The translations under genes and the position numbers were made by a program. Of a DNA stretch of 43,504 nucleotides, positions 1 through 43,504 are shown in pieces. Each line of letters starts with the position of its first letter. Position 1 is the stretch's first letter. This DNA is from Fibrobacteria bacterium AD312. GTDB taxonomy: Bacteria; Fibrobacterota; Fibrobacteria; Fibrobacterales; Fibrobacteraceae. Where the stretch lies: contig LIUM01000045.1 in the NCBI GenBank assembly GCA_001462345.1, positions 1-43,504 on the forward strand, written 5' to 3'. The notes beneath the pieces were generated by a model. The model made no database searches. It was not told where the DNA came from and worked only from the letters and a program-made list of their open reading frames with translations.

Positions 1-60
1 CCTTATGTAAAGATAGAAGAACTATCACTCAATCTTGTACACTTTTTGGGGAGCACCTCA
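1..60. mobile_element. Probable insertion-sequence terminus (partial, cut by window edge)
   Basis: Read on the minus strand, this stretch starts with TGAGGTGCTCCCC at position 60 and continues to the window edge. It is nearly the same as the plus-strand sequence at 31363-31425: about 54 of 62 positions match with one gap. One copy sits inside a coding frame and the other is intergenic, so a mobile-element end explains both better than shared protein sequence. The TGA...CCCC...AAAAAGTGTACA pattern resembles IS3-type ends, but I cannot assign a family without a database. If correct, the element supplies the last roughly 19 codons and stop of the giant gene next to it. Confidence 0.5.
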
Positions 61-3000
61 TAACTAATGTAAAATTCCCTTGCTGCTGGGAACGAACCCG
101 TTACTTCTAAATGAGAATGGTCTGTTGTATCTAAATGGAATAGTTTTGCAGAGTCAACAGCGATATTCTTTATCCATTCGTTTTTATTCAAGAAAATTTT
201 ACTTGTAAAAAGTGTTGACCTATTTGGTCTTTCAGGTAATTTAGCTGTCGTATCGTCAATTCTACGATAAATACTACTATTCTTCCACTGATCAGCATGT
301 ATATATAAAGTGTCTTTTGTATCGCTCAATGTCATTTTTGATGAATCTGGATTAGAAATAGTCAATTTACGCTCGACGTCTCCACTTTTCAATACATTGC
401 CTATTTTTTCAAGTGAATCTAGAATTAAGAAAAAAGCACCTCTATCTACTCCAAATTTATCTTGTCTAATTACAAAATTATTTGTATCAGCGTAAAGTGT
501 AAAATCTGAAGGGATCTCTTTACTTCCCATTTCTCTAGTAAGATCAATCAATGTACTCGAAATTAAATTAGGAGGCCAAAAAGCAGCTGGAGAATTTACA
601 TTGTTTTTTATGATTCCATTCTTTGTCATGAGAATAGACCATAATGAATCAAATTTATCATTTACTTGATACTGAATTTTAGATCCAACATCATAATATT
701 TATAGCAATGAGAATTTCCATTTAATAAATCAGTGTAATCCATTTTGTTTGAACAGGAATCCATAATTTCTGAACGCCAATTCAAAGAAGCTGGATAAGT
801 AATTGTCTGCTTATGGGCATTCATATTATTACTCCATAATTGGTTACGTCCAACATAGAAGTCTACATTTACATGATGTAGTAATGGAGTACGTTTGACA
901 CCAACGCTATCAAGACTTGTCAAAGAAGTCTGACACCGGAAATATTTAGGCTTACTTGTGTCAAGAGACCAATACGCCGCATCATAATTTGATATGATAG
1001 GATCGCACTTTGAAGAATCACTTGCAGCGGCAACTCCAAGAGCTAGTACTTGATAATAATCAGAACTATCTTGTACACCGTAAAATTTCAAGTCAAAATA
1101 TGACGGGTACATATGGGTGGCATTTTCATCAGGAAAGAGGAATATATTTTTTCCACCAGGTAGCACATTTGCAGGAAGGAACGGCAAACACTGCATTTCA
1201 AAAGGAGTAAGTAGTCCATAACTTCGATTCGTTTGCCAATTTGATCCATCAAAATATGTGCCAAAAAAAGCACATCCTTTTAATGAGTTGTTTATATCGT
1301 TATTTTCTATAGCGGACCAATAACCTTTGTTATCATTACTGTAAATCGTTTTATTTGTATGATCAAAACGAATCGTACGATTAACAAGATTATCCATTCC
1401 AAAAGGAGCGTTCCAATAGGCCGTATCAGGTATTGTTAATTTTATATTAAAATAAATATAGCGGTATCTCTTAAAACTATCGCCGTGAAAAGTTTTACTA
1501 CTAGGATTGGGTCGGTCGTATACAGCATAATATTTCCCATCTTCTATTGCTGAAAAAGTAACATTAAATAACTTCTTGTTTGGATTGTATCCTTCTGCCG
1601 TTTCAGATTCATTGCCATTATAAGAACAGGATTCTGTCAAAATGTTATTTTCATCATACTTTGGTTCGCAACCTACATCTAATGTATCTGACAAATAAGA
1701 ATGAGAAGAAATATTTGAGGATGGTGGTGGAATAAAAAAGCCTTTTGTATTTCCAGTTATATCCTCTAGTGACCATATTACTTCAGAACGCCCCTTGATT
1801 GTTGCAAACCAAATAGATGTATCAGTAATATCTTTTGTTTCTTTTTTAACAGATTCCCATCCAGCAAGAGAAAAGACAACCATATCAAAATAGTTCTTAG
1901 AGTAGGTATCGTTATATCCATATTTCTCATCTTCTTCATTCGCAACTGTATGAGTTATTAGTTCTTGACTTAAATTCGATGAAGAAAAATGAACTGTATC
2001 TACATAATAAGAAATTTTTGTTTTTTGACCCGTTTCCCAGCATTTAATATTAAAAAACATCCAGCAATCTATATATTCAATTTCCCGTTCCACACGTCTC
2101 ACAACAACCAAATCCAAATTCTCCCTGTGACGCTTAATTCCTAAAGAGAATCTTTTTGGCTCATAGCCTATAATATTTTGCGTTCCAGAAAAAGTCCCAC
2201 TAACATGTACACCATTTTTTACAATGCTATCAGATAATGTCCAACCACTTAATTTAGCATCAATAAGATAATCAGCGACAGGTTCATAACGATATTTATC
2301 TCCAATGGACGAATCCTTCCATGCTTCGGATATGTATATAGATTTACTATTAGACATGTCACGCATAGATTCAGTATATTTTACGTTGAAACTAGATGAT
2401 TTGGTCACAATATTCTCACTTACATCTTTAGCAGAGATTTCTACAGTATATATTCCCGCATTGGTTTCAGTTGTTCCTAAACTATTCTTTCCATTCCATC
2501 GTACATGATATGCAGAGTCTCTAGCAGAAGCATTCTGTAAAGCGGATGAAACTAATGTATCTACGACATTTCCTTTGGAATTCTTAATAACTATGGTAAC
2601 ATAGGCATCTCGATATTTTATGCTGTATGGAATATCCATATAAGTGAGTTGAAATATACGACGTTCGCAAGTATCACAAGAAGCCGTTGCAGTATCATTT
2701 TTTAGAATAATAAAGTCAGATAATTTACTCGGTAAAGAGATTTCTAAATCAGGTAATTTTACATTTACTGTAATTGTATCTAACCTAGCATATAATTTGT
2801 CTGGATTATTAGTAATAACTTCAGAATAGATTTTGACTTTTCCTTCACTTGGGAAAGAACCAGAACTTGCCATACCATTCCATTTAAAATGAATTCCATA
2901 ATTCTTTGGATCAACAGTCCATCCATTTTTAAGTGCATCCAGAGTTTCACTACTAATATTAATCCAAGTAAATCCATCTTTATCACTATTACCAAAATAT

Positions 3001-6000
3001 ACAGGAATAAAATCAGTTTTAGAAGAATCATTTATAGAGAATATGTTGTTCCGTGAAATATGAAAAGCTCCTTCTGATTCAAAGACAATATGGCCTTTTT
3101 CCGAAAAGAGGCTCATAATACTGTCTGTTACTGAAAGTGGTAAAATTTCTGAGAAAGCTCCAAGATCAGAGCCTAATGTTGAATTTATACGATTAATATC
3201 AAGGTCTATTCCTACGAAAGGGTTTTTGTCTATACGACAAGCGAGGAAATGTTCTCCATTTGCTCCCATGCACGTATTCTCGAAATTTTTTGAATCATAA
3301 GCCACATTTAAGGTATCAGTATTTGAGAGTCCATTCCATTGTAAATGATACTTACCTTTATATTCATAGAACCACACCCCTTTTGACTTCGTGGTATCTC
3401 TTGGTTCTCCATAGAAGGGGTTTTGTTTTACTCCATTAAGTGATTTCTCAAATAATCCCTTGCCTTTAGAATCCTCGGCGTAAAGACGTATTTGATAGTT
3501 ATCATCAAAAGCGCCCTCTAAACGCAAACTAACATCTAGTGATTCCTTACCAGCCACTATAGAAGAATTATTACTAGGTTCAAATACAACATTCGGATAA
3601 TCTGTTGAGGGATCTAAAGTACCAAGTGTTATTTCTACAGAATCTGTTACCCATTTACACGAATCACAAGATTTAACTCCAAGTTCTATAAATAGAACTG
3701 TATCTTCTAAAGCTTCACGTTGTAAATAGCCAAGAATTCCTTCATTACTTTGAGAAGTTTTAGATAGATAAGCAAATGAATCGGATTGATTTGCGGAAAC
3801 CACACTTATGCCTTCTGTATGCCATGAAGAATCAGCATCAAAACGATATCGTAAACGATAGATTGCTTTTTCAGATTTCATTGAAGGAGGGGCTATTCCC
3901 GAAATAGCGACTACAGGAGATTTTAAATAGTCATTTGAGTTTGGTGAAACAATAGAAGGGTAACGATCGCCTATGTGGAATAAATCAGTTTTAGTTGATG
4001 CATTTCCTGCAGCATCTAAACAAACAGCAGTCAAATAACGTTTTCCATTCATATTACCGACAATATTTACTGGAATGACAAATTCAATCGAATCAGTATG
4101 TAATAGGGAAGAATTATCCTTACGAAGAATTGGTTGCCATGAAGTATCTGCATCCAAGCCCTGAACACTATAATAGCAATTCATTCCAGTTCGGTTTGTA
4201 ACCACATCATTATTTTCGGAAACTTTAATAGTTGCTCCATAGTTCTTTGAAGAATCAGCATATACTAATTTATTACTTACCAAAGACTTAATGTTTGGCG
4301 AATTTCTATCTATGCGTACCTTTGCTAAATTTGAATATACTGCTGCATTTTTCGCATCATCACGAACGGAAGCACTAATGTTATAATCTCCGTCAGATAG
4401 CTTAATACTCTGCATTTCGGTCCATGTCCCAATAACGGAATTACTTATCTTATCTTCTATCCAAATGGAATCGCCAGCCCTATCAACTATTGTAGTATCT
4501 AATGCATGTATAAAATCCCATCCAATTGTAACAGGAGTAGAATCGCGACCAGAAAGATTTTCAGTAACAGAATAAGAAATACTTAACAAGCTATCTTCTG
4601 ACACATATGTGTAATTTACATCTCGTGAAGGACGAACCAATTTTTCATAAATTCCGCCAGTTCCTGCGTCCACTGCTCCTGATTTATTTATACTAAGAAT
4701 AGGAGCAGTTCTATCTATACGTAAATAAGCGTATTCCGTTGAATGATTCAAGTTTATATCATTCACTATTTTCCATTCTGAATCGGAAGGGTATTTCTTT
4801 CCTGCAGCTATATTTGCGACGAATCTATTCAATGAATCATACATCACTTTATTTGGCACTGCAAAGTCCACCGCATAAGCTTTCACTCGGTAAAAGCCGT
4901 CATTCAAAGTATTCGTTGTATTCAAGTCACTCCATGCTACAGCAAAATCTTTGGATATAATATCATACAGTGCAGGAAATTCACCAATATACGTAAATGT
5001 TCCCATGGAATCATTATTGTTTGAATTTTCACGTTCTAGAGTCCACCGCATAATTCGAATGTCAGGATCATTTATCGTATCATTCCATGAAAAACGCGCT
5101 GCAAAAAGATTACTATCTGGATTTTGCACTGAAGACGATGTAATGTCAAAAATTGGAGGTGTTTTGTCTACAATAAAACGAATATTATATATGTCACTAG
5201 TGTCTGGTTTTTCAGTTCCTGTAGAAGAATCCACAATTGCCGTTTTAAATCGCCAAATATATTCACCTGTTTTTAGATTCAAAGAATCCGTAGATATTTT
5301 AGACTTAAACGTTGCATCGCGATTCCCTTGCAGCATCACTTCCATTTCGTTATACATTATTTTATTCTGTTCGCCATCCTTAAAAATAGCATCATAGGCA
5401 CCTACAACACGGAACCCTTGATAATCAAGAACACTAGCATACGCTTCAAAGTCATTGACATTGTTTAGTACAACATCAAGAGTAGGCCATATAGGTTCAA
5501 GCATATTATCTGTTGCCTTAAAGAGATAATAGAATCGCTGAGTGTTAGATAACCCAATCTTATTCACCGTGCTGATTGTTACTGTATTTTGATTATCTTT
5601 TTGAATTGAAAGAAGGTTGTCGTAGTACTTGGTCGCTTCAAAACTGAACGTTCCATCTTTCTTAACAGGATGTTTTTCAGAACGAAGCTTCGTCCATTCG
5701 CCGCCAGAAGTGCGCTTATAAACTTCACATACATCATTTTCGTCTGGATCCTTCATAATATCACACTCCCAAGCAATTTCTTCCTGGTAGTTGAAACTCA
5801 TTTTAATTTGTCTTAAACGATGCGGCATCAAATCATCCACAACGAAAGAATATTTTTCAATCCAATTATCTACAGTAATTGTAGGAACATTGTAACGTTC
5901 CACATGACGAATGGGAACTAATTTAGGTGTAATATTTCCATTTGAGTCAAGTCCATCCACACGCTCCCAGCGATCCACCTTCATACCCATTTTTGACCAA

Positions 6001-7877
6001 TTTGCTCGAGACTTAAGGTCCAAAGAATTTTTTTGAAAATACGTGTAATGTTCCTTTTTGAGCGAACCTTTTTCCCCATAAAGACCAATTTCGCAAAGTG
6101 CTTCTGGATCATTCTTATTTTGCTCGTAATAACATTTTGCATCCACTGTGCGTTTTGTGGAATCACTTACAAATAACGCTAAGTTCACAAAGGGTTTCTC
6201 ATATAGAAAATCTTCCATAAGGTAAGGTATGACGGTAGCGGTATCGCCCTGAACTTGGGAATAGGTGTTGGAAGGACCATTCCATTTTGATTGATATTTG
6301 GACATTACAGGCTGGGCGTGAGAATCTATGAAGTCTAATGCCACAGGGTATATAGTTTCAAAAATTTCAGCACCGACCACTAACGCAACTGATGTAACCA
6401 TCGCTATTTTTATCGGTAAAGATAATGACGGATTCCAAGACAAACTCACGCCCACCATAGGAATCGCAATCATCGCAGCACTGACCAATACAGAGGATCT
6501 TTCTGGAGGCATTTGTGCTGTATTGAATGCTCCATCATAAGGATAGCGCTTCACATCTAGTCTCTCATCGTTTAAGAAAGATACATCCTGTCCTTTACTT
6601 GACCAGTCTGGAACAATGATAGATCCATTTTCTGTCAACCAAAATCCTGCTAGGCCTGCCATCATAGCAGTCATGACTTCAGCGTATTGTATCTCAAACG
6701 GATTATCATTTAAAATCTGTGCCCATGCGTTCATCAAAGGAACACGCAACACATCCGTTACCAATAATTTTGTAGTCATTTGCATACCGCCTGTCTTGGG
6801 ACTTGAAGCGGTAAGCCCTCTTGTTGCATGAACCAAGCGAAACATGGGCTGTTGATGGTTCGGATTGAATTCCTTGTGCTTCAAAACATTGATGCCTGCA
6901 TCTGTGTTGTCTGGATTGATGTAGGTGACCATCGGATCGCTTTCTTTGTAGCCAAACATACTTTGCAAGCCAATATCTGTGCCAATAGCAAGCACGCCTT
7001 GTCCAAGATTCGCAAACCCAAGGATTTTCAAGAACAATGCAATTCCAGTTGAAATCGGGTCGTTCGTCAAACCAGCGAGCAGGATGGAAGCCATCTCCAT
7101 TTCCACAAAAGCCATGCTTGAATAAATGCCTGTATTCGTCCAGTCGTGCATTGATACCAAGAGCTCAAGCGAGCGGACGCCTCCATGTGGAGAATCCAGC
7201 GTAATCACCTTATCCACATCCTCATTGTAGGCATCGCCCTGCACATACTCGCGAGAAATGACACCTCCCATACTATGGGCGATAAGAATGTTACGAGTGG
7301 GAGGCAGACGGTCATAATTGCCATTTTTTCGCCACTCATGCAAAAAATTTCTACCTTGAGCTTTGACTTCTTGTGCTTCTTCTATAAGCGACCGTCTAAC
7401 ATTGCAACCCGTCCATGTCGGATTCCCTAGCTCATGTGCATTTACGGCAGGAGATTCTGCTGGATTGATGAAGGAGCGCTGAGCGTAGATGTAGGGAGAA
7501 TTATAAAGATTCTCCTTGTTTAATGTCCAGTTACCGCTTGAATCGATTGTTCTGTCTTCAAAAATGAGTGAATCTAACCAATAAGTTAAATTGTATCCTT
7601 TATATTCGCCTTTGCAAGTGTTATTGTTCCAGTATTGCCCCATCGAATTGATGGCAATACCGCCTTGGTATTTTTCATCACATATTTCTTCTTCCTTGTG
7701 ATTGTTTTGAAATTGGAATGCATCTTCATCCATGCTTGAGCAATTCGGCAGACCATTTTTCTCATCAGATGCACCATGCACCATGATGACATTGTAATTG
7801 GTGATGGCTTCCATCGGTTGGTTGCTTGCGAGAGAAGCTATCGCAAAGATAGCCAATGTGAAGAATATTTTTTTCAT
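3..7877 (-). CDS. Giant secreted lipase/esterase-like protein with Ig-like repeats, 2,624 aa; 3' end possibly IS-derived
   Basis: Begins with a Sec signal peptide (MKKIFFTLAIFAIASLAS) followed by an alpha/beta-hydrolase region. An oxyanion-type VHG lies at residues 33-35, the nucleophile elbow HSMGG at 201-205 (Ser202) and LDSPHGG at 227-233, all typical of PGAP1/lipase-like enzymes. A hydrophobic stretch at about 465-520 may be membrane-associated. The remaining roughly 2,000 residues are rich in Asp, Ser, Asn and Trp, with repeated 'drtaP', 'Wnd' and 'YtxxI.A.D' patterns of Ig-like domains, including a FlgD-like one near 'NAGIYTVEISAKD'. It likely acts on the cell surface or is secreted; the substrate is unknown. 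The start overlaps the upstream lipoprotein stop by 4 bp (ATGA), so translation is probably coupled. The stop is TAA at 3-5. The last residues (EVLPKKCTRLSDSSSIFT) lie in the putative IS end, so the native C terminus, perhaps with a sorting signal, may be missing. Confidence 0.8.
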   Translation of the reverse strand: MKKIFFTLAIFAIASLASNQPMEAITNYNVIMVHGASDEKNGLPNCSSMDEDAFQFQNNHKEEEICDEKYQGGIAINSMGQYWNNNTCKGEYKGYNLTYWLDSLIFEDRTIDSSGNWTLNKENLYNSPYIYAQRSFINPAESPAVNAHELGNPTWTGCNVRRSLIEEAQEVKAQGRNFLHEWRKNGNYDRLPPTRNILIAHSMGGVISREYVQGDAYNEDVDKVITLDSPHGGVRSLELLVSMHDWTNTGIYSSMAFVEMEMASILLAGLTNDPISTGIALFLKILGFANLGQGVLAIGTDIGLQSMFGYKESDPMVTYINPDNTDAGINVLKHKEFNPNHQQPMFRLVHATRGLTASSPKTGGMQMTTKLLVTDVLRVPLMNAWAQILNDNPFEIQYAEVMTAMMAGLAGFWLTENGSIIVPDWSSKGQDVSFLNDERLDVKRYPYDGAFNTAQMPPERSSVLVSAAMIAIPMVGVSLSWNPSLSLPIKIAMVTSVALVVGAEIFETIYPVALDFIDSHAQPVMSKYQSKWNGPSNTYSQVQGDTATVIPYLMEDFLYEKPFVNLALFVSDSTKRTVDAKCYYEQNKNDPEALCEIGLYGEKGSLKKEHYTYFQKNSLDLKSRANWSKMGMKVDRWERVDGLDSNGNITPKLVPIRHVERYNVPTITVDNWIEKYSFVVDDLMPHRLRQIKMSFNYQEEIAWECDIMKDPDENDVCEVYKRTSGGEWTKLRSEKHPVKKDGTFSFEATKYYDNLLSIQKDNQNTVTISTVNKIGLSNTQRFYYLFKATDNMLEPIWPTLDVVLNNVNDFEAYASVLDYQGFRVVGAYDAIFKDGEQNKIMYNEMEVMLQGNRDATFKSKISTDSLNLKTGEYIWRFKTAIVDSSTGTEKPDTSDIYNIRFIVDKTPPIFDITSSSVQNPDSNLFAARFSWNDTINDPDIRIMRWTLERENSNNNDSMGTFTYIGEFPALYDIISKDFAVAWSDLNTTNTLNDGFYRVKAYAVDFAVPNKVMYDSLNRFVANIAAGKKYPSDSEWKIVNDINLNHSTEYAYLRIDRTAPILSINKSGAVDAGTGGIYEKLVRPSRDVNYTYVSEDSLLSISYSVTENLSGRDSTPVTIGWDFIHALDTTIVDRAGDSIWIEDKISNSVIGTWTEMQSIKLSDGDYNISASVRDDAKNAAVYSNLAKVRIDRNSPNIKSLVSNKLVYADSSKNYGATIKVSENNDVVTNRTGMNCYYSVQGLDADTSWQPILRKDNSSLLHTDSIEFVIPVNIVGNMNGKRYLTAVCLDAAGNASTKTDLFHIGDRYPSIVSPNSNDYLKSPVVAISGIAPPSMKSEKAIYRLRYRFDADSSWHTEGISVVSANQSDSFAYLSKTSQSNEGILGYLQREALEDTVLFIELGVKSCDSCKWVTDSVEITLGTLDPSTDYPNVVFEPSNNSSIVAGKESLDVSLRLEGAFDDNYQIRLYAEDSKGKGLFEKSLNGVKQNPFYGEPRDTTKSKGVWFYEYKGKYHLQWNGLSNTDTLNVAYDSKNFENTCMGANGEHFLACRIDKNPFVGIDLDINRINSTLGSDLGAFSEILPLSVTDSIMSLFSEKGHIVFESEGAFHISRNNIFSINDSSKTDFIPVYFGNSDKDGFTWINISSETLDALKNGWTVDPKNYGIHFKWNGMASSGSFPSEGKVKIYSEVITNNPDKLYARLDTITVNVKLPDLEISLPSKLSDFIILKNDTATASCDTCERRIFQLTYMDIPYSIKYRDAYVTIVIKNSKGNVVDTLVSSALQNASARDSAYHVRWNGKNSLGTTETNAGIYTVEISAKDVSENIVTKSSSFNVKYTESMRDMSNSKSIYISEAWKDSSIGDKYRYEPVADYLIDAKLSGWTLSDSIVKNGVHVSGTFSGTQNIIGYEPKRFSLGIKRHRENLDLVVVRRVEREIEYIDCWMFFNIKCWETGQKTKISYYVDTVHFSSSNLSQELITHTVANEEDEKYGYNDTYSKNYFDMVVFSLAGWESVKKETKDITDTSIWFATIKGRSEVIWSLEDITGNTKGFFIPPPSSNISSHSYLSDTLDVGCEPKYDENNILTESCSYNGNESETAEGYNPNKKLFNVTFSAIEDGKYYAVYDRPNPSSKTFHGDSFKRYRYIYFNIKLTIPDTAYWNAPFGMDNLVNRTIRFDHTNKTIYSNDNKGYWSAIENNDINNSLKGCAFFGTYFDGSNWQTNRSYGLLTPFEMQCLPFLPANVLPGGKNIFLFPDENATHMYPSYFDLKFYGVQDSSDYYQVLALGVAAASDSSKCDPIISNYDAAYWSLDTSKPKYFRCQTSLTSLDSVGVKRTPLLHHVNVDFYVGRNQLWSNNMNAHKQTITYPASLNWRSEIMDSCSNKMDYTDLLNGNSHCYKYYDVGSKIQYQVNDKFDSLWSILMTKNGIIKNNVNSPAAFWPPNLISSTLIDLTREMGSKEIPSDFTLYADTNNFVIRQDKFGVDRGAFFLILDSLEKIGNVLKSGDVERKLTISNPDSSKMTLSDTKDTLYIHADQWKNSSIYRRIDDTTAKLPERPNRSTLFTSKIFLNKNEWIKNIAVDSAKLFHLDTTDHSHLEVTGSFPAAREFYISYEVLPKKCTRLSDSSSIFT

Positions 7878-8833
7878 GGTTTTGTATCCAAGTGAGAAAA
7901 ATCGTTGCTGGTATAATGAATTTCATTGCCAAGAGAGTCAACAAAAAAACGATCTACGGGATCTGCATGAATCCAAATAGTGGAATAGTTTTTATCGAAT
8001 TTCAAATCCTCTATATTCAAAATAAAGTCTAGAAACATACTTTCTTGAATTTTTACATATTTTCCCAACAACTCGGTATATATTCCTTGCATTTGTGTTA
8101 TTGCACTATCTTTTTTTTCTCCATCAGCCCAAATATCTATTTGATGATTATTTAATTGATTTTTTTGAACACAAATAATATTGTTTTTATAAAAATGAAA
8201 ATCTAAACATGAAGCAAGCCAAGCTTCTTCCGCATTAAAGCGTTTTAGAAGTATGATCCCAGTCAATGTGTCTAATACACCATACTGGCAAGTATCGCCA
8301 CCTATTGTATTTGCAGGCATGATTCCCATTCCCAGCACCAACAATTTCTCATCCATCCAAGGTCGAATCTGAAAACGAGAAGCTGGAGAAGCAGAATACC
8401 GATGTAGTTTCCCTACACAGCTACCGCTCCACTTCGGCTTGATCTTTCTCGGCTTCTCACCGATTTTCCATAGAACGATTCCGTTTTCCAAATCGCCTCC
8501 ATATACCATTGAATCCGTTACTTGTCCCATGATGATTGTTTCCCAATTGACTGTATCGCCCCAGACCACTGGTTGCCTGCTCCTATAGTTCACCAAATGC
8601 AGTCCACCATTCCCTTTTATGCTATAGCTCTCGCTTGCATCGGCAGATATCATGCCAAACATCGCACCACCAGTCTGCGAATGAAAAGTGCGGTGAGATG
8701 TTTGCAACGCTAAAGAATCATTGACGATTCCCACAATCCGTCCTGCCGTTCGCTCACTGTCCCACCATTCCTCTGTACGGGAGCAAGAAATCAAAAAAAG
8801 AGCTATAGCGAGGATACAGAACAGCTTTTTCAT
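7874..8833 (-). CDS. Lipoprotein, paralogue family member 1 (319 aa)
   Basis: Unknown function. The N terminus MKKLFCILAIALFLISC is a lipoprotein signal with lipobox LISC, so the mature protein is lipid-anchored. It shares a strongly conserved N-terminal half with the genes at 8830-9771 and 10502-11440 (SCSRTEEWWDSER, then TSHRTFHSQTGG, and VNWET...QVTDSMVYGGDL). The C-terminal half has drifted except for YSTIWI and FVDSLGNEI near the end. The start codon overlaps the upstream paralogue stop (ATGA) and the stop overlaps the giant gene start, giving a tight lipoprotein-lipoprotein-giant unit. I infer a joint envelope role with the giant protein from this coupling. The internal repeats look beta-rich, but I recognise no named domain. 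Confidence 0.8.
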   Translation of the reverse strand: MKKLFCILAIALFLISCSRTEEWWDSERTAGRIVGIVNDSLALQTSHRTFHSQTGGAMFGMISADASESYSIKGNGGLHLVNYRSRQPVVWGDTVNWETIIMGQVTDSMVYGGDLENGIVLWKIGEKPRKIKPKWSGSCVGKLHRYSASPASRFQIRPWMDEKLLVLGMGIMPANTIGGDTCQYGVLDTLTGIILLKRFNAEEAWLASCLDFHFYKNNIICVQKNQLNNHQIDIWADGEKKDSAITQMQGIYTELLGKYVKIQESMFLDFILNIEDLKFDKNYSTIWIHADPVDRFFVDSLGNEIHYTSNDFSHLDTKP

Positions 8834-9771
8834 CGATTGCTCTCCAAGTGGGAAAATTCTTCACTAGTATACCAAATCTCATTGCCAAGAGAGTCAACAA
8901 AATAGCGATTTAGCGGACTTGTATAAATCCAAATAGTGGAATAGTTTTCATTAAATTTTAAGTTTTCCAAATTCAAAATAAAATCAGTGAAAGATGGTTC
9001 ATCTACTTTTATGTAGTTTCCCCATAATTCGGTAAATTCTAGATTTCCATTAATTTTCTTACTATCGGATAATTCAGCGTTTACAACAATATCTATCTGA
9101 TATAAACCCTTTGCTTTTAAACATATAATCTGATTATTTGAATATCGAATATCCAAACATTCAGAAAGCCAAGCTTCCTCTTCGCTGTTAAATCGACTTA
9201 ATACCGCTTCACTAGTTGAGGTATCTAATACGGCATATTGGCATGTATCCGCCCGAAGTTGATTTGTCGGTGTTTTTCCAAGTAGCAAGAATTTACCATC
9301 ACGCCAAGGCCTTACTCGAAAATCGGGAATAGAACTTTTGCGTAACCTAAATGCACAGTTTCCACTCCATTTTGGTTTTATTTTTTTGGGTTTCTCACCG
9401 ATTTTCCAAAGAACAATTTCATTCCATAAATCACCACCATACACCATTGAATCAGTCACTTGTCCTATGATGTTTGTTTCCCAATTGACAGTATCGCTCC
9501 AGACCACAGGTTGCTTGCTCCTATAGTTAACAAGATGCAGACCACCATGATTTTTTACAATATAACTTTCACTTGCATCTGCTGATATCATGCCAAACAT
9601 CGCGCCACCAGTCTGCGAATGAAACGTACGATGTGACGTTCGTAAGGCTAATGAATCATTAACAATGCCAACAACCCACCCTACATTGCGTTCACTGTCC
9701 CACCACTCCTCTGTACCGGAGCAAGAAATCAAAAAAAGAGCTACTAGTGTAGTGTATAAATAGAGTTTCAT
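8830..9771 (-). CDS. Lipoprotein, paralogue family member 2 (313 aa)
   Basis: Second copy of the paralogous lipoprotein family. The frame is open up to 9852, but the start at 9771 is preferred. It gives MKLYLYTTLVALFLISCS, a clean lipoprotein signal with lipobox LISC, and is preceded by GGAGGG at a proper distance. The longer version would place an unlikely 27-residue extension before the signal. It is much closer to the copy at 10502-11440 than to the one at 7874-8833; for example, both carry GDLWNEIVLWKIGEKPKKIKPKW. The stop overlaps the next start by 4 bp. Function unknown; it is probably an outer-membrane or surface-anchored component. Confidence 0.8.
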   Translation of the reverse strand: MKLYLYTTLVALFLISCSGTEEWWDSERNVGWVVGIVNDSLALRTSHRTFHSQTGGAMFGMISADASESYIVKNHGGLHLVNYRSKQPVVWSDTVNWETNIIGQVTDSMVYGGDLWNEIVLWKIGEKPKKIKPKWSGNCAFRLRKSSIPDFRVRPWRDGKFLLLGKTPTNQLRADTCQYAVLDTSTSEAVLSRFNSEEEAWLSECLDIRYSNNQIICLKAKGLYQIDIVVNAELSDSKKINGNLEFTELWGNYIKVDEPSFTDFILNLENLKFNENYSTIWIYTSPLNRYFVDSLGNEIWYTSEEFSHLESNR

Positions 9772-9867
9772 ATAGAGCCCTCCGTTCGCAAAAAAAATAA
9801 AGTTTTTTAACAAAACAGTAAATCTACTTTGTATGTTTCTCGGTACCATCAAAATTCCAATAGATTA

Positions 9868-10293
9868 CTAATAGGAATAAAGAGTTACAGACGATGGATT
9901 CAGGTTTACATTCTCTTTGACTGTTGGAAAAATTTCGATGGAATTTGTATTTTCGCACAAACCGAAAACTTCCATGTTGTTGAAGGTAAAATTCCCCTCA
10001 TCGTCGATATCGACGTCTGCTCCTGCACCGATTTGCAAGTGCCGAAGGGTTATCTTTTTTTCAAAATAGGCTGTATCGAATCCGTCTAGGTGAAGAGTCG
10101 AGGTTCCAGTGCGGTTAATCATTTCCGGTAACTCAGTATCGACATTAATCGAGTCTATGGTAGCATTGCCAAATGTACCCGAAAGCGACCATTGGATTTC
10201 AACAGGTTGAGGGGTTACGACTTCCGACGATTCGTCTGAAAAACACCCATAAAGCGCAAAAAATGTAACGGCAAGGAATATTATTTTTTTCAT
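9868..10293 (-). CDS. Small lipoprotein, 141 aa, unknown function
   Basis: Begins MKKIIFLAVTFFALYGC, a lipoprotein signal with lipobox LYGC, followed by a Ser/Glu/Thr/Pro-rich linker and a predicted beta-rich domain with many Thr, Asp and Asn residues. I recognise no catalytic motif. An AGGAGA lies upstream in the transcript. It sits between two near-identical lipoprotein paralogues, in the place left by a collapsed fourth copy. It may therefore be an insertion into the array, or an original member whose neighbours were duplicated around it. Confidence 0.7.
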   Translation of the reverse strand: MKKIIFLAVTFFALYGCFSDESSEVVTPQPVEIQWSLSGTFGNATIDSINVDTELPEMINRTGTSTLHLDGFDTAYFEKKITLRHLQIGAGADVDIDDEGNFTFNNMEVFGLCENTNSIEIFPTVKENVNLNPSSVTLYSY

Positions 10294-10403
10294 CTGCTCT
10301 CCTTTTCTATAAACCTAACAATTATTTATAAAACCAACACCCCACATCTGACAATTTTATGTAAAAAAAAATACATGCTTTCATGGAAATCGGTCTGTGA
10401 AAA

Positions 10404-10505
10404 TTATTGGCAGGCGTTTCGCGAAAATAATCTGTAAAAAGCAACAAGTCCACCTGCGAGAACAGCTATCGCAGAAATAGCGAGGATACAGATTAGCTTT
10501 TTCAA
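10404..10505 (-). pseudogene. Remnant of a fourth tandem lipoprotein gene (33 codons, TTG start)
   Basis: Directly after the 312-aa paralogue, the reading begins TTGAAAAAGCTAATCTGTATC and encodes LKKLICILAISAIAVLAGG and onward, ending at TAA after 33 codons. The nucleotides match the start of the gene at 7874-8833 (ATGAAAAAGCTGTTCTGTATC; both preceded by GGAGAGCAA) and sit in the same position behind a paralogue. The simplest reading is a duplicated two-gene unit whose second gene lost its ATG and most of its body. A short membrane peptide could still be made from TTG. Confidence 0.6.
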
Positions 10506-11440
10506 GGGTTGCTCTCCAAATGGGAAAATTCTTCACTAGTATACCAAATTTCATTACCGAGAGAGTCAACAAAATAACGACTTAGTGGGCTTGTATAAAT
10601 CCAAATGGTGGAATAGTTTTCATTAAATTTTAAGTTTTTTATATTCAAAATTAAATCAGTAAACATGCTTTCATGTACTTTTATGTGGTTTCCCCATAAC
10701 TCGATAAATTCTAGTGCTCCATTGATGTTCTGACTATCAGATAATTCACCGTTTACTACAATATCTATCTGACCTCCAGCCGATTGTAGACATATAATCT
10801 GATTGTCTGAATATCGAATATCCCTACATTCAGAAAGCCAAGCTTCCTCTTTGTTGTTAAATCGATTTAATACGGCTTCACTTGTTGTGGTATCTAATAT
10901 GGCATATTGGCATGTATCCGCCCGAATTGATTTTGTCGGCGTGTTTCCTAGTAGCAAGAATTTTCCGTCACGCCAAGGCCTTACTCGAAAATCGGGAAGT
11001 GAACTTTCACGTAGTTTAAATGCACAATCGCCACTCCATTTAGGTTTTATTTTTTTTGGCTTTTCACCGATTTTCCAAAGAACTATTTCATTCCATAAAT
11101 CACCTCCATACACCATCGAATCTGTCACTTGCCCTATCAAATTTGTTTCCCAATTGACAGTATCGGCCCAGACCACAGGTTGCTTACTCCTATAGTTAAC
11201 AAGATGTAGACCACCATTATCTTTGACACTATAACTTTCACTTGCGTCTGCTGATACCATGCCAAAAATCATACCTCCAGTCTGCGAATGAAAAGTACGA
11301 TGTGATGTTCGTAAGGCTAACGAATCATTAACAATGCCAACAACCCATCCTACAGTACGCTCGCTGTCCCACCACTCCTCCGTACGAGAGCAAGAAATCA
11401 AAAAAAGTGATACTAATGTAACGTATAAATAGAGTCTCAT
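10502..11440 (-). CDS. Lipoprotein, paralogue family member 3 (312 aa)
   Basis: First gene of the lipoprotein array on the minus strand. The signal MRLYLYVTLVSLFLISC has lipobox LISC. It is nearly identical over long stretches to the 8830-9771 copy, including DSERTVGWVVGIVNDSLALR and the C-terminal DSLGNEIWYTSEEFSHLESN, so the duplication is recent. Divergence is concentrated in a middle segment (about residues 150-240), which could reflect diversifying selection or gene conversion of the ends. No known domain; the product is presumably a surface or periplasmic lipoprotein. Confidence 0.8.
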   Translation of the reverse strand: MRLYLYVTLVSLFLISCSRTEEWWDSERTVGWVVGIVNDSLALRTSHRTFHSQTGGMIFGMVSADASESYSVKDNGGLHLVNYRSKQPVVWADTVNWETNLIGQVTDSMVYGGDLWNEIVLWKIGEKPKKIKPKWSGDCAFKLRESSLPDFRVRPWRDGKFLLLGNTPTKSIRADTCQYAILDTTTSEAVLNRFNNKEEAWLSECRDIRYSDNQIICLQSAGGQIDIVVNGELSDSQNINGALEFIELWGNHIKVHESMFTDLILNIKNLKFNENYSTIWIYTSPLSRYFVDSLGNEIWYTSEEFSHLESNP

Positions 11441-11475
11441 ATAGAATCCTCGCCCCCAACCCCCTAATCAATGAC

Positions 11476-12147
11476 TTACTTCTTTTTTTTGTCTTTGACC
11501 GCTAAGCGTTCCACATATTTAAACAGATTGTTATAGACTTCTAAAAAATCCTCTACCCAAATTGGGTCGCGCTCCCCAATCAACGAGAATGTATTTTCAA
11601 GCGTATGCTGAGAGTTATAAAGCCCCACCACAGTTGAAGACGCTCTCGAGATCGAACTATTTTTCGACTGAGGCGCAAACGTCAAAGTTCTCGCCCTATA
11701 TGATCGCTTTAATCGTGCAATCAAACTCAAACGAACCGCGAGCAAATCTTCTCGAGCTTTTAAAATTTTCCCTTCTTCAATCCAAGACTCAATCTTATCT
11801 AAACGACGAGAAAAAGAATCCCGTTCTGGAGCAGGAATCAACTGTTTCTTTTGACTTAAAGTCGTCTTTAATTCTGCAATGACTTTTCTTAAAAAAGGAG
11901 CAGACCAAAAAACAATTTTTGGATTATGGATTTCTTCATGCCATTGTTTTGAGGGCTTATTCTTTGAAACCCAAGAGTCTAAGCGATCACACATCAAAAC
12001 GGCTTCTGGTGTTCGATCTACTAAAAGATATTCTTCTACTCGCTGCAACATAAAATCAGCATAAGAAAGCTTCCAATAAGGCATCCGACGTGATTTTCGA
12101 ATGACCTCAACTTGTTCTCGAAGCTCTGTTATACGATTTCGAATCAA
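11476..12147 (-). CDS. Unknown cytoplasmic protein of the MotAB-like operon, 223 aa
   Basis: No signal peptide or membrane segment. The sequence is helical, rich in Arg, Lys and Glu, and ends in a basic run (KDKKKK). Conserved-looking features are LREQVEVIRKSRR near the start and a central W-rich segment (KQWHEEIHNPKIVFW). Its start overlaps the stop of the OmpA-like gene by 4 bp, so expression is coupled to the membrane complex. In beta- and gammaproteobacteria a comparable four-gene order occurs (DUF3348, DUF802/TolQ-like, OmpA, DUF2894). This protein holds the DUF2894 position, but I cannot show homology. It is a likely cytoplasmic partner or regulator of the complex. Confidence 0.65.
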   Translation of the reverse strand: MIRNRITELREQVEVIRKSRRMPYWKLSYADFMLQRVEEYLLVDRTPEAVLMCDRLDSWVSKNKPSKQWHEEIHNPKIVFWSAPFLRKVIAELKTTLSQKKQLIPAPERDSFSRRLDKIESWIEEGKILKAREDLLAVRLSLIARLKRSYRARTLTFAPQSKNSSISRASSTVVGLYNSQHTLENTFSLIGERDPIWVEDFLEVYNNLFKYVERLAVKDKKKK

Positions 12148-12782
12148 TGCTTGTTCTCCGATTTACGAATAGGAGTTACACCTATTTCTACTCTTCGATT
12201 TAAGCGTCTATTTTCATCTGTTGTATTGGGGTATTTGGGGTGATATTCTCCAAAGCCCGCGGCAAAAAGACGATCTGCTGGGAACCCTTGAGCAATCAAC
12301 GTTTTGACCACATTAATAGCACGTTCCGCAGATAAGTTCCAGTTTGTATAAGTGGATGATTTAATAGGTGTATCGTCTGTAAAACCAGAGACCATAATCA
12401 CATCACTTGTATCCAAGATATCTAATAAGCCTTTTCCAATCGCTTGAATCACCTGAGTGCCTTCTGGAGTGAGTTCTGCCCCATTCAAAGGGAATAAAAA
12501 GGATGCCTGGATTTGAATATTACCATCTTCTAAAGCGATTAAGCCTTTTTCAATTGTACTTTTTAAGCTACTAGAGAGCAATGCGTTACGTTCCATTGCA
12601 ATTTTTCGCATTTCTTCTTGACAACTTAAAACTTCTTCTTCTGTTCGAGTTAAGTCTTCGGCTTTTTGTTCTTTAAGGGTGGCCATCGCTACAAAAGCTA
12701 AAATAAATAGAGCTAATAAACCGATAGTCAAATCCGTAAAGACAAACCAGGACGCATTTTCCTCGCTTTTGCTTTTACGCAT
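12144..12782 (-). CDS. MotB/ZorB-like protein: one N-terminal TM helix plus OmpA peptidoglycan-binding domain
   Basis: A 212-residue protein. The single membrane helix at about 13-32 starts with FTDLTIG, and Asp17 sits where MotB-type stators carry the proton-binding acid. A short coiled coil follows (about 36-70), then an OmpA_C domain (about 85-205) with GFTDDTPI, NWNLSAERA and ENRRLNRRVEI, which bind peptidoglycan. It is therefore expected to be a cell-wall-anchored stator subunit pairing with the MotA/TolQ-like product of the upstream gene, which it overlaps by 1 bp. No flagellar genes are nearby, so a role in swimming is unlikely. TolR, MotB and ZorB are alternatives; the OmpA domain rules against a plain ExbD/TolR. 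Confidence 0.85.
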   Translation of the reverse strand: MRKSKSEENASWFVFTDLTIGLLALFILAFVAMATLKEQKAEDLTRTEEEVLSCQEEMRKIAMERNALLSSSLKSTIEKGLIALEDGNIQIQASFLFPLNGAELTPEGTQVIQAIGKGLLDILDTSDVIMVSGFTDDTPIKSSTYTNWNLSAERAINVVKTLIAQGFPADRLFAAGFGEYHPKYPNTTDENRRLNRRVEIGVTPIRKSENKH

Positions 12783-14371
12783 TATCCCTCCGATTTCACA
12801 TTAGAAGCAGCAGAAACACGCTGAGCTTGTTCTAAAACTTCTAATAAAATTTCTTGGGTCTTCACCGCATTTTCCATTAACACTTCGCTAGCTCTTTCAT
12901 GGAAGGCCTGTAAAGAGGCTTGCAATTGTTCCATGAAATTATTTTCATCTTCATGTTCTGCCGTATCGCCAGAAAGCTTTTCAATAACCGTTTCTAAACC
13001 ACGACGAAGCACTTCTAAGTTAGCCGCAAATTCCGATTGATTCACACGCATTAATGTGGCTGCTTCAGAAATATTATTCGCAAGCACATCGGCGGCTTCC
13101 AATTCCTTAGTCGTTCTAGATTCTACGTCGGTGACTAAGCGTTTTTGAACTTCAGCTAAAGCAGAAGAAGATTCTGTCAACTGACTAAATTCCACACCAA
13201 TCTTTTCGGCAAGCGCACCAAATTCTTTTTGAATCGAAGAAGAAAATGCAGAGGCATCCACTTCTGTCTTTTCAATAACACGAGATGCGATCGAACGTAA
13301 ATGTTCCACACCCTCCAGCTGTTTTGCCTGAGTGGCTTCCATAGAAGAAGCAAATGATTGAGAAGAACGAAGAGACTCTTCTTTAAGAGACTGTATAAAT
13401 GCATTCGATTGTTCTTTTAATGCGTTCACCTGACCAGAAATAGTCTCTGCAAAAGTACTAGCCATTTGCTGAATAGATTTTTTAATTTCATCAGAAGCAA
13501 AGTGCTCCATCGAGGACCAATTTTTTTGCATCTGACTTAAAAATTCTTCTAACGATTTTGATTGATTCTGAGTCACTTGAGTGATAGATTGTACCGATTC
13601 TTTTTGCAAAGAAATAAACGTCTCTGAAATAGAAGCGAGTGTAGCCTCTTGATTCTTTTGCATATTTTCAGCTAAAGCAGCCATCAATTCGTGTACATGA
13701 GAGTCAGAAGATTTTTCTTGTACGCTAAATGTCGGAATCAATTCAAGCAAAGTAAACTTGTCTAAATCAGAAACAAAATCTGAATTTTCTTTTTCAACAA
13801 GAGCATGAGACGCATTCAAAACTAAAGCAGAGAACAAGCCACACAAGCTAGTTCCAAAAATACCCTTCATACTAGAGAAAATCGACTGGATAGAATCCAA
13901 AGTATTTTGAGTCGTCGAGTTATCAATCGCGGCACCTGCCGTAGATACAGCAAGCATCAAACCAAAGAACGTTCCTAAAAGGCCTAATAAAACAACGACG
14001 CCTCCCATGCTCCGCCCAACTTGAACCGTCGCTTTCACGTCTAAGATTTCAGTCACTAGTTGAGAAGAAAATGGCACCTTATGAGCAGCAAGCCTTTTTA
14101 CAACAGCAATGCGATCGCCTACAATTCCTGGTTCTATTTTATCCAGAATTAAACCGTTAGAATGAGCCTTTAATACTTCTCGTTCTTTCTCGATTTGCTT
14201 CATGAGCTTAAAATCTCGCCATTGAGAACCGAGGAAAATGGCAAAAATAGCTACGACAACAATCCAACCGAATAATGGTGCTCCAAAATAGAAGGCACTG
14301 GCAACAAGGACTAAAAAGCCTATAACGGTCAATAAAAGGATTAGCTTGGAATTATTTTTCATCCGTTTCAT
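12782..14371 (-). CDS. MotA/TolQ/ExbB-family proton channel with long coiled-coil tail, 529 aa
   Basis: Two N-terminal membrane helices (about 9-28 and 30-48) are followed by a cytoplasmic segment. The MotA/TolQ/ExbB core has helices at about 128-150 (GGVVVLLGLLGTFFGLMLAV) and 180-200 (GTSLCGLFSALVLNASHALV). Residues about 230-529 are a Gln/Glu/Ser/Ala-rich coiled coil with apolipoprotein- or chemoreceptor-like repeats. The long cytoplasmic tail is the hallmark of ZorA-like and DUF802-like proteins rather than of flagellar MotA. With the OmpA-like partner it should form an ion-driven complex spanning membrane and wall, the tail acting as a shaft or signalling rod. The start lies 1 nt after the upstream stop; a second ATG three codons in has a better-spaced Shine-Dalgarno and may be the true start. 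Confidence 0.85.
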   Translation of the reverse strand: MKRMKNNSKLILLLTVIGFLVLVASAFYFGAPLFGWIVVVAIFAIFLGSQWRDFKLMKQIEKEREVLKAHSNGLILDKIEPGIVGDRIAVVKRLAAHKVPFSSQLVTEILDVKATVQVGRSMGGVVVLLGLLGTFFGLMLAVSTAGAAIDNSTTQNTLDSIQSIFSSMKGIFGTSLCGLFSALVLNASHALVEKENSDFVSDLDKFTLLELIPTFSVQEKSSDSHVHELMAALAENMQKNQEATLASISETFISLQKESVQSITQVTQNQSKSLEEFLSQMQKNWSSMEHFASDEIKKSIQQMASTFAETISGQVNALKEQSNAFIQSLKEESLRSSQSFASSMEATQAKQLEGVEHLRSIASRVIEKTEVDASAFSSSIQKEFGALAEKIGVEFSQLTESSSALAEVQKRLVTDVESRTTKELEAADVLANNISEAATLMRVNQSEFAANLEVLRRGLETVIEKLSGDTAEHEDENNFMEQLQASLQAFHERASEVLMENAVKTQEILLEVLEQAQRVSAASNVKSEG

Positions 14372-14372
14372 C

Positions 14373-15287
14373 CTAAGGGTTAGTGTTAAAAGACTGCGAA
14401 TTCTGGCCGAACAAATCTAATTGCCCTCGCGAAAATCCACGTAAAAAAAGCGACCACTTCTCTTGATACCATCTGCCGATCAGTAAAGTAAGACCTGCCG
14501 CATAATCACAAAAATCATCTGTATAAGCTAAGAATGGGTTTTCATAAGCACCATTCAAATCCCAAAGTCGCCCTACATTTCTTGCACAACTCATAGATGT
14601 AGGGTAATAACGAGGTTTAGCGCTCGTACTAAAACCAGCAAAAAAACGTTTAAGAGCCACTTCTGCTAATGAAGCCCTAAGACTCGTCACTAAATCGGTT
14701 TCTTGTTGGCGAAGAGAGGCTTCTAAACAGGGTAGCACTTTGGAGAGCGCATCGGTTGCCCCTTCTTTATACCAATAAGAGCTCAAACGTTCTTGCAAAT
14801 GAGACGCCCGAGAAGACATCATCACTAAAAGCTTTTCAGCATCGCCAACCATTAAATGGATTGTAGAAAAATAAAGATTTTTAACTTCTTGCTTTGTTAA
14901 TTTAGAAGAAAAACGCCAACCTTGATCTTCTTGAATAAGCCACTCACTTTGAAGTAACTGCCTGTGAATTTCATCTGTAGAAAAGCGTTGATTCCACTTA
15001 AAACGGAATTCATCGAATTTAGTAGAAAATTCGTCTAGCAAATGGGGGAACTCAGACTCCCATAATTTCCATGCAGAAGGGCTAAAAGAGATTGTTTCTG
15101 GACCAGCCATTGTAGCTGAAGGGTTAGAATCATTGGCGTCTAAATGTTCGTATAAAGCAATAGACCATGTCGCATTCATACTTTGAGATAAATTGGCAAT
15201 CATCGAAGCCCGATTAGGCCGCGACCCAAAACGCACAATACTTGTGCCTGTCATTTTTCGAATAGCTCTGCGAAATGATTCGTCCAC
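14373..15287 (-). CDS. Unknown protein upstream of the MotA-like gene, 304 aa
   Basis: Soluble and helical, with no signal peptide. It carries several Trp-rich segments (MNATWSIALYEHL, SAWKLWESEFPHLL, FRFKWNQRF) and a C-terminal region with CARNVGRLWDLNGAY and LIGRWYQEKWSLFLRGFSRG. I recognise no family with confidence. Its place directly before the channel gene matches that of DUF3348 proteins in proteobacterial four-gene clusters, and both are Trp-containing helical proteins of similar size, but this is an analogy. It ends 1 nt before the channel gene, so a structural or regulatory partner in the cytoplasm is plausible. The start ATG follows a 27-nt gap after the beta-helix gene. Confidence 0.65.
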   Translation of the reverse strand: MDESFRRAIRKMTGTSIVRFGSRPNRASMIANLSQSMNATWSIALYEHLDANDSNPSATMAGPETISFSPSAWKLWESEFPHLLDEFSTKFDEFRFKWNQRFSTDEIHRQLLQSEWLIQEDQGWRFSSKLTKQEVKNLYFSTIHLMVGDAEKLLVMMSSRASHLQERLSSYWYKEGATDALSKVLPCLEASLRQQETDLVTSLRASLAEVALKRFFAGFSTSAKPRYYPTSMSCARNVGRLWDLNGAYENPFLAYTDDFCDYAAGLTLLIGRWYQEKWSLFLRGFSRGQLDLFGQNSQSFNTNP

Positions 15288-15314
15288 GTTGAAAATATAC
15301 CAAATCCAAAAAAA

Positions 15315-16016
15315 TTAAAAGCCTGATTCGATACGATGCCATACCGATGTAGAGACTCTCTTCCCCTTTCCAGCTAATTCATCACTTTCTTTACGTACAT
15401 TGGCTTCTAAATTCTCTTTAATTAACTGTAAATTGCCCAAAAACTTCCCCCCTTTTTCCACATACAAACCAAAAACATTCCCCACAATATCTGTGGCATC
15501 TACATTTACAGAACCTGCACCCACGGATAGAGCAAAACGATTACGAGAAAAAGAGCATTTTTTCAAATAAACTTGATTAGAAGAATTAACCCATAACCCA
15601 TAGTAATTGTTTATAAATTGCACCGATTCAAAAACGCCTCCAGATTGAGTCACTGAATTTCTAAAGGCATTTTCTACCACTAGATTTTTTACGTAAAAAG
15701 GCGCCGTATTAGACACAAAATGAACCCCACTCCAGCTTTCTGTGGTATCTAAACTTTTAAAAACAACAGGCTTTTTCTCAGTGCCCAATATTTGCACTGG
15801 GCCGCGCAAAAGGAGCTTCGCATAAGGCATCATAAAGACTTGAACACCAGGTTCAATAATCAAAGTATCTGTACCAGAAAAGACAACACTAGTCTCTAAC
15901 AAGTAGGGACTATTTTTTTCAGTAAGAACTACCTTCCCTGATTCAATCACAGGAAAAGGAACTTCTGCCCATGTTAATGAGAAAAGGACACTGAAAAAAA
16001 ACAGTGATTTTTTCAC
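15315..16016 (-). CDS. Secreted right-handed beta-helix repeat protein, 233 aa
   Basis: The signal peptide MKKSLFFFSVLFSLTWA is followed by repeating strands typical of parallel beta-helix folds (e.g. TLIIEPGVQVFM, KLLLRGPVQILG, GVHFVSNTAPFYVKNLVVENA, ESVQFINNYYGLWVNSSNQ, KKCSFSRN). 'GTEKKPVVFKS' is a motif of beta-helix proteins in which low-complexity rungs are stacked. No catalytic Asp triad of polysaccharide lyases is obvious, so a binding or structural role is as likely as an enzymatic one. The start overlaps the stop of the lipoprotein gene by 4 bp. It is probably part of the same operon as the MotA/MotB-like genes and would place a component in the periplasm or outside. Confidence 0.75.
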   Translation of the reverse strand: MKKSLFFFSVLFSLTWAEVPFPVIESGKVVLTEKNSPYLLETSVVFSGTDTLIIEPGVQVFMMPYAKLLLRGPVQILGTEKKPVVFKSLDTTESWSGVHFVSNTAPFYVKNLVVENAFRNSVTQSGGVFESVQFINNYYGLWVNSSNQVYLKKCSFSRNRFALSVGAGSVNVDATDIVGNVFGLYVEKGGKFLGNLQLIKENLEANVRKESDELAGKGKRVSTSVWHRIESGF

Positions 16017-16831
16017 ACAAAGCTCCTTAATTTCAGCTTCTGGATCACACGTAATTTAGGAATTTCTTCTTCTGAATATTTATCAGAAACATTGACTTTT
16101 CCATTCACTTCTAAAACGGATTCTTCTACTACACCCATAGTGACGTTAAAAAGAAGAAACCCGCTACCCACAATAAAATCTTCACTAGTCATTTTTATTT
16201 GAGGATTATTACTTACTTGTTTGTATCGCATATTCATACGAATTTTTGCAAGTAAAACGCCACTGCGATTAAATACATCTTCTAAAGTAAAATTTTTATA
16301 AACCACTATTTGTTCATTATTTTCTCCAGTAATCGCGTGCTGGCGTTCCCACGATTCCCCTACGCGAACAGGCTTTCCAGGAAACACGGGTTGGATTTTC
16401 AAAAATAGCTTCGCAATTTCTAATTCATTACTTTCTGGATGAGACACATAATTATCCATCACGGGCTCACTCATCAAACCATCTTTAGCTATTTTAAACT
16501 GAAAATTTTGAGAGCTCAAATACTGTTCCACATAGCGATATTCTTCGACAGAACGTTTATCGGACGTGTATTCCACAGAATCTACTTTTATTTCAAAGCG
16601 GGCCGAACTATCATCATAAGCCATCAATAAAGAAGAGGTGACAATTAAACGAAGTGACGTTTTCATCGATTCTAAAGAATCTACTGGCACAGAATCGTCT
16701 ACAAAGACATTCATGTCGGCATTCATGACAAATTTTTGGTCTGCGATGTTTTGAGTATTAAAGACTAAATTGGTCGTTTGTTGATCACAAGCCAATAATA
16801 AAAAGCTGGCTAAAAGCAAAGATTTCTTCAT
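16013..16831 (-). CDS. Lipoprotein (DUF6263-like), 272 aa
   Basis: MKKSLLLASFLLLAC is a short lipoprotein signal with lipobox LLAC. The mature part is beta-rich and carries VFPGKPVRVGESWERQ, which resembles the 'P.kpV.vGdsW' signature of DUF6263-type lipoproteins seen in Bacteroidota and relatives. The function of that family is not established. It is the first gene of the apparent six-gene operon ending with the MotB-like and 223-aa genes, and starts 51 nt after tadA ends, so read-through from tadA is possible. Confidence 0.7.
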   Translation of the reverse strand: MKKSLLLASFLLLACDQQTTNLVFNTQNIADQKFVMNADMNVFVDDSVPVDSLESMKTSLRLIVTSSLLMAYDDSSARFEIKVDSVEYTSDKRSVEEYRYVEQYLSSQNFQFKIAKDGLMSEPVMDNYVSHPESNELEIAKLFLKIQPVFPGKPVRVGESWERQHAITGENNEQIVVYKNFTLEDVFNRSGVLLAKIRMNMRYKQVSNNPQIKMTSEDFIVGSGFLLFNVTMGVVEESVLEVNGKVNVSDKYSEEEIPKLRVIQKLKLRSFV

Positions 16832-16882
16832 GCCCCTAAAAATAAATCTTAAATGAGAGAAACGTTACTGAAAACTAATGTT

Positions 16883-17380
16883 TTACAAGGGTTTTGCACC
16901 TGTATCGCCTTTACGGGCACGCATTTCTTGAAAAAAGAGTTGTAGAAGACCTAGACACTCCTCCGCAAGGACCCCAGAAGTTATAACGACATCTCGCTTG
17001 AGAGCGTTATTTGAAATGACATCGACCGTAGTACCACAGCCGCCAAAGCGGGAATCTGGAGAGCCATAAACGACTCTTGAAATGCGGCTATTCAAGATTG
17101 CCCCAGCACACATTGGGCAAGGTTCTAATGTTACATAAAGCGTACAATCACTTAAACGCCAGTTTTCTACTGCCGAAGAAGCGGCTCCAATCGCTAAAAT
17201 CTCTGCATGAGCCGTGGCATCTTTTAACGTCTCTACCTGATTATAGCCTTTTCCAATGACTTTGCCCTCTTTCACAATCACACAGCCAATAGGCACTTCT
17301 TTCGCATCAAAAGCCATTTCCGCTTGGCGTAAAGCCAAACGCATGAACTTTTCATCTTCACTTTGTTGAATTTCATCCAT
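16883..17380 (-). CDS. tadA: tRNA adenosine(34) deaminase TadA
   Basis: Zinc-dependent deaminase that converts A34 to inosine in the tRNA-Arg(ACG) anticodon; essential in most bacteria. At 165 residues it has the usual family length. The zinc and proton-shuttle signature is complete: HAE at 58-60 (His58 ligand, Glu60 catalytic) and PCPMCAG at 87-93 (Cys88 and Cys91 ligands). The substrate-binding segment GYNQVETLKDATAHAE and the C-terminal helix are present. Start chosen at MDEIQQSEDEKFM. Cytoplasmic housekeeping gene; an intrinsic terminator from the upstream gene separates it from the DUF3788 gene. Confidence 0.95.
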   Translation of the reverse strand: MDEIQQSEDEKFMRLALRQAEMAFDAKEVPIGCVIVKEGKVIGKGYNQVETLKDATAHAEILAIGAASSAVENWRLSDCTLYVTLEPCPMCAGAILNSRISRVVYGSPDSRFGGCGTTVDVISNNALKRDVVITSGVLAEECLGLLQLFFQEMRARKGDTGAKPL

Positions 17381-17461
17381 TTTCTAAAAATAGAAAAGAC
17401 TTAAGGGGCATTCAATATTCTCAAGCCTTCGGGTGCCATAATTCACTGAAATCCTTAAAAA

Positions 17462-17485
17462 CCAAAAATCCCGCTCATCGCGGGA
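17462..17485 (-). terminator. Intrinsic terminator after the DUF3788 gene
   Basis: A 6-bp GC-rich stem (TCCCGC paired with GCGGGA, 5-nt loop) lies at 17469-17485. On the minus strand it is followed at once by a run of T. It sits 56 nt downstream of the 146-aa gene stop and ahead of tadA. Confidence 0.75.
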
Positions 17486-17540
17486 CTTTATGATTGAGGC
17501 CATCGCTATACCTATTATTGACCGAAATAAGTGGCTTTTT

Positions 17541-17981
17541 TTATTTCGCCTTTAGTTTAAGCTGCATTATTTTTGAAAAGTCTTTTGGTACAGAAGACGT
17601 TTTCATTTCAAAAATGCATGGTTTAGACTTGCCTGTATTGCTTGTCTCTTTTATATAATCTTTTGTTTTTTGATTGATATCTAAATTGTAAATATCATCG
17701 ATATACTTTTCTGGAAAATAAATTGTCGCTTTAATAAAACCCTTCCATGCAGACATCCAAACAATCGTTCTTTTCTTATGCTGTACTTTACAAAGCCAAA
17801 GTTTTCCATCGTTATAATATCGCCATTCATACGTCATATCACTCGCGCCAAATAGTTTTAAAAGAGAAGCATAAGCCTCAAAAGATTTACCCAACAGACT
17901 TTTTAATACACCGTCATTTGGATATACCGATGGATTTTTTAATTCGATATCGGGATTCGGTTTTATTTTGAACGTATCCAT
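17541..17981 (-). CDS. DUF3788 family protein, 146 aa
   Basis: A small soluble protein with the arrangement typical of DUF3788: a central YEWRYYNDGKLWLCKVQHKK followed by TIVWMSAWKGFIKATIYF, then a C-terminal segment with PCIFEMKTSSV. The family is widespread in gut bacteria and has no proven function; a small-molecule or nucleic-acid binding role has been suggested only from its fold. It stands alone, has its own terminator downstream, and is separated from the next gene upstream by a stretch with a RhuM-like remnant. Confidence 0.75.
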   Translation of the reverse strand: MDTFKIKPNPDIELKNPSVYPNDGVLKSLLGKSFEAYASLLKLFGASDMTYEWRYYNDGKLWLCKVQHKKRTIVWMSAWKGFIKATIYFPEKYIDDIYNLDINQKTKDYIKETSNTGKSKPCIFEMKTSSVPKDFSKIMQLKLKAK

Positions 17982-18085
17982 ATTTCCCTGATTTTTAATT
18001 TTGCTCAGTATGATCTTATGAATTTAACTTTTTCTTGTATAAGGTCTTTAGCTTACATAAGCACCCTTGATCATTATATTTCTTA

Positions 18086-18197
18086 TTATTCATCGCTAGC
18101 ATTCGTCTTTTTTAAAGACTCAATACGTTTAAGCATTTTGTCAAAATCACTCTCAAAAAGGCGATCCTGAATGATTCGGTATTTTTCAAACTCATTG
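18086..18197 (-). pseudogene. C-terminal remnant of a RhuM-family protein
   Basis: In the 262-nt gap between two genes, the minus strand reads NEFEKYRIIQDRLFESDFD, then KMLKRIESLKKTNASDE and a TAA stop at 18086-18088. An in-frame stop (TAA CCG CAC AAT) lies just upstream and no start codon fits, so only the tail of a gene is left. The 'EKYRIIQD..FESDFD' tail is what I expect at the end of RhuM-like proteins, which also occur at 42995-43504 in this window. The family assignment is tentative. Confidence 0.5.
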
Positions 18198-18202
18198 TGC
18201 GG

Positions 18203-18232
18203 TTATAATACCGAGCAAGCTCGGTATTATAA
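18203..18232. terminator. Perfect 14-bp inverted repeat, likely bidirectional terminator or REP-like palindrome
   Basis: TTATAATACCGAGC, a 2-nt AA spacer and the exact complement form a 30-bp palindrome 11 nt downstream of the CoA-disulfide-reductase-like gene stop. It is flanked by A and T-rich sequence, so it can act as a hairpin terminator in the minus direction. It also abuts the RhuM remnant and could instead be a mobile palindrome. Confidence 0.55.
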
Positions 18233-18243
18233 GACGATCCAGC

Positions 18244-20301
18244 TTATTTTCGATGCATCATTTGAATGATGCCGCCGCCGTTGATTACGTTTGTGAAACC
18301 CTTTCGTTCAAGTATTTCTTTTGCATATTCACTACGAGCTCCAGAAGCACAATAAACCGTAATTTTTCGAGTCAAAGGTCCAAATTCATCAATCCGTTCT
18401 TCTAACTCATCTAACGGGATATTGATTGCATTAGGATAAGCACCCCGAGCAAATTCCCGAGAGGTTCTGACATCGACGATTATTGGTGTATTTGTGTCTG
18501 CGGCGGAACGCTCCGTTTGATGTAACGACGAACGATTCGCGGTACTACCATCCTGTTGTAACGACGCATTAGACGCGATACTCGCTTCTTGTGGCAAACC
18601 TTTTTGTATGCTTTTTGCTTTTATAGGAGCTAACGGGACCTGAAGTACAGAAAAGCCCATGGCTCTTGCATGCCGCTGTAAAGAGGTGTAGCCGCCACTC
18701 ACATTCACTACGTTACAAGGGCATATTCCTTGAATTTTGCGAAGCATTTGATGGCCTTTTTTCCCGTTTTCATCATAGACTAAAACGGAATGCCCTTTAG
18801 GGATTTTAGCCATTTCTAATTCCAAAATTTCAGGAGGCAAGTAGTGCGCGTTTTCAACATGGCCTGCATTATAAACAAAAGGATCTCGAACATCTAAAAT
18901 AAGAGGGTTTTCTTTTTTCACCCACTCATCTAGTTCTTCGGGAGTCAAAGAAGGAGCATAACCAGAATTTCGATTTTCTGCGCTAAATGCAGCCATATTA
19001 ATCGCATCGTTTGCAGTGCCTAATGGCGGAGAATAGGCAAAATCAATATTTGCTAAATCGTGGATCGTCATGCGGCCAAAAACAGCCGTAGCTATCACAT
19101 CTAAACGGCGATCAGCGCCTGCATAGCCTGCGGTTTCGCCACCAATAACGCAACCTGTCGTTTTATCGTAAATTAAACGCACAGTCACCTCTTGTGCGCC
19201 TGGGTAGTAAGCGACGTGATGTTCTTTATGGACGGTAACAGCAGCGGCATCAATGCCAGAAGCTTTCGCAGCCTTCAAAGATAAGCCCGTGATCCCCACA
19301 ACCGCTTCAAAAACTCGCACAATAGATGTACCTAAAGAGCCTGGGTAAAGGTGGTTTCCGCCTAAGGCATTTTCTGCAGCGATTCGCCCTTGTTTATTTG
19401 CTGGGCCCGCCAGAGGAATACGCACTTTAGCTTGATGCACTCGATGTTCAATCTCAATCATATCGCCTGCGGCAAAAATAGAAGGGTCGCTTGTGCGCAA
19501 ATCAGCATCGACTAGCAAGCCGCCTGTAGAGCCAATCTCAAGACCTGCGTCTTTCGCTAAATCAAGTGTAGGGCGAACGCCTATCGACAAGAGAACCATA
19601 TCAGATTCTATAGCAGAGCCGTTGTCTAAAAGCACTTGATCTTTGCCAATCACTTGAACGCCCACATTCTTATAAACCTCTAGGCCATAAGACAAGAGTT
19701 CTTCTTCTATAAACCCAGCAAACTCTGGATCGACAACATTCATCACATGCGGCATTTTCTCCACAACGCTGACTTTTAAGCCCCGTTTTGCAAGGGCTTC
19801 TGCCATTTCAAGCCCAATAAAACCGCCACCGACAATCGTTGCCTTTTTTGGTTTTTGTTCTTTGATAAATGCATCAACTGCATCCATATTGGCTAAAGTC
19901 CAAAGAGTAAAAACATGAGGTAAAGACGCTCCTTCAATCGGGGGCGTTAGAGGGAGACCCCCTTGAGCTAAAATCAGCTTGGAATATTCAAAAGTTTTCT
20001 TTTCGTTTGTTTTGGTGTTTTCTGTATAAACAAGCTTTTGCTCGCGGTCAATTTTGATCGCTTTTGTATTTGTAAAAACATTCACATTATACTGTTCTTT
20101 AAAACTCGTTGGGCTTTGTAAAATCAAGGAAGACCTACTTTCAATATCCCTTCCGATATAATAAGGAAGCCCGCAATTAGCAAACGAGATGTCTGGCCCA
20201 GCCTCTAAAACGGTGATTTCCACATCTCCTGACAAACGACGTAATTTTGCTGCTGCTGTAGCACCTGCCGCTACTCCACCAATAACAAGAATTTTTTCCA
20301 T
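18244..20301 (-). CDS. CoA-disulfide reductase / NADH oxidase-like flavoprotein with two rhodanese-like domains
   Basis: FAD/NAD(P)-dependent disulfide reductase family. GGVAAGATAAAKLRRL is the FAD-binding motif, SFANCGLPYYIG carries the single redox Cys expected in CoA-disulfide reductases, and GGGFIGLEMAEAL binds NAD(P)H. Two rhodanese-like domains follow. The first (about 455-555) has DVRDPFVYNAGH but no active-site Cys (VYDENGKKG). The second (about 600-685) has the loop VYCASGARS with a Cys. Such fusions reduce CoA disulfides, persulfides or polysulfides. The roughly 35-residue linker between the rhodanese domains is Ser/Ala/Gln-rich and made of imperfect DNA repeats. Start chosen at the third codon of the open frame because GGA lies 6 nt upstream of it; the first ATG (20307) has no spaced RBS. 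Confidence 0.85.
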   Translation of the reverse strand: MEKILVIGGVAAGATAAAKLRRLSGDVEITVLEAGPDISFANCGLPYYIGRDIESRSSLILQSPTSFKEQYNVNVFTNTKAIKIDREQKLVYTENTKTNEKKTFEYSKLILAQGGLPLTPPIEGASLPHVFTLWTLANMDAVDAFIKEQKPKKATIVGGGFIGLEMAEALAKRGLKVSVVEKMPHVMNVVDPEFAGFIEEELLSYGLEVYKNVGVQVIGKDQVLLDNGSAIESDMVLLSIGVRPTLDLAKDAGLEIGSTGGLLVDADLRTSDPSIFAAGDMIEIEHRVHQAKVRIPLAGPANKQGRIAAENALGGNHLYPGSLGTSIVRVFEAVVGITGLSLKAAKASGIDAAAVTVHKEHHVAYYPGAQEVTVRLIYDKTTGCVIGGETAGYAGADRRLDVIATAVFGRMTIHDLANIDFAYSPPLGTANDAINMAAFSAENRNSGYAPSLTPEELDEWVKKENPLILDVRDPFVYNAGHVENAHYLPPEILELEMAKIPKGHSVLVYDENGKKGHQMLRKIQGICPCNVVNVSGGYTSLQRHARAMGFSVLQVPLAPIKAKSIQKGLPQEASIASNASLQQDGSTANRSSLHQTERSAADTNTPIIVDVRTSREFARGAYPNAINIPLDELEERIDEFGPLTRKITVYCASGARSEYAKEILERKGFTNVINGGGIIQMMHRK

Positions 20302-20515
20302 AAACATTCCTTTTTTATAAGAGCACTCTTAAAAAGCTATTATTAATGACACCCATACAATAAAATAATCATCTTTTTAAAGGAATATATAAAGAAGAGT
20401 ATCAAAGTATCAGTAACTCAATCACAAAAGCAACTTTACCCCTCTGAAACCATTATCTTAGCGTCAAAATCTCTTGCCAAGTTATATTTCTTAAAATATA
20501 TTTTGCCTAATCTTT

Positions 20516-20588
20516 GGGGATATAGCTCAGTTGGTAGAGCGATGCGTTCGCAATGCATAGGCCAGGGGTTCGAATCCCCTTATCTCCA
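20516..20588 (+). tRNA. tRNA-Ala (CGC anticodon)
   Basis: A 73-nt cloverleaf. The acceptor stem GGGGATA/TATCTCC contains the G3:U70 pair that marks alanine tRNAs. The D arm has AGCTCAGTTGGTAGAGC, the anticodon loop reads TTCGCAA (anticodon CGC, decoding GCG), and the T arm is AGGGGTTCGAATCCCCT. The discriminator is A and the CCA tail is not encoded. The last 14 nt are repeated twice downstream as part of a 99-bp tandem repeat. Confidence 0.93.
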
Positions 20589-20786
20589 TTTAAACAAATG
20601 AGAACCCCTTGGGGGTCGATGTGCACTCCGTTTTGCTTCAGCAAATTACGGAGAGCTATACCCGGATGGGTACTCCCCTTATCTCCATTTAAACAAATGA
20701 GAACCCCTTGGGGGTCGATGTGCACTCCGTTTTGCTTCAGCAAATTACGGAGAGCTATACCCGGATGGGTACTCCCCTTATCTCCA
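20575..20786. repeat. 99-bp tandem repeat carrying the tRNA-Ala 3' end (2 full units + 14 bp)
   Basis: Unit 1 spans 20575-20673, unit 2 spans 20674-20772, and a partial third copy covers 20773-20786. The units are identical. Each starts with TCCCCTTATCTCCA, the 3' strand of the tRNA T arm plus acceptor stem, so the tRNA end appears three times. Each unit also holds a strong hairpin (CTCCGT...TTTGC...GCAAA...ACGGAG with a small bulge) and CCCCTTGGGG. This is where tyrosine integrases attach, so these may be stacked att-like sites, or a tandem duplication of tRNA flanking sequence. Confidence 0.85.
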
Positions 20787-20811
20787 CTAAAGAAACGTAA
20801 ACCCAGCCGCG

Positions 20812-22416
20812 TCAGTCCTTTAAGCACCGCACAGAAAAGCCCGCGCCCTTATCGTCGTAGTATCTGTCCACAATGCTGGAATTGTAGAACATGCGCCGGT
20901 ACCAGGCGTCATTGGCACCGAGCTTCGTAGCACTCCACCAGTAACCGCGGCTTCCAATACTGTAGAATGAGCCATCATTGTTACGGTAGCCACCCGGAAG
21001 GGCTGTAAAACCAGTTTCGTTGGTTGCACTGGTATTTGGACTGTTCCAATGCGTAGTCCCAGTTTCTTTAAGTTTCCCACCGGCATCGCTTGTTCCGCCA
21101 AGGTAGTCGGTTAATTCTGTCCACTCGGCATCGCTTGGTAAATGCCAGCCTGTAGGGCAAAGCTTTCCTGTGTTTACAGCATACCAGTTATATAATTTAC
21201 CGTATGTTTCAGAATTTGATGGGGTATTTTCATAATCACATAATGCTCCAGTGGTTAGTTCACTCCATGCTGTGGCATCGGTTACATTTGGTATAGCTAT
21301 ACCATCGTTATATTTTGTGACTTTTAAGTTTTCAGCCATCCAGGTTTGGGTGCCGATTTTAGTCCACTTGTATTGTTTCGCAGGAGTTTCATGGGAATCT
21401 GAGAATGTTCCGCAATTTCCTGGAACGAGACAATGTGCCGACCACGAAAGCATAGGAGTCGTTGTTTCCTCATCGCAGAAATGCGTCATTGGATCGTAAG
21501 TCAAGCCTCCGCACAAATCCAAGACTGTCCCCTCATTGCAAAAATGAGTGGCTGGATCGTAAGTTAAGTCCCCACACAATTCCAACACTGTTCCCGCTTC
21601 GCAAAAATGAGTGGCTGGATCGTAAGTTAAGTCCCCACACAATTCCAACACTGTTCCCGCTTCGCAAAAATGAGTCGCTGGATCGTAGGGTTTTGTACCA
21701 CACAAGGCTTTAGGCCAACTCGCACTTGTTCCATCTGTACAAGTTTGAGTGAGTGTGCCTGCATTATCATCGCTAATGGTACAGCTGGATCCGTCAGCAC
21801 CATTTTCGCCATTTTGGCCATCGACGATTGTGTCCAAAACCCCGTTACAATCCACAAACAGACTGTCGTTGCTTTTACTTGCTAAGCAACTCACGCCGTC
21901 AGCACCATCTTTGCCATCAACACCATCCACGCCATCACGCACAGTTACTTTTGTGCCCGAGCATGTTAGATCGTAGCTGCCTTCGCCATTGTCGTCAACC
22001 GTGCAGCTTGCGCCATCGTTCACGGTAGCGGAGGAACCATCTTCACAAAGAATCGTCTTGCTGCCATTGGTGTTTTTGATCACGGAGCAACTGGAACCAT
22101 CTTTACCATTTGTTCCGTCCTTACCATTTGCACCATTCTTGCCATCTGCGCCAGAATCTCCATTCAAATCAATACTCTGGTAACCTTCGCTCGAACAAAA
22201 CTGGAATTTTTCATCGTCAAGTACATAAAACAATTGCCCCACTTGGTTACTATCGCAAGTAGGTAATTTTGCTGCACTGGTGGCCACTTTGGCTCCATAG
22301 AGTTGCACAGTGCCTTCATCGCTATTTTGCGAGGTGGTGGAATTTTCGCTACTGCCACAAGCGACAAGAGTCAATGCGGCAAGTAAAAGAATGAAATTGT
22401 ATCGTAGAAAAAGCAA
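20812..22416 (-). CDS. FISUMP-domain lipoprotein with collagen-like and Cys repeats, 534 aa
   Basis: The lipoprotein signal is MLFLRYNFILLLAALTLVAC (lipobox LVAC). Next come Gly-Xaa-Asp/Asn collagen-like runs (DGKNGANGKDGTNGKDG, DGVDGKDGADG) alternating with Cys-containing segments, then four 21-residue repeats of the LCG.LTYDPATHFC type (about 240-315). The C-terminal FISUMP-type domain (about 350-534) has TWMAENLKV, YGKLYNWYAV, LCPTGWHLPSDAEW, TGFTALPGGYR, WWSAT and FSVRCLKD. That domain is abundant in Fibrobacter species and is related to C-type-lectin-like folds. A surface adhesin or substrate-binding role is likely but unproven. Confidence 0.9.
   Translation of the reverse strand: MLFLRYNFILLLAALTLVACGSSENSTTSQNSDEGTVQLYGAKVATSAAKLPTCDSNQVGQLFYVLDDEKFQFCSSEGYQSIDLNGDSGADGKNGANGKDGTNGKDGSSCSVIKNTNGSKTILCEDGSSATVNDGASCTVDDNGEGSYDLTCSGTKVTVRDGVDGVDGKDGADGVSCLASKSNDSLFVDCNGVLDTIVDGQNGENGADGSSCTISDDNAGTLTQTCTDGTSASWPKALCGTKPYDPATHFCEAGTVLELCGDLTYDPATHFCEAGTVLELCGDLTYDPATHFCNEGTVLDLCGGLTYDPMTHFCDEETTTPMLSWSAHCLVPGNCGTFSDSHETPAKQYKWTKIGTQTWMAENLKVTKYNDGIAIPNVTDATAWSELTTGALCDYENTPSNSETYGKLYNWYAVNTGKLCPTGWHLPSDAEWTELTDYLGGTSDAGGKLKETGTTHWNSPNTSATNETGFTALPGGYRNNDGSFYSIGSRGYWWSATKLGANDAWYRRMFYNSSIVDRYYDDKGAGFSVRCLKD
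21476..21700. repeat. 63-bp in-frame tandem repeats inside the FISUMP gene
   Basis: Units start at 21476, 21539, 21602 and 21665. The second and third are identical; the outer two are diverged or partial. Each encodes 21 residues with two Cys (LCG...YDPATHFC). Identical inner units imply recent expansion and probable length variation between strains. Confidence 0.85.
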
Positions 22417-22782
22417 GTGAGCCTCCTAACTATCAAATTTTTGAGCCGAATATAGAAAAAAGACAATATTTTGCGCTTTTTTTTGCAGAAAAAATCCTTT
22501 TCTCAAATTCACTGAGTTCACCCAATATTATTAATACTATAGGATTATAGGCCACTGGGTTCGTAAGCCTTTTTATGCAGTTGACCAAAATCTCTGTGTG
22601 TTTTATATTTTTTTAATTAAATAAAAAAGATTTCTTAATGTTAGGAGGATGGATGAAAATAGCAATGATAATAGGAGTTTTGCTTTGGGTTGGTGCTTTT
22701 GCTGAAGTTGATTTTTAATAAAAGCGATATTATTATTAGCAACACCACCGTAAAATTCATCACGATGCAATTATAAAAAAAC
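22417..22782. other. Intergenic region with possible signal-peptide remnant
   Basis: AT-rich 366-nt gap between the divergent 5' end of the FISUMP gene and the 3' end of the M50-like gene. On the plus strand, TTAGGAGG precedes ATG at 22653, which opens a 21-codon frame (MKIAMIIGVLLWVGAFAEVDF, TAA at 22716-22718). This looks like the first residues of an exported protein whose body is gone. No RNA gene is recognised. The region just upstream of 22416 should hold the FISUMP gene promoter. Confidence 0.4.
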
Positions 22783-23463
22783 TCACAAAAAGATTAGCTT
22801 TGGGATTGATGAAACGAAGTCTATGATTAAACTCCCCACATATCGTAGTTCAAAGAAGGATCGTTTTAAAAATAAGAAGCTGAATTGAAAATCTTCTGCC
22901 ACCACACTCACAATCCAGAGCAAAAAGAGTGTGTTGATAAAAACGACAAATGCAAGCGATAAGAAAAAGCCATACACGCGTAAATCGCTTTGGTACAAGC
23001 GGAATTCGCTGAATACCGAATGCAAATGGAATGAAATAAAAAAGCCTACGACAAAATGAATCGCAGGGAACACACGAGGCTCTGCCAAGAGCTTTAATAA
23101 TACGGTGAACAAAGCAAACAAAGGCACGCTATAAGGAGCAAGCGTAATCATCAGATTATTTTTGCCTTCAAAAGAAACTTGCCCGCCTTTTTCTGCATGG
23201 GCCTGAAACGCCTTGATTTTCTTTAAGAACAAAACGCTAAAAAAAGCATGATTTAATTCATGGCAAAAGGTATGTGCAAAATGCATGCTTCGCTTAAAAA
23301 AAGAAAGAATGAGAACAAATAAAAGATAAAAGCCCGCGCCCAAACCCAGTAGCCACAAAGACGCGAGACGAATGGATTGAAAATGATCTATAGAAGCTAA
23401 AACTAAGCCTGCGGTAAATACCCAAAACACCAAAGCAAAGGGAATCCGTAATAAAAGACTCAT
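22783..23463 (-). CDS. M50-like membrane metalloprotease homologue, 226 aa
   Basis: Five to six hydrophobic segments and a HELNH motif (HExxH zinc-binding type) in 'FCHELNHAFFSVLF' at about residue 67, as in M50/site-2-type and M50B-like membrane proteases. The second zinc-ligand motif (usually an NxxPxxxLDG-like segment) is not clear, so activity is uncertain; some M50B-like proteins are inactive or have unknown roles. Its start lies 31 nt after the stop of the 68-aa lipoprotein, probably in one transcript. The gap between them contains a 26-nt sequence that recurs near 27 kb. Confidence 0.6.
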   Translation of the reverse strand: MSLLLRIPFALVFWVFTAGLVLASIDHFQSIRLASLWLLGLGAGFYLLFVLILSFFKRSMHFAHTFCHELNHAFFSVLFLKKIKAFQAHAEKGGQVSFEGKNNLMITLAPYSVPLFALFTVLLKLLAEPRVFPAIHFVVGFFISFHLHSVFSEFRLYQSDLRVYGFFLSLAFVVFINTLFLLWIVSVVAEDFQFSFLFLKRSFFELRYVGSLIIDFVSSIPKLIFL

Positions 23464-23494
23464 TAAGAGGTCACCTCTAAAAATTACTTTGGTG

Positions 23495-23701
23495 TTACTT
23501 CACCATATCTAAAGATTCCAATTCTTTTTTAAGAGCTCGTTCTTTTTCTTCCAAAGCCGAAATGCTGTCTTTGGTTTTAGAAATCACGTTTTGTAAGTCG
23601 GTGACTTTACTTTCGAGGGTCTTCACTTCTGCTTCTTTGGCAGGGTCAGAACAAGCCACAAAACCTAAGACCATTAAAATCATTAAAATATACTTCTTCA
23701 T
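23495..23701 (-). CDS. Small coiled-coil lipoprotein (Lpp-like), 68 aa
   Basis: MKKYILMILMVLGFVAC is a lipoprotein signal with lipobox FVAC. The mature part of about 50 residues is one amphipathic coiled coil (VKTLESKVTDLQNVISKTKD and a further heptad set ending KELESLDMVK). In size and layout it resembles Braun-type murein lipoprotein, but there is no terminal Arg or clear Lpp C terminus for peptidoglycan attachment. It is divergent to the U32 gene, so the roughly 60-nt gap probably holds both promoters. Confidence 0.75.
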   Translation of the reverse strand: MKKYILMILMVLGFVACSDPAKEAEVKTLESKVTDLQNVISKTKDSISALEEKERALKKELESLDMVK

Positions 23702-23762
23702 TTTTTAAATATATAAAACTCATACAATACTATTCTTATATTTTTATCAGCATCCTTAAAAA

Positions 23763-26213
23763 TTGAGCCTTGCCTTGAATAAATCAGAACTACTACTTCC
23801 TGTTGGAACCAAAGAAATGCTTGCAGCCGCCATCCATAATGGTGCCGACGCCGTTTATCTTGGAGTCCCTGGATGGAACGCGAGAGGCAGAACAGAAGAC
23901 TTTTCGTTAGATGATCTTGAAGAAATGATCACTTATGCTCATTTAAGAGACGTCAGAGTATTCTTTGCCATGAACGTTTTAGTTTTTGAACGAGAATTAG
24001 AGTCTTTGACCCCTTATATTGAGGAATTAGTCCACTTAAGACCAGATGCCTTTATTATTCAAGATGTGGGCCTTGCTCGTTTAATACATAGCATTGCTCC
24101 AGATCAAGAAATCCATGCCTCTACACAGATGACAATCTCTAGTAGCGAAGCGATTGAGATGGTTTCTTCGTTAGGATTTAAGCGAGTCGTTTTAGCCCGT
24201 GAATTATCACTCCTTCAAATACAGCGAATCAAAGAAAGCACTTCTATAGAACTCGAAGTCTTTATTCATGGAGCCTTGTGCATTTCTTACAGTGGCCAAT
24301 GCCTTACGAGCGAATCGTTTGGAGGACGCTCCGCAAACAGAGGCCAATGCGCCCAAAGTTGCAGACTCCCCTACAAACTCTTTGTGGATGGCAAAGAACA
24401 AAAACAACAAGGCTACCAATATCTTTTTAGCCCCTATGACCTTTGCGCTGTAGACCAAATCAAAGAACTAATAGAAATTGGAGTCACCTCTTTTAAAGTC
24501 GAAGGCCGCTTAAAAAGCCCAGAGTATGTGGCAGCTACCGCAAAAGCTTATAGAAACCAAATCGACACAGGCACTATTACCAAAGAACAAAAAGAAGCCT
24601 TAAATATTTTATTTTCTCGTGGCCTCTCCACTGGATTTCTAAAAGGCATTAACCACCAAACCCTTGTGAATGGGTATTTCTCGAACCATCATGGCGAATA
24701 CTTAGGCACTGTTATCAAAGCAGACCAATCGACCGTATGGATCAAAAGCGAAGTAATCCCTGCTCCTGGAGACGGGATCCTTTTTGAAGACGAGAAGAAT
24801 TCGAATGGAAGCCGCTTGTATAATGCGACAAAAGAATCTCGTGGGATTGTACGTTTAGAATTTTCTAACCAATTTAAAGCCACAGACATCAATATCAATA
24901 GCCGCACGTATCGCAATGACTCCCCGAACTTAGAAAAAGAACTCCGTAAAACATTTACAGACCGCCAAGTAGAAAAAAGAATCCCTGTTCAGATAACGCT
25001 AAATGCTCGTGTAGGCACACCACTAACACTAGAAATGGGCACCAGTGCAGAAATGCGCGTGAAAGTAGAAGGAACGCTTGTAGAAAAAGCACAAAAGCCT
25101 ACTGCACCTAAAATAGAGAAAGAATTAAAAGCGCTGTCATCGACCCCCTATTATGCAGGAACATTAAGTATTAATGTGGATGATGATTCTTTTATACAAG
25201 AAAAAACCATTCGAGTACTTAAACAAGAAGCCATTGAAAAGCTAAACGAAAAAAGACTACAACAATATAAAGAACCGAAAGTGTTCCAAAATGCTTCTTT
25301 AATTGAAGAAGTAAAACAAAAGGCGCGTGCAGGGGCCACAAACACCCCACAATTATCCGTATTAATACGAAATCCAAAACAACTAGACGCTTTAGAAAAC
25401 TTACCCATTCAAAAAGTCATCATGGATTTTGATTGGGGCGTTGATCACAAACCCTCTTTAGAAAAAGCCAAAACATTTGGATTCAAGGCAGGGATAGCAA
25501 CCCTTAGAATCCACCAACCAGGCGAAAATCATTATCTCAAAAAAATTGAAGAGTGTGCGCCAGACTTTGTTTTAGTCAGGAATCTCGGGGCTTTATCGAT
25601 CCTTAAAAAAACGGACTTGCCCCTATTTGGCGACTACAGCTTAAACGTCACCAACACCTTAAGCGCCGACTGGTTCTTTGAACAAGGCCTTTCCTTAATA
25701 CACCCCTCATGGGATCTCAACAGCACACAACTCTTTGAATTATTAGACACTTCGAACGCACCACAATTTGAAATCGCCTTACACCAATACATACCCGCTT
25801 TCCATACAAGACACTGCGTATTTGCAGCACTTCTCACAAACGGAAGACAATTCCCAGAATGCCAAAAAATATGCCAAGCCCATCAAGTCGAAATCTTAGA
25901 CCATAAAGGCGAACGACACTTTCTACAATCTGATGCCGAATGCCGAAACACTTTATTTGTTGGCAAACCCCAATCGGCCCTAAAATTACTCCGAACATTA
26001 CGAGAAAAAGGAGTCTATCAGTTTAGACTAGAAATGCTTGACGATAGTATTGAAAATGTAAGAAAAAAAGTAGCCCTTTATGCAGATGCCTTATTTGAAC
26101 GAATTTCAATAGAAAAGGCCATATCACTTGCTGGAATCGAAGAAAAATACGGACTTTCCGAGGGCCAACTATTTAATGAAAATACGTGGATAAATCGAAA
26201 AAAGAAATCTTAA
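23763..26213 (+). CDS. U32 family protein (RlhA-like 23S rRNA hydroxylation factor or collagenase-like), 816 aa
   Basis: The N-terminal U32 domain begins ELLLPVGTKEMLAAAIHNGA. A cysteine set at C173, C180, C196 and C200 within ALCISYSGQC...GGRSANRGQCAQSCRLPY is the signature of U32 proteins that bind an iron-sulfur cluster. A DUF3656-like middle domain and a C-terminal extension follow. Escherichia coli RlhA of this subgroup helps hydroxylate C2501 of 23S rRNA; other U32 members act on other RNA or in ubiquinone synthesis, so a role in rRNA is an inference. The protein is longer than RlhA (about 650 aa). The start is TTG at 23763 or, equally possible, TTG at 23775; no ATG fits. No strong Shine-Dalgarno is visible. 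Confidence 0.8.
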   Translation: MSLALNKSELLLPVGTKEMLAAAIHNGADAVYLGVPGWNARGRTEDFSLDDLEEMITYAHLRDVRVFFAMNVLVFERELESLTPYIEELVHLRPDAFIIQDVGLARLIHSIAPDQEIHASTQMTISSSEAIEMVSSLGFKRVVLARELSLLQIQRIKESTSIELEVFIHGALCISYSGQCLTSESFGGRSANRGQCAQSCRLPYKLFVDGKEQKQQGYQYLFSPYDLCAVDQIKELIEIGVTSFKVEGRLKSPEYVAATAKAYRNQIDTGTITKEQKEALNILFSRGLSTGFLKGINHQTLVNGYFSNHHGEYLGTVIKADQSTVWIKSEVIPAPGDGILFEDEKNSNGSRLYNATKESRGIVRLEFSNQFKATDININSRTYRNDSPNLEKELRKTFTDRQVEKRIPVQITLNARVGTPLTLEMGTSAEMRVKVEGTLVEKAQKPTAPKIEKELKALSSTPYYAGTLSINVDDDSFIQEKTIRVLKQEAIEKLNEKRLQQYKEPKVFQNASLIEEVKQKARAGATNTPQLSVLIRNPKQLDALENLPIQKVIMDFDWGVDHKPSLEKAKTFGFKAGIATLRIHQPGENHYLKKIEECAPDFVLVRNLGALSILKKTDLPLFGDYSLNVTNTLSADWFFEQGLSLIHPSWDLNSTQLFELLDTSNAPQFEIALHQYIPAFHTRHCVFAALLTNGRQFPECQKICQAHQVEILDHKGERHFLQSDAECRNTLFVGKPQSALKLLRTLREKGVYQFRLEMLDDSIENVRKKVALYADALFERISIEKAISLAGIEEKYGLSEGQLFNENTWINRKKKS

Positions 26214-26276
26214 CACTCCTTAACAGAACTCTTTTTTGTATCTTTGGCTTTTACTCATTACCCTTAAGGATATTTC

Positions 26277-26870
26277 ATGAAAATTGCAACCAACTCCGTA
26301 GTCTCCATGCACTACACCCTTACTTCTGATGAAGGCAACGTCGTAGACACCTCTGCAGGTCGCGAACCATTACAGTACATCCAAGGCAAAAGTATGATAG
26401 TCCCAGGATTAGAAAAAGCCATGGAAGGCCACACCGCTGGTGAAAAATTTGACGTGAAAGTAATCCCTGCCGAAGGGTATGGAGAACGCAACGAAGGCAT
26501 GATCCAAGAAGTACCACTGAGCGTATTTCAGGGCGTAGAAAAAGTAGAAGAAGGCATGTCTTTTTACGCACAAACCCCAGCAGGCCCAATGCCATTAACC
26601 GTAGTGAAAGTCACAGACACACACGCTACAGTAGATGCGAACCACCAACTCGCTGGCAAAAACCTAAACTTTGCCATTGAAGTCATTTCTGTACATGAAG
26701 CCACAGAAGAAGAATTAGCAGCACTTGAACAACACCATTGCGGCTGCGGCGACGATTGTGGCTGCGGCGATGACTGCGATTGCGGCGATGACTGCGATTG
26801 TGGCGATGACTGTAAATGCGGCGACGAACACGACAGCTGCGGCTGCGGCTGCGAAAGCATAGATAAGTAA
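26277..26870 (+). CDS. slyD: SlyD-like FKBP-type peptidyl-prolyl isomerase with Cys-rich metal tail
   Basis: Residues 1-150 form an FKBP domain with the inserted flap typical of SlyD (IATNSVVSMHYTLTSDEGNV, GLEKAMEGHTAGEKF, VIPAEGYGERNEG). It catalyses prolyl isomerisation and acts as a chaperone. The last 45 or so residues are made of CGDDC-type units with 13 Cys and many Asp residues. In E. coli SlyD a His/Cys-rich tail binds nickel for hydrogenase maturation; here His is replaced by Cys and Asp, so the metal may differ. A 63-nt gap separates it from the U32 gene; the terminator at 27028-27057 could serve it. Confidence 0.9.
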   Translation: MKIATNSVVSMHYTLTSDEGNVVDTSAGREPLQYIQGKSMIVPGLEKAMEGHTAGEKFDVKVIPAEGYGERNEGMIQEVPLSVFQGVEKVEEGMSFYAQTPAGPMPLTVVKVTDTHATVDANHQLAGKNLNFAIEVISVHEATEEELAALEQHHCGCGDDCGCGDDCDCGDDCDCGDDCKCGDEHDSCGCGCESIDK

Positions 26871-26875
26871 TTATC

Positions 26876-27005
26876 GGTCTCCTCTAAAAATTCATTTTCA
26901 AAAATTTGACTGTGGCGAATACAACTAGTATTCGCCACTTCTCGTTTCTGCTTCCACTCAGTCGCCATCAAATTTTCTTCACCAAAGCAATTTTTTGAGG
27001 AGACC
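26876..27005. repeat. 130-bp inverted-repeat block, MITE-like, with inner 11-bp hairpin
   Basis: Outer arms GGTCTCCTC (26877-26885) and GAGGAGACC (26997-27005) face each other. The interior holds a perfect hairpin GTGGCGAATAC / GTATTCGCCAC with loop AACTA at 26912-26938 and AT-rich arms that partly pair. The right arm (26980-27005) is 23 of 26 identical to the reverse complement of 23469-23494, between two other genes. Non-coding; it may be a small non-autonomous element or a structured transcript end. Confidence 0.5.
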
Positions 27006-27027
27006 TATATCGCACATATAAAGAAGA

Positions 27028-27057
27028 AACTCTTGCTTGATAGCAGGAGTTTTTTTT
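27028..27057 (+). terminator. Intrinsic terminator
   Basis: A 10-bp stem (AACTCTTGCT with AGCAGGAGTT, one G-U pair, loop TGAT) is followed by seven T on the plus strand. It lies between slyD and the next lipoprotein gene and ends transcription before the latter. Confidence 0.8.
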
Positions 27058-27105
27058 GTTTAAAAAAGCTATTTTGATTTATGAAAAACAAATCAGAGGG
27101 AAATA

Positions 27106-27549
27106 ATGAAACACATAATAGCACTCGCCGCAATAATCTCCTTGGTTGGATGCTCTTTTAACAGTGCTCACAAAAAAACAAGCTTGTATTCTGAAGAAGC
27201 AGAAAGAACTCTATACATCATTCGACCTGATAATAGAGTAGGCAGTCTTGTTGGACAAGAAATATTTGTGAATGATGAAGAAATCGCAACCATGAAAATC
27301 AACACATTTTTAGCCTACCCTATTTTTCCTGGAAAATATACGCTGAGAATTGGTGAAGGAACATTAGCCGATTTATATTTTGCTCAAGAAATCCAAATCA
27401 ATTTAACAAAAGGCGACGTATGTATTATCTTACATGATGAATTTATTGACGACGAAAGAGGCCCACATATTTCACTAAAACCTGTACCAAATGATCCAGC
27501 AGTATGTACAAATAACGCATCTAAGTTCAAAAAAATAAAAATCAAATAG
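27106..27549 (+). CDS. Small lipoprotein, DUF2846-like, 147 aa
   Basis: Signal MKHIIALAAIISLVGC with lipobox LVGC. The body is a short beta-sandwich-like domain: TLYIIRPDNRVGSLVGQEIFVNDEEIATMK and IFPGKYTLRIGEG, a pattern seen in DUF2846-type lipoproteins that carry a one-strand 'name-value' fold. Function not known. Preceded by GAGGGAAAT as ribosome binding site and by an intrinsic terminator. It stands alone and marks the edge before the AT-rich accessory island. Confidence 0.7.
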   Translation: MKHIIALAAIISLVGCSFNSAHKKTSLYSEEAERTLYIIRPDNRVGSLVGQEIFVNDEEIATMKINTFLAYPIFPGKYTLRIGEGTLADLYFAQEIQINLTKGDVCIILHDEFIDDERGPHISLKPVPNDPAVCTNNASKFKKIKIK

Positions 27550-27968
27550 AAATACCACACCACAAGATTCAGATTACGATATTTTTTTATATGGGGGTTG
27601 AGGGCGAAGGATTATGGGGCTTTTAGATTTTGCGAAAAGTATCTCACGGAATTTCGAGATAAGCGTTTCGGGGTATAAGTCTCGCGAATGGCGTTTCGGG
27701 AATTTTCGGGGGATAAGTTTCGCGCAGTATCGGGGTATTATTTTCACAAAAATTTATTCTAAATTTATTTTTTCAATATATATTAAAAACCAAATAAAAA
27801 AATAAGAGGATCTGCGTTAACGCAGCGATATCCTATATGTAAATTACATACTATATAGGATAACAAGTAAATATAAAACAAAGGGAAAAGTGACAATCGG
27901 AGAAGAAATAAAAATAATAATGAAAAATAGATATAATCATTAAAACTCTTCTATAAAGAAACTATCAA
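27550..27968. other. Intergenic island boundary: GC-skewed repeated motifs and palindromes
   Basis: Between 27600 and 27760 the plus strand repeats variants of TTTCGGGGNATAAGTNTCGCG three to four times, in an otherwise AT-rich stretch. A 63-codon frame at 27614 spans it but shows no protein character. Further on are the two palindromes listed separately. Base composition then shifts to the AT-rich helicase operon, so this looks like the left edge of the accessory region. Confidence 0.45.
27812..27862. promoter_or_regulatory. Nested palindromes upstream of the RecQ-like gene
   Basis: CTGCGTTAACGCAG (27812-27825) is a perfect 14-bp palindrome. Next, TATCCTATAT and ATATAGGATA (27829-27838 and 27853-27862) flank TGTAAATTACA. 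They lie 107 nt before the start codon and could be operators or part of a recombination site. No matching regulator gene is adjacent. Confidence 0.4.
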
Positions 27969-30191
27969 ATGACAAAACAAGAAGCTGAAATAAGATTAAA
28001 AAACACTTTCGGATTTGACCATTTTTATGATGAACAATGGGAAACTATTGATTTATTGTTTAAAGGGAGAAGGGTTTTATTAATAGAAAAAACAGGGTTT
28101 GGAAAATCTCTTTGTTTTCAATTTCCTGCAACACAATTTCAAGGGTTGACTGTCATTTTTTCTCCTCTAATTGCATTAATGCGAGACCAAGTGAAAGGGC
28201 TTAATGAAAAAGGAATTAAAGCAAAATACATAAATTCTGAACAGACACCAGAAGAAAATTCTCAAACAATTCAAGATGCTTTAAATGGCAGACTGAAAAT
28301 CTTATATATAGCCCCAGAAAGACAAGAGAATCAAGAATGGATTGAAGCTACTAGAAAAATGAATTTGTCAATGATTGTAATTGATGAAGCACATACTATT
28401 TCTGTTTGGGGACACGATTTTAGACCTGCATTTAGAAGGATTATTAACCTTGTCAAGTTGTTGCCACAAAATCTACCAGTATTAGCAACCACTGCAACTG
28501 CAACAAAACGTGTACAAGAAGATATTGAAAAGCAAATATCAGGGAACATTCAAACTATACGCGGAGAATTAATACGAGAAAACTTTAGATTATATGTAAT
28601 TAAAGTACAATCTGAAGATGAAAAATTATTATGGTTAGCTGAAAACCTACCAGAATTAGAAGGAAACGGTTTAATATACACAGGAACAAGGGTTAATACA
28701 GAGATTTATTCAAGATGGTTTGAATATTTGGGTATTGGTACAACTGAATACAATGCAGGACTTGATTCTGATTCAAGAAAAGAAATTGAAAATGGATTAA
28801 TGAATAATGAATGGAAAGCAGTTGTTTCAACCAATGCGCTTGGAATGGGAATAGACAAATCAGATATTCGCTTTATCATTCATACACAGATACCTGCATC
28901 CCCAATACATTATTATCAGGAAATTGGAAGAGCTGGAAGAGATGGAAAACCCACTAAACTAATTCTGTTCTACAATCTAACAAAAGACGAAAACGGAATT
29001 GAAGAAGATTATAAATTACCGAAAGCTTTTATTGACGGTGGTCGCCCAAGTATTAAAAATTACAACAAAGTAATCAATGTCCTCAAACAAGAACAATTAG
29101 GCGAACGACAAATAATGAAAGCAACTAATTTAAAATCAACACAAGTCAAAGTAATTAAAGCTGACCTTATTGAGCAGGGAATTATAAAAGAAGTTCTATT
29201 TGGGAAATCAAAAAAATATGAATATCAATTCAATGCACCTGAACTTAACACAAAAACTTTTGATGAACTTAGAGAACAGAAATTGAAAGAGCTAAGTTCA
29301 ATGATTGAATATGTTAATACCCGAAATTCAAGAATGAAGTTTTTATGTGATTATTTGGGAGACAAATCACATAATCACTACCAAAACTGCGATAATACAT
29401 CCCTTACCCCTTTTGTCCTAAATATTAAGGAAACAACAAAACAAAAATTATCAGATTTTCGAGAGTCCTATTTTCCAACACTTCATACAGCACCGAAAAC
29501 TTCTAAAACAATCAATGAAAAGAAATATTACATAACTTTAGATAATGAGAACAACGTAGTTTTGGGGCAAGAAGGAGAAAAAGAATATTGTTTTGAAAGT
29601 ATTGACATCCTAAAAACGAAAATCGATAAATTACCAGCCGAAAAACAACACCAATTTTTATTATTAATTAATAATCATTTATCGAAAGAAAAATTGCTCA
29701 ATGGTGTTGCTTCAAGTTATTATGGTGTTTCAAGTGTTGGAGCAGCTTTACATCGGAGCAAATATGAAAATGGTGGAGATTTTCCTGACTTTTTGTTAAA
29801 ACTTACTTTAAAAGCATTTCGAAAAAAATATGGGCAAGAAAAATTTGACTTAATTGTTTATGTACCCCCAACTGAATCAGGGGATTTAGTGAAAAACTTT
29901 GCAGAAAAATTATCACAAGTTCTAAAAATTCCTATTTCACACAGATTAATTAAGACAGGTGAAACTCAACCTCAAAAAGTTTTCAAAAATGGCTATCTAA
30001 AAAAAGACAATGTTGCTCAAAAATTCAGTTATTCAGAACCAAGTGAATTAGCAGGAAAATCAGTCATTCTATTCGATGACATATTTGATAGTGGTGCAAC
30101 AATTAAGGAAATCGGGAATGTTTTAACTAAATTTGGGGTTACAAAAATTGCACCTTTGGTAATTGCAAGAACTGTAGGTGGAGACATTTAA
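27969..30191 (+). CDS. RecQ-type DNA helicase fused to a C-terminal phosphoribosyltransferase domain, 740 aa
   Basis: Superfamily 2 helicase: Walker A TGFGKS (42-47), DEAH (139-142), the RecQ-specific aromatic loop VWGHDFRPAF, the TTATAT motif, GMGIDKSDIRF, and motif VI QEIGRAGRDG at about 317-326. A reduced zinc/winged-helix region follows, retaining one 'C...CD' pair (about 455-475). The last 100 or so residues are a ComF-like PRTase with the PRPP loop VILFDDIFDSGAT (about 698-710). The fusion would couple DNA unwinding to nucleotide or PRPP chemistry, or to binding by a DprA partner as in ShosTA-like pairs. No Shine-Dalgarno precedes the ATG. The next gene follows after 10 nt, so they are cotranscribed. 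AT-rich composition suggests transfer. Confidence 0.85.
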   Translation: MTKQEAEIRLKNTFGFDHFYDEQWETIDLLFKGRRVLLIEKTGFGKSLCFQFPATQFQGLTVIFSPLIALMRDQVKGLNEKGIKAKYINSEQTPEENSQTIQDALNGRLKILYIAPERQENQEWIEATRKMNLSMIVIDEAHTISVWGHDFRPAFRRIINLVKLLPQNLPVLATTATATKRVQEDIEKQISGNIQTIRGELIRENFRLYVIKVQSEDEKLLWLAENLPELEGNGLIYTGTRVNTEIYSRWFEYLGIGTTEYNAGLDSDSRKEIENGLMNNEWKAVVSTNALGMGIDKSDIRFIIHTQIPASPIHYYQEIGRAGRDGKPTKLILFYNLTKDENGIEEDYKLPKAFIDGGRPSIKNYNKVINVLKQEQLGERQIMKATNLKSTQVKVIKADLIEQGIIKEVLFGKSKKYEYQFNAPELNTKTFDELREQKLKELSSMIEYVNTRNSRMKFLCDYLGDKSHNHYQNCDNTSLTPFVLNIKETTKQKLSDFRESYFPTLHTAPKTSKTINEKKYYITLDNENNVVLGQEGEKEYCFESIDILKTKIDKLPAEKQHQFLLLINNHLSKEKLLNGVASSYYGVSSVGAALHRSKYENGGDFPDFLLKLTLKAFRKKYGQEKFDLIVYVPPTESGDLVKNFAEKLSQVLKIPISHRLIKTGETQPQKVFKNGYLKKDNVAQKFSYSEPSELAGKSVILFDDIFDSGATIKEIGNVLTKFGVTKIAPLVIARTVGGDI

Positions 30192-30201
30192 AAGGTTGAT
30201 T

Positions 30202-31356
30202 ATGAGTAAAGAATTAACATATTGGTTGGCTTTGGCTCACACTCCAAAGATTCAAATAAAAAAGAAAAATGAAATCATTGTTCAACTTTATGAAAAAGGG
30301 AAAACAATCATTGATTTTTTTGAACTAGGATCCTCTGAATGGAAAAACACTTATGATTTAACTCTATCAGAAATTACATTTTTAGATGAAGCAAAAAAAG
30401 TCCTTTCCAATTATGCCTTTATGGTTGAAGATCTTTTAGAGCAAGGTTATCAGATAATCCCTATTACATCACAAGACTATTCTCCTACATTAAAGAAAAA
30501 CTTGGGTAAAACATACGCGCCACCAGTAATATACACCAAGGGAAATTTGAAAATTATGAAAGAAAAATCAATTGCAATTGTAGGCTCAAGAATTGCAAAT
30601 GATATTTCATTAGAATTTACGGATAATGTTGCAAAAAAAGCTTCAAAAGATTACAAAGTGGTAGTGAGTGGTTTTGCAAAGGGCGTAGATAAACAAGCTC
30701 TTGATTCAGCCATTAAATACAAGGGACAAAGCATTATCGTTCTTCCTCAGGGAATTACAACATTTCAATCCGGATTTAAAAAATATTATAAGCAAATTAT
30801 TGAAGGAGATGTTTTAGTACTCAGTTCATTCCATCCAAAGGCTCCATGGAGCGTCCAACTAGCCATGGCAAGAAATCCCATCATTTATGGACTTGCATCC
30901 GAAATCTATGTTGCTGAATCAAGTGATAAAGGAGGAACATGGTCAGGCGTTATGGATGGCCTAAGAAAAGAAAGAAGCATCTACATTAGAAAATCGAATC
31001 CTAATGAAAAAAATGCAAATAACTTACTTATCTTAAAAGGCGGAAAAGCAGTTGATCTAGAAGGTAATATAATTGAATACAAAATTAATGAAGAAAAAAA
31101 TTTAATTGCTTCTGAGCCAAATTTATGTAGTAAACTCGAATTAAGTAGTCATATCGAAAACAAAATAATTGAACTCTTAAAAACAGATTTTTTCTCAGCT
31201 AAAAAGATTATTGAAATATTAAAAATTGACTGGAGTACAAGAAAAATAAGTGATTTTTTAAAATCCAGACAAGACATCTTAACGATGAAAGGCAAACCCT
31301 TAAAATTCACACATCAAAGTGCATATAATCCATTACAAAAATCTTTATTTGATTGA
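30202..31356 (+). CDS. DprA/Smf-like DNA-processing protein, 384 aa
   Basis: A Rossmann-type DprA domain with AIVGSRIAND (about 125-134), SGFAKGVDKQALDSA (about 156-170) and VLPQGI (about 180-185), matching DprA motifs that bind ssDNA and load RecA. The N-terminal part (WLALAHTPKIQ...) resembles the helical SAM-like start of DprA. The C terminus (about 330-384) may be a winged helix. Start placed at ATG 30202, with AGG 6 nt upstream; an in-frame GTG at 30178 would overlap the helicase gene. It pairs with the RecQ-PRTase gene. DprA-like plus PRTase combinations occur in the ShosTA defence/toxin-antitoxin system, so a role in phage defence, not natural transformation, is inferred. Confidence 0.8.
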   Translation: MSKELTYWLALAHTPKIQIKKKNEIIVQLYEKGKTIIDFFELGSSEWKNTYDLTLSEITFLDEAKKVLSNYAFMVEDLLEQGYQIIPITSQDYSPTLKKNLGKTYAPPVIYTKGNLKIMKEKSIAIVGSRIANDISLEFTDNVAKKASKDYKVVVSGFAKGVDKQALDSAIKYKGQSIIVLPQGITTFQSGFKKYYKQIIEGDVLVLSSFHPKAPWSVQLAMARNPIIYGLASEIYVAESSDKGGTWSGVMDGLRKERSIYIRKSNPNEKNANNLLILKGGKAVDLEGNIIEYKINEEKNLIASEPNLCSKLELSSHIENKIIELLKTDFFSAKKIIEILKIDWSTRKISDFLKSRQDILTMKGKPLKFTHQSAYNPLQKSLFD

Positions 31357-31362
31357 TAATGG

Positions 31363-31425
31363 TGAGGTACTCCCCAAAAGGTGTACAACACTGAGTGGAT
31401 AGTGCTTCTATCTTTACTTAAACAC
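31363..31425 (+). mobile_element. Remnant of an insertion-sequence end
   Basis: Begins TGAGGTACTCCCC, 6 nt after the DprA-like stop, and matches the reverse complement of window positions 1-60 (about 54 of 62 identical, one 1-nt gap). No transposase frame follows; 31426-31512 is a short AT-rich stretch leading to the next gene. It is a solo end or a decayed copy. It separates the nuclease-like gene from the RecQ-DprA pair and may have brought it in. Confidence 0.5.
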
Positions 31426-31512
31426 AGGAAACAGGCAAACGCAATAACAAAGCTCAAATAATTAGTTCTTTAGGAATGATATCACGTAGGAAGCATTATA
31501 GGCAATTATAAA

Positions 31513-32673
31513 ATGACAACTAAATCAGAAAATATCGTTGCAAAAATCAGTTCAAATGTATTCTATAAAGAATTCACTTTTGATAAGAATAATTTCTATC
31601 CAAAAGATGGTAATAAAGAACTTGCAGATACAGTTCTATGGTTAGGTGACTTATTATTTATAATTCAAGTAAAAGAAAGAAATCCCAATGAAATAAAAAC
31701 TCAGAAAGAGGAAAATGATTGGTTTGACAATATAATTCTTAAAAAAGCTAAAAAGCAAATCACAAACTCGGTTGAATACTTAAATAAATACAGTGAAATT
31801 AAAATCAAAAACATGAGAAATCATTCAATTGACATATCTAAAGCTAATAAAAATGGAATTAATAAAATAATCATTTATATGCTTAACAATTCACCCATTA
31901 GTGATGAGAAAAAGTCAATAAAATTCTACGAAAGTAAACAATCGGGCAATATTCATATTTTTAGTATCGATGACTATTTATTGGTTTGTAAATATCTTAT
32001 AACGCCAACAGAACTGGATGAATATTTGAAATTTAGAGAGCACTTTTATCTAAAGCATAAAGAAAAAATTACTCTTTACCCAGAGCAGTATATTTTAGGT
32101 CATTTTCTAAATACAGACGACGAATCAATTATTCAAAAACAATATATAGAGTCTCTTTCAAAATTAGAGGACAATTTTATTGACTTTGATATATCATGGC
32201 TGTTAAATAATTTTCAAGAAAAAATTCGAACGAAAAAACAAAAGGAATCCGAGAATTACTATCCTATCTTAACAGAAATAGCAAGTTTAAAACGAAATGA
32301 ATTGCTTGAGTTTAAGAAACGCTTAAAAAATATAGTTGAAGATGTAAAATCTCAAAATTTTTCTTTTCCATATCGTTTCAATATTCCAAGAACAAACTGT
32401 GGCTTTGTATTTATTCCGCTACTTGATGATAAAATTGAATATTGGGAAAATGTTCTAATAAATTGTACATCAATCTATAAATACAAAAGAAAACTAAATA
32501 AATGCATTGGTGTTTTGGCTTATAAAATGGAAGATTTTTTTGATATTAACTGGGCTTTTATAAATGAGAATTACTCTTACAATAAGAAATTAGAAGAAGC
32601 TGTAAAAAAAGAAGCTGATTTTTATGGTGAAGGAGAAATTAAAAAAGTTGAGAGATATAAACTAAAAAAATAA
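31513..32673 (+). CDS. Probable PD-(D/E)xK-type nuclease-like protein of the RecQ-DprA locus, 386 aa
   Basis: Not recognised as a named family. Residues 36-56 read ELADTVLWLGDLLFIIQVKER, an arrangement like the PD-(D/E)xK nuclease core: Asp39, then a hydrophobic strand with Gln52-Val-Lys54 as the (E/Q)xK motif. A conserved-looking helical stretch and a second domain of unknown type follow, with Lys- and Glu-rich linkers, ending in a basic tail (KKVERYKLKK). The base composition is as AT-rich as that of the helicase and DprA genes. A likely terminator hairpin lies 80 nt downstream. A defence effector role is inferred from the nuclease-like core and the neighbours. Confidence 0.65.
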   Translation: MTTKSENIVAKISSNVFYKEFTFDKNNFYPKDGNKELADTVLWLGDLLFIIQVKERNPNEIKTQKEENDWFDNIILKKAKKQITNSVEYLNKYSEIKIKNMRNHSIDISKANKNGINKIIIYMLNNSPISDEKKSIKFYESKQSGNIHIFSIDDYLLVCKYLITPTELDEYLKFREHFYLKHKEKITLYPEQYILGHFLNTDDESIIQKQYIESLSKLEDNFIDFDISWLLNNFQEKIRTKKQKESENYYPILTEIASLKRNELLEFKKRLKNIVEDVKSQNFSFPYRFNIPRTNCGFVFIPLLDDKIEYWENVLINCTSIYKYKRKLNKCIGVLAYKMEDFFDINWAFINENYSYNKKLEEAVKKEADFYGEGEIKKVERYKLKK

Positions 32674-32753
32674 GATTACCCACCCCTACTTCACACACCG
32701 TATTTCGCCATTGGAAGTCGTTAAAATATTCAATACGTTTCCAGCAAGGCAAA

Positions 32754-32778
32754 AGTCTGTTTGCATCAGACTATTTTT
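32754..32778 (+). terminator. Possible terminator after the nuclease-like gene
   Basis: AGTCTG pairs with CAGACT across a 7-nt loop, followed by A and five T on the plus strand. The stem is short but correctly placed. Confidence 0.5.
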
Positions 32779-32891
32779 ACTAACAGAGCAAATAACAAGA
32801 AAAAAAGTTTCCCTTTTCTAAAAAAATATAAATTAAAAAATATTCAATAAATCTAACGAGCGAAATCTGAGGAACCCTTTTAACGATTTTG

Positions 32892-33055
32892 ACAACTCCC
32901 CTATTTGGCAGGATAGACGCAACTGAGTTGCGTAATATATGCTATTTTTGGTGGATAGATGCAAGAAAATAGACGCCATATTGCGTCTATTTGGGAGTTG
33001 TGCGCAATTAGCCCACAGAGAGCATTGGCTTTAGGAGCTGCGCATCGTGCGCAGC
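32892..33055. other. Structured leader upstream of the erythromycin esterase
   Basis: Outer arms ACAACTCCC (32892-32900) and GGGAGTTGT (32993-33001). Inside, two copies of ATAGACGC (32913 and 32969) can pair alternatively with one GCGTCTAT (32983-32990). A separate hairpin GCTGCGCA/TGCGCAGC (loop TCG) lies at 33037-33055, 37 nt ahead of the start codon. The alternative pairing could support attenuation or simply be remnants of a mobile border. No macrolide-type leader peptide is obvious. Confidence 0.4.
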
Positions 33056-33091
33056 AAGAGGAACCAAAAACTGAATGTAGGAGAAAAAAAT

Positions 33092-34351
33092 ATGAGATTC
33101 GAAGAATGGGTCAAAAACAATCATATTCCTTTCAAGTTGAATCACCATGATGATAATTACGATGATTTCAAGCCATTAAGCGAATTAATTGGAGATACCC
33201 GAGTCGTAGCATTAGGTGAAAATTCTCATTTTATAAAAGAGTTTTTCTTATTAAGACATAACCTGTTGCGCTTTTTCATCGAAGAACTTGGGTTTAAGAC
33301 GTTTGCCTTTGAATTTGGTTTTGCTGAGGGTCATATCATCAATAACTGGTTACATGGAAAAGGGACTGATGATGATATAGGAAAATACTTGACACACTTT
33401 TATTACCCAGAGGAGCTAAAAACCACATTTCTATGGCTAAAGGAGTACAACAAAGTAGCACAGGAAAAAATCACATTTCTTGGAATTGACATACCCAGAA
33501 ACGGAGGTTCATACTTTCCAAATATAGAGATATTGCATGACTTTTTCAAAACAGCAGATAAAGACGCACTGCACATTATTGATGATGCTTTAAATATTGC
33601 TAAAAAGATAGATTACTTCTCCACATCACAAGCAGCCCTAAAATTACATGAGCTAACAGATTCTGAGAGGACCCATTTAACTTGCCAAATAGCTCGAACA
33701 AAGGTACGACTTGAAGCTATGGCTCCGATTCACATTGAGAAATATGGAATCGAAAAATATGAGACAATTCTGCATTATATCAACGGTTTGATATACCTGG
33801 ACTATAATGTTCAAGCAATGGCGGGCTTTATTTCAGGAGCTGGAATGCAGGGCGATATGGGTGCAAAGGACAAATACATGGCAGATTCTGTGTTGTGGCA
33901 TTTAAATAACCCACAAAGTGAGCAGAAAGTGATAGTAGTTGCACATAATGCACATATTCAGAAAACACCCATTCTGTATGATGGATTTCTAAGTTGTATC
34001 CCGATGGGACAAAGGCTCAAAGAGGCCATTGGTGATGATTACATGTCCTTAGGAATTACTTCACATATCGGGCATACAGCAGCACTTTACCCTGAAGCTG
34101 ACACAAAATACGGTTTTCGGGTCGACAATTATCAACTTCAGGAACCCAATGAGGGTTCTGTTGAAAAATCTATTCACGATTGTGGAATAACTAACTCTTT
34201 TGTCTCTTTTAAAAACATGCCTGAAGATGTTCTGTCAATCCCGAACATGATTCGATTTGATTCTATGTACATGGAAACAAAACTTGAGAAAGCTTTTGAT
34301 GGAATATTTCAAATTGAAAAATCATCTGTATCTGAATTCGTTTACGAATAA
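33092..34351 (+). CDS. ereB: EreB-type erythromycin esterase, 419 aa
   Basis: Hydrolyses the lactone ring of 14-membered macrolides, giving erythromycin resistance. Start ATG 33092 follows AGGAG with an 8-nt spacer and gives a protein of the same length as EreB (419). The sequence matches what I recall of EreB and EreD over its whole length (e.g. MRFEEWVK, GDTRVVALGENSHF, ALGENSH, GSYFPNIEIL, HNAHIQKTPILYDGF). Catalytic residues fall at the known positions: Glu43, His46, Glu74, His285 and His288. No signal peptide; cytoplasmic. It lies inside a defence-type island between unrelated genes. The exact subtype (ereB or ereD) needs a search. Confidence 0.85.
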   Translation: MRFEEWVKNNHIPFKLNHHDDNYDDFKPLSELIGDTRVVALGENSHFIKEFFLLRHNLLRFFIEELGFKTFAFEFGFAEGHIINNWLHGKGTDDDIGKYLTHFYYPEELKTTFLWLKEYNKVAQEKITFLGIDIPRNGGSYFPNIEILHDFFKTADKDALHIIDDALNIAKKIDYFSTSQAALKLHELTDSERTHLTCQIARTKVRLEAMAPIHIEKYGIEKYETILHYINGLIYLDYNVQAMAGFISGAGMQGDMGAKDKYMADSVLWHLNNPQSEQKVIVVAHNAHIQKTPILYDGFLSCIPMGQRLKEAIGDDYMSLGITSHIGHTAALYPEADTKYGFRVDNYQLQEPNEGSVEKSIHDCGITNSFVSFKNMPEDVLSIPNMIRFDSMYMETKLEKAFDGIFQIEKSSVSEFVYE

Positions 34352-34635
34352 TGAAATTAGCCAGTATAATTTAACTACAGATCGCCATCCATGGCGAGAG
34401 AAGCCAATGCGAGAGCGGGCTAACAGACGCACAACAGCCATATGCCGACTCCGCTTCGCTCTGGCCCAAATTGCGGAGTACCGCAACGTCACATACACGC
34501 GAAACGTTATGCGAAAGGCAGAGCGCCAAGACAATGAAGAGGAAGTTGAATTGATGATAACTACATTTCTTAACCCCGCCCCAAGAACGCCCGCCATCCA
34601 TGGCAGGCTGAAGAGAAAATGAGGAGATTTAAAAG
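34352..34635. other. Intergenic region with direct repeats and hairpin behind the esterase
   Basis: CGCCATCCATGGC occurs at 34383-34395 and 34592-34604 in direct orientation. Between them, ACTCCGC and GCGGAGT form a 7-bp stem, and GCTAAC and GTTATGC lie at the ends of the central 95 nt, a weak resemblance to an integron attC site. The consensus boxes are not met. An open frame of 121 codons through here is judged non-coding. Confidence 0.35.
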
Positions 34636-36426
34636 TTGGAAGCAAAAGCAAAGTCAATCACATTTTTAGCTGATGAAGGTTCAGTTCAAATTCCTTTTTT
34701 TCAGAGAGGGTATGTTTGGAACAGAGTGAACTGGGATGACATGCTCACCGATCTGCTTGAGTTCAATAAATCTCATTTTCTTGGCTCTTTAATATTAAAG
34801 CAATTAAAAGCCATTTCCGGTGAACCCAAGTCTGTATTGGTTATTGACGGACAACAGCGTCTGACGACACTCAGTATTTTATTAAAAGCCCTCTATGACT
34901 TATTTACAGAGGAAATGAGAAAAGATACCAGTGTCGAATTGGTCAAATATCTGTTCTACAAAAAATACGCTACTGACCGTAAGTATTACATAAAGATCAC
35001 TCATTCCAGAGTCGACGCAAATTACTTCAAACAAGTCATTGGTGAAGTCCAGGATGGGGTCATACAAGCACCCGATTTACCCAGTATTGATAAGATAGAT
35101 GACCAGTCAAACAAGATTCTTCAGTGCTACAGGTATTTTTATACAGAGCTTCAAAATAAAGATGAAGAAACTAGAATAAAGTTATTCAATCACCTGCTTA
35201 ACTCAGAGAACAAGATCATTGTATTAATTGATCTTGCAGAGCACGATAATGAGCAAGCCATTTTTGATACCATCAATAGTGCGGGTATCAGACTAAGCGG
35301 GACAGACATCGTTAAAAATGCGTTGTTTCAACGAGCCATGGAATTGTTACCCAAAGAGGATGTGATAAGCCTGTATGAAGACTGTTGGGAAAAGACATTT
35401 TCCTTGGATGACGACTCCATTGTTTTCTGGGGGACGCAAAAGTCTACTGGACGATTGATGCGAGATCATAGCGAAATTCTTCTTCAAACCATTGCTGTAA
35501 TAAAAGGTCTTTACGACCCGGAAAAGCATACTTTATCAGAGCTGCCAGATTTATACAAAGACAAAATAGCGACCTATTCTGAAACAGAATTAAGAGGCCT
35601 GATAAATGAAATTAGGGAATATGCGACAATTTATCGAGACAATATTCCATCCTTCGACGGTAGTACCCTCTATTCTTATGAAGATTTTGTGCAAAGACTT
35701 TTTCATATACTGGATGCTTGCGATATTTCCACCTTTCATCCTTATATCATCTTTTTATTGAAGAAATATAAAGACGATGAAAAGACCCTGAAAGTTCGAT
35801 TGAAGGAGCTGGAAACACTTGTAATAAAACGCTTATTGGCGAAACAGGAAACCAAAAGCTACAACAAACTCTGCAAAGATTTTATAGACAATGAAGCCCA
35901 GGTGAAAACAAAAGCCGATGCCGTTTCACAGGCTCAGATACAAGCCGGAATTAAAAGCATTTCAAACAAGAATGCGACAATCGTTCTATTTTGGATAGAG
36001 CTATTCCGCAGAAATAAAGATGTAAAGCAATCCGTAAAAGAACTGAAATACAATTATTCACTGGAACATCTCTTACCCCAGAAGTGGGAAGAACATTGGG
36101 CCTCGGTACCTGTCGTGGATGATGCCGGAAATGCAATTGCAGACCCTGAAACAGCAAAGCAGGTTCGCTATAGTAAGGTGTATTCCATCGGCAACATGAC
36201 GCTATTGAATAGCCGACTCAATACTTCGCTACGGAACTATATTTTTTTAAGAAAAATTGAAGGTGAAGGCCGCAAAAAGGGCATTCGCCAGTATTCCGAA
36301 CTCTGGATTACCAAAGCGGACATTATCGACCGATACGATCGCGGCGAAACTGTTTGGAATGAAGCATCGATCACCCAGCGGGAAAATGCTCTCTGCTGTG
36401 AATTACTTGAAATTTGGAAATCATAA
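34636..36426 (+). CDS. DUF262/DUF1524 protein (GmrSD-like, type IV-restriction-type or type I accessory), 596 aa
   Basis: The N-terminal DUF262 carries IPFFQRGYVW (19-28) and the nucleotidase-like DGQQR (71-75), which in GmrS binds a nucleotide. The C-terminal DUF1524 has the HNH-like EHLLPQKW at about 477. Single-chain proteins of this kind act in GmrSD-type restriction of glucosylated phage DNA. The start is TTG with GAGGAG 9 nt upstream. It ends 12 nt before hsdM, so it is part of that operon and may be a second restriction branch next to the type I system. Which modified DNA it senses cannot be told from the sequence. Confidence 0.8.
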   Translation: MEAKAKSITFLADEGSVQIPFFQRGYVWNRVNWDDMLTDLLEFNKSHFLGSLILKQLKAISGEPKSVLVIDGQQRLTTLSILLKALYDLFTEEMRKDTSVELVKYLFYKKYATDRKYYIKITHSRVDANYFKQVIGEVQDGVIQAPDLPSIDKIDDQSNKILQCYRYFYTELQNKDEETRIKLFNHLLNSENKIIVLIDLAEHDNEQAIFDTINSAGIRLSGTDIVKNALFQRAMELLPKEDVISLYEDCWEKTFSLDDDSIVFWGTQKSTGRLMRDHSEILLQTIAVIKGLYDPEKHTLSELPDLYKDKIATYSETELRGLINEIREYATIYRDNIPSFDGSTLYSYEDFVQRLFHILDACDISTFHPYIIFLLKKYKDDEKTLKVRLKELETLVIKRLLAKQETKSYNKLCKDFIDNEAQVKTKADAVSQAQIQAGIKSISNKNATIVLFWIELFRRNKDVKQSVKELKYNYSLEHLLPQKWEEHWASVPVVDDAGNAIADPETAKQVRYSKVYSIGNMTLLNSRLNTSLRNYIFLRKIEGEGRKKGIRQYSELWITKADIIDRYDRGETVWNEASITQRENALCCELLEIWKS

Positions 36427-36438
36427 AGGAACTCCCCC

Positions 36439-37989
36439 ATGCCCAAAGCCAAATCGACAAAAACACCCAATGAAGAACCCATCGAAAAGCAGCTTTGGAA
36501 AGCCGCCGATAAGCTTCGCAAAAACATTGACGCCGCCGAATACAAGCATGTGGTGCTGGGGCTTATTTTCCTCAAGTACATTTCCGATGCCTTTGAAGAG
36601 CTCTATACCAAACTCAAAAGCGGTAAAGGGGACTATGCAGGGGCTGACCCTGAAGACAAAGACGAATACAAGGCCGAAAATGTTTTCTTTGTCCCCGAAA
36701 TCGCCCGCTGGTCGTTTCTGCAATCCAAGGCAAAACTACCCACTATTGGCAAAGAAGTGGATAACGCCATGGATGCCATCGAAAAGGAAAACCCCTCCCT
36801 CAAGGATGTGCTCCCCAAAGTGTATGCTCGTGGAAATCTTGACCCTACAAGTCTTGGAGGCCTCATTGACCTTATTGCCAATATCGCCTTAGGCGATGCC
36901 AAAGCTCGCAGTGCCGATATTTTAGGCCATGTATTTGAATACTTTCTTGGAGAATTCGCCCTGGCCGAAGGCAAAAAGGGCGGCCAATTCTATACCCCAC
37001 GAAGTGTCGTCGAATTATTAGTCGAAATGTTACAACCTAACAAAGGCCGTGTGTTTGACCCCTGTTGCGGTTCTGGCGGTATGTTTGTCCAGTCCGAAAA
37101 GTTCGTGGCTGGCCATCAGGGTAAAATCAACGACATCTCCATTTACGGGCAAGAAAGCAACCAGACCACCTGGCGATTAGCCAAAATGAACCTAGCCATT
37201 CGGGGTATCGACAGTTCGCAAGTCAAATGGAACAATGAAGGATCCTTTCTAAACGATGCCCACAAAGACTTAAAGGCTGACTACATCATCGCTAACCCCC
37301 CATTCAATGTCAGTGACTGGTCTGGAGACTTATTAAGAAAAGATGGACGCTGGAAATTCGGCATTCCCCCAGCAGGAAACGCCAACTACGCCTGGATCCA
37401 ACACTTTCTCTATCACCTAAGCCCCACAGGAAGCGCAGGCTTTGTCTTAGCCAAAGGCTCACTCACCTCAAAAACCTCAGGCGAAGGCGACATTCGAAAA
37501 GCCCTTATCGAAGCGCGATTAGTCGATTGCATTGTAAATTTACCAGCAAAACTCTTTTTGAACACACAAATACCAGCTTCCCTATGGTTCCTCTCTCGCG
37601 ATAAATCAAAAAAAGGCGAACGCAAACGAACCGACGAAATCCTATTCATCGACGCACGCAATGAAGGCGTATTAATCAACCGTCGTACCAAAGAACTCCG
37701 CGAAGAAGACATCCAAAAAATCGCAAACACCTATCATGCTTGGCGCAAACCCAAAAGCAAATACCAAGACATCAAAGGCTTCTGCAATTCCGCAAGCATC
37801 GAACGCGTCAAAGAACTGGATTATGTGCTCACCCCTGGCCGCTACGTTGGTCTCCCCGATGAAGAAGACGACTTTGATTTCAACGAAAGATTTACAGCAC
37901 TAAAAACCGAATTCGAAGCCCAACTCAAAGAAGAAGCCAAACTCAACAAAGCCATTTTAGAGAACCTGAAGAAAGTGAAACTAGTATGA
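36439..37989 (+). CDS. hsdM: Type I restriction-modification DNA methyltransferase subunit HsdM
   Basis: N6-adenine methyltransferase subunit, 516 residues (family range 450-550). HsdM_N helical domain at 15-150; SAM-binding motif [12 protein letters not shown] (about 207-217); catalytic motif IV NPPF (about 283); [17 protein letters not shown] before motif I, typical of HsdM. It forms the M2S complex with HsdS (41104-42273) and, with HsdR, the nuclease. An ATG preceded by GGAACTC lies 12 nt after the DUF262 gene. HsdS is 3.1 kb away because several accessory genes have been inserted between them. No hsdR is in this window; it may lie beyond the right end. Confidence 0.95.
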
Positions 37990-38007
37990 AAGTAAACTAT
38001 AAACTTC

Positions 38008-38099
38008 CTTATTTTACTTTATCCGCCTTAAGTAAAATAAGATTACCCATATTTTACTTAAATTGACTTAAGTACAATATAAAATATTATATTGTACTT
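38008..38099. promoter_or_regulatory. Operator-like array of overlapping inverted repeats upstream of fic
   Basis: Three palindromes built on (T)AAGTANAATA: CTTATTTTACTT (38008-38019) pairs with 38030-38041; TAAGTAAAATA (38029-38039) pairs with TATTTTACTTA (38050-38060); AAGTACAATATAA (38070-38082) pairs with 38087-38099 over a 4-nt loop. The last ends 12 nt before the fic start. The shared half-site suggests binding by one dimeric regulator, possibly the Fic protein itself through its C-terminal winged helix. Confidence 0.65.
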
Positions 38100-38111
38100 T
38101 GAGGTGTTTTG

Positions 38112-39242
38112 ATGGATTTAAAAGACTTTAAAGCAGGCAGTTTTGGGAAAGGGTACCAATACCAGTATTTTCTACCAGAAAAGATAAATCATTTATTTTA
38201 TTGGACTGATCCCGGAATAAACGACCTTTTAGAAAAAGCCTCCTTAAAATTAGGCGAATTAAATTCTTTTTCCAGACTAGTTCCTGATACAGATATGTTT
38301 ATTAAGATGCATATCTTTAAAGAAGCGGTAGTATCAAGCCGAATTGAAGGAACTCAAACCAACATAGAAGAAGCAATTATAGATGAAAAAGATATTAATC
38401 CAGAAAAGCGCGATGATTGGCAAGAAGTAAACAACTACGTAAAGGCCATGAATAAAGCCATTGAAGAACTAAAAACACTACCTTTATCAAACCGACTGAT
38501 TAAAAATACACACCAAGTGCTCCTTTCGAGCGGAAGAGGAGTGCGGAAAACACCTGGAGATTTTCGTACCTCTCAAAACTGGATAGGTGGTACAAGTCTT
38601 TCGGACGCCATTTTTATACCCCCAGCCCATATAGAACTCCCTGACCTTCTTTCCGATCTTGAAAACTTCTTAAATAATACCGATTTAAAAGTTCCTCATC
38701 TTATTCGTATTGCTATTGCCCATTACCAGTTTGAAACCATTCATCCATTTTTGGATGGCAACGGTAGAATCGGACGTTTACTAATAACACTATATCTTGT
38801 TTCCAATGGAATTCTCGAAAAACCGCTACTGTATTTATCTGATTTTTTCGAAAAAAACAAGAACCTCTATTATGACAACCTGACCCTTGTAAGATCAAAA
38901 AATGATCTTGCAAGATGGGTAAAGTTCTTTTTAACTGGCGTAATCACAACTGCAGAACAATCGGTAAATACACTCGGGAAAATAATTGATCTTAAAGCGA
39001 ATATTGAAAAAAATCACATCATCGGATTAGGGAAACGTTCAAAACAGGCATTAAAGTTATTTCACCAACTCTTCACAAAACCAGTGATCAACGTCAGTGA
39101 TGTACAAAAAATGACAGGACTCTCTACAAAAGCGGCCAATAATCTGGTAGGCGTTCTTGTGGAGCAAAATATTTTAAATGAAACAACAGGCTATCAAAGA
39201 AACCGAATTTTCGTTTTCGATGATTATCTGAAGTTGTTCTAA
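38112..39242 (+). CDS. Fic-family AMP-transferase-like protein with N-terminal inhibitory helix, 376 aa
   Basis: The N-terminal inhibitory motif SSRIEG (75-80, S/T-x-x-x-E-G) and the Fic core HPFLDGNGRIGR (211-222) are both complete, so it is a class II Fic protein with self-inhibition. Fic enzymes transfer AMP or related groups to protein Ser, Thr or Tyr. The C-terminal 60 residues (INVSDVQKMTGLSTKAANNLVGVL) look like a winged helix, as in Fic proteins that regulate transcription. The ATG at 38112, with GAGGTG upstream, is the start; a TTG one codon earlier is less likely. It is found between hsdM and hsdS in many type I loci and is thought to be a passenger; its link to restriction is unproven. 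Confidence 0.88.
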   Translation: MDLKDFKAGSFGKGYQYQYFLPEKINHLFYWTDPGINDLLEKASLKLGELNSFSRLVPDTDMFIKMHIFKEAVVSSRIEGTQTNIEEAIIDEKDINPEKRDDWQEVNNYVKAMNKAIEELKTLPLSNRLIKNTHQVLLSSGRGVRKTPGDFRTSQNWIGGTSLSDAIFIPPAHIELPDLLSDLENFLNNTDLKVPHLIRIAIAHYQFETIHPFLDGNGRIGRLLITLYLVSNGILEKPLLYLSDFFEKNKNLYYDNLTLVRSKNDLARWVKFFLTGVITTAEQSVNTLGKIIDLKANIEKNHIIGLGKRSKQALKLFHQLFTKPVINVSDVQKMTGLSTKAANNLVGVLVEQNILNETTGYQRNRIFVFDDYLKLF

Positions 39243-39285
39243 TATATGAGAAAAAACCATCATGACAAAAGACGTTAGAAATAAT

Positions 39286-39311
39286 AAAGGGGGAAGCCTC
39301 CCCCTCGCTCC
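39286..39311 (+). repeat. 26-bp hairpin module, copy 1
   Basis: AAAGGGGGAAGCCTCCCCCT followed by CGCTCC. GGGGG and CCCCC form a hairpin. Copy 2 at 40931-40956 differs at one position. Both lie in the first codons of short open frames reading KGGSLPLAP, right after complete genes. Confidence 0.8.
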
Positions 39312-39384
39312 AGCCTCCTCGGTCGCTGCGCTCCCTGCGGTGTCTTCCGCTACCCTCTCACCGGGGCTCCGCCCCGGACCCTGG

Positions 39385-39606
39385 ATGTTATCTCTGGATG
39401 ATACGATTTCTTATGAAGATCTTTTAAGGTCACAATCTGTGACCTTAAAGAGTGGCCAGGGCCAGCATCGCAAATACCTGCCCTATGTTTTAACGGAACA
39501 TGATTTTAAAGCCATCGAAATCGATGGGTTTAAAAATCAAGCAAGGGTTGCTAATCAACTGGTCACAAATTGTGACCGCTTAAGACCATTAAATAGTACT
39601 AGTAAA
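39385..39606 (+). pseudogene. ORF6N-domain fragments (degenerate)
   Basis: The frame carries DLLRSQSVTLKSGQGQHRKY and LPYVLTE, a recognisable internal piece of ORF6N phage-type regulators, then AIEIDGF...ANQLVTNCDRLRPLNS, which looks like a second piece from another ORF6N relative. The segment lacks the N-terminal half and any proper C terminus. It is wedged between the Fic gene and the intact ORF6N gene, so it marks past insertion or recombination rather than a functional product. The longer open frame from 39262 starts in the hairpin module and is not taken as a gene. Confidence 0.6.
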
Positions 39607-39750
39607 CTTGACAGAAAGAATAATCCACTTTACCCTATCTTTAATACACCTGCCACACCTCTGTCTAGCATGCGCATCTCTGGCAGGTATTTTTTTGCCC
39701 ATTATAATTCCCTCGCACTAGCCCCCTCTGCGGGGGACAACTTCGCAACG

Positions 39751-39785
39751 CCCCGGCTTGGTGCAGCGTGGAGGTGGAAGTATGA
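39751..39785 (+). repeat. 35-bp RBS/start module, copy 1
   Basis: CCCCGGCTTGGTGCAGCGTG, then GAGGTGGAAG and TATGA: it contains the Shine-Dalgarno and the ATG of the ORF6N gene. Copy 2 at 41073-41107, in front of hsdS, matches at 34 of 35 positions. It is a duplicated translation-start module. Confidence 0.85.
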
Positions 39786-40675
39786 GTGAAATGGCGCAGA
39801 TTTCCACTATTGAGCAGCGCATATTTACCATGCGGGGTGTACAGGTCATGTTGGATCGTGATCTATCTATTTTTTATGAAACGGAAACCCGGGCTCTCAA
39901 GCAGGCTGTAAAGAGAAACCTTGCCAGATTTCCAGCTGATTTTATGTTTGAGCTAACTGAAGACGAAATATCGCACTTGGTATCACAATCTGTGATACCT
40001 TCTCGAAAGCACCTGGGTGGAGCTAAACCACTGGCTTTTACCGAACAGGGTGTTTCTGCACTTTCAGCAGTGTTAACGAGTACTCGGGCCATTCAGATCA
40101 ATATTGAGATCATGCGGGCATTCGTCAAAATGCGGCAATTCTTGAGCCATAACGCAGATTTATTCCGTCGGATGGATCATGTCGAAAAACGTCAAATAGC
40201 CGGTGAAATCAAGACCGACGAACGGTTCGAACAGATTTTCAAAGCTTTGGAAGACAACAACTTCAAACCCAAACAAGGCATTTTCTATGACGGCCAAGTA
40301 TTTGACGCCTGGCACTTTGTCTCAGATCTGATCCGCTCTGCCAATCGTTCCATTATACTCATAGACAATTACATCGATGACAGCACCCTCTTGCTATTTG
40401 CCAAAAGCAAGCCAAAGGTATCCATTACTATTTGCACCAAAACCATCAGCAACAAGCTGGAACACGATGTCAAAAAATACAATGCCCAATACACTCCAGT
40501 AAACTTAAAACAGTTTTCTGCAGCCCACGACCGCTTCCTTATCCTTGACGAAAAGACGGTGTACCACATTGGCGCATCCCTCAAAGATCTGGGCAAAAAA
40601 TGGTTTGCATTCTCTAAGCTGCACATCAACTCGGTAGACATTCTGGATAAGCTGAAAAAAGAGGGGGTCGTATGA
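39782..40675 (+). CDS. ORF6N-domain protein with C-terminal HxxxxxxD (PLD-like) segment, 297 aa
   Basis: The N-terminal ORF6N domain (about 10-105) has MRGVQVMLDRDLSIFYETET, KRNLARFPADFMFEL, PLAFTEQGVSALSAVL, as in phage antirepressor-like DNA-binding proteins. After a coiled-coil linker the C-terminal part (about 175-290) carries AHDRFLILDEKTVYHIGASL, resembling a phospholipase-D/nuclease HKD-like half-motif. This two-part architecture is common inside type I RM loci. Start ATG 39782 uses the GGAGG of the 35-bp module. The stop overlaps the next start by 4 bp. Role unknown; regulation of the RM genes or an anti-phage function are options. Confidence 0.75.
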   Translation: MSEMAQISTIEQRIFTMRGVQVMLDRDLSIFYETETRALKQAVKRNLARFPADFMFELTEDEISHLVSQSVIPSRKHLGGAKPLAFTEQGVSALSAVLTSTRAIQINIEIMRAFVKMRQFLSHNADLFRRMDHVEKRQIAGEIKTDERFEQIFKALEDNNFKPKQGIFYDGQVFDAWHFVSDLIRSANRSIILIDNYIDDSTLLLFAKSKPKVSITICTKTISNKLEHDVKKYNAQYTPVNLKQFSAAHDRFLILDEKTVYHIGASLKDLGKKWFAFSKLHINSVDILDKLKKEGVV

Positions 40676-40914
40676 AGGAAGATATCACATCAGTCGCTGA
40701 ACTGATAGAGATCCTCAAGGCCTACCCAGGGGATTTGCCGGTTCTTGTTTCAGGTTATAAAAGTGGTTACGAATGCTTTTATCATCCAGAAATACGCGGT
40801 GTCGTACAAAGAAACGAAAATATGTATTTCGATGGGGAATTTCAGTTGCCAGAAAAAGGAGAATCCGCTGAATTCTCCGCTGTGATACTGGAGAGGATGT
40901 TTAGAGATGATTAA
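40672..40914 (+). CDS. Small acidic protein of unknown function, 80 aa
   Basis: Coupled to the ORF6N gene by a 4-bp overlap. The sequence ELIEILKAYPGDLPVLVSGY and the acidic C terminus look like a compact alpha/beta fold; no cysteines or signal sequence suggest secretion. I have seen similar short proteins next to ORF6N and hsdS genes, but cannot name a family. It is probably part of the ORF6N cassette, since the next hairpin module follows straight after its stop. Confidence 0.65.
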   Translation: MKEDITSVAELIEILKAYPGDLPVLVSGYKSGYECFYHPEIRGVVQRNENMYFDGEFQLPEKGESAEFSAVILERMFRDD

Positions 40915-40930
40915 GAAATTGATGAACTAT

Positions 40931-40956
40931 AAAGGGGGAAGTCTCCCCCTCGCTCC
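40931..40956 (+). repeat. 26-bp hairpin module, copy 2
   Basis: Differs from 39286-39311 at one base (GTCTC for GCCTC). It follows 17 nt after the small-protein gene and leads into a 116-nt stretch with no gene, up to the second RBS module. Confidence 0.8.
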
Positions 40957-41072
40957 GAAAGTTGCCGCAAAGCGTCAACGTTTCTCCGCTACCCCCTCTG
41001 TGATAGGCACCCAGCTTCGCAAGGCTCAAATGATCGCCTTGACTCTCGCACCCCTTTCGGTAGCCGCAACGG

Positions 41073-41107
41073 CCCCGGCTTGGTCCAGCGTGGAGGTGGA
41101 AGTATGA
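41073..41107 (+). repeat. 35-bp RBS/start module, copy 2
   Basis: Same as 39751-39785 except one base (GGTCC for GGTGC). It provides GGAGG and the ATG of hsdS. Together with copy 1 it brackets the ORF6N and small-protein genes, as expected if that pair is a cassette. Confidence 0.85.
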
Positions 41108-42273
41108 AGGGGTGGAAGTTGTCTGTCCTTGATGAAATCGCTTACATAAATCCAACGGAAAGATTGGCGAAAGGCGAACCTGCAAAAAAGGTAGCGATGG
41201 AATTATTGCAACCTTTTTCAAAGCGCGTAACAGGATTTTCAGTGGAACCATACAACGGCGGTATGAAGTTCAGGAATGGCGATACAATCGTAGCCAGAAT
41301 TACCCCTTGCCTTGAAAATGGGAAAACAGCCTATATTGATATTCTTGGAAATGACGAAGTTGGGTTTGGGTCTACTGAGTATATTGTATTACGAGAAAAA
41401 AAAGAAATTAGTGATAAGCAATTTATCTATTACTTTTCAATTTCAGATGAATTTCGTGATGTAGCAATACTTGCAATGACAGGTAGTTCAGGCCGTCAAA
41501 GAGTAGAAATTGATGTCGTTAGGAATCATACTTTCCTCCTCCCCCCGCTCTCCGAACAAAAAGCCATCGCCGCGGTGCTTTCCAGCCTCGACGACAAGAT
41601 CGACCTCCTGCACCGCCAGAACAAGACCCTGGAAGCCATGGCCGAGACCCTGTTCCGGCAATGGTTTGTGGAAGAAGCGGATGAGGGGTGGGAGGAAGGG
41701 AAGATTCTTGACTATTGCCTACATCATAAAGATGGTGTTAAGCCCCAGAATCAACCTAATGAAATCTTTTCACACTACAGTATTCCAGCTTTTGACAATA
41801 GCTTGAATCCCGTTATTGAATGTGGTTCTGAAATTCAAAGTAATAAGTATTCAGTTGTTCAAAATTCTTTCCTTTTTTCAAAACTCAACCCTAATAAAGT
41901 TAAAAGGATTTGGTTAATCCTTGACGACTTGAACGAAAACGCAATCTGTTCAACCGAGTTTCAGGTCGTACGCCCAAAAGACAAAAAATATTTATTCTTC
42001 ACATATTTATGGCTTTCTATTCCACAAAACTATGATGAAATAGCTTCTGGCGTCGGTGGAACAAGTGGAAGTCATCAACGTATTGATCCAGCTGACATTT
42101 TCAATTTTGCTTGCCCGCTAATCGGTGATGACCTACTTATATCGTTAAATAGTAAAGTAGCGCCGATCTTTATGAAAGTAATGGAGAATCGTGTTCAAAT
42201 CCGCACCCTCGAAAAACTCCGTGATACTCTCCTCCCCAAACTCATGTCCGGTGAAATCAGGGTAAAAATATGA
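41104..42273 (+). CDS. hsdS: Type I restriction-modification specificity subunit HsdS
   Basis: Two target-recognition domains separated by a helical spacer. The spacer reads LPPLSEQKAIAAVLSSLDDK and continues IDLLHRQNKTLEAMAETLFRQWFVE; the C-terminal repeat is ENRVQIRTLEKLRDTLLPKL. The first domain has NGDTIVARITPCLENGK, typical of HsdS. The 389 residues fit the family (380-450). It sets the DNA sequence recognised by HsdM. Start ATG 41104 uses the 35-bp module. The stop overlaps the next gene by 4 bp. The second recognition domain has visibly lower GC than the spacer, consistent with domain swapping. Confidence 0.93.
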   Translation: MKGWKLSVLDEIAYINPTERLAKGEPAKKVAMELLQPFSKRVTGFSVEPYNGGMKFRNGDTIVARITPCLENGKTAYIDILGNDEVGFGSTEYIVLREKKEISDKQFIYYFSISDEFRDVAILAMTGSSGRQRVEIDVVRNHTFLLPPLSEQKAIAAVLSSLDDKIDLLHRQNKTLEAMAETLFRQWFVEEADEGWEEGKILDYCLHHKDGVKPQNQPNEIFSHYSIPAFDNSLNPVIECGSEIQSNKYSVVQNSFLFSKLNPNKVKRIWLILDDLNENAICSTEFQVVRPKDKKYLFFTYLWLSIPQNYDEIASGVGGTSGSHQRIDPADIFNFACPLIGDDLLISLNSKVAPIFMKVMENRVQIRTLEKLRDTLLPKLMSGEIRVKI

Positions 42274-42995
42274 CGGATAGAAGACTGGGCAAAGACAGGA
42301 TAGAAGGTAAAGACAAGGCACCACCTTGTCTCCTCCACGAAGGCAGTCTCCACGAAGAAAACCTTCTCTACAAAAACAAATACCGCATCCCTTCTGCCCG
42401 ATTGCAACATTGGGATTACGGCTGGAATGCGGCCTATTTTGTCACCATCTGTACCCATAACAGACAATGTTTTTTTGGTGAAATATCCAACGGAAAAATG
42501 GAATTGTCAGAAATGGGCAAAACGGCAACCATATATTGGATGGAAATCCCAGACCATTTTCCGTTTGTCAATTTGGGCGCATTTGTGGTTATGCCGAATC
42601 ATATTCACGGAATTGTTGTGATTGATAAACCCGGTAATTGCGTTCGTACCTACAATAATGAACCGTCAACCGTCAAATGCGGCGGTAATGCCAACGCCGC
42701 CGTAAAGACAACGCATGCGTTGTCTTTACAATCCCAATCCCAATCCCAATCCATGGGACAAAACCGGTTTCAAAACCAGGGCAAAAATACCCTGTCGTCA
42801 ATAATTGGTTCGTATAAATCGTCGGTAACACGAAATGCGCGGGTCATTGACCCCGAATTTGCCTGGCAATCACGATTTCATGATCATATTATTCGTGACG
42901 AAAAATCTTATCAAAACATATCGCAATACATCATAAATAATCCCGCAAATTGGGATGATGATAAATTCAATTCCGATATACAAGGAGGAATCTAA
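42270..42995 (+). CDS. REP-associated tyrosine transposase (TnpA-REP/RAYT, Y1_Tnp), 241 aa
   Basis: Single-strand transposase of the IS200/IS605-like Y1 family. YFVTICTHNRQCFFGEI, the HUH motif PNHIHG (His111, His113) and a C-terminal catalytic Tyr in SYQNISQYIINNPANW (Tyr214 or Tyr220) are present; FQNQGKNTLSSIIGSYKSS is typical of the group. It overlaps hsdS by 4 bp and is followed at once by the RhuM-like gene, so it has landed in an operon. Two palindromic stretches lie inside its own frame, and low-complexity QSQSQSQS comes from a short CAATCC repeat. It may mobilise REP-like hairpins, but activity cannot be judged here. Confidence 0.85.
   Translation: MTDRRLGKDRIEGKDKAPPCLLHEGSLHEENLLYKNKYRIPSARLQHWDYGWNAAYFVTICTHNRQCFFGEISNGKMELSEMGKTATIYWMEIPDHFPFVNLGAFVVMPNHIHGIVVIDKPGNCVRTYNNEPSTVKCGGNANAAVKTTHALSLQSQSQSQSMGQNRFQNQGKNTLSSIIGSYKSSVTRNARVIDPEFAWQSRFHDHIIRDEKSYQNISQYIINNPANWDDDKFNSDIQGGI
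42311..42331. repeat. REP-like palindrome inside the transposase gene, copy A
   Basis: AGACAAGG and CCTTGTCT separated by 5 nt, in frame within codons 14-21. Related in sequence to the larger palindrome at 42702-42729. Confidence 0.6.
42702..42729. repeat. Perfect 28-bp palindrome inside the transposase gene, copy B
   Basis: GTAAAGACAACGCA is followed directly by its exact reverse complement. It encodes in-frame residues 145-153 in a region of the protein that varies between RAYTs. Its arms share AAAGACAA with copy A and the preceding GTAAAGACAAGG at 42307-42318, as if a mobile palindrome had inserted into the gene without breaking it. Confidence 0.8.
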
Positions 42996-43258
42996 TGTCC
43001 AACCCTAACCTCCCCGAAAAGTTTCCCAACTTCGTCCTCTTTAAAACCGCCGATGGTAAAGTCAACATCGATGTCTATTTTCATGATGAAACCCTTTGGC
43101 TCACCCAGAAACTGATTGCTGAGCTGTTCGGAAAAGGGCGCTCCACTATCACCGAGCACCTGAAAAACATTTTTGCCGAGGGTGAACTTCAAGAGGAACT
43201 GGTATGTCGGAAATTCCGACACACCACTATGAGTTGTGTGAGGAGCTACAATGGCTAA
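42995..43258 (+). pseudogene. Truncated RhuM-family protein, 87 codons
   Basis: LWLTQKLIAELFGKGRSTIT and HLKNIFAEGEL are the N-terminal hallmark of RhuM-like proteins, which normally run to about 330 residues. Here the frame stops after 87 codons, just after EELVCRKFRHTT, and another RhuM-like gene begins at once. The first copy has therefore lost most of its length. GGAGG precedes the ATG, which overlaps the transposase stop (TAATG), so the short product may still be made. Confidence 0.7.
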
Positions 43259-43504
43259 AGAAAAGATAAATAAAGTGACTTTACGCAGCTCCACCGCTGA
43301 GTATTTGACCTACATTGCGGCAAGCGGCGGTGATTCAGAAAATCTTGAAATACTGTACCAAGATGAAAACGTCTGGTTGACGCAAAAAATGATGGCAGCT
43401 TTGTATGACGTATCGATACCCGCAATCAATCAGCACATTAAAACCATTTTTAATGATGGTGAATTAGCACCCGATTCAGTTATTAAGGAATACTTAACAA
43501 CTGC
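43251..43504 (+). CDS. RhuM-family protein, partial (runs off the window)
   Basis: Starts at ATG 43251 with AGGAG 5 nt upstream and overlaps the end of the truncated copy by 8 nt. The reading MAKEKINKVTLRSSTAEYLT, then ENVWLTQKMMAALYDVSIPA and HIKTIFNDGEL, matches the RhuM N terminus. It is a different relative, not the continuation of the first, as the same motif appears twice. RhuM-family proteins are often found near type I RM and toxin genes; their function is not established. The C-terminal part is outside the window. Confidence 0.8.
   Translation, partial: MAKEKINKVTLRSSTAEYLTYIAASGGDSENLEILYQDENVWLTQKMMAALYDVSIPAINQHIKTIFNDGELAPDSVIKEYLTT

What the first reader, a model, noticed from the sequence alone, without database searches (positions are those of the whole stretch)
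11476..15287. Four-gene ion-driven envelope complex not linked to flagella, Tol or Exb genes
The order is: unknown protein, TolQ/MotA-like channel with a coiled-coil tail of about 290 residues, MotB/OmpA-like stator with an Asp at the start of its helix, then a second unknown, all with 1-4 nt spacing. The long tail recalls ZorA (Zorya defence), but the Zorya effectors ZorC, ZorD or ZorE are absent. The order resembles DUF3348-DUF802-OmpA-DUF2894 clusters of proteobacteria, whose role is also unknown.
Basis: partly seen in the sequence, partly recalled or inferred. Interest (0 to 1): 0.68.

Follow-up and report, generated by a model that had tools for sequence, protein, structure and literature searches.

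The report
Fibrobacter core Zorya-III-like motor complex
The four genes encode a peptidoglycan-anchored ion motor with a long cytoplasmic tail and two partner proteins, a distant relative of the anti-phage system Zorya type III, but every well-sequenced genome of the bacterial class Fibrobacteria carries the partners as single-copy core genes, and some lineages have dropped the motor while keeping the partners and the tip of the tail.

Summary
Observation confirmed. On the minus strand lie F (unknown), A (4-TM MotA/TolQ-type channel with a ~320-residue tail), B (OmpA stator, Asp17) and G (unknown), nearly gapless. B matches ZorB3 along its length (2.9e-46), A matches ZorA3 best, G is detectably DUF2894-like; F~DUF3348 is only suggestive.

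New here: F and G occur in every near-complete Fibrobacteria-class genome tested (F 72/72, G 68/68), essentially single copy; F is in none of 28 other-class genomes of the phylum. Cas1, a patchy defence yardstick, is in 23/68. F's tree follows taxonomy. B is missing from genera g5/g8 and families f3-f5, and exactly there A has lost channel helices TM3-TM4, keeping a 1-2 TM anchor, a coil or PKIEIP-repeat linker, and the conserved tail tip. These genes remain under purifying selection.

Best reading: the constant unit is F + tail tip + G at the inner membrane; the PG-anchored motor is an input module that can be lost. Housekeeping envelope function is likelier than dedicated phage defence; the function is unproven. 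New variant of a known kind.

The parts
14373..15287 (-). F: 304 aa soluble helical protein; position of ZorF (DUF3348) in Zorya III; no Pfam, NCBIfam or PADLOC hit
   Evidence: orthologues in 72/72 near-complete class genomes; alignment A1
12782..14371 (-). A: 529 aa ZorA-type channel subunit, TM1-TM2, TM3-TM4, then coiled-coil tail
   Evidence: PADLOC ZorA3 2.2e-11 best, MotA_ExbB 0.003 below cut-off; motifs and conservation
12812..13081 (-). A tail tip (about residues 431-520), the most conserved part of A outside TM3-TM4 and the only part kept in all architectures
   Evidence: mean identity to window 0.64-0.71 against 0.18-0.30 in the middle of the tail; kept in motorless lineages
12144..12782 (-). 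B: 212 aa ZorB/MotB-type stator, one TM with Asp17, OmpA peptidoglycan-binding domain
   Evidence: PADLOC ZorB3 2.9e-46 over residues 6-209; PF00691 2e-16; invariant D17, D136, N147, R154, R192, N195, R196
11476..12147 (-). G: 223 aa helical protein with C-terminal G-[PL]-Y-N...DPxWxEDFLE motif; DUF2894 (ZorG)-like
   Evidence: profile match to DUF2894 set P=2e-4; rank test; alignment A2
15315..16016 (-). Secreted right-handed beta-helix protein, conserved upstream neighbour in motor-bearing Fibrobacteraceae
16013..16831 (-). DUF6263-like lipoprotein, conserved immediately upstream in motor-bearing Fibrobacteraceae and in the motorless f4a lineage
16883..17380 (-). tadA-type deaminase, first gene of the conserved seven-gene run in most Fibrobacteraceae (housekeeping neighbour)

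Best explanation
A divergent Zorya-type-III complex (order F-A-B-G) that the class Fibrobacteria inherits vertically as core genes. Shown by sequence: A and B carry the parts of a 5:2-type ion motor (channel TM3-TM4, stator Asp, peptidoglycan-binding OmpA domain), A has a long cytoplasmic tail with a conserved tip, and F and G are always kept with that tip. Shown by comparison: lineages without B have lost exactly TM3-TM4 of A and keep a short membrane anchor, a spacer and the tip. Inferred mechanism: the tip is the docking site for F and G at the inner membrane; in motor-bearing species, engagement of B with peptidoglycan opens ion flow and turns or strains the tail, passing envelope state to F and G; in motorless species the tip is a constitutive membrane tether for the same F-G unit. 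Inferred role: a housekeeping envelope or membrane-associated function rather than a dedicated, exchangeable anti-phage system.
For: B best matches ZorB3 (155.7 bits against 79 for ZorB1) and A best matches ZorA3. Same gene order as DUF3348-DUF802-OmpA-DUF2894 in Azoarcus, Caballeronia, Variovorax and Aquabacterium; these score as Zorya III parts. G is DUF2894-like. F in 72/72 class genomes >=90% complete and 0/28 outside the class; G in 68/68 high-quality; Cas1 in 23/68. F tree follows families and genera. Conserved chromosomal setting, e.g. holA, greA and argJ-type neighbours around F-A-G in f3 and f4. B in 54/68 and absent from g5, g8, f3, f4, f5; TM3/TM4 motifs present only where the lineage has B. 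Tail tip as conserved as the channel. dN/dS 0.04-0.28 for F, tip and G, motorless lineages included. In Zorya I/II the ZorA tail, ion flow and PG binding are needed and ZorAB recruits the effector (PMC11890865).
Against: No binding, expression or phenotype data for any member in this class. F~DUF3348 is not significant by itself (P=0.014; mismatched controls reach 0.011), and the tail tip is not detectably similar in sequence to the proteobacterial tail. Zorya III was reported active against phages in E. coli (PMC8565338), so a constitutive defence role is not excluded; core distribution argues against, but does not disprove, defence. Direction of change at the base of the class (motor lost in f3-f5, or gained in f1/f2) depends on rooting.
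Confidence: 0.6

Rival explanations
1. It is a genuine Zorya type III anti-phage system that Fibrobacteria have fixed: B senses cell-wall disturbance by phage, the motor signals through the tail, and F and G are the effectors or regulators.
For: ZorB3/ZorA3 matches, same gene order as Zorya III, and phage protection by a Stenotrophomonas Zorya III in E. coli.
Against: Present in all near-complete genomes of a class, single copy, tree following taxonomy, housekeeping neighbours, while Cas1 is in one third. Motor lost in several families with the rest kept under purifying selection, whereas ion flow and PG binding are needed for Zorya I/II defence (PMC11890865).
Confidence: 0.25
2. An ordinary Tol/Exb/Mot or gliding (GldLM-like) energiser with unrelated neighbours.
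For: A has the MotA/TolQ/ExbB channel signature (weak PF01618, 0.003).
Against: PF01618 and MotB_plug are below cut-off while ZorA3/ZorB3 match best; the genome has six other, clearly recognised MotA_ExbB genes; long tail with conserved tip; fixed F and G partners; B ends in OmpA, not an ExbD/TolR or GldM domain.
Confidence: 0.05
3. The motorless versions are decaying remnants, and only the four-gene form is functional.
For: Loss of B and of TM3-TM4 looks like reduction; the g5 cluster has lost the upstream lipoprotein and beta-helix genes.
Against: Intact ORFs kept across g5/g8 and f3-f5 with dN/dS well below 1 (F 0.05-0.15, tip 0.01-0.19), and kept in every near-complete genome.
Confidence: 0.05

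Closest known systems
Zorya type III (PADLOC; ZorF DUF3348, ZorA DUF802, ZorB OmpA, ZorG DUF2894; note that PADLOC-DB swaps the F and G letters)
   Same: Gene order, tight operon, B homologous along its length, ZorA3-like channel with long tail, G with the GPxN-containing C-terminus of DUF2894
   Different: F and G fail all Pfam and PADLOC models; A lacks a detectable DUF802; vertically inherited class-wide core instead of patchy; extra conserved lipoprotein and beta-helix genes; motorless forms exist
Zorya types I and II
   Same: ZorAB-type motor with long ZorA tail and PG-binding ZorB
   Different: No ZorC, ZorD or ZorE in the cluster; B and A score lower with the type I and II models
TolQR, ExbBD, MotAB, GldLM
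   Same: Distant superfamily of 5:2 ion-driven membrane motors
   Different: Different partners, tail and stator domain; no linkage to tol, exb, flagellar or gld genes

Membership tests
Zorya (any type) | ZorA homologue with MotA-type channel and long cytoplasmic tail | tested here: met
   ZorA3 2.2e-11, ZorA2 2.1e-9, ZorA1 6.9e-5; NCBIfam ZorA models hit far below cut-off; TM3/TM4 motifs shared with ZorA3
Zorya (any type) | ZorB homologue with TM Asp and PG-binding OmpA domain | tested here: met
   ZorB3 2.9e-46 over residues 6-209; invariant D17 and OmpA residues
Zorya type III | DUF3348 protein (ZorF) as first gene | tested here: inconclusive
   Right position and an aligned N-terminal LSQ..IAL stretch, but P=0.014, no Pfam/PADLOC hit in any of 19 diverse members; reverse search ranks DUF3348 first but E=0.05
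Zorya type III | DUF2894 protein (ZorG) as last gene | tested here: met
   Profile match P=2e-4; top nine of 1694 ORFs found by a DUF2894 profile are all G; reverse E=4e-4. Below curated Pfam cut-off
Zorya type III | DUF802 repeats in the ZorA tail | tested here: not met
   No PF05650 hit in P0002, whereas Azoarcus A has one at 2.3e-32. DUF802 covers the variable middle of the tail and is not in the published definition of the type
Zorya type III | Anti-phage activity | not testable with these tools
   Needs a plaque assay
Anti-phage defence systems in general | Patchy, horizontally exchanged distribution | tested here: not met
   F 72/72, G 68/68 in the class, tree following taxonomy; Cas1 23/68

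The most novel reading that the evidence does not exclude
The Zorya III kind is built around a conserved F + tail-tip + G unit at the inner membrane that serves a housekeeping function; the ion motor is a detachable sensor or drive, and anti-phage Zorya III in Proteobacteria is a specialised or secondary use of it.
Probability: 0.4. Interest if true: 0.8.

Novelty: new variant of a known kind. Interest (0 to 1): 0.62.

Why it matters
ZorF and ZorG are the unexplained parts of Zorya III. A class in which they are universal, and in which several lineages kept them together with only a membrane anchor and the tail tip, is a natural experiment that isolates the part of the tail that matters and makes the question what F and G do testable without the motor. 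It also warns that defence-finder hits to Zorya III may include core, perhaps non-defence, gene sets.

Tried and rejected
Pfam, NCBIfam and PADLOC for F and G: nothing above chance, also not for 19 and 18 diverse members. PF11828 search of the own genome: no hit, uninformative because no control genome rang. AlphaFold2 of F (6 rows, mean pLDDT 68.7) and G (3 rows, 69.1): all or mostly helical; no PDB fold match with E below 0.001, so fold gave no function. The weak protein-A / affibody hits in the PDB search of A are coiled-coil noise. Proteobacterial genomes could not be searched as genomes ('of' accepts only genome handles); proteobacterial references came from plasmid and chromid records and so are few and nearly all Burkholderiales. 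F gave no tblastn match in the plasmid collection even at E 1. ZorB-like matches in phage records never cover 80% of B. Rejected: flagellar stator, Tol, Exb, GldLM; decaying remnant. F. succinogenes envelope proteomics lists several MotA/TolQ/ExbB proteins (PMC6851124, PMC4619616), but which one, if any, is A could not be checked.

Full report
Observation. The window lies in a 2.83 Mb Fibrobacteraceae genome assembly (G000, contig 45). Four minus-strand genes stand in the order F, A, B, G at 15287-14373, 14371-12782, 12782-12144 and 12147-11476. F and A are separated by one base; A/B and B/G overlap by one and four bases. Orthologues suggest that A starts at its second methionine. Upstream, on the same strand, run a beta-helix protein (16016-15315), a DUF6263-like lipoprotein (16831-16013) and a tadA-type deaminase (17380-16883).

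What A and B are. A shows only a sub-threshold MotA_ExbB match in Pfam (0.003), but matches PADLOC ZorA3 at 2.2e-11, ahead of ZorA2 and ZorA1. Its TM3 (LLGLLGTFFGL) and TM4 (FGTSLCG) motifs align with proteobacterial ZorA3. B matches ZorB3 at 2.9e-46 across residues 6-209, far ahead of ZorB1 (8.1e-23) and ZorB2 (2.8e-7), and the NCBIfam family PRK09040 at 4.7e-45, below that family's cut-off. Across the Fibrobacteraceae and proteobacterial B proteins aligned, the membrane Asp (D17) and OmpA residues such as D136, N147, R154, R192, N195 and R196 are invariant. Zorya I/II structures place such an Asp against a ring of ZorA Ser/Thr residues in a 5:2 complex, and show that PG binding, ion flow and the tail are needed (PMC11890865). 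That A and B here form such a complex is inference from homology.

The two comparisons are one. The paper that named Zorya type III defines it as ZorA and ZorB flanked by a DUF3348 protein (ZorF) and a DUF2894 protein (ZorG), and reports that one from Stenotrophomonas reduced phage plaquing in E. coli (PMC8565338). PADLOC-DB itself swaps the letters F and G. The best proteobacterial matches to B in the plasmid collection lie in annotated DUF3348-DUF802-OmpA-DUF2894 clusters.

F and G. G is homologous to DUF2894 by three tests: profile-profile P=2e-4 around the G-P-x-N ... P-x-[WY]-[LV]-E-[DQ]-F-L motif; a DUF2894 profile ranks nine G proteins first among 1694 ORFs of the Fibrobacteria loci; the reverse search ranks DUF2894 proteins first at E=4e-4. 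The members are related to each other, so the nine ranks are not nine independent tests. For F the evidence is suggestive: same place in the operon, an N-terminal LSQ..IAL stretch, P=0.014, and DUF3348 ranked first in reverse at E=0.05; mismatched controls reached P=0.011. The tail tip shows no significant sequence similarity to proteobacterial tails. No member of either family is recognised by Pfam.

Distribution. An F profile finds one copy in each of 72 genomes at least 90% complete of the class, and in none of 28 genomes of other classes of the phylum. G is found in 68 of 68 high-quality class genomes and 16 of 16 genera. Cas1, taken as a yardstick for a patchy defence gene, is in 23 of 68. 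The tree of F groups by family and genus. In f3 and f4 the cluster sits among housekeeping genes (pseudouridine synthase, KaiC-like ATPase, holA-type, greA-like, argJ-like; names beyond the Pfam-checked ones are from sequence recognition). This is vertical inheritance.

Motorless forms. B at E<=1e-30 is in 54 of 68 high-quality genomes: in f2 and in f1 except genera g5 and g8, and not in f3, f4 or f5. In those lineages A has no TM3/TM4 motif, while it is present in all A proteins of B-bearing lineages. Three architectures replace the channel: two TM helices then coiled coil (most of f4), one TM helix then coiled coil (f3, f5), and one TM helix then a proline-rich PKIEIPKIE repeat (g5, g8). All end in the tip, NQxE...E(R/K)A.E.L.ENA.K.QE.L.E.L. 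In motor-bearing A the tip is about as conserved as TM3-TM4 (0.64-0.71 against 0.58), and the middle of the tail is not (0.18-0.30). dN/dS in motorless pairs is 0.05-0.15 for F, 0.01-0.19 for the tip and 0.10-0.28 for G: these genes are maintained. On the F tree the presence of the motor needs two changes; g5/g8 fall within the order whose other members have it, so at least one loss is likely (support for f2 outside is 92/83), while the state at the base of the class depends on rooting. The lipoprotein stays directly upstream in motor-bearing f1 and in motorless f4a.

Mechanism, with status. Shown: the parts and their co-retention. Inferred: F and G dock on the tail tip at the inner membrane; the motor, where present, feeds peptidoglycan or envelope state into that unit. 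Inferred from distribution: a housekeeping role rather than exchangeable defence. Not shown: binding, localisation, any phenotype. Structure models of F and G are of middling confidence, helical, and match nothing in the PDB.

Verdict. A new variant of a known kind: a divergent Zorya-III-type complex that is core in a bacterial class and has naturally motorless derivatives.

Noticed in passing
L053:6853-7398 and 7305-7943; L054:7123-7668 and 7575-8168; L101:5647-6186 and 5135-5740: In the motorless genera g5/g8 the 3' end of G overlaps the 3' end of a convergent guanylate kinase gene by about 94 bases, repeatedly.
   Followed up: no
L053:6183-6860, L102:7519-8061, L052:6474-7172: PKIEIPKIE-type pentapeptide repeats link a single TM helix to the tail tip in motorless A; the number of copies varies (2-13 by a simple pattern), like a length-variable spacer.
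   Followed up: partly
window 7874-11440: Three tandem paralogous lipoprotein genes (about 312-340 aa, one with a TTG start), downstream of the cluster on the same strand.
   Followed up: no
window 3-7877: One 2624-aa secreted protein with a lipase-like start and FlgD-type repeats by eye.
   Followed up: no
window 27969-42273: A stretch that starts A+T-rich (GC about 0.28-0.33) with RecQ-like, DprA-like, DUF262-like and type I restriction-modification-like genes (HsdM, HsdS by eye): a probable defence island, separate from the finding.
   Followed up: no
window 20515-20589: tRNA-Ala (CGC) gene on the plus strand.
   Followed up: no
L053:4868-5410, L052:5173-5703: A TlpA/AhpC-TSA-type thioredoxin-fold protein lies directly upstream of F in most g5/g8 loci.
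   Followed up: partly
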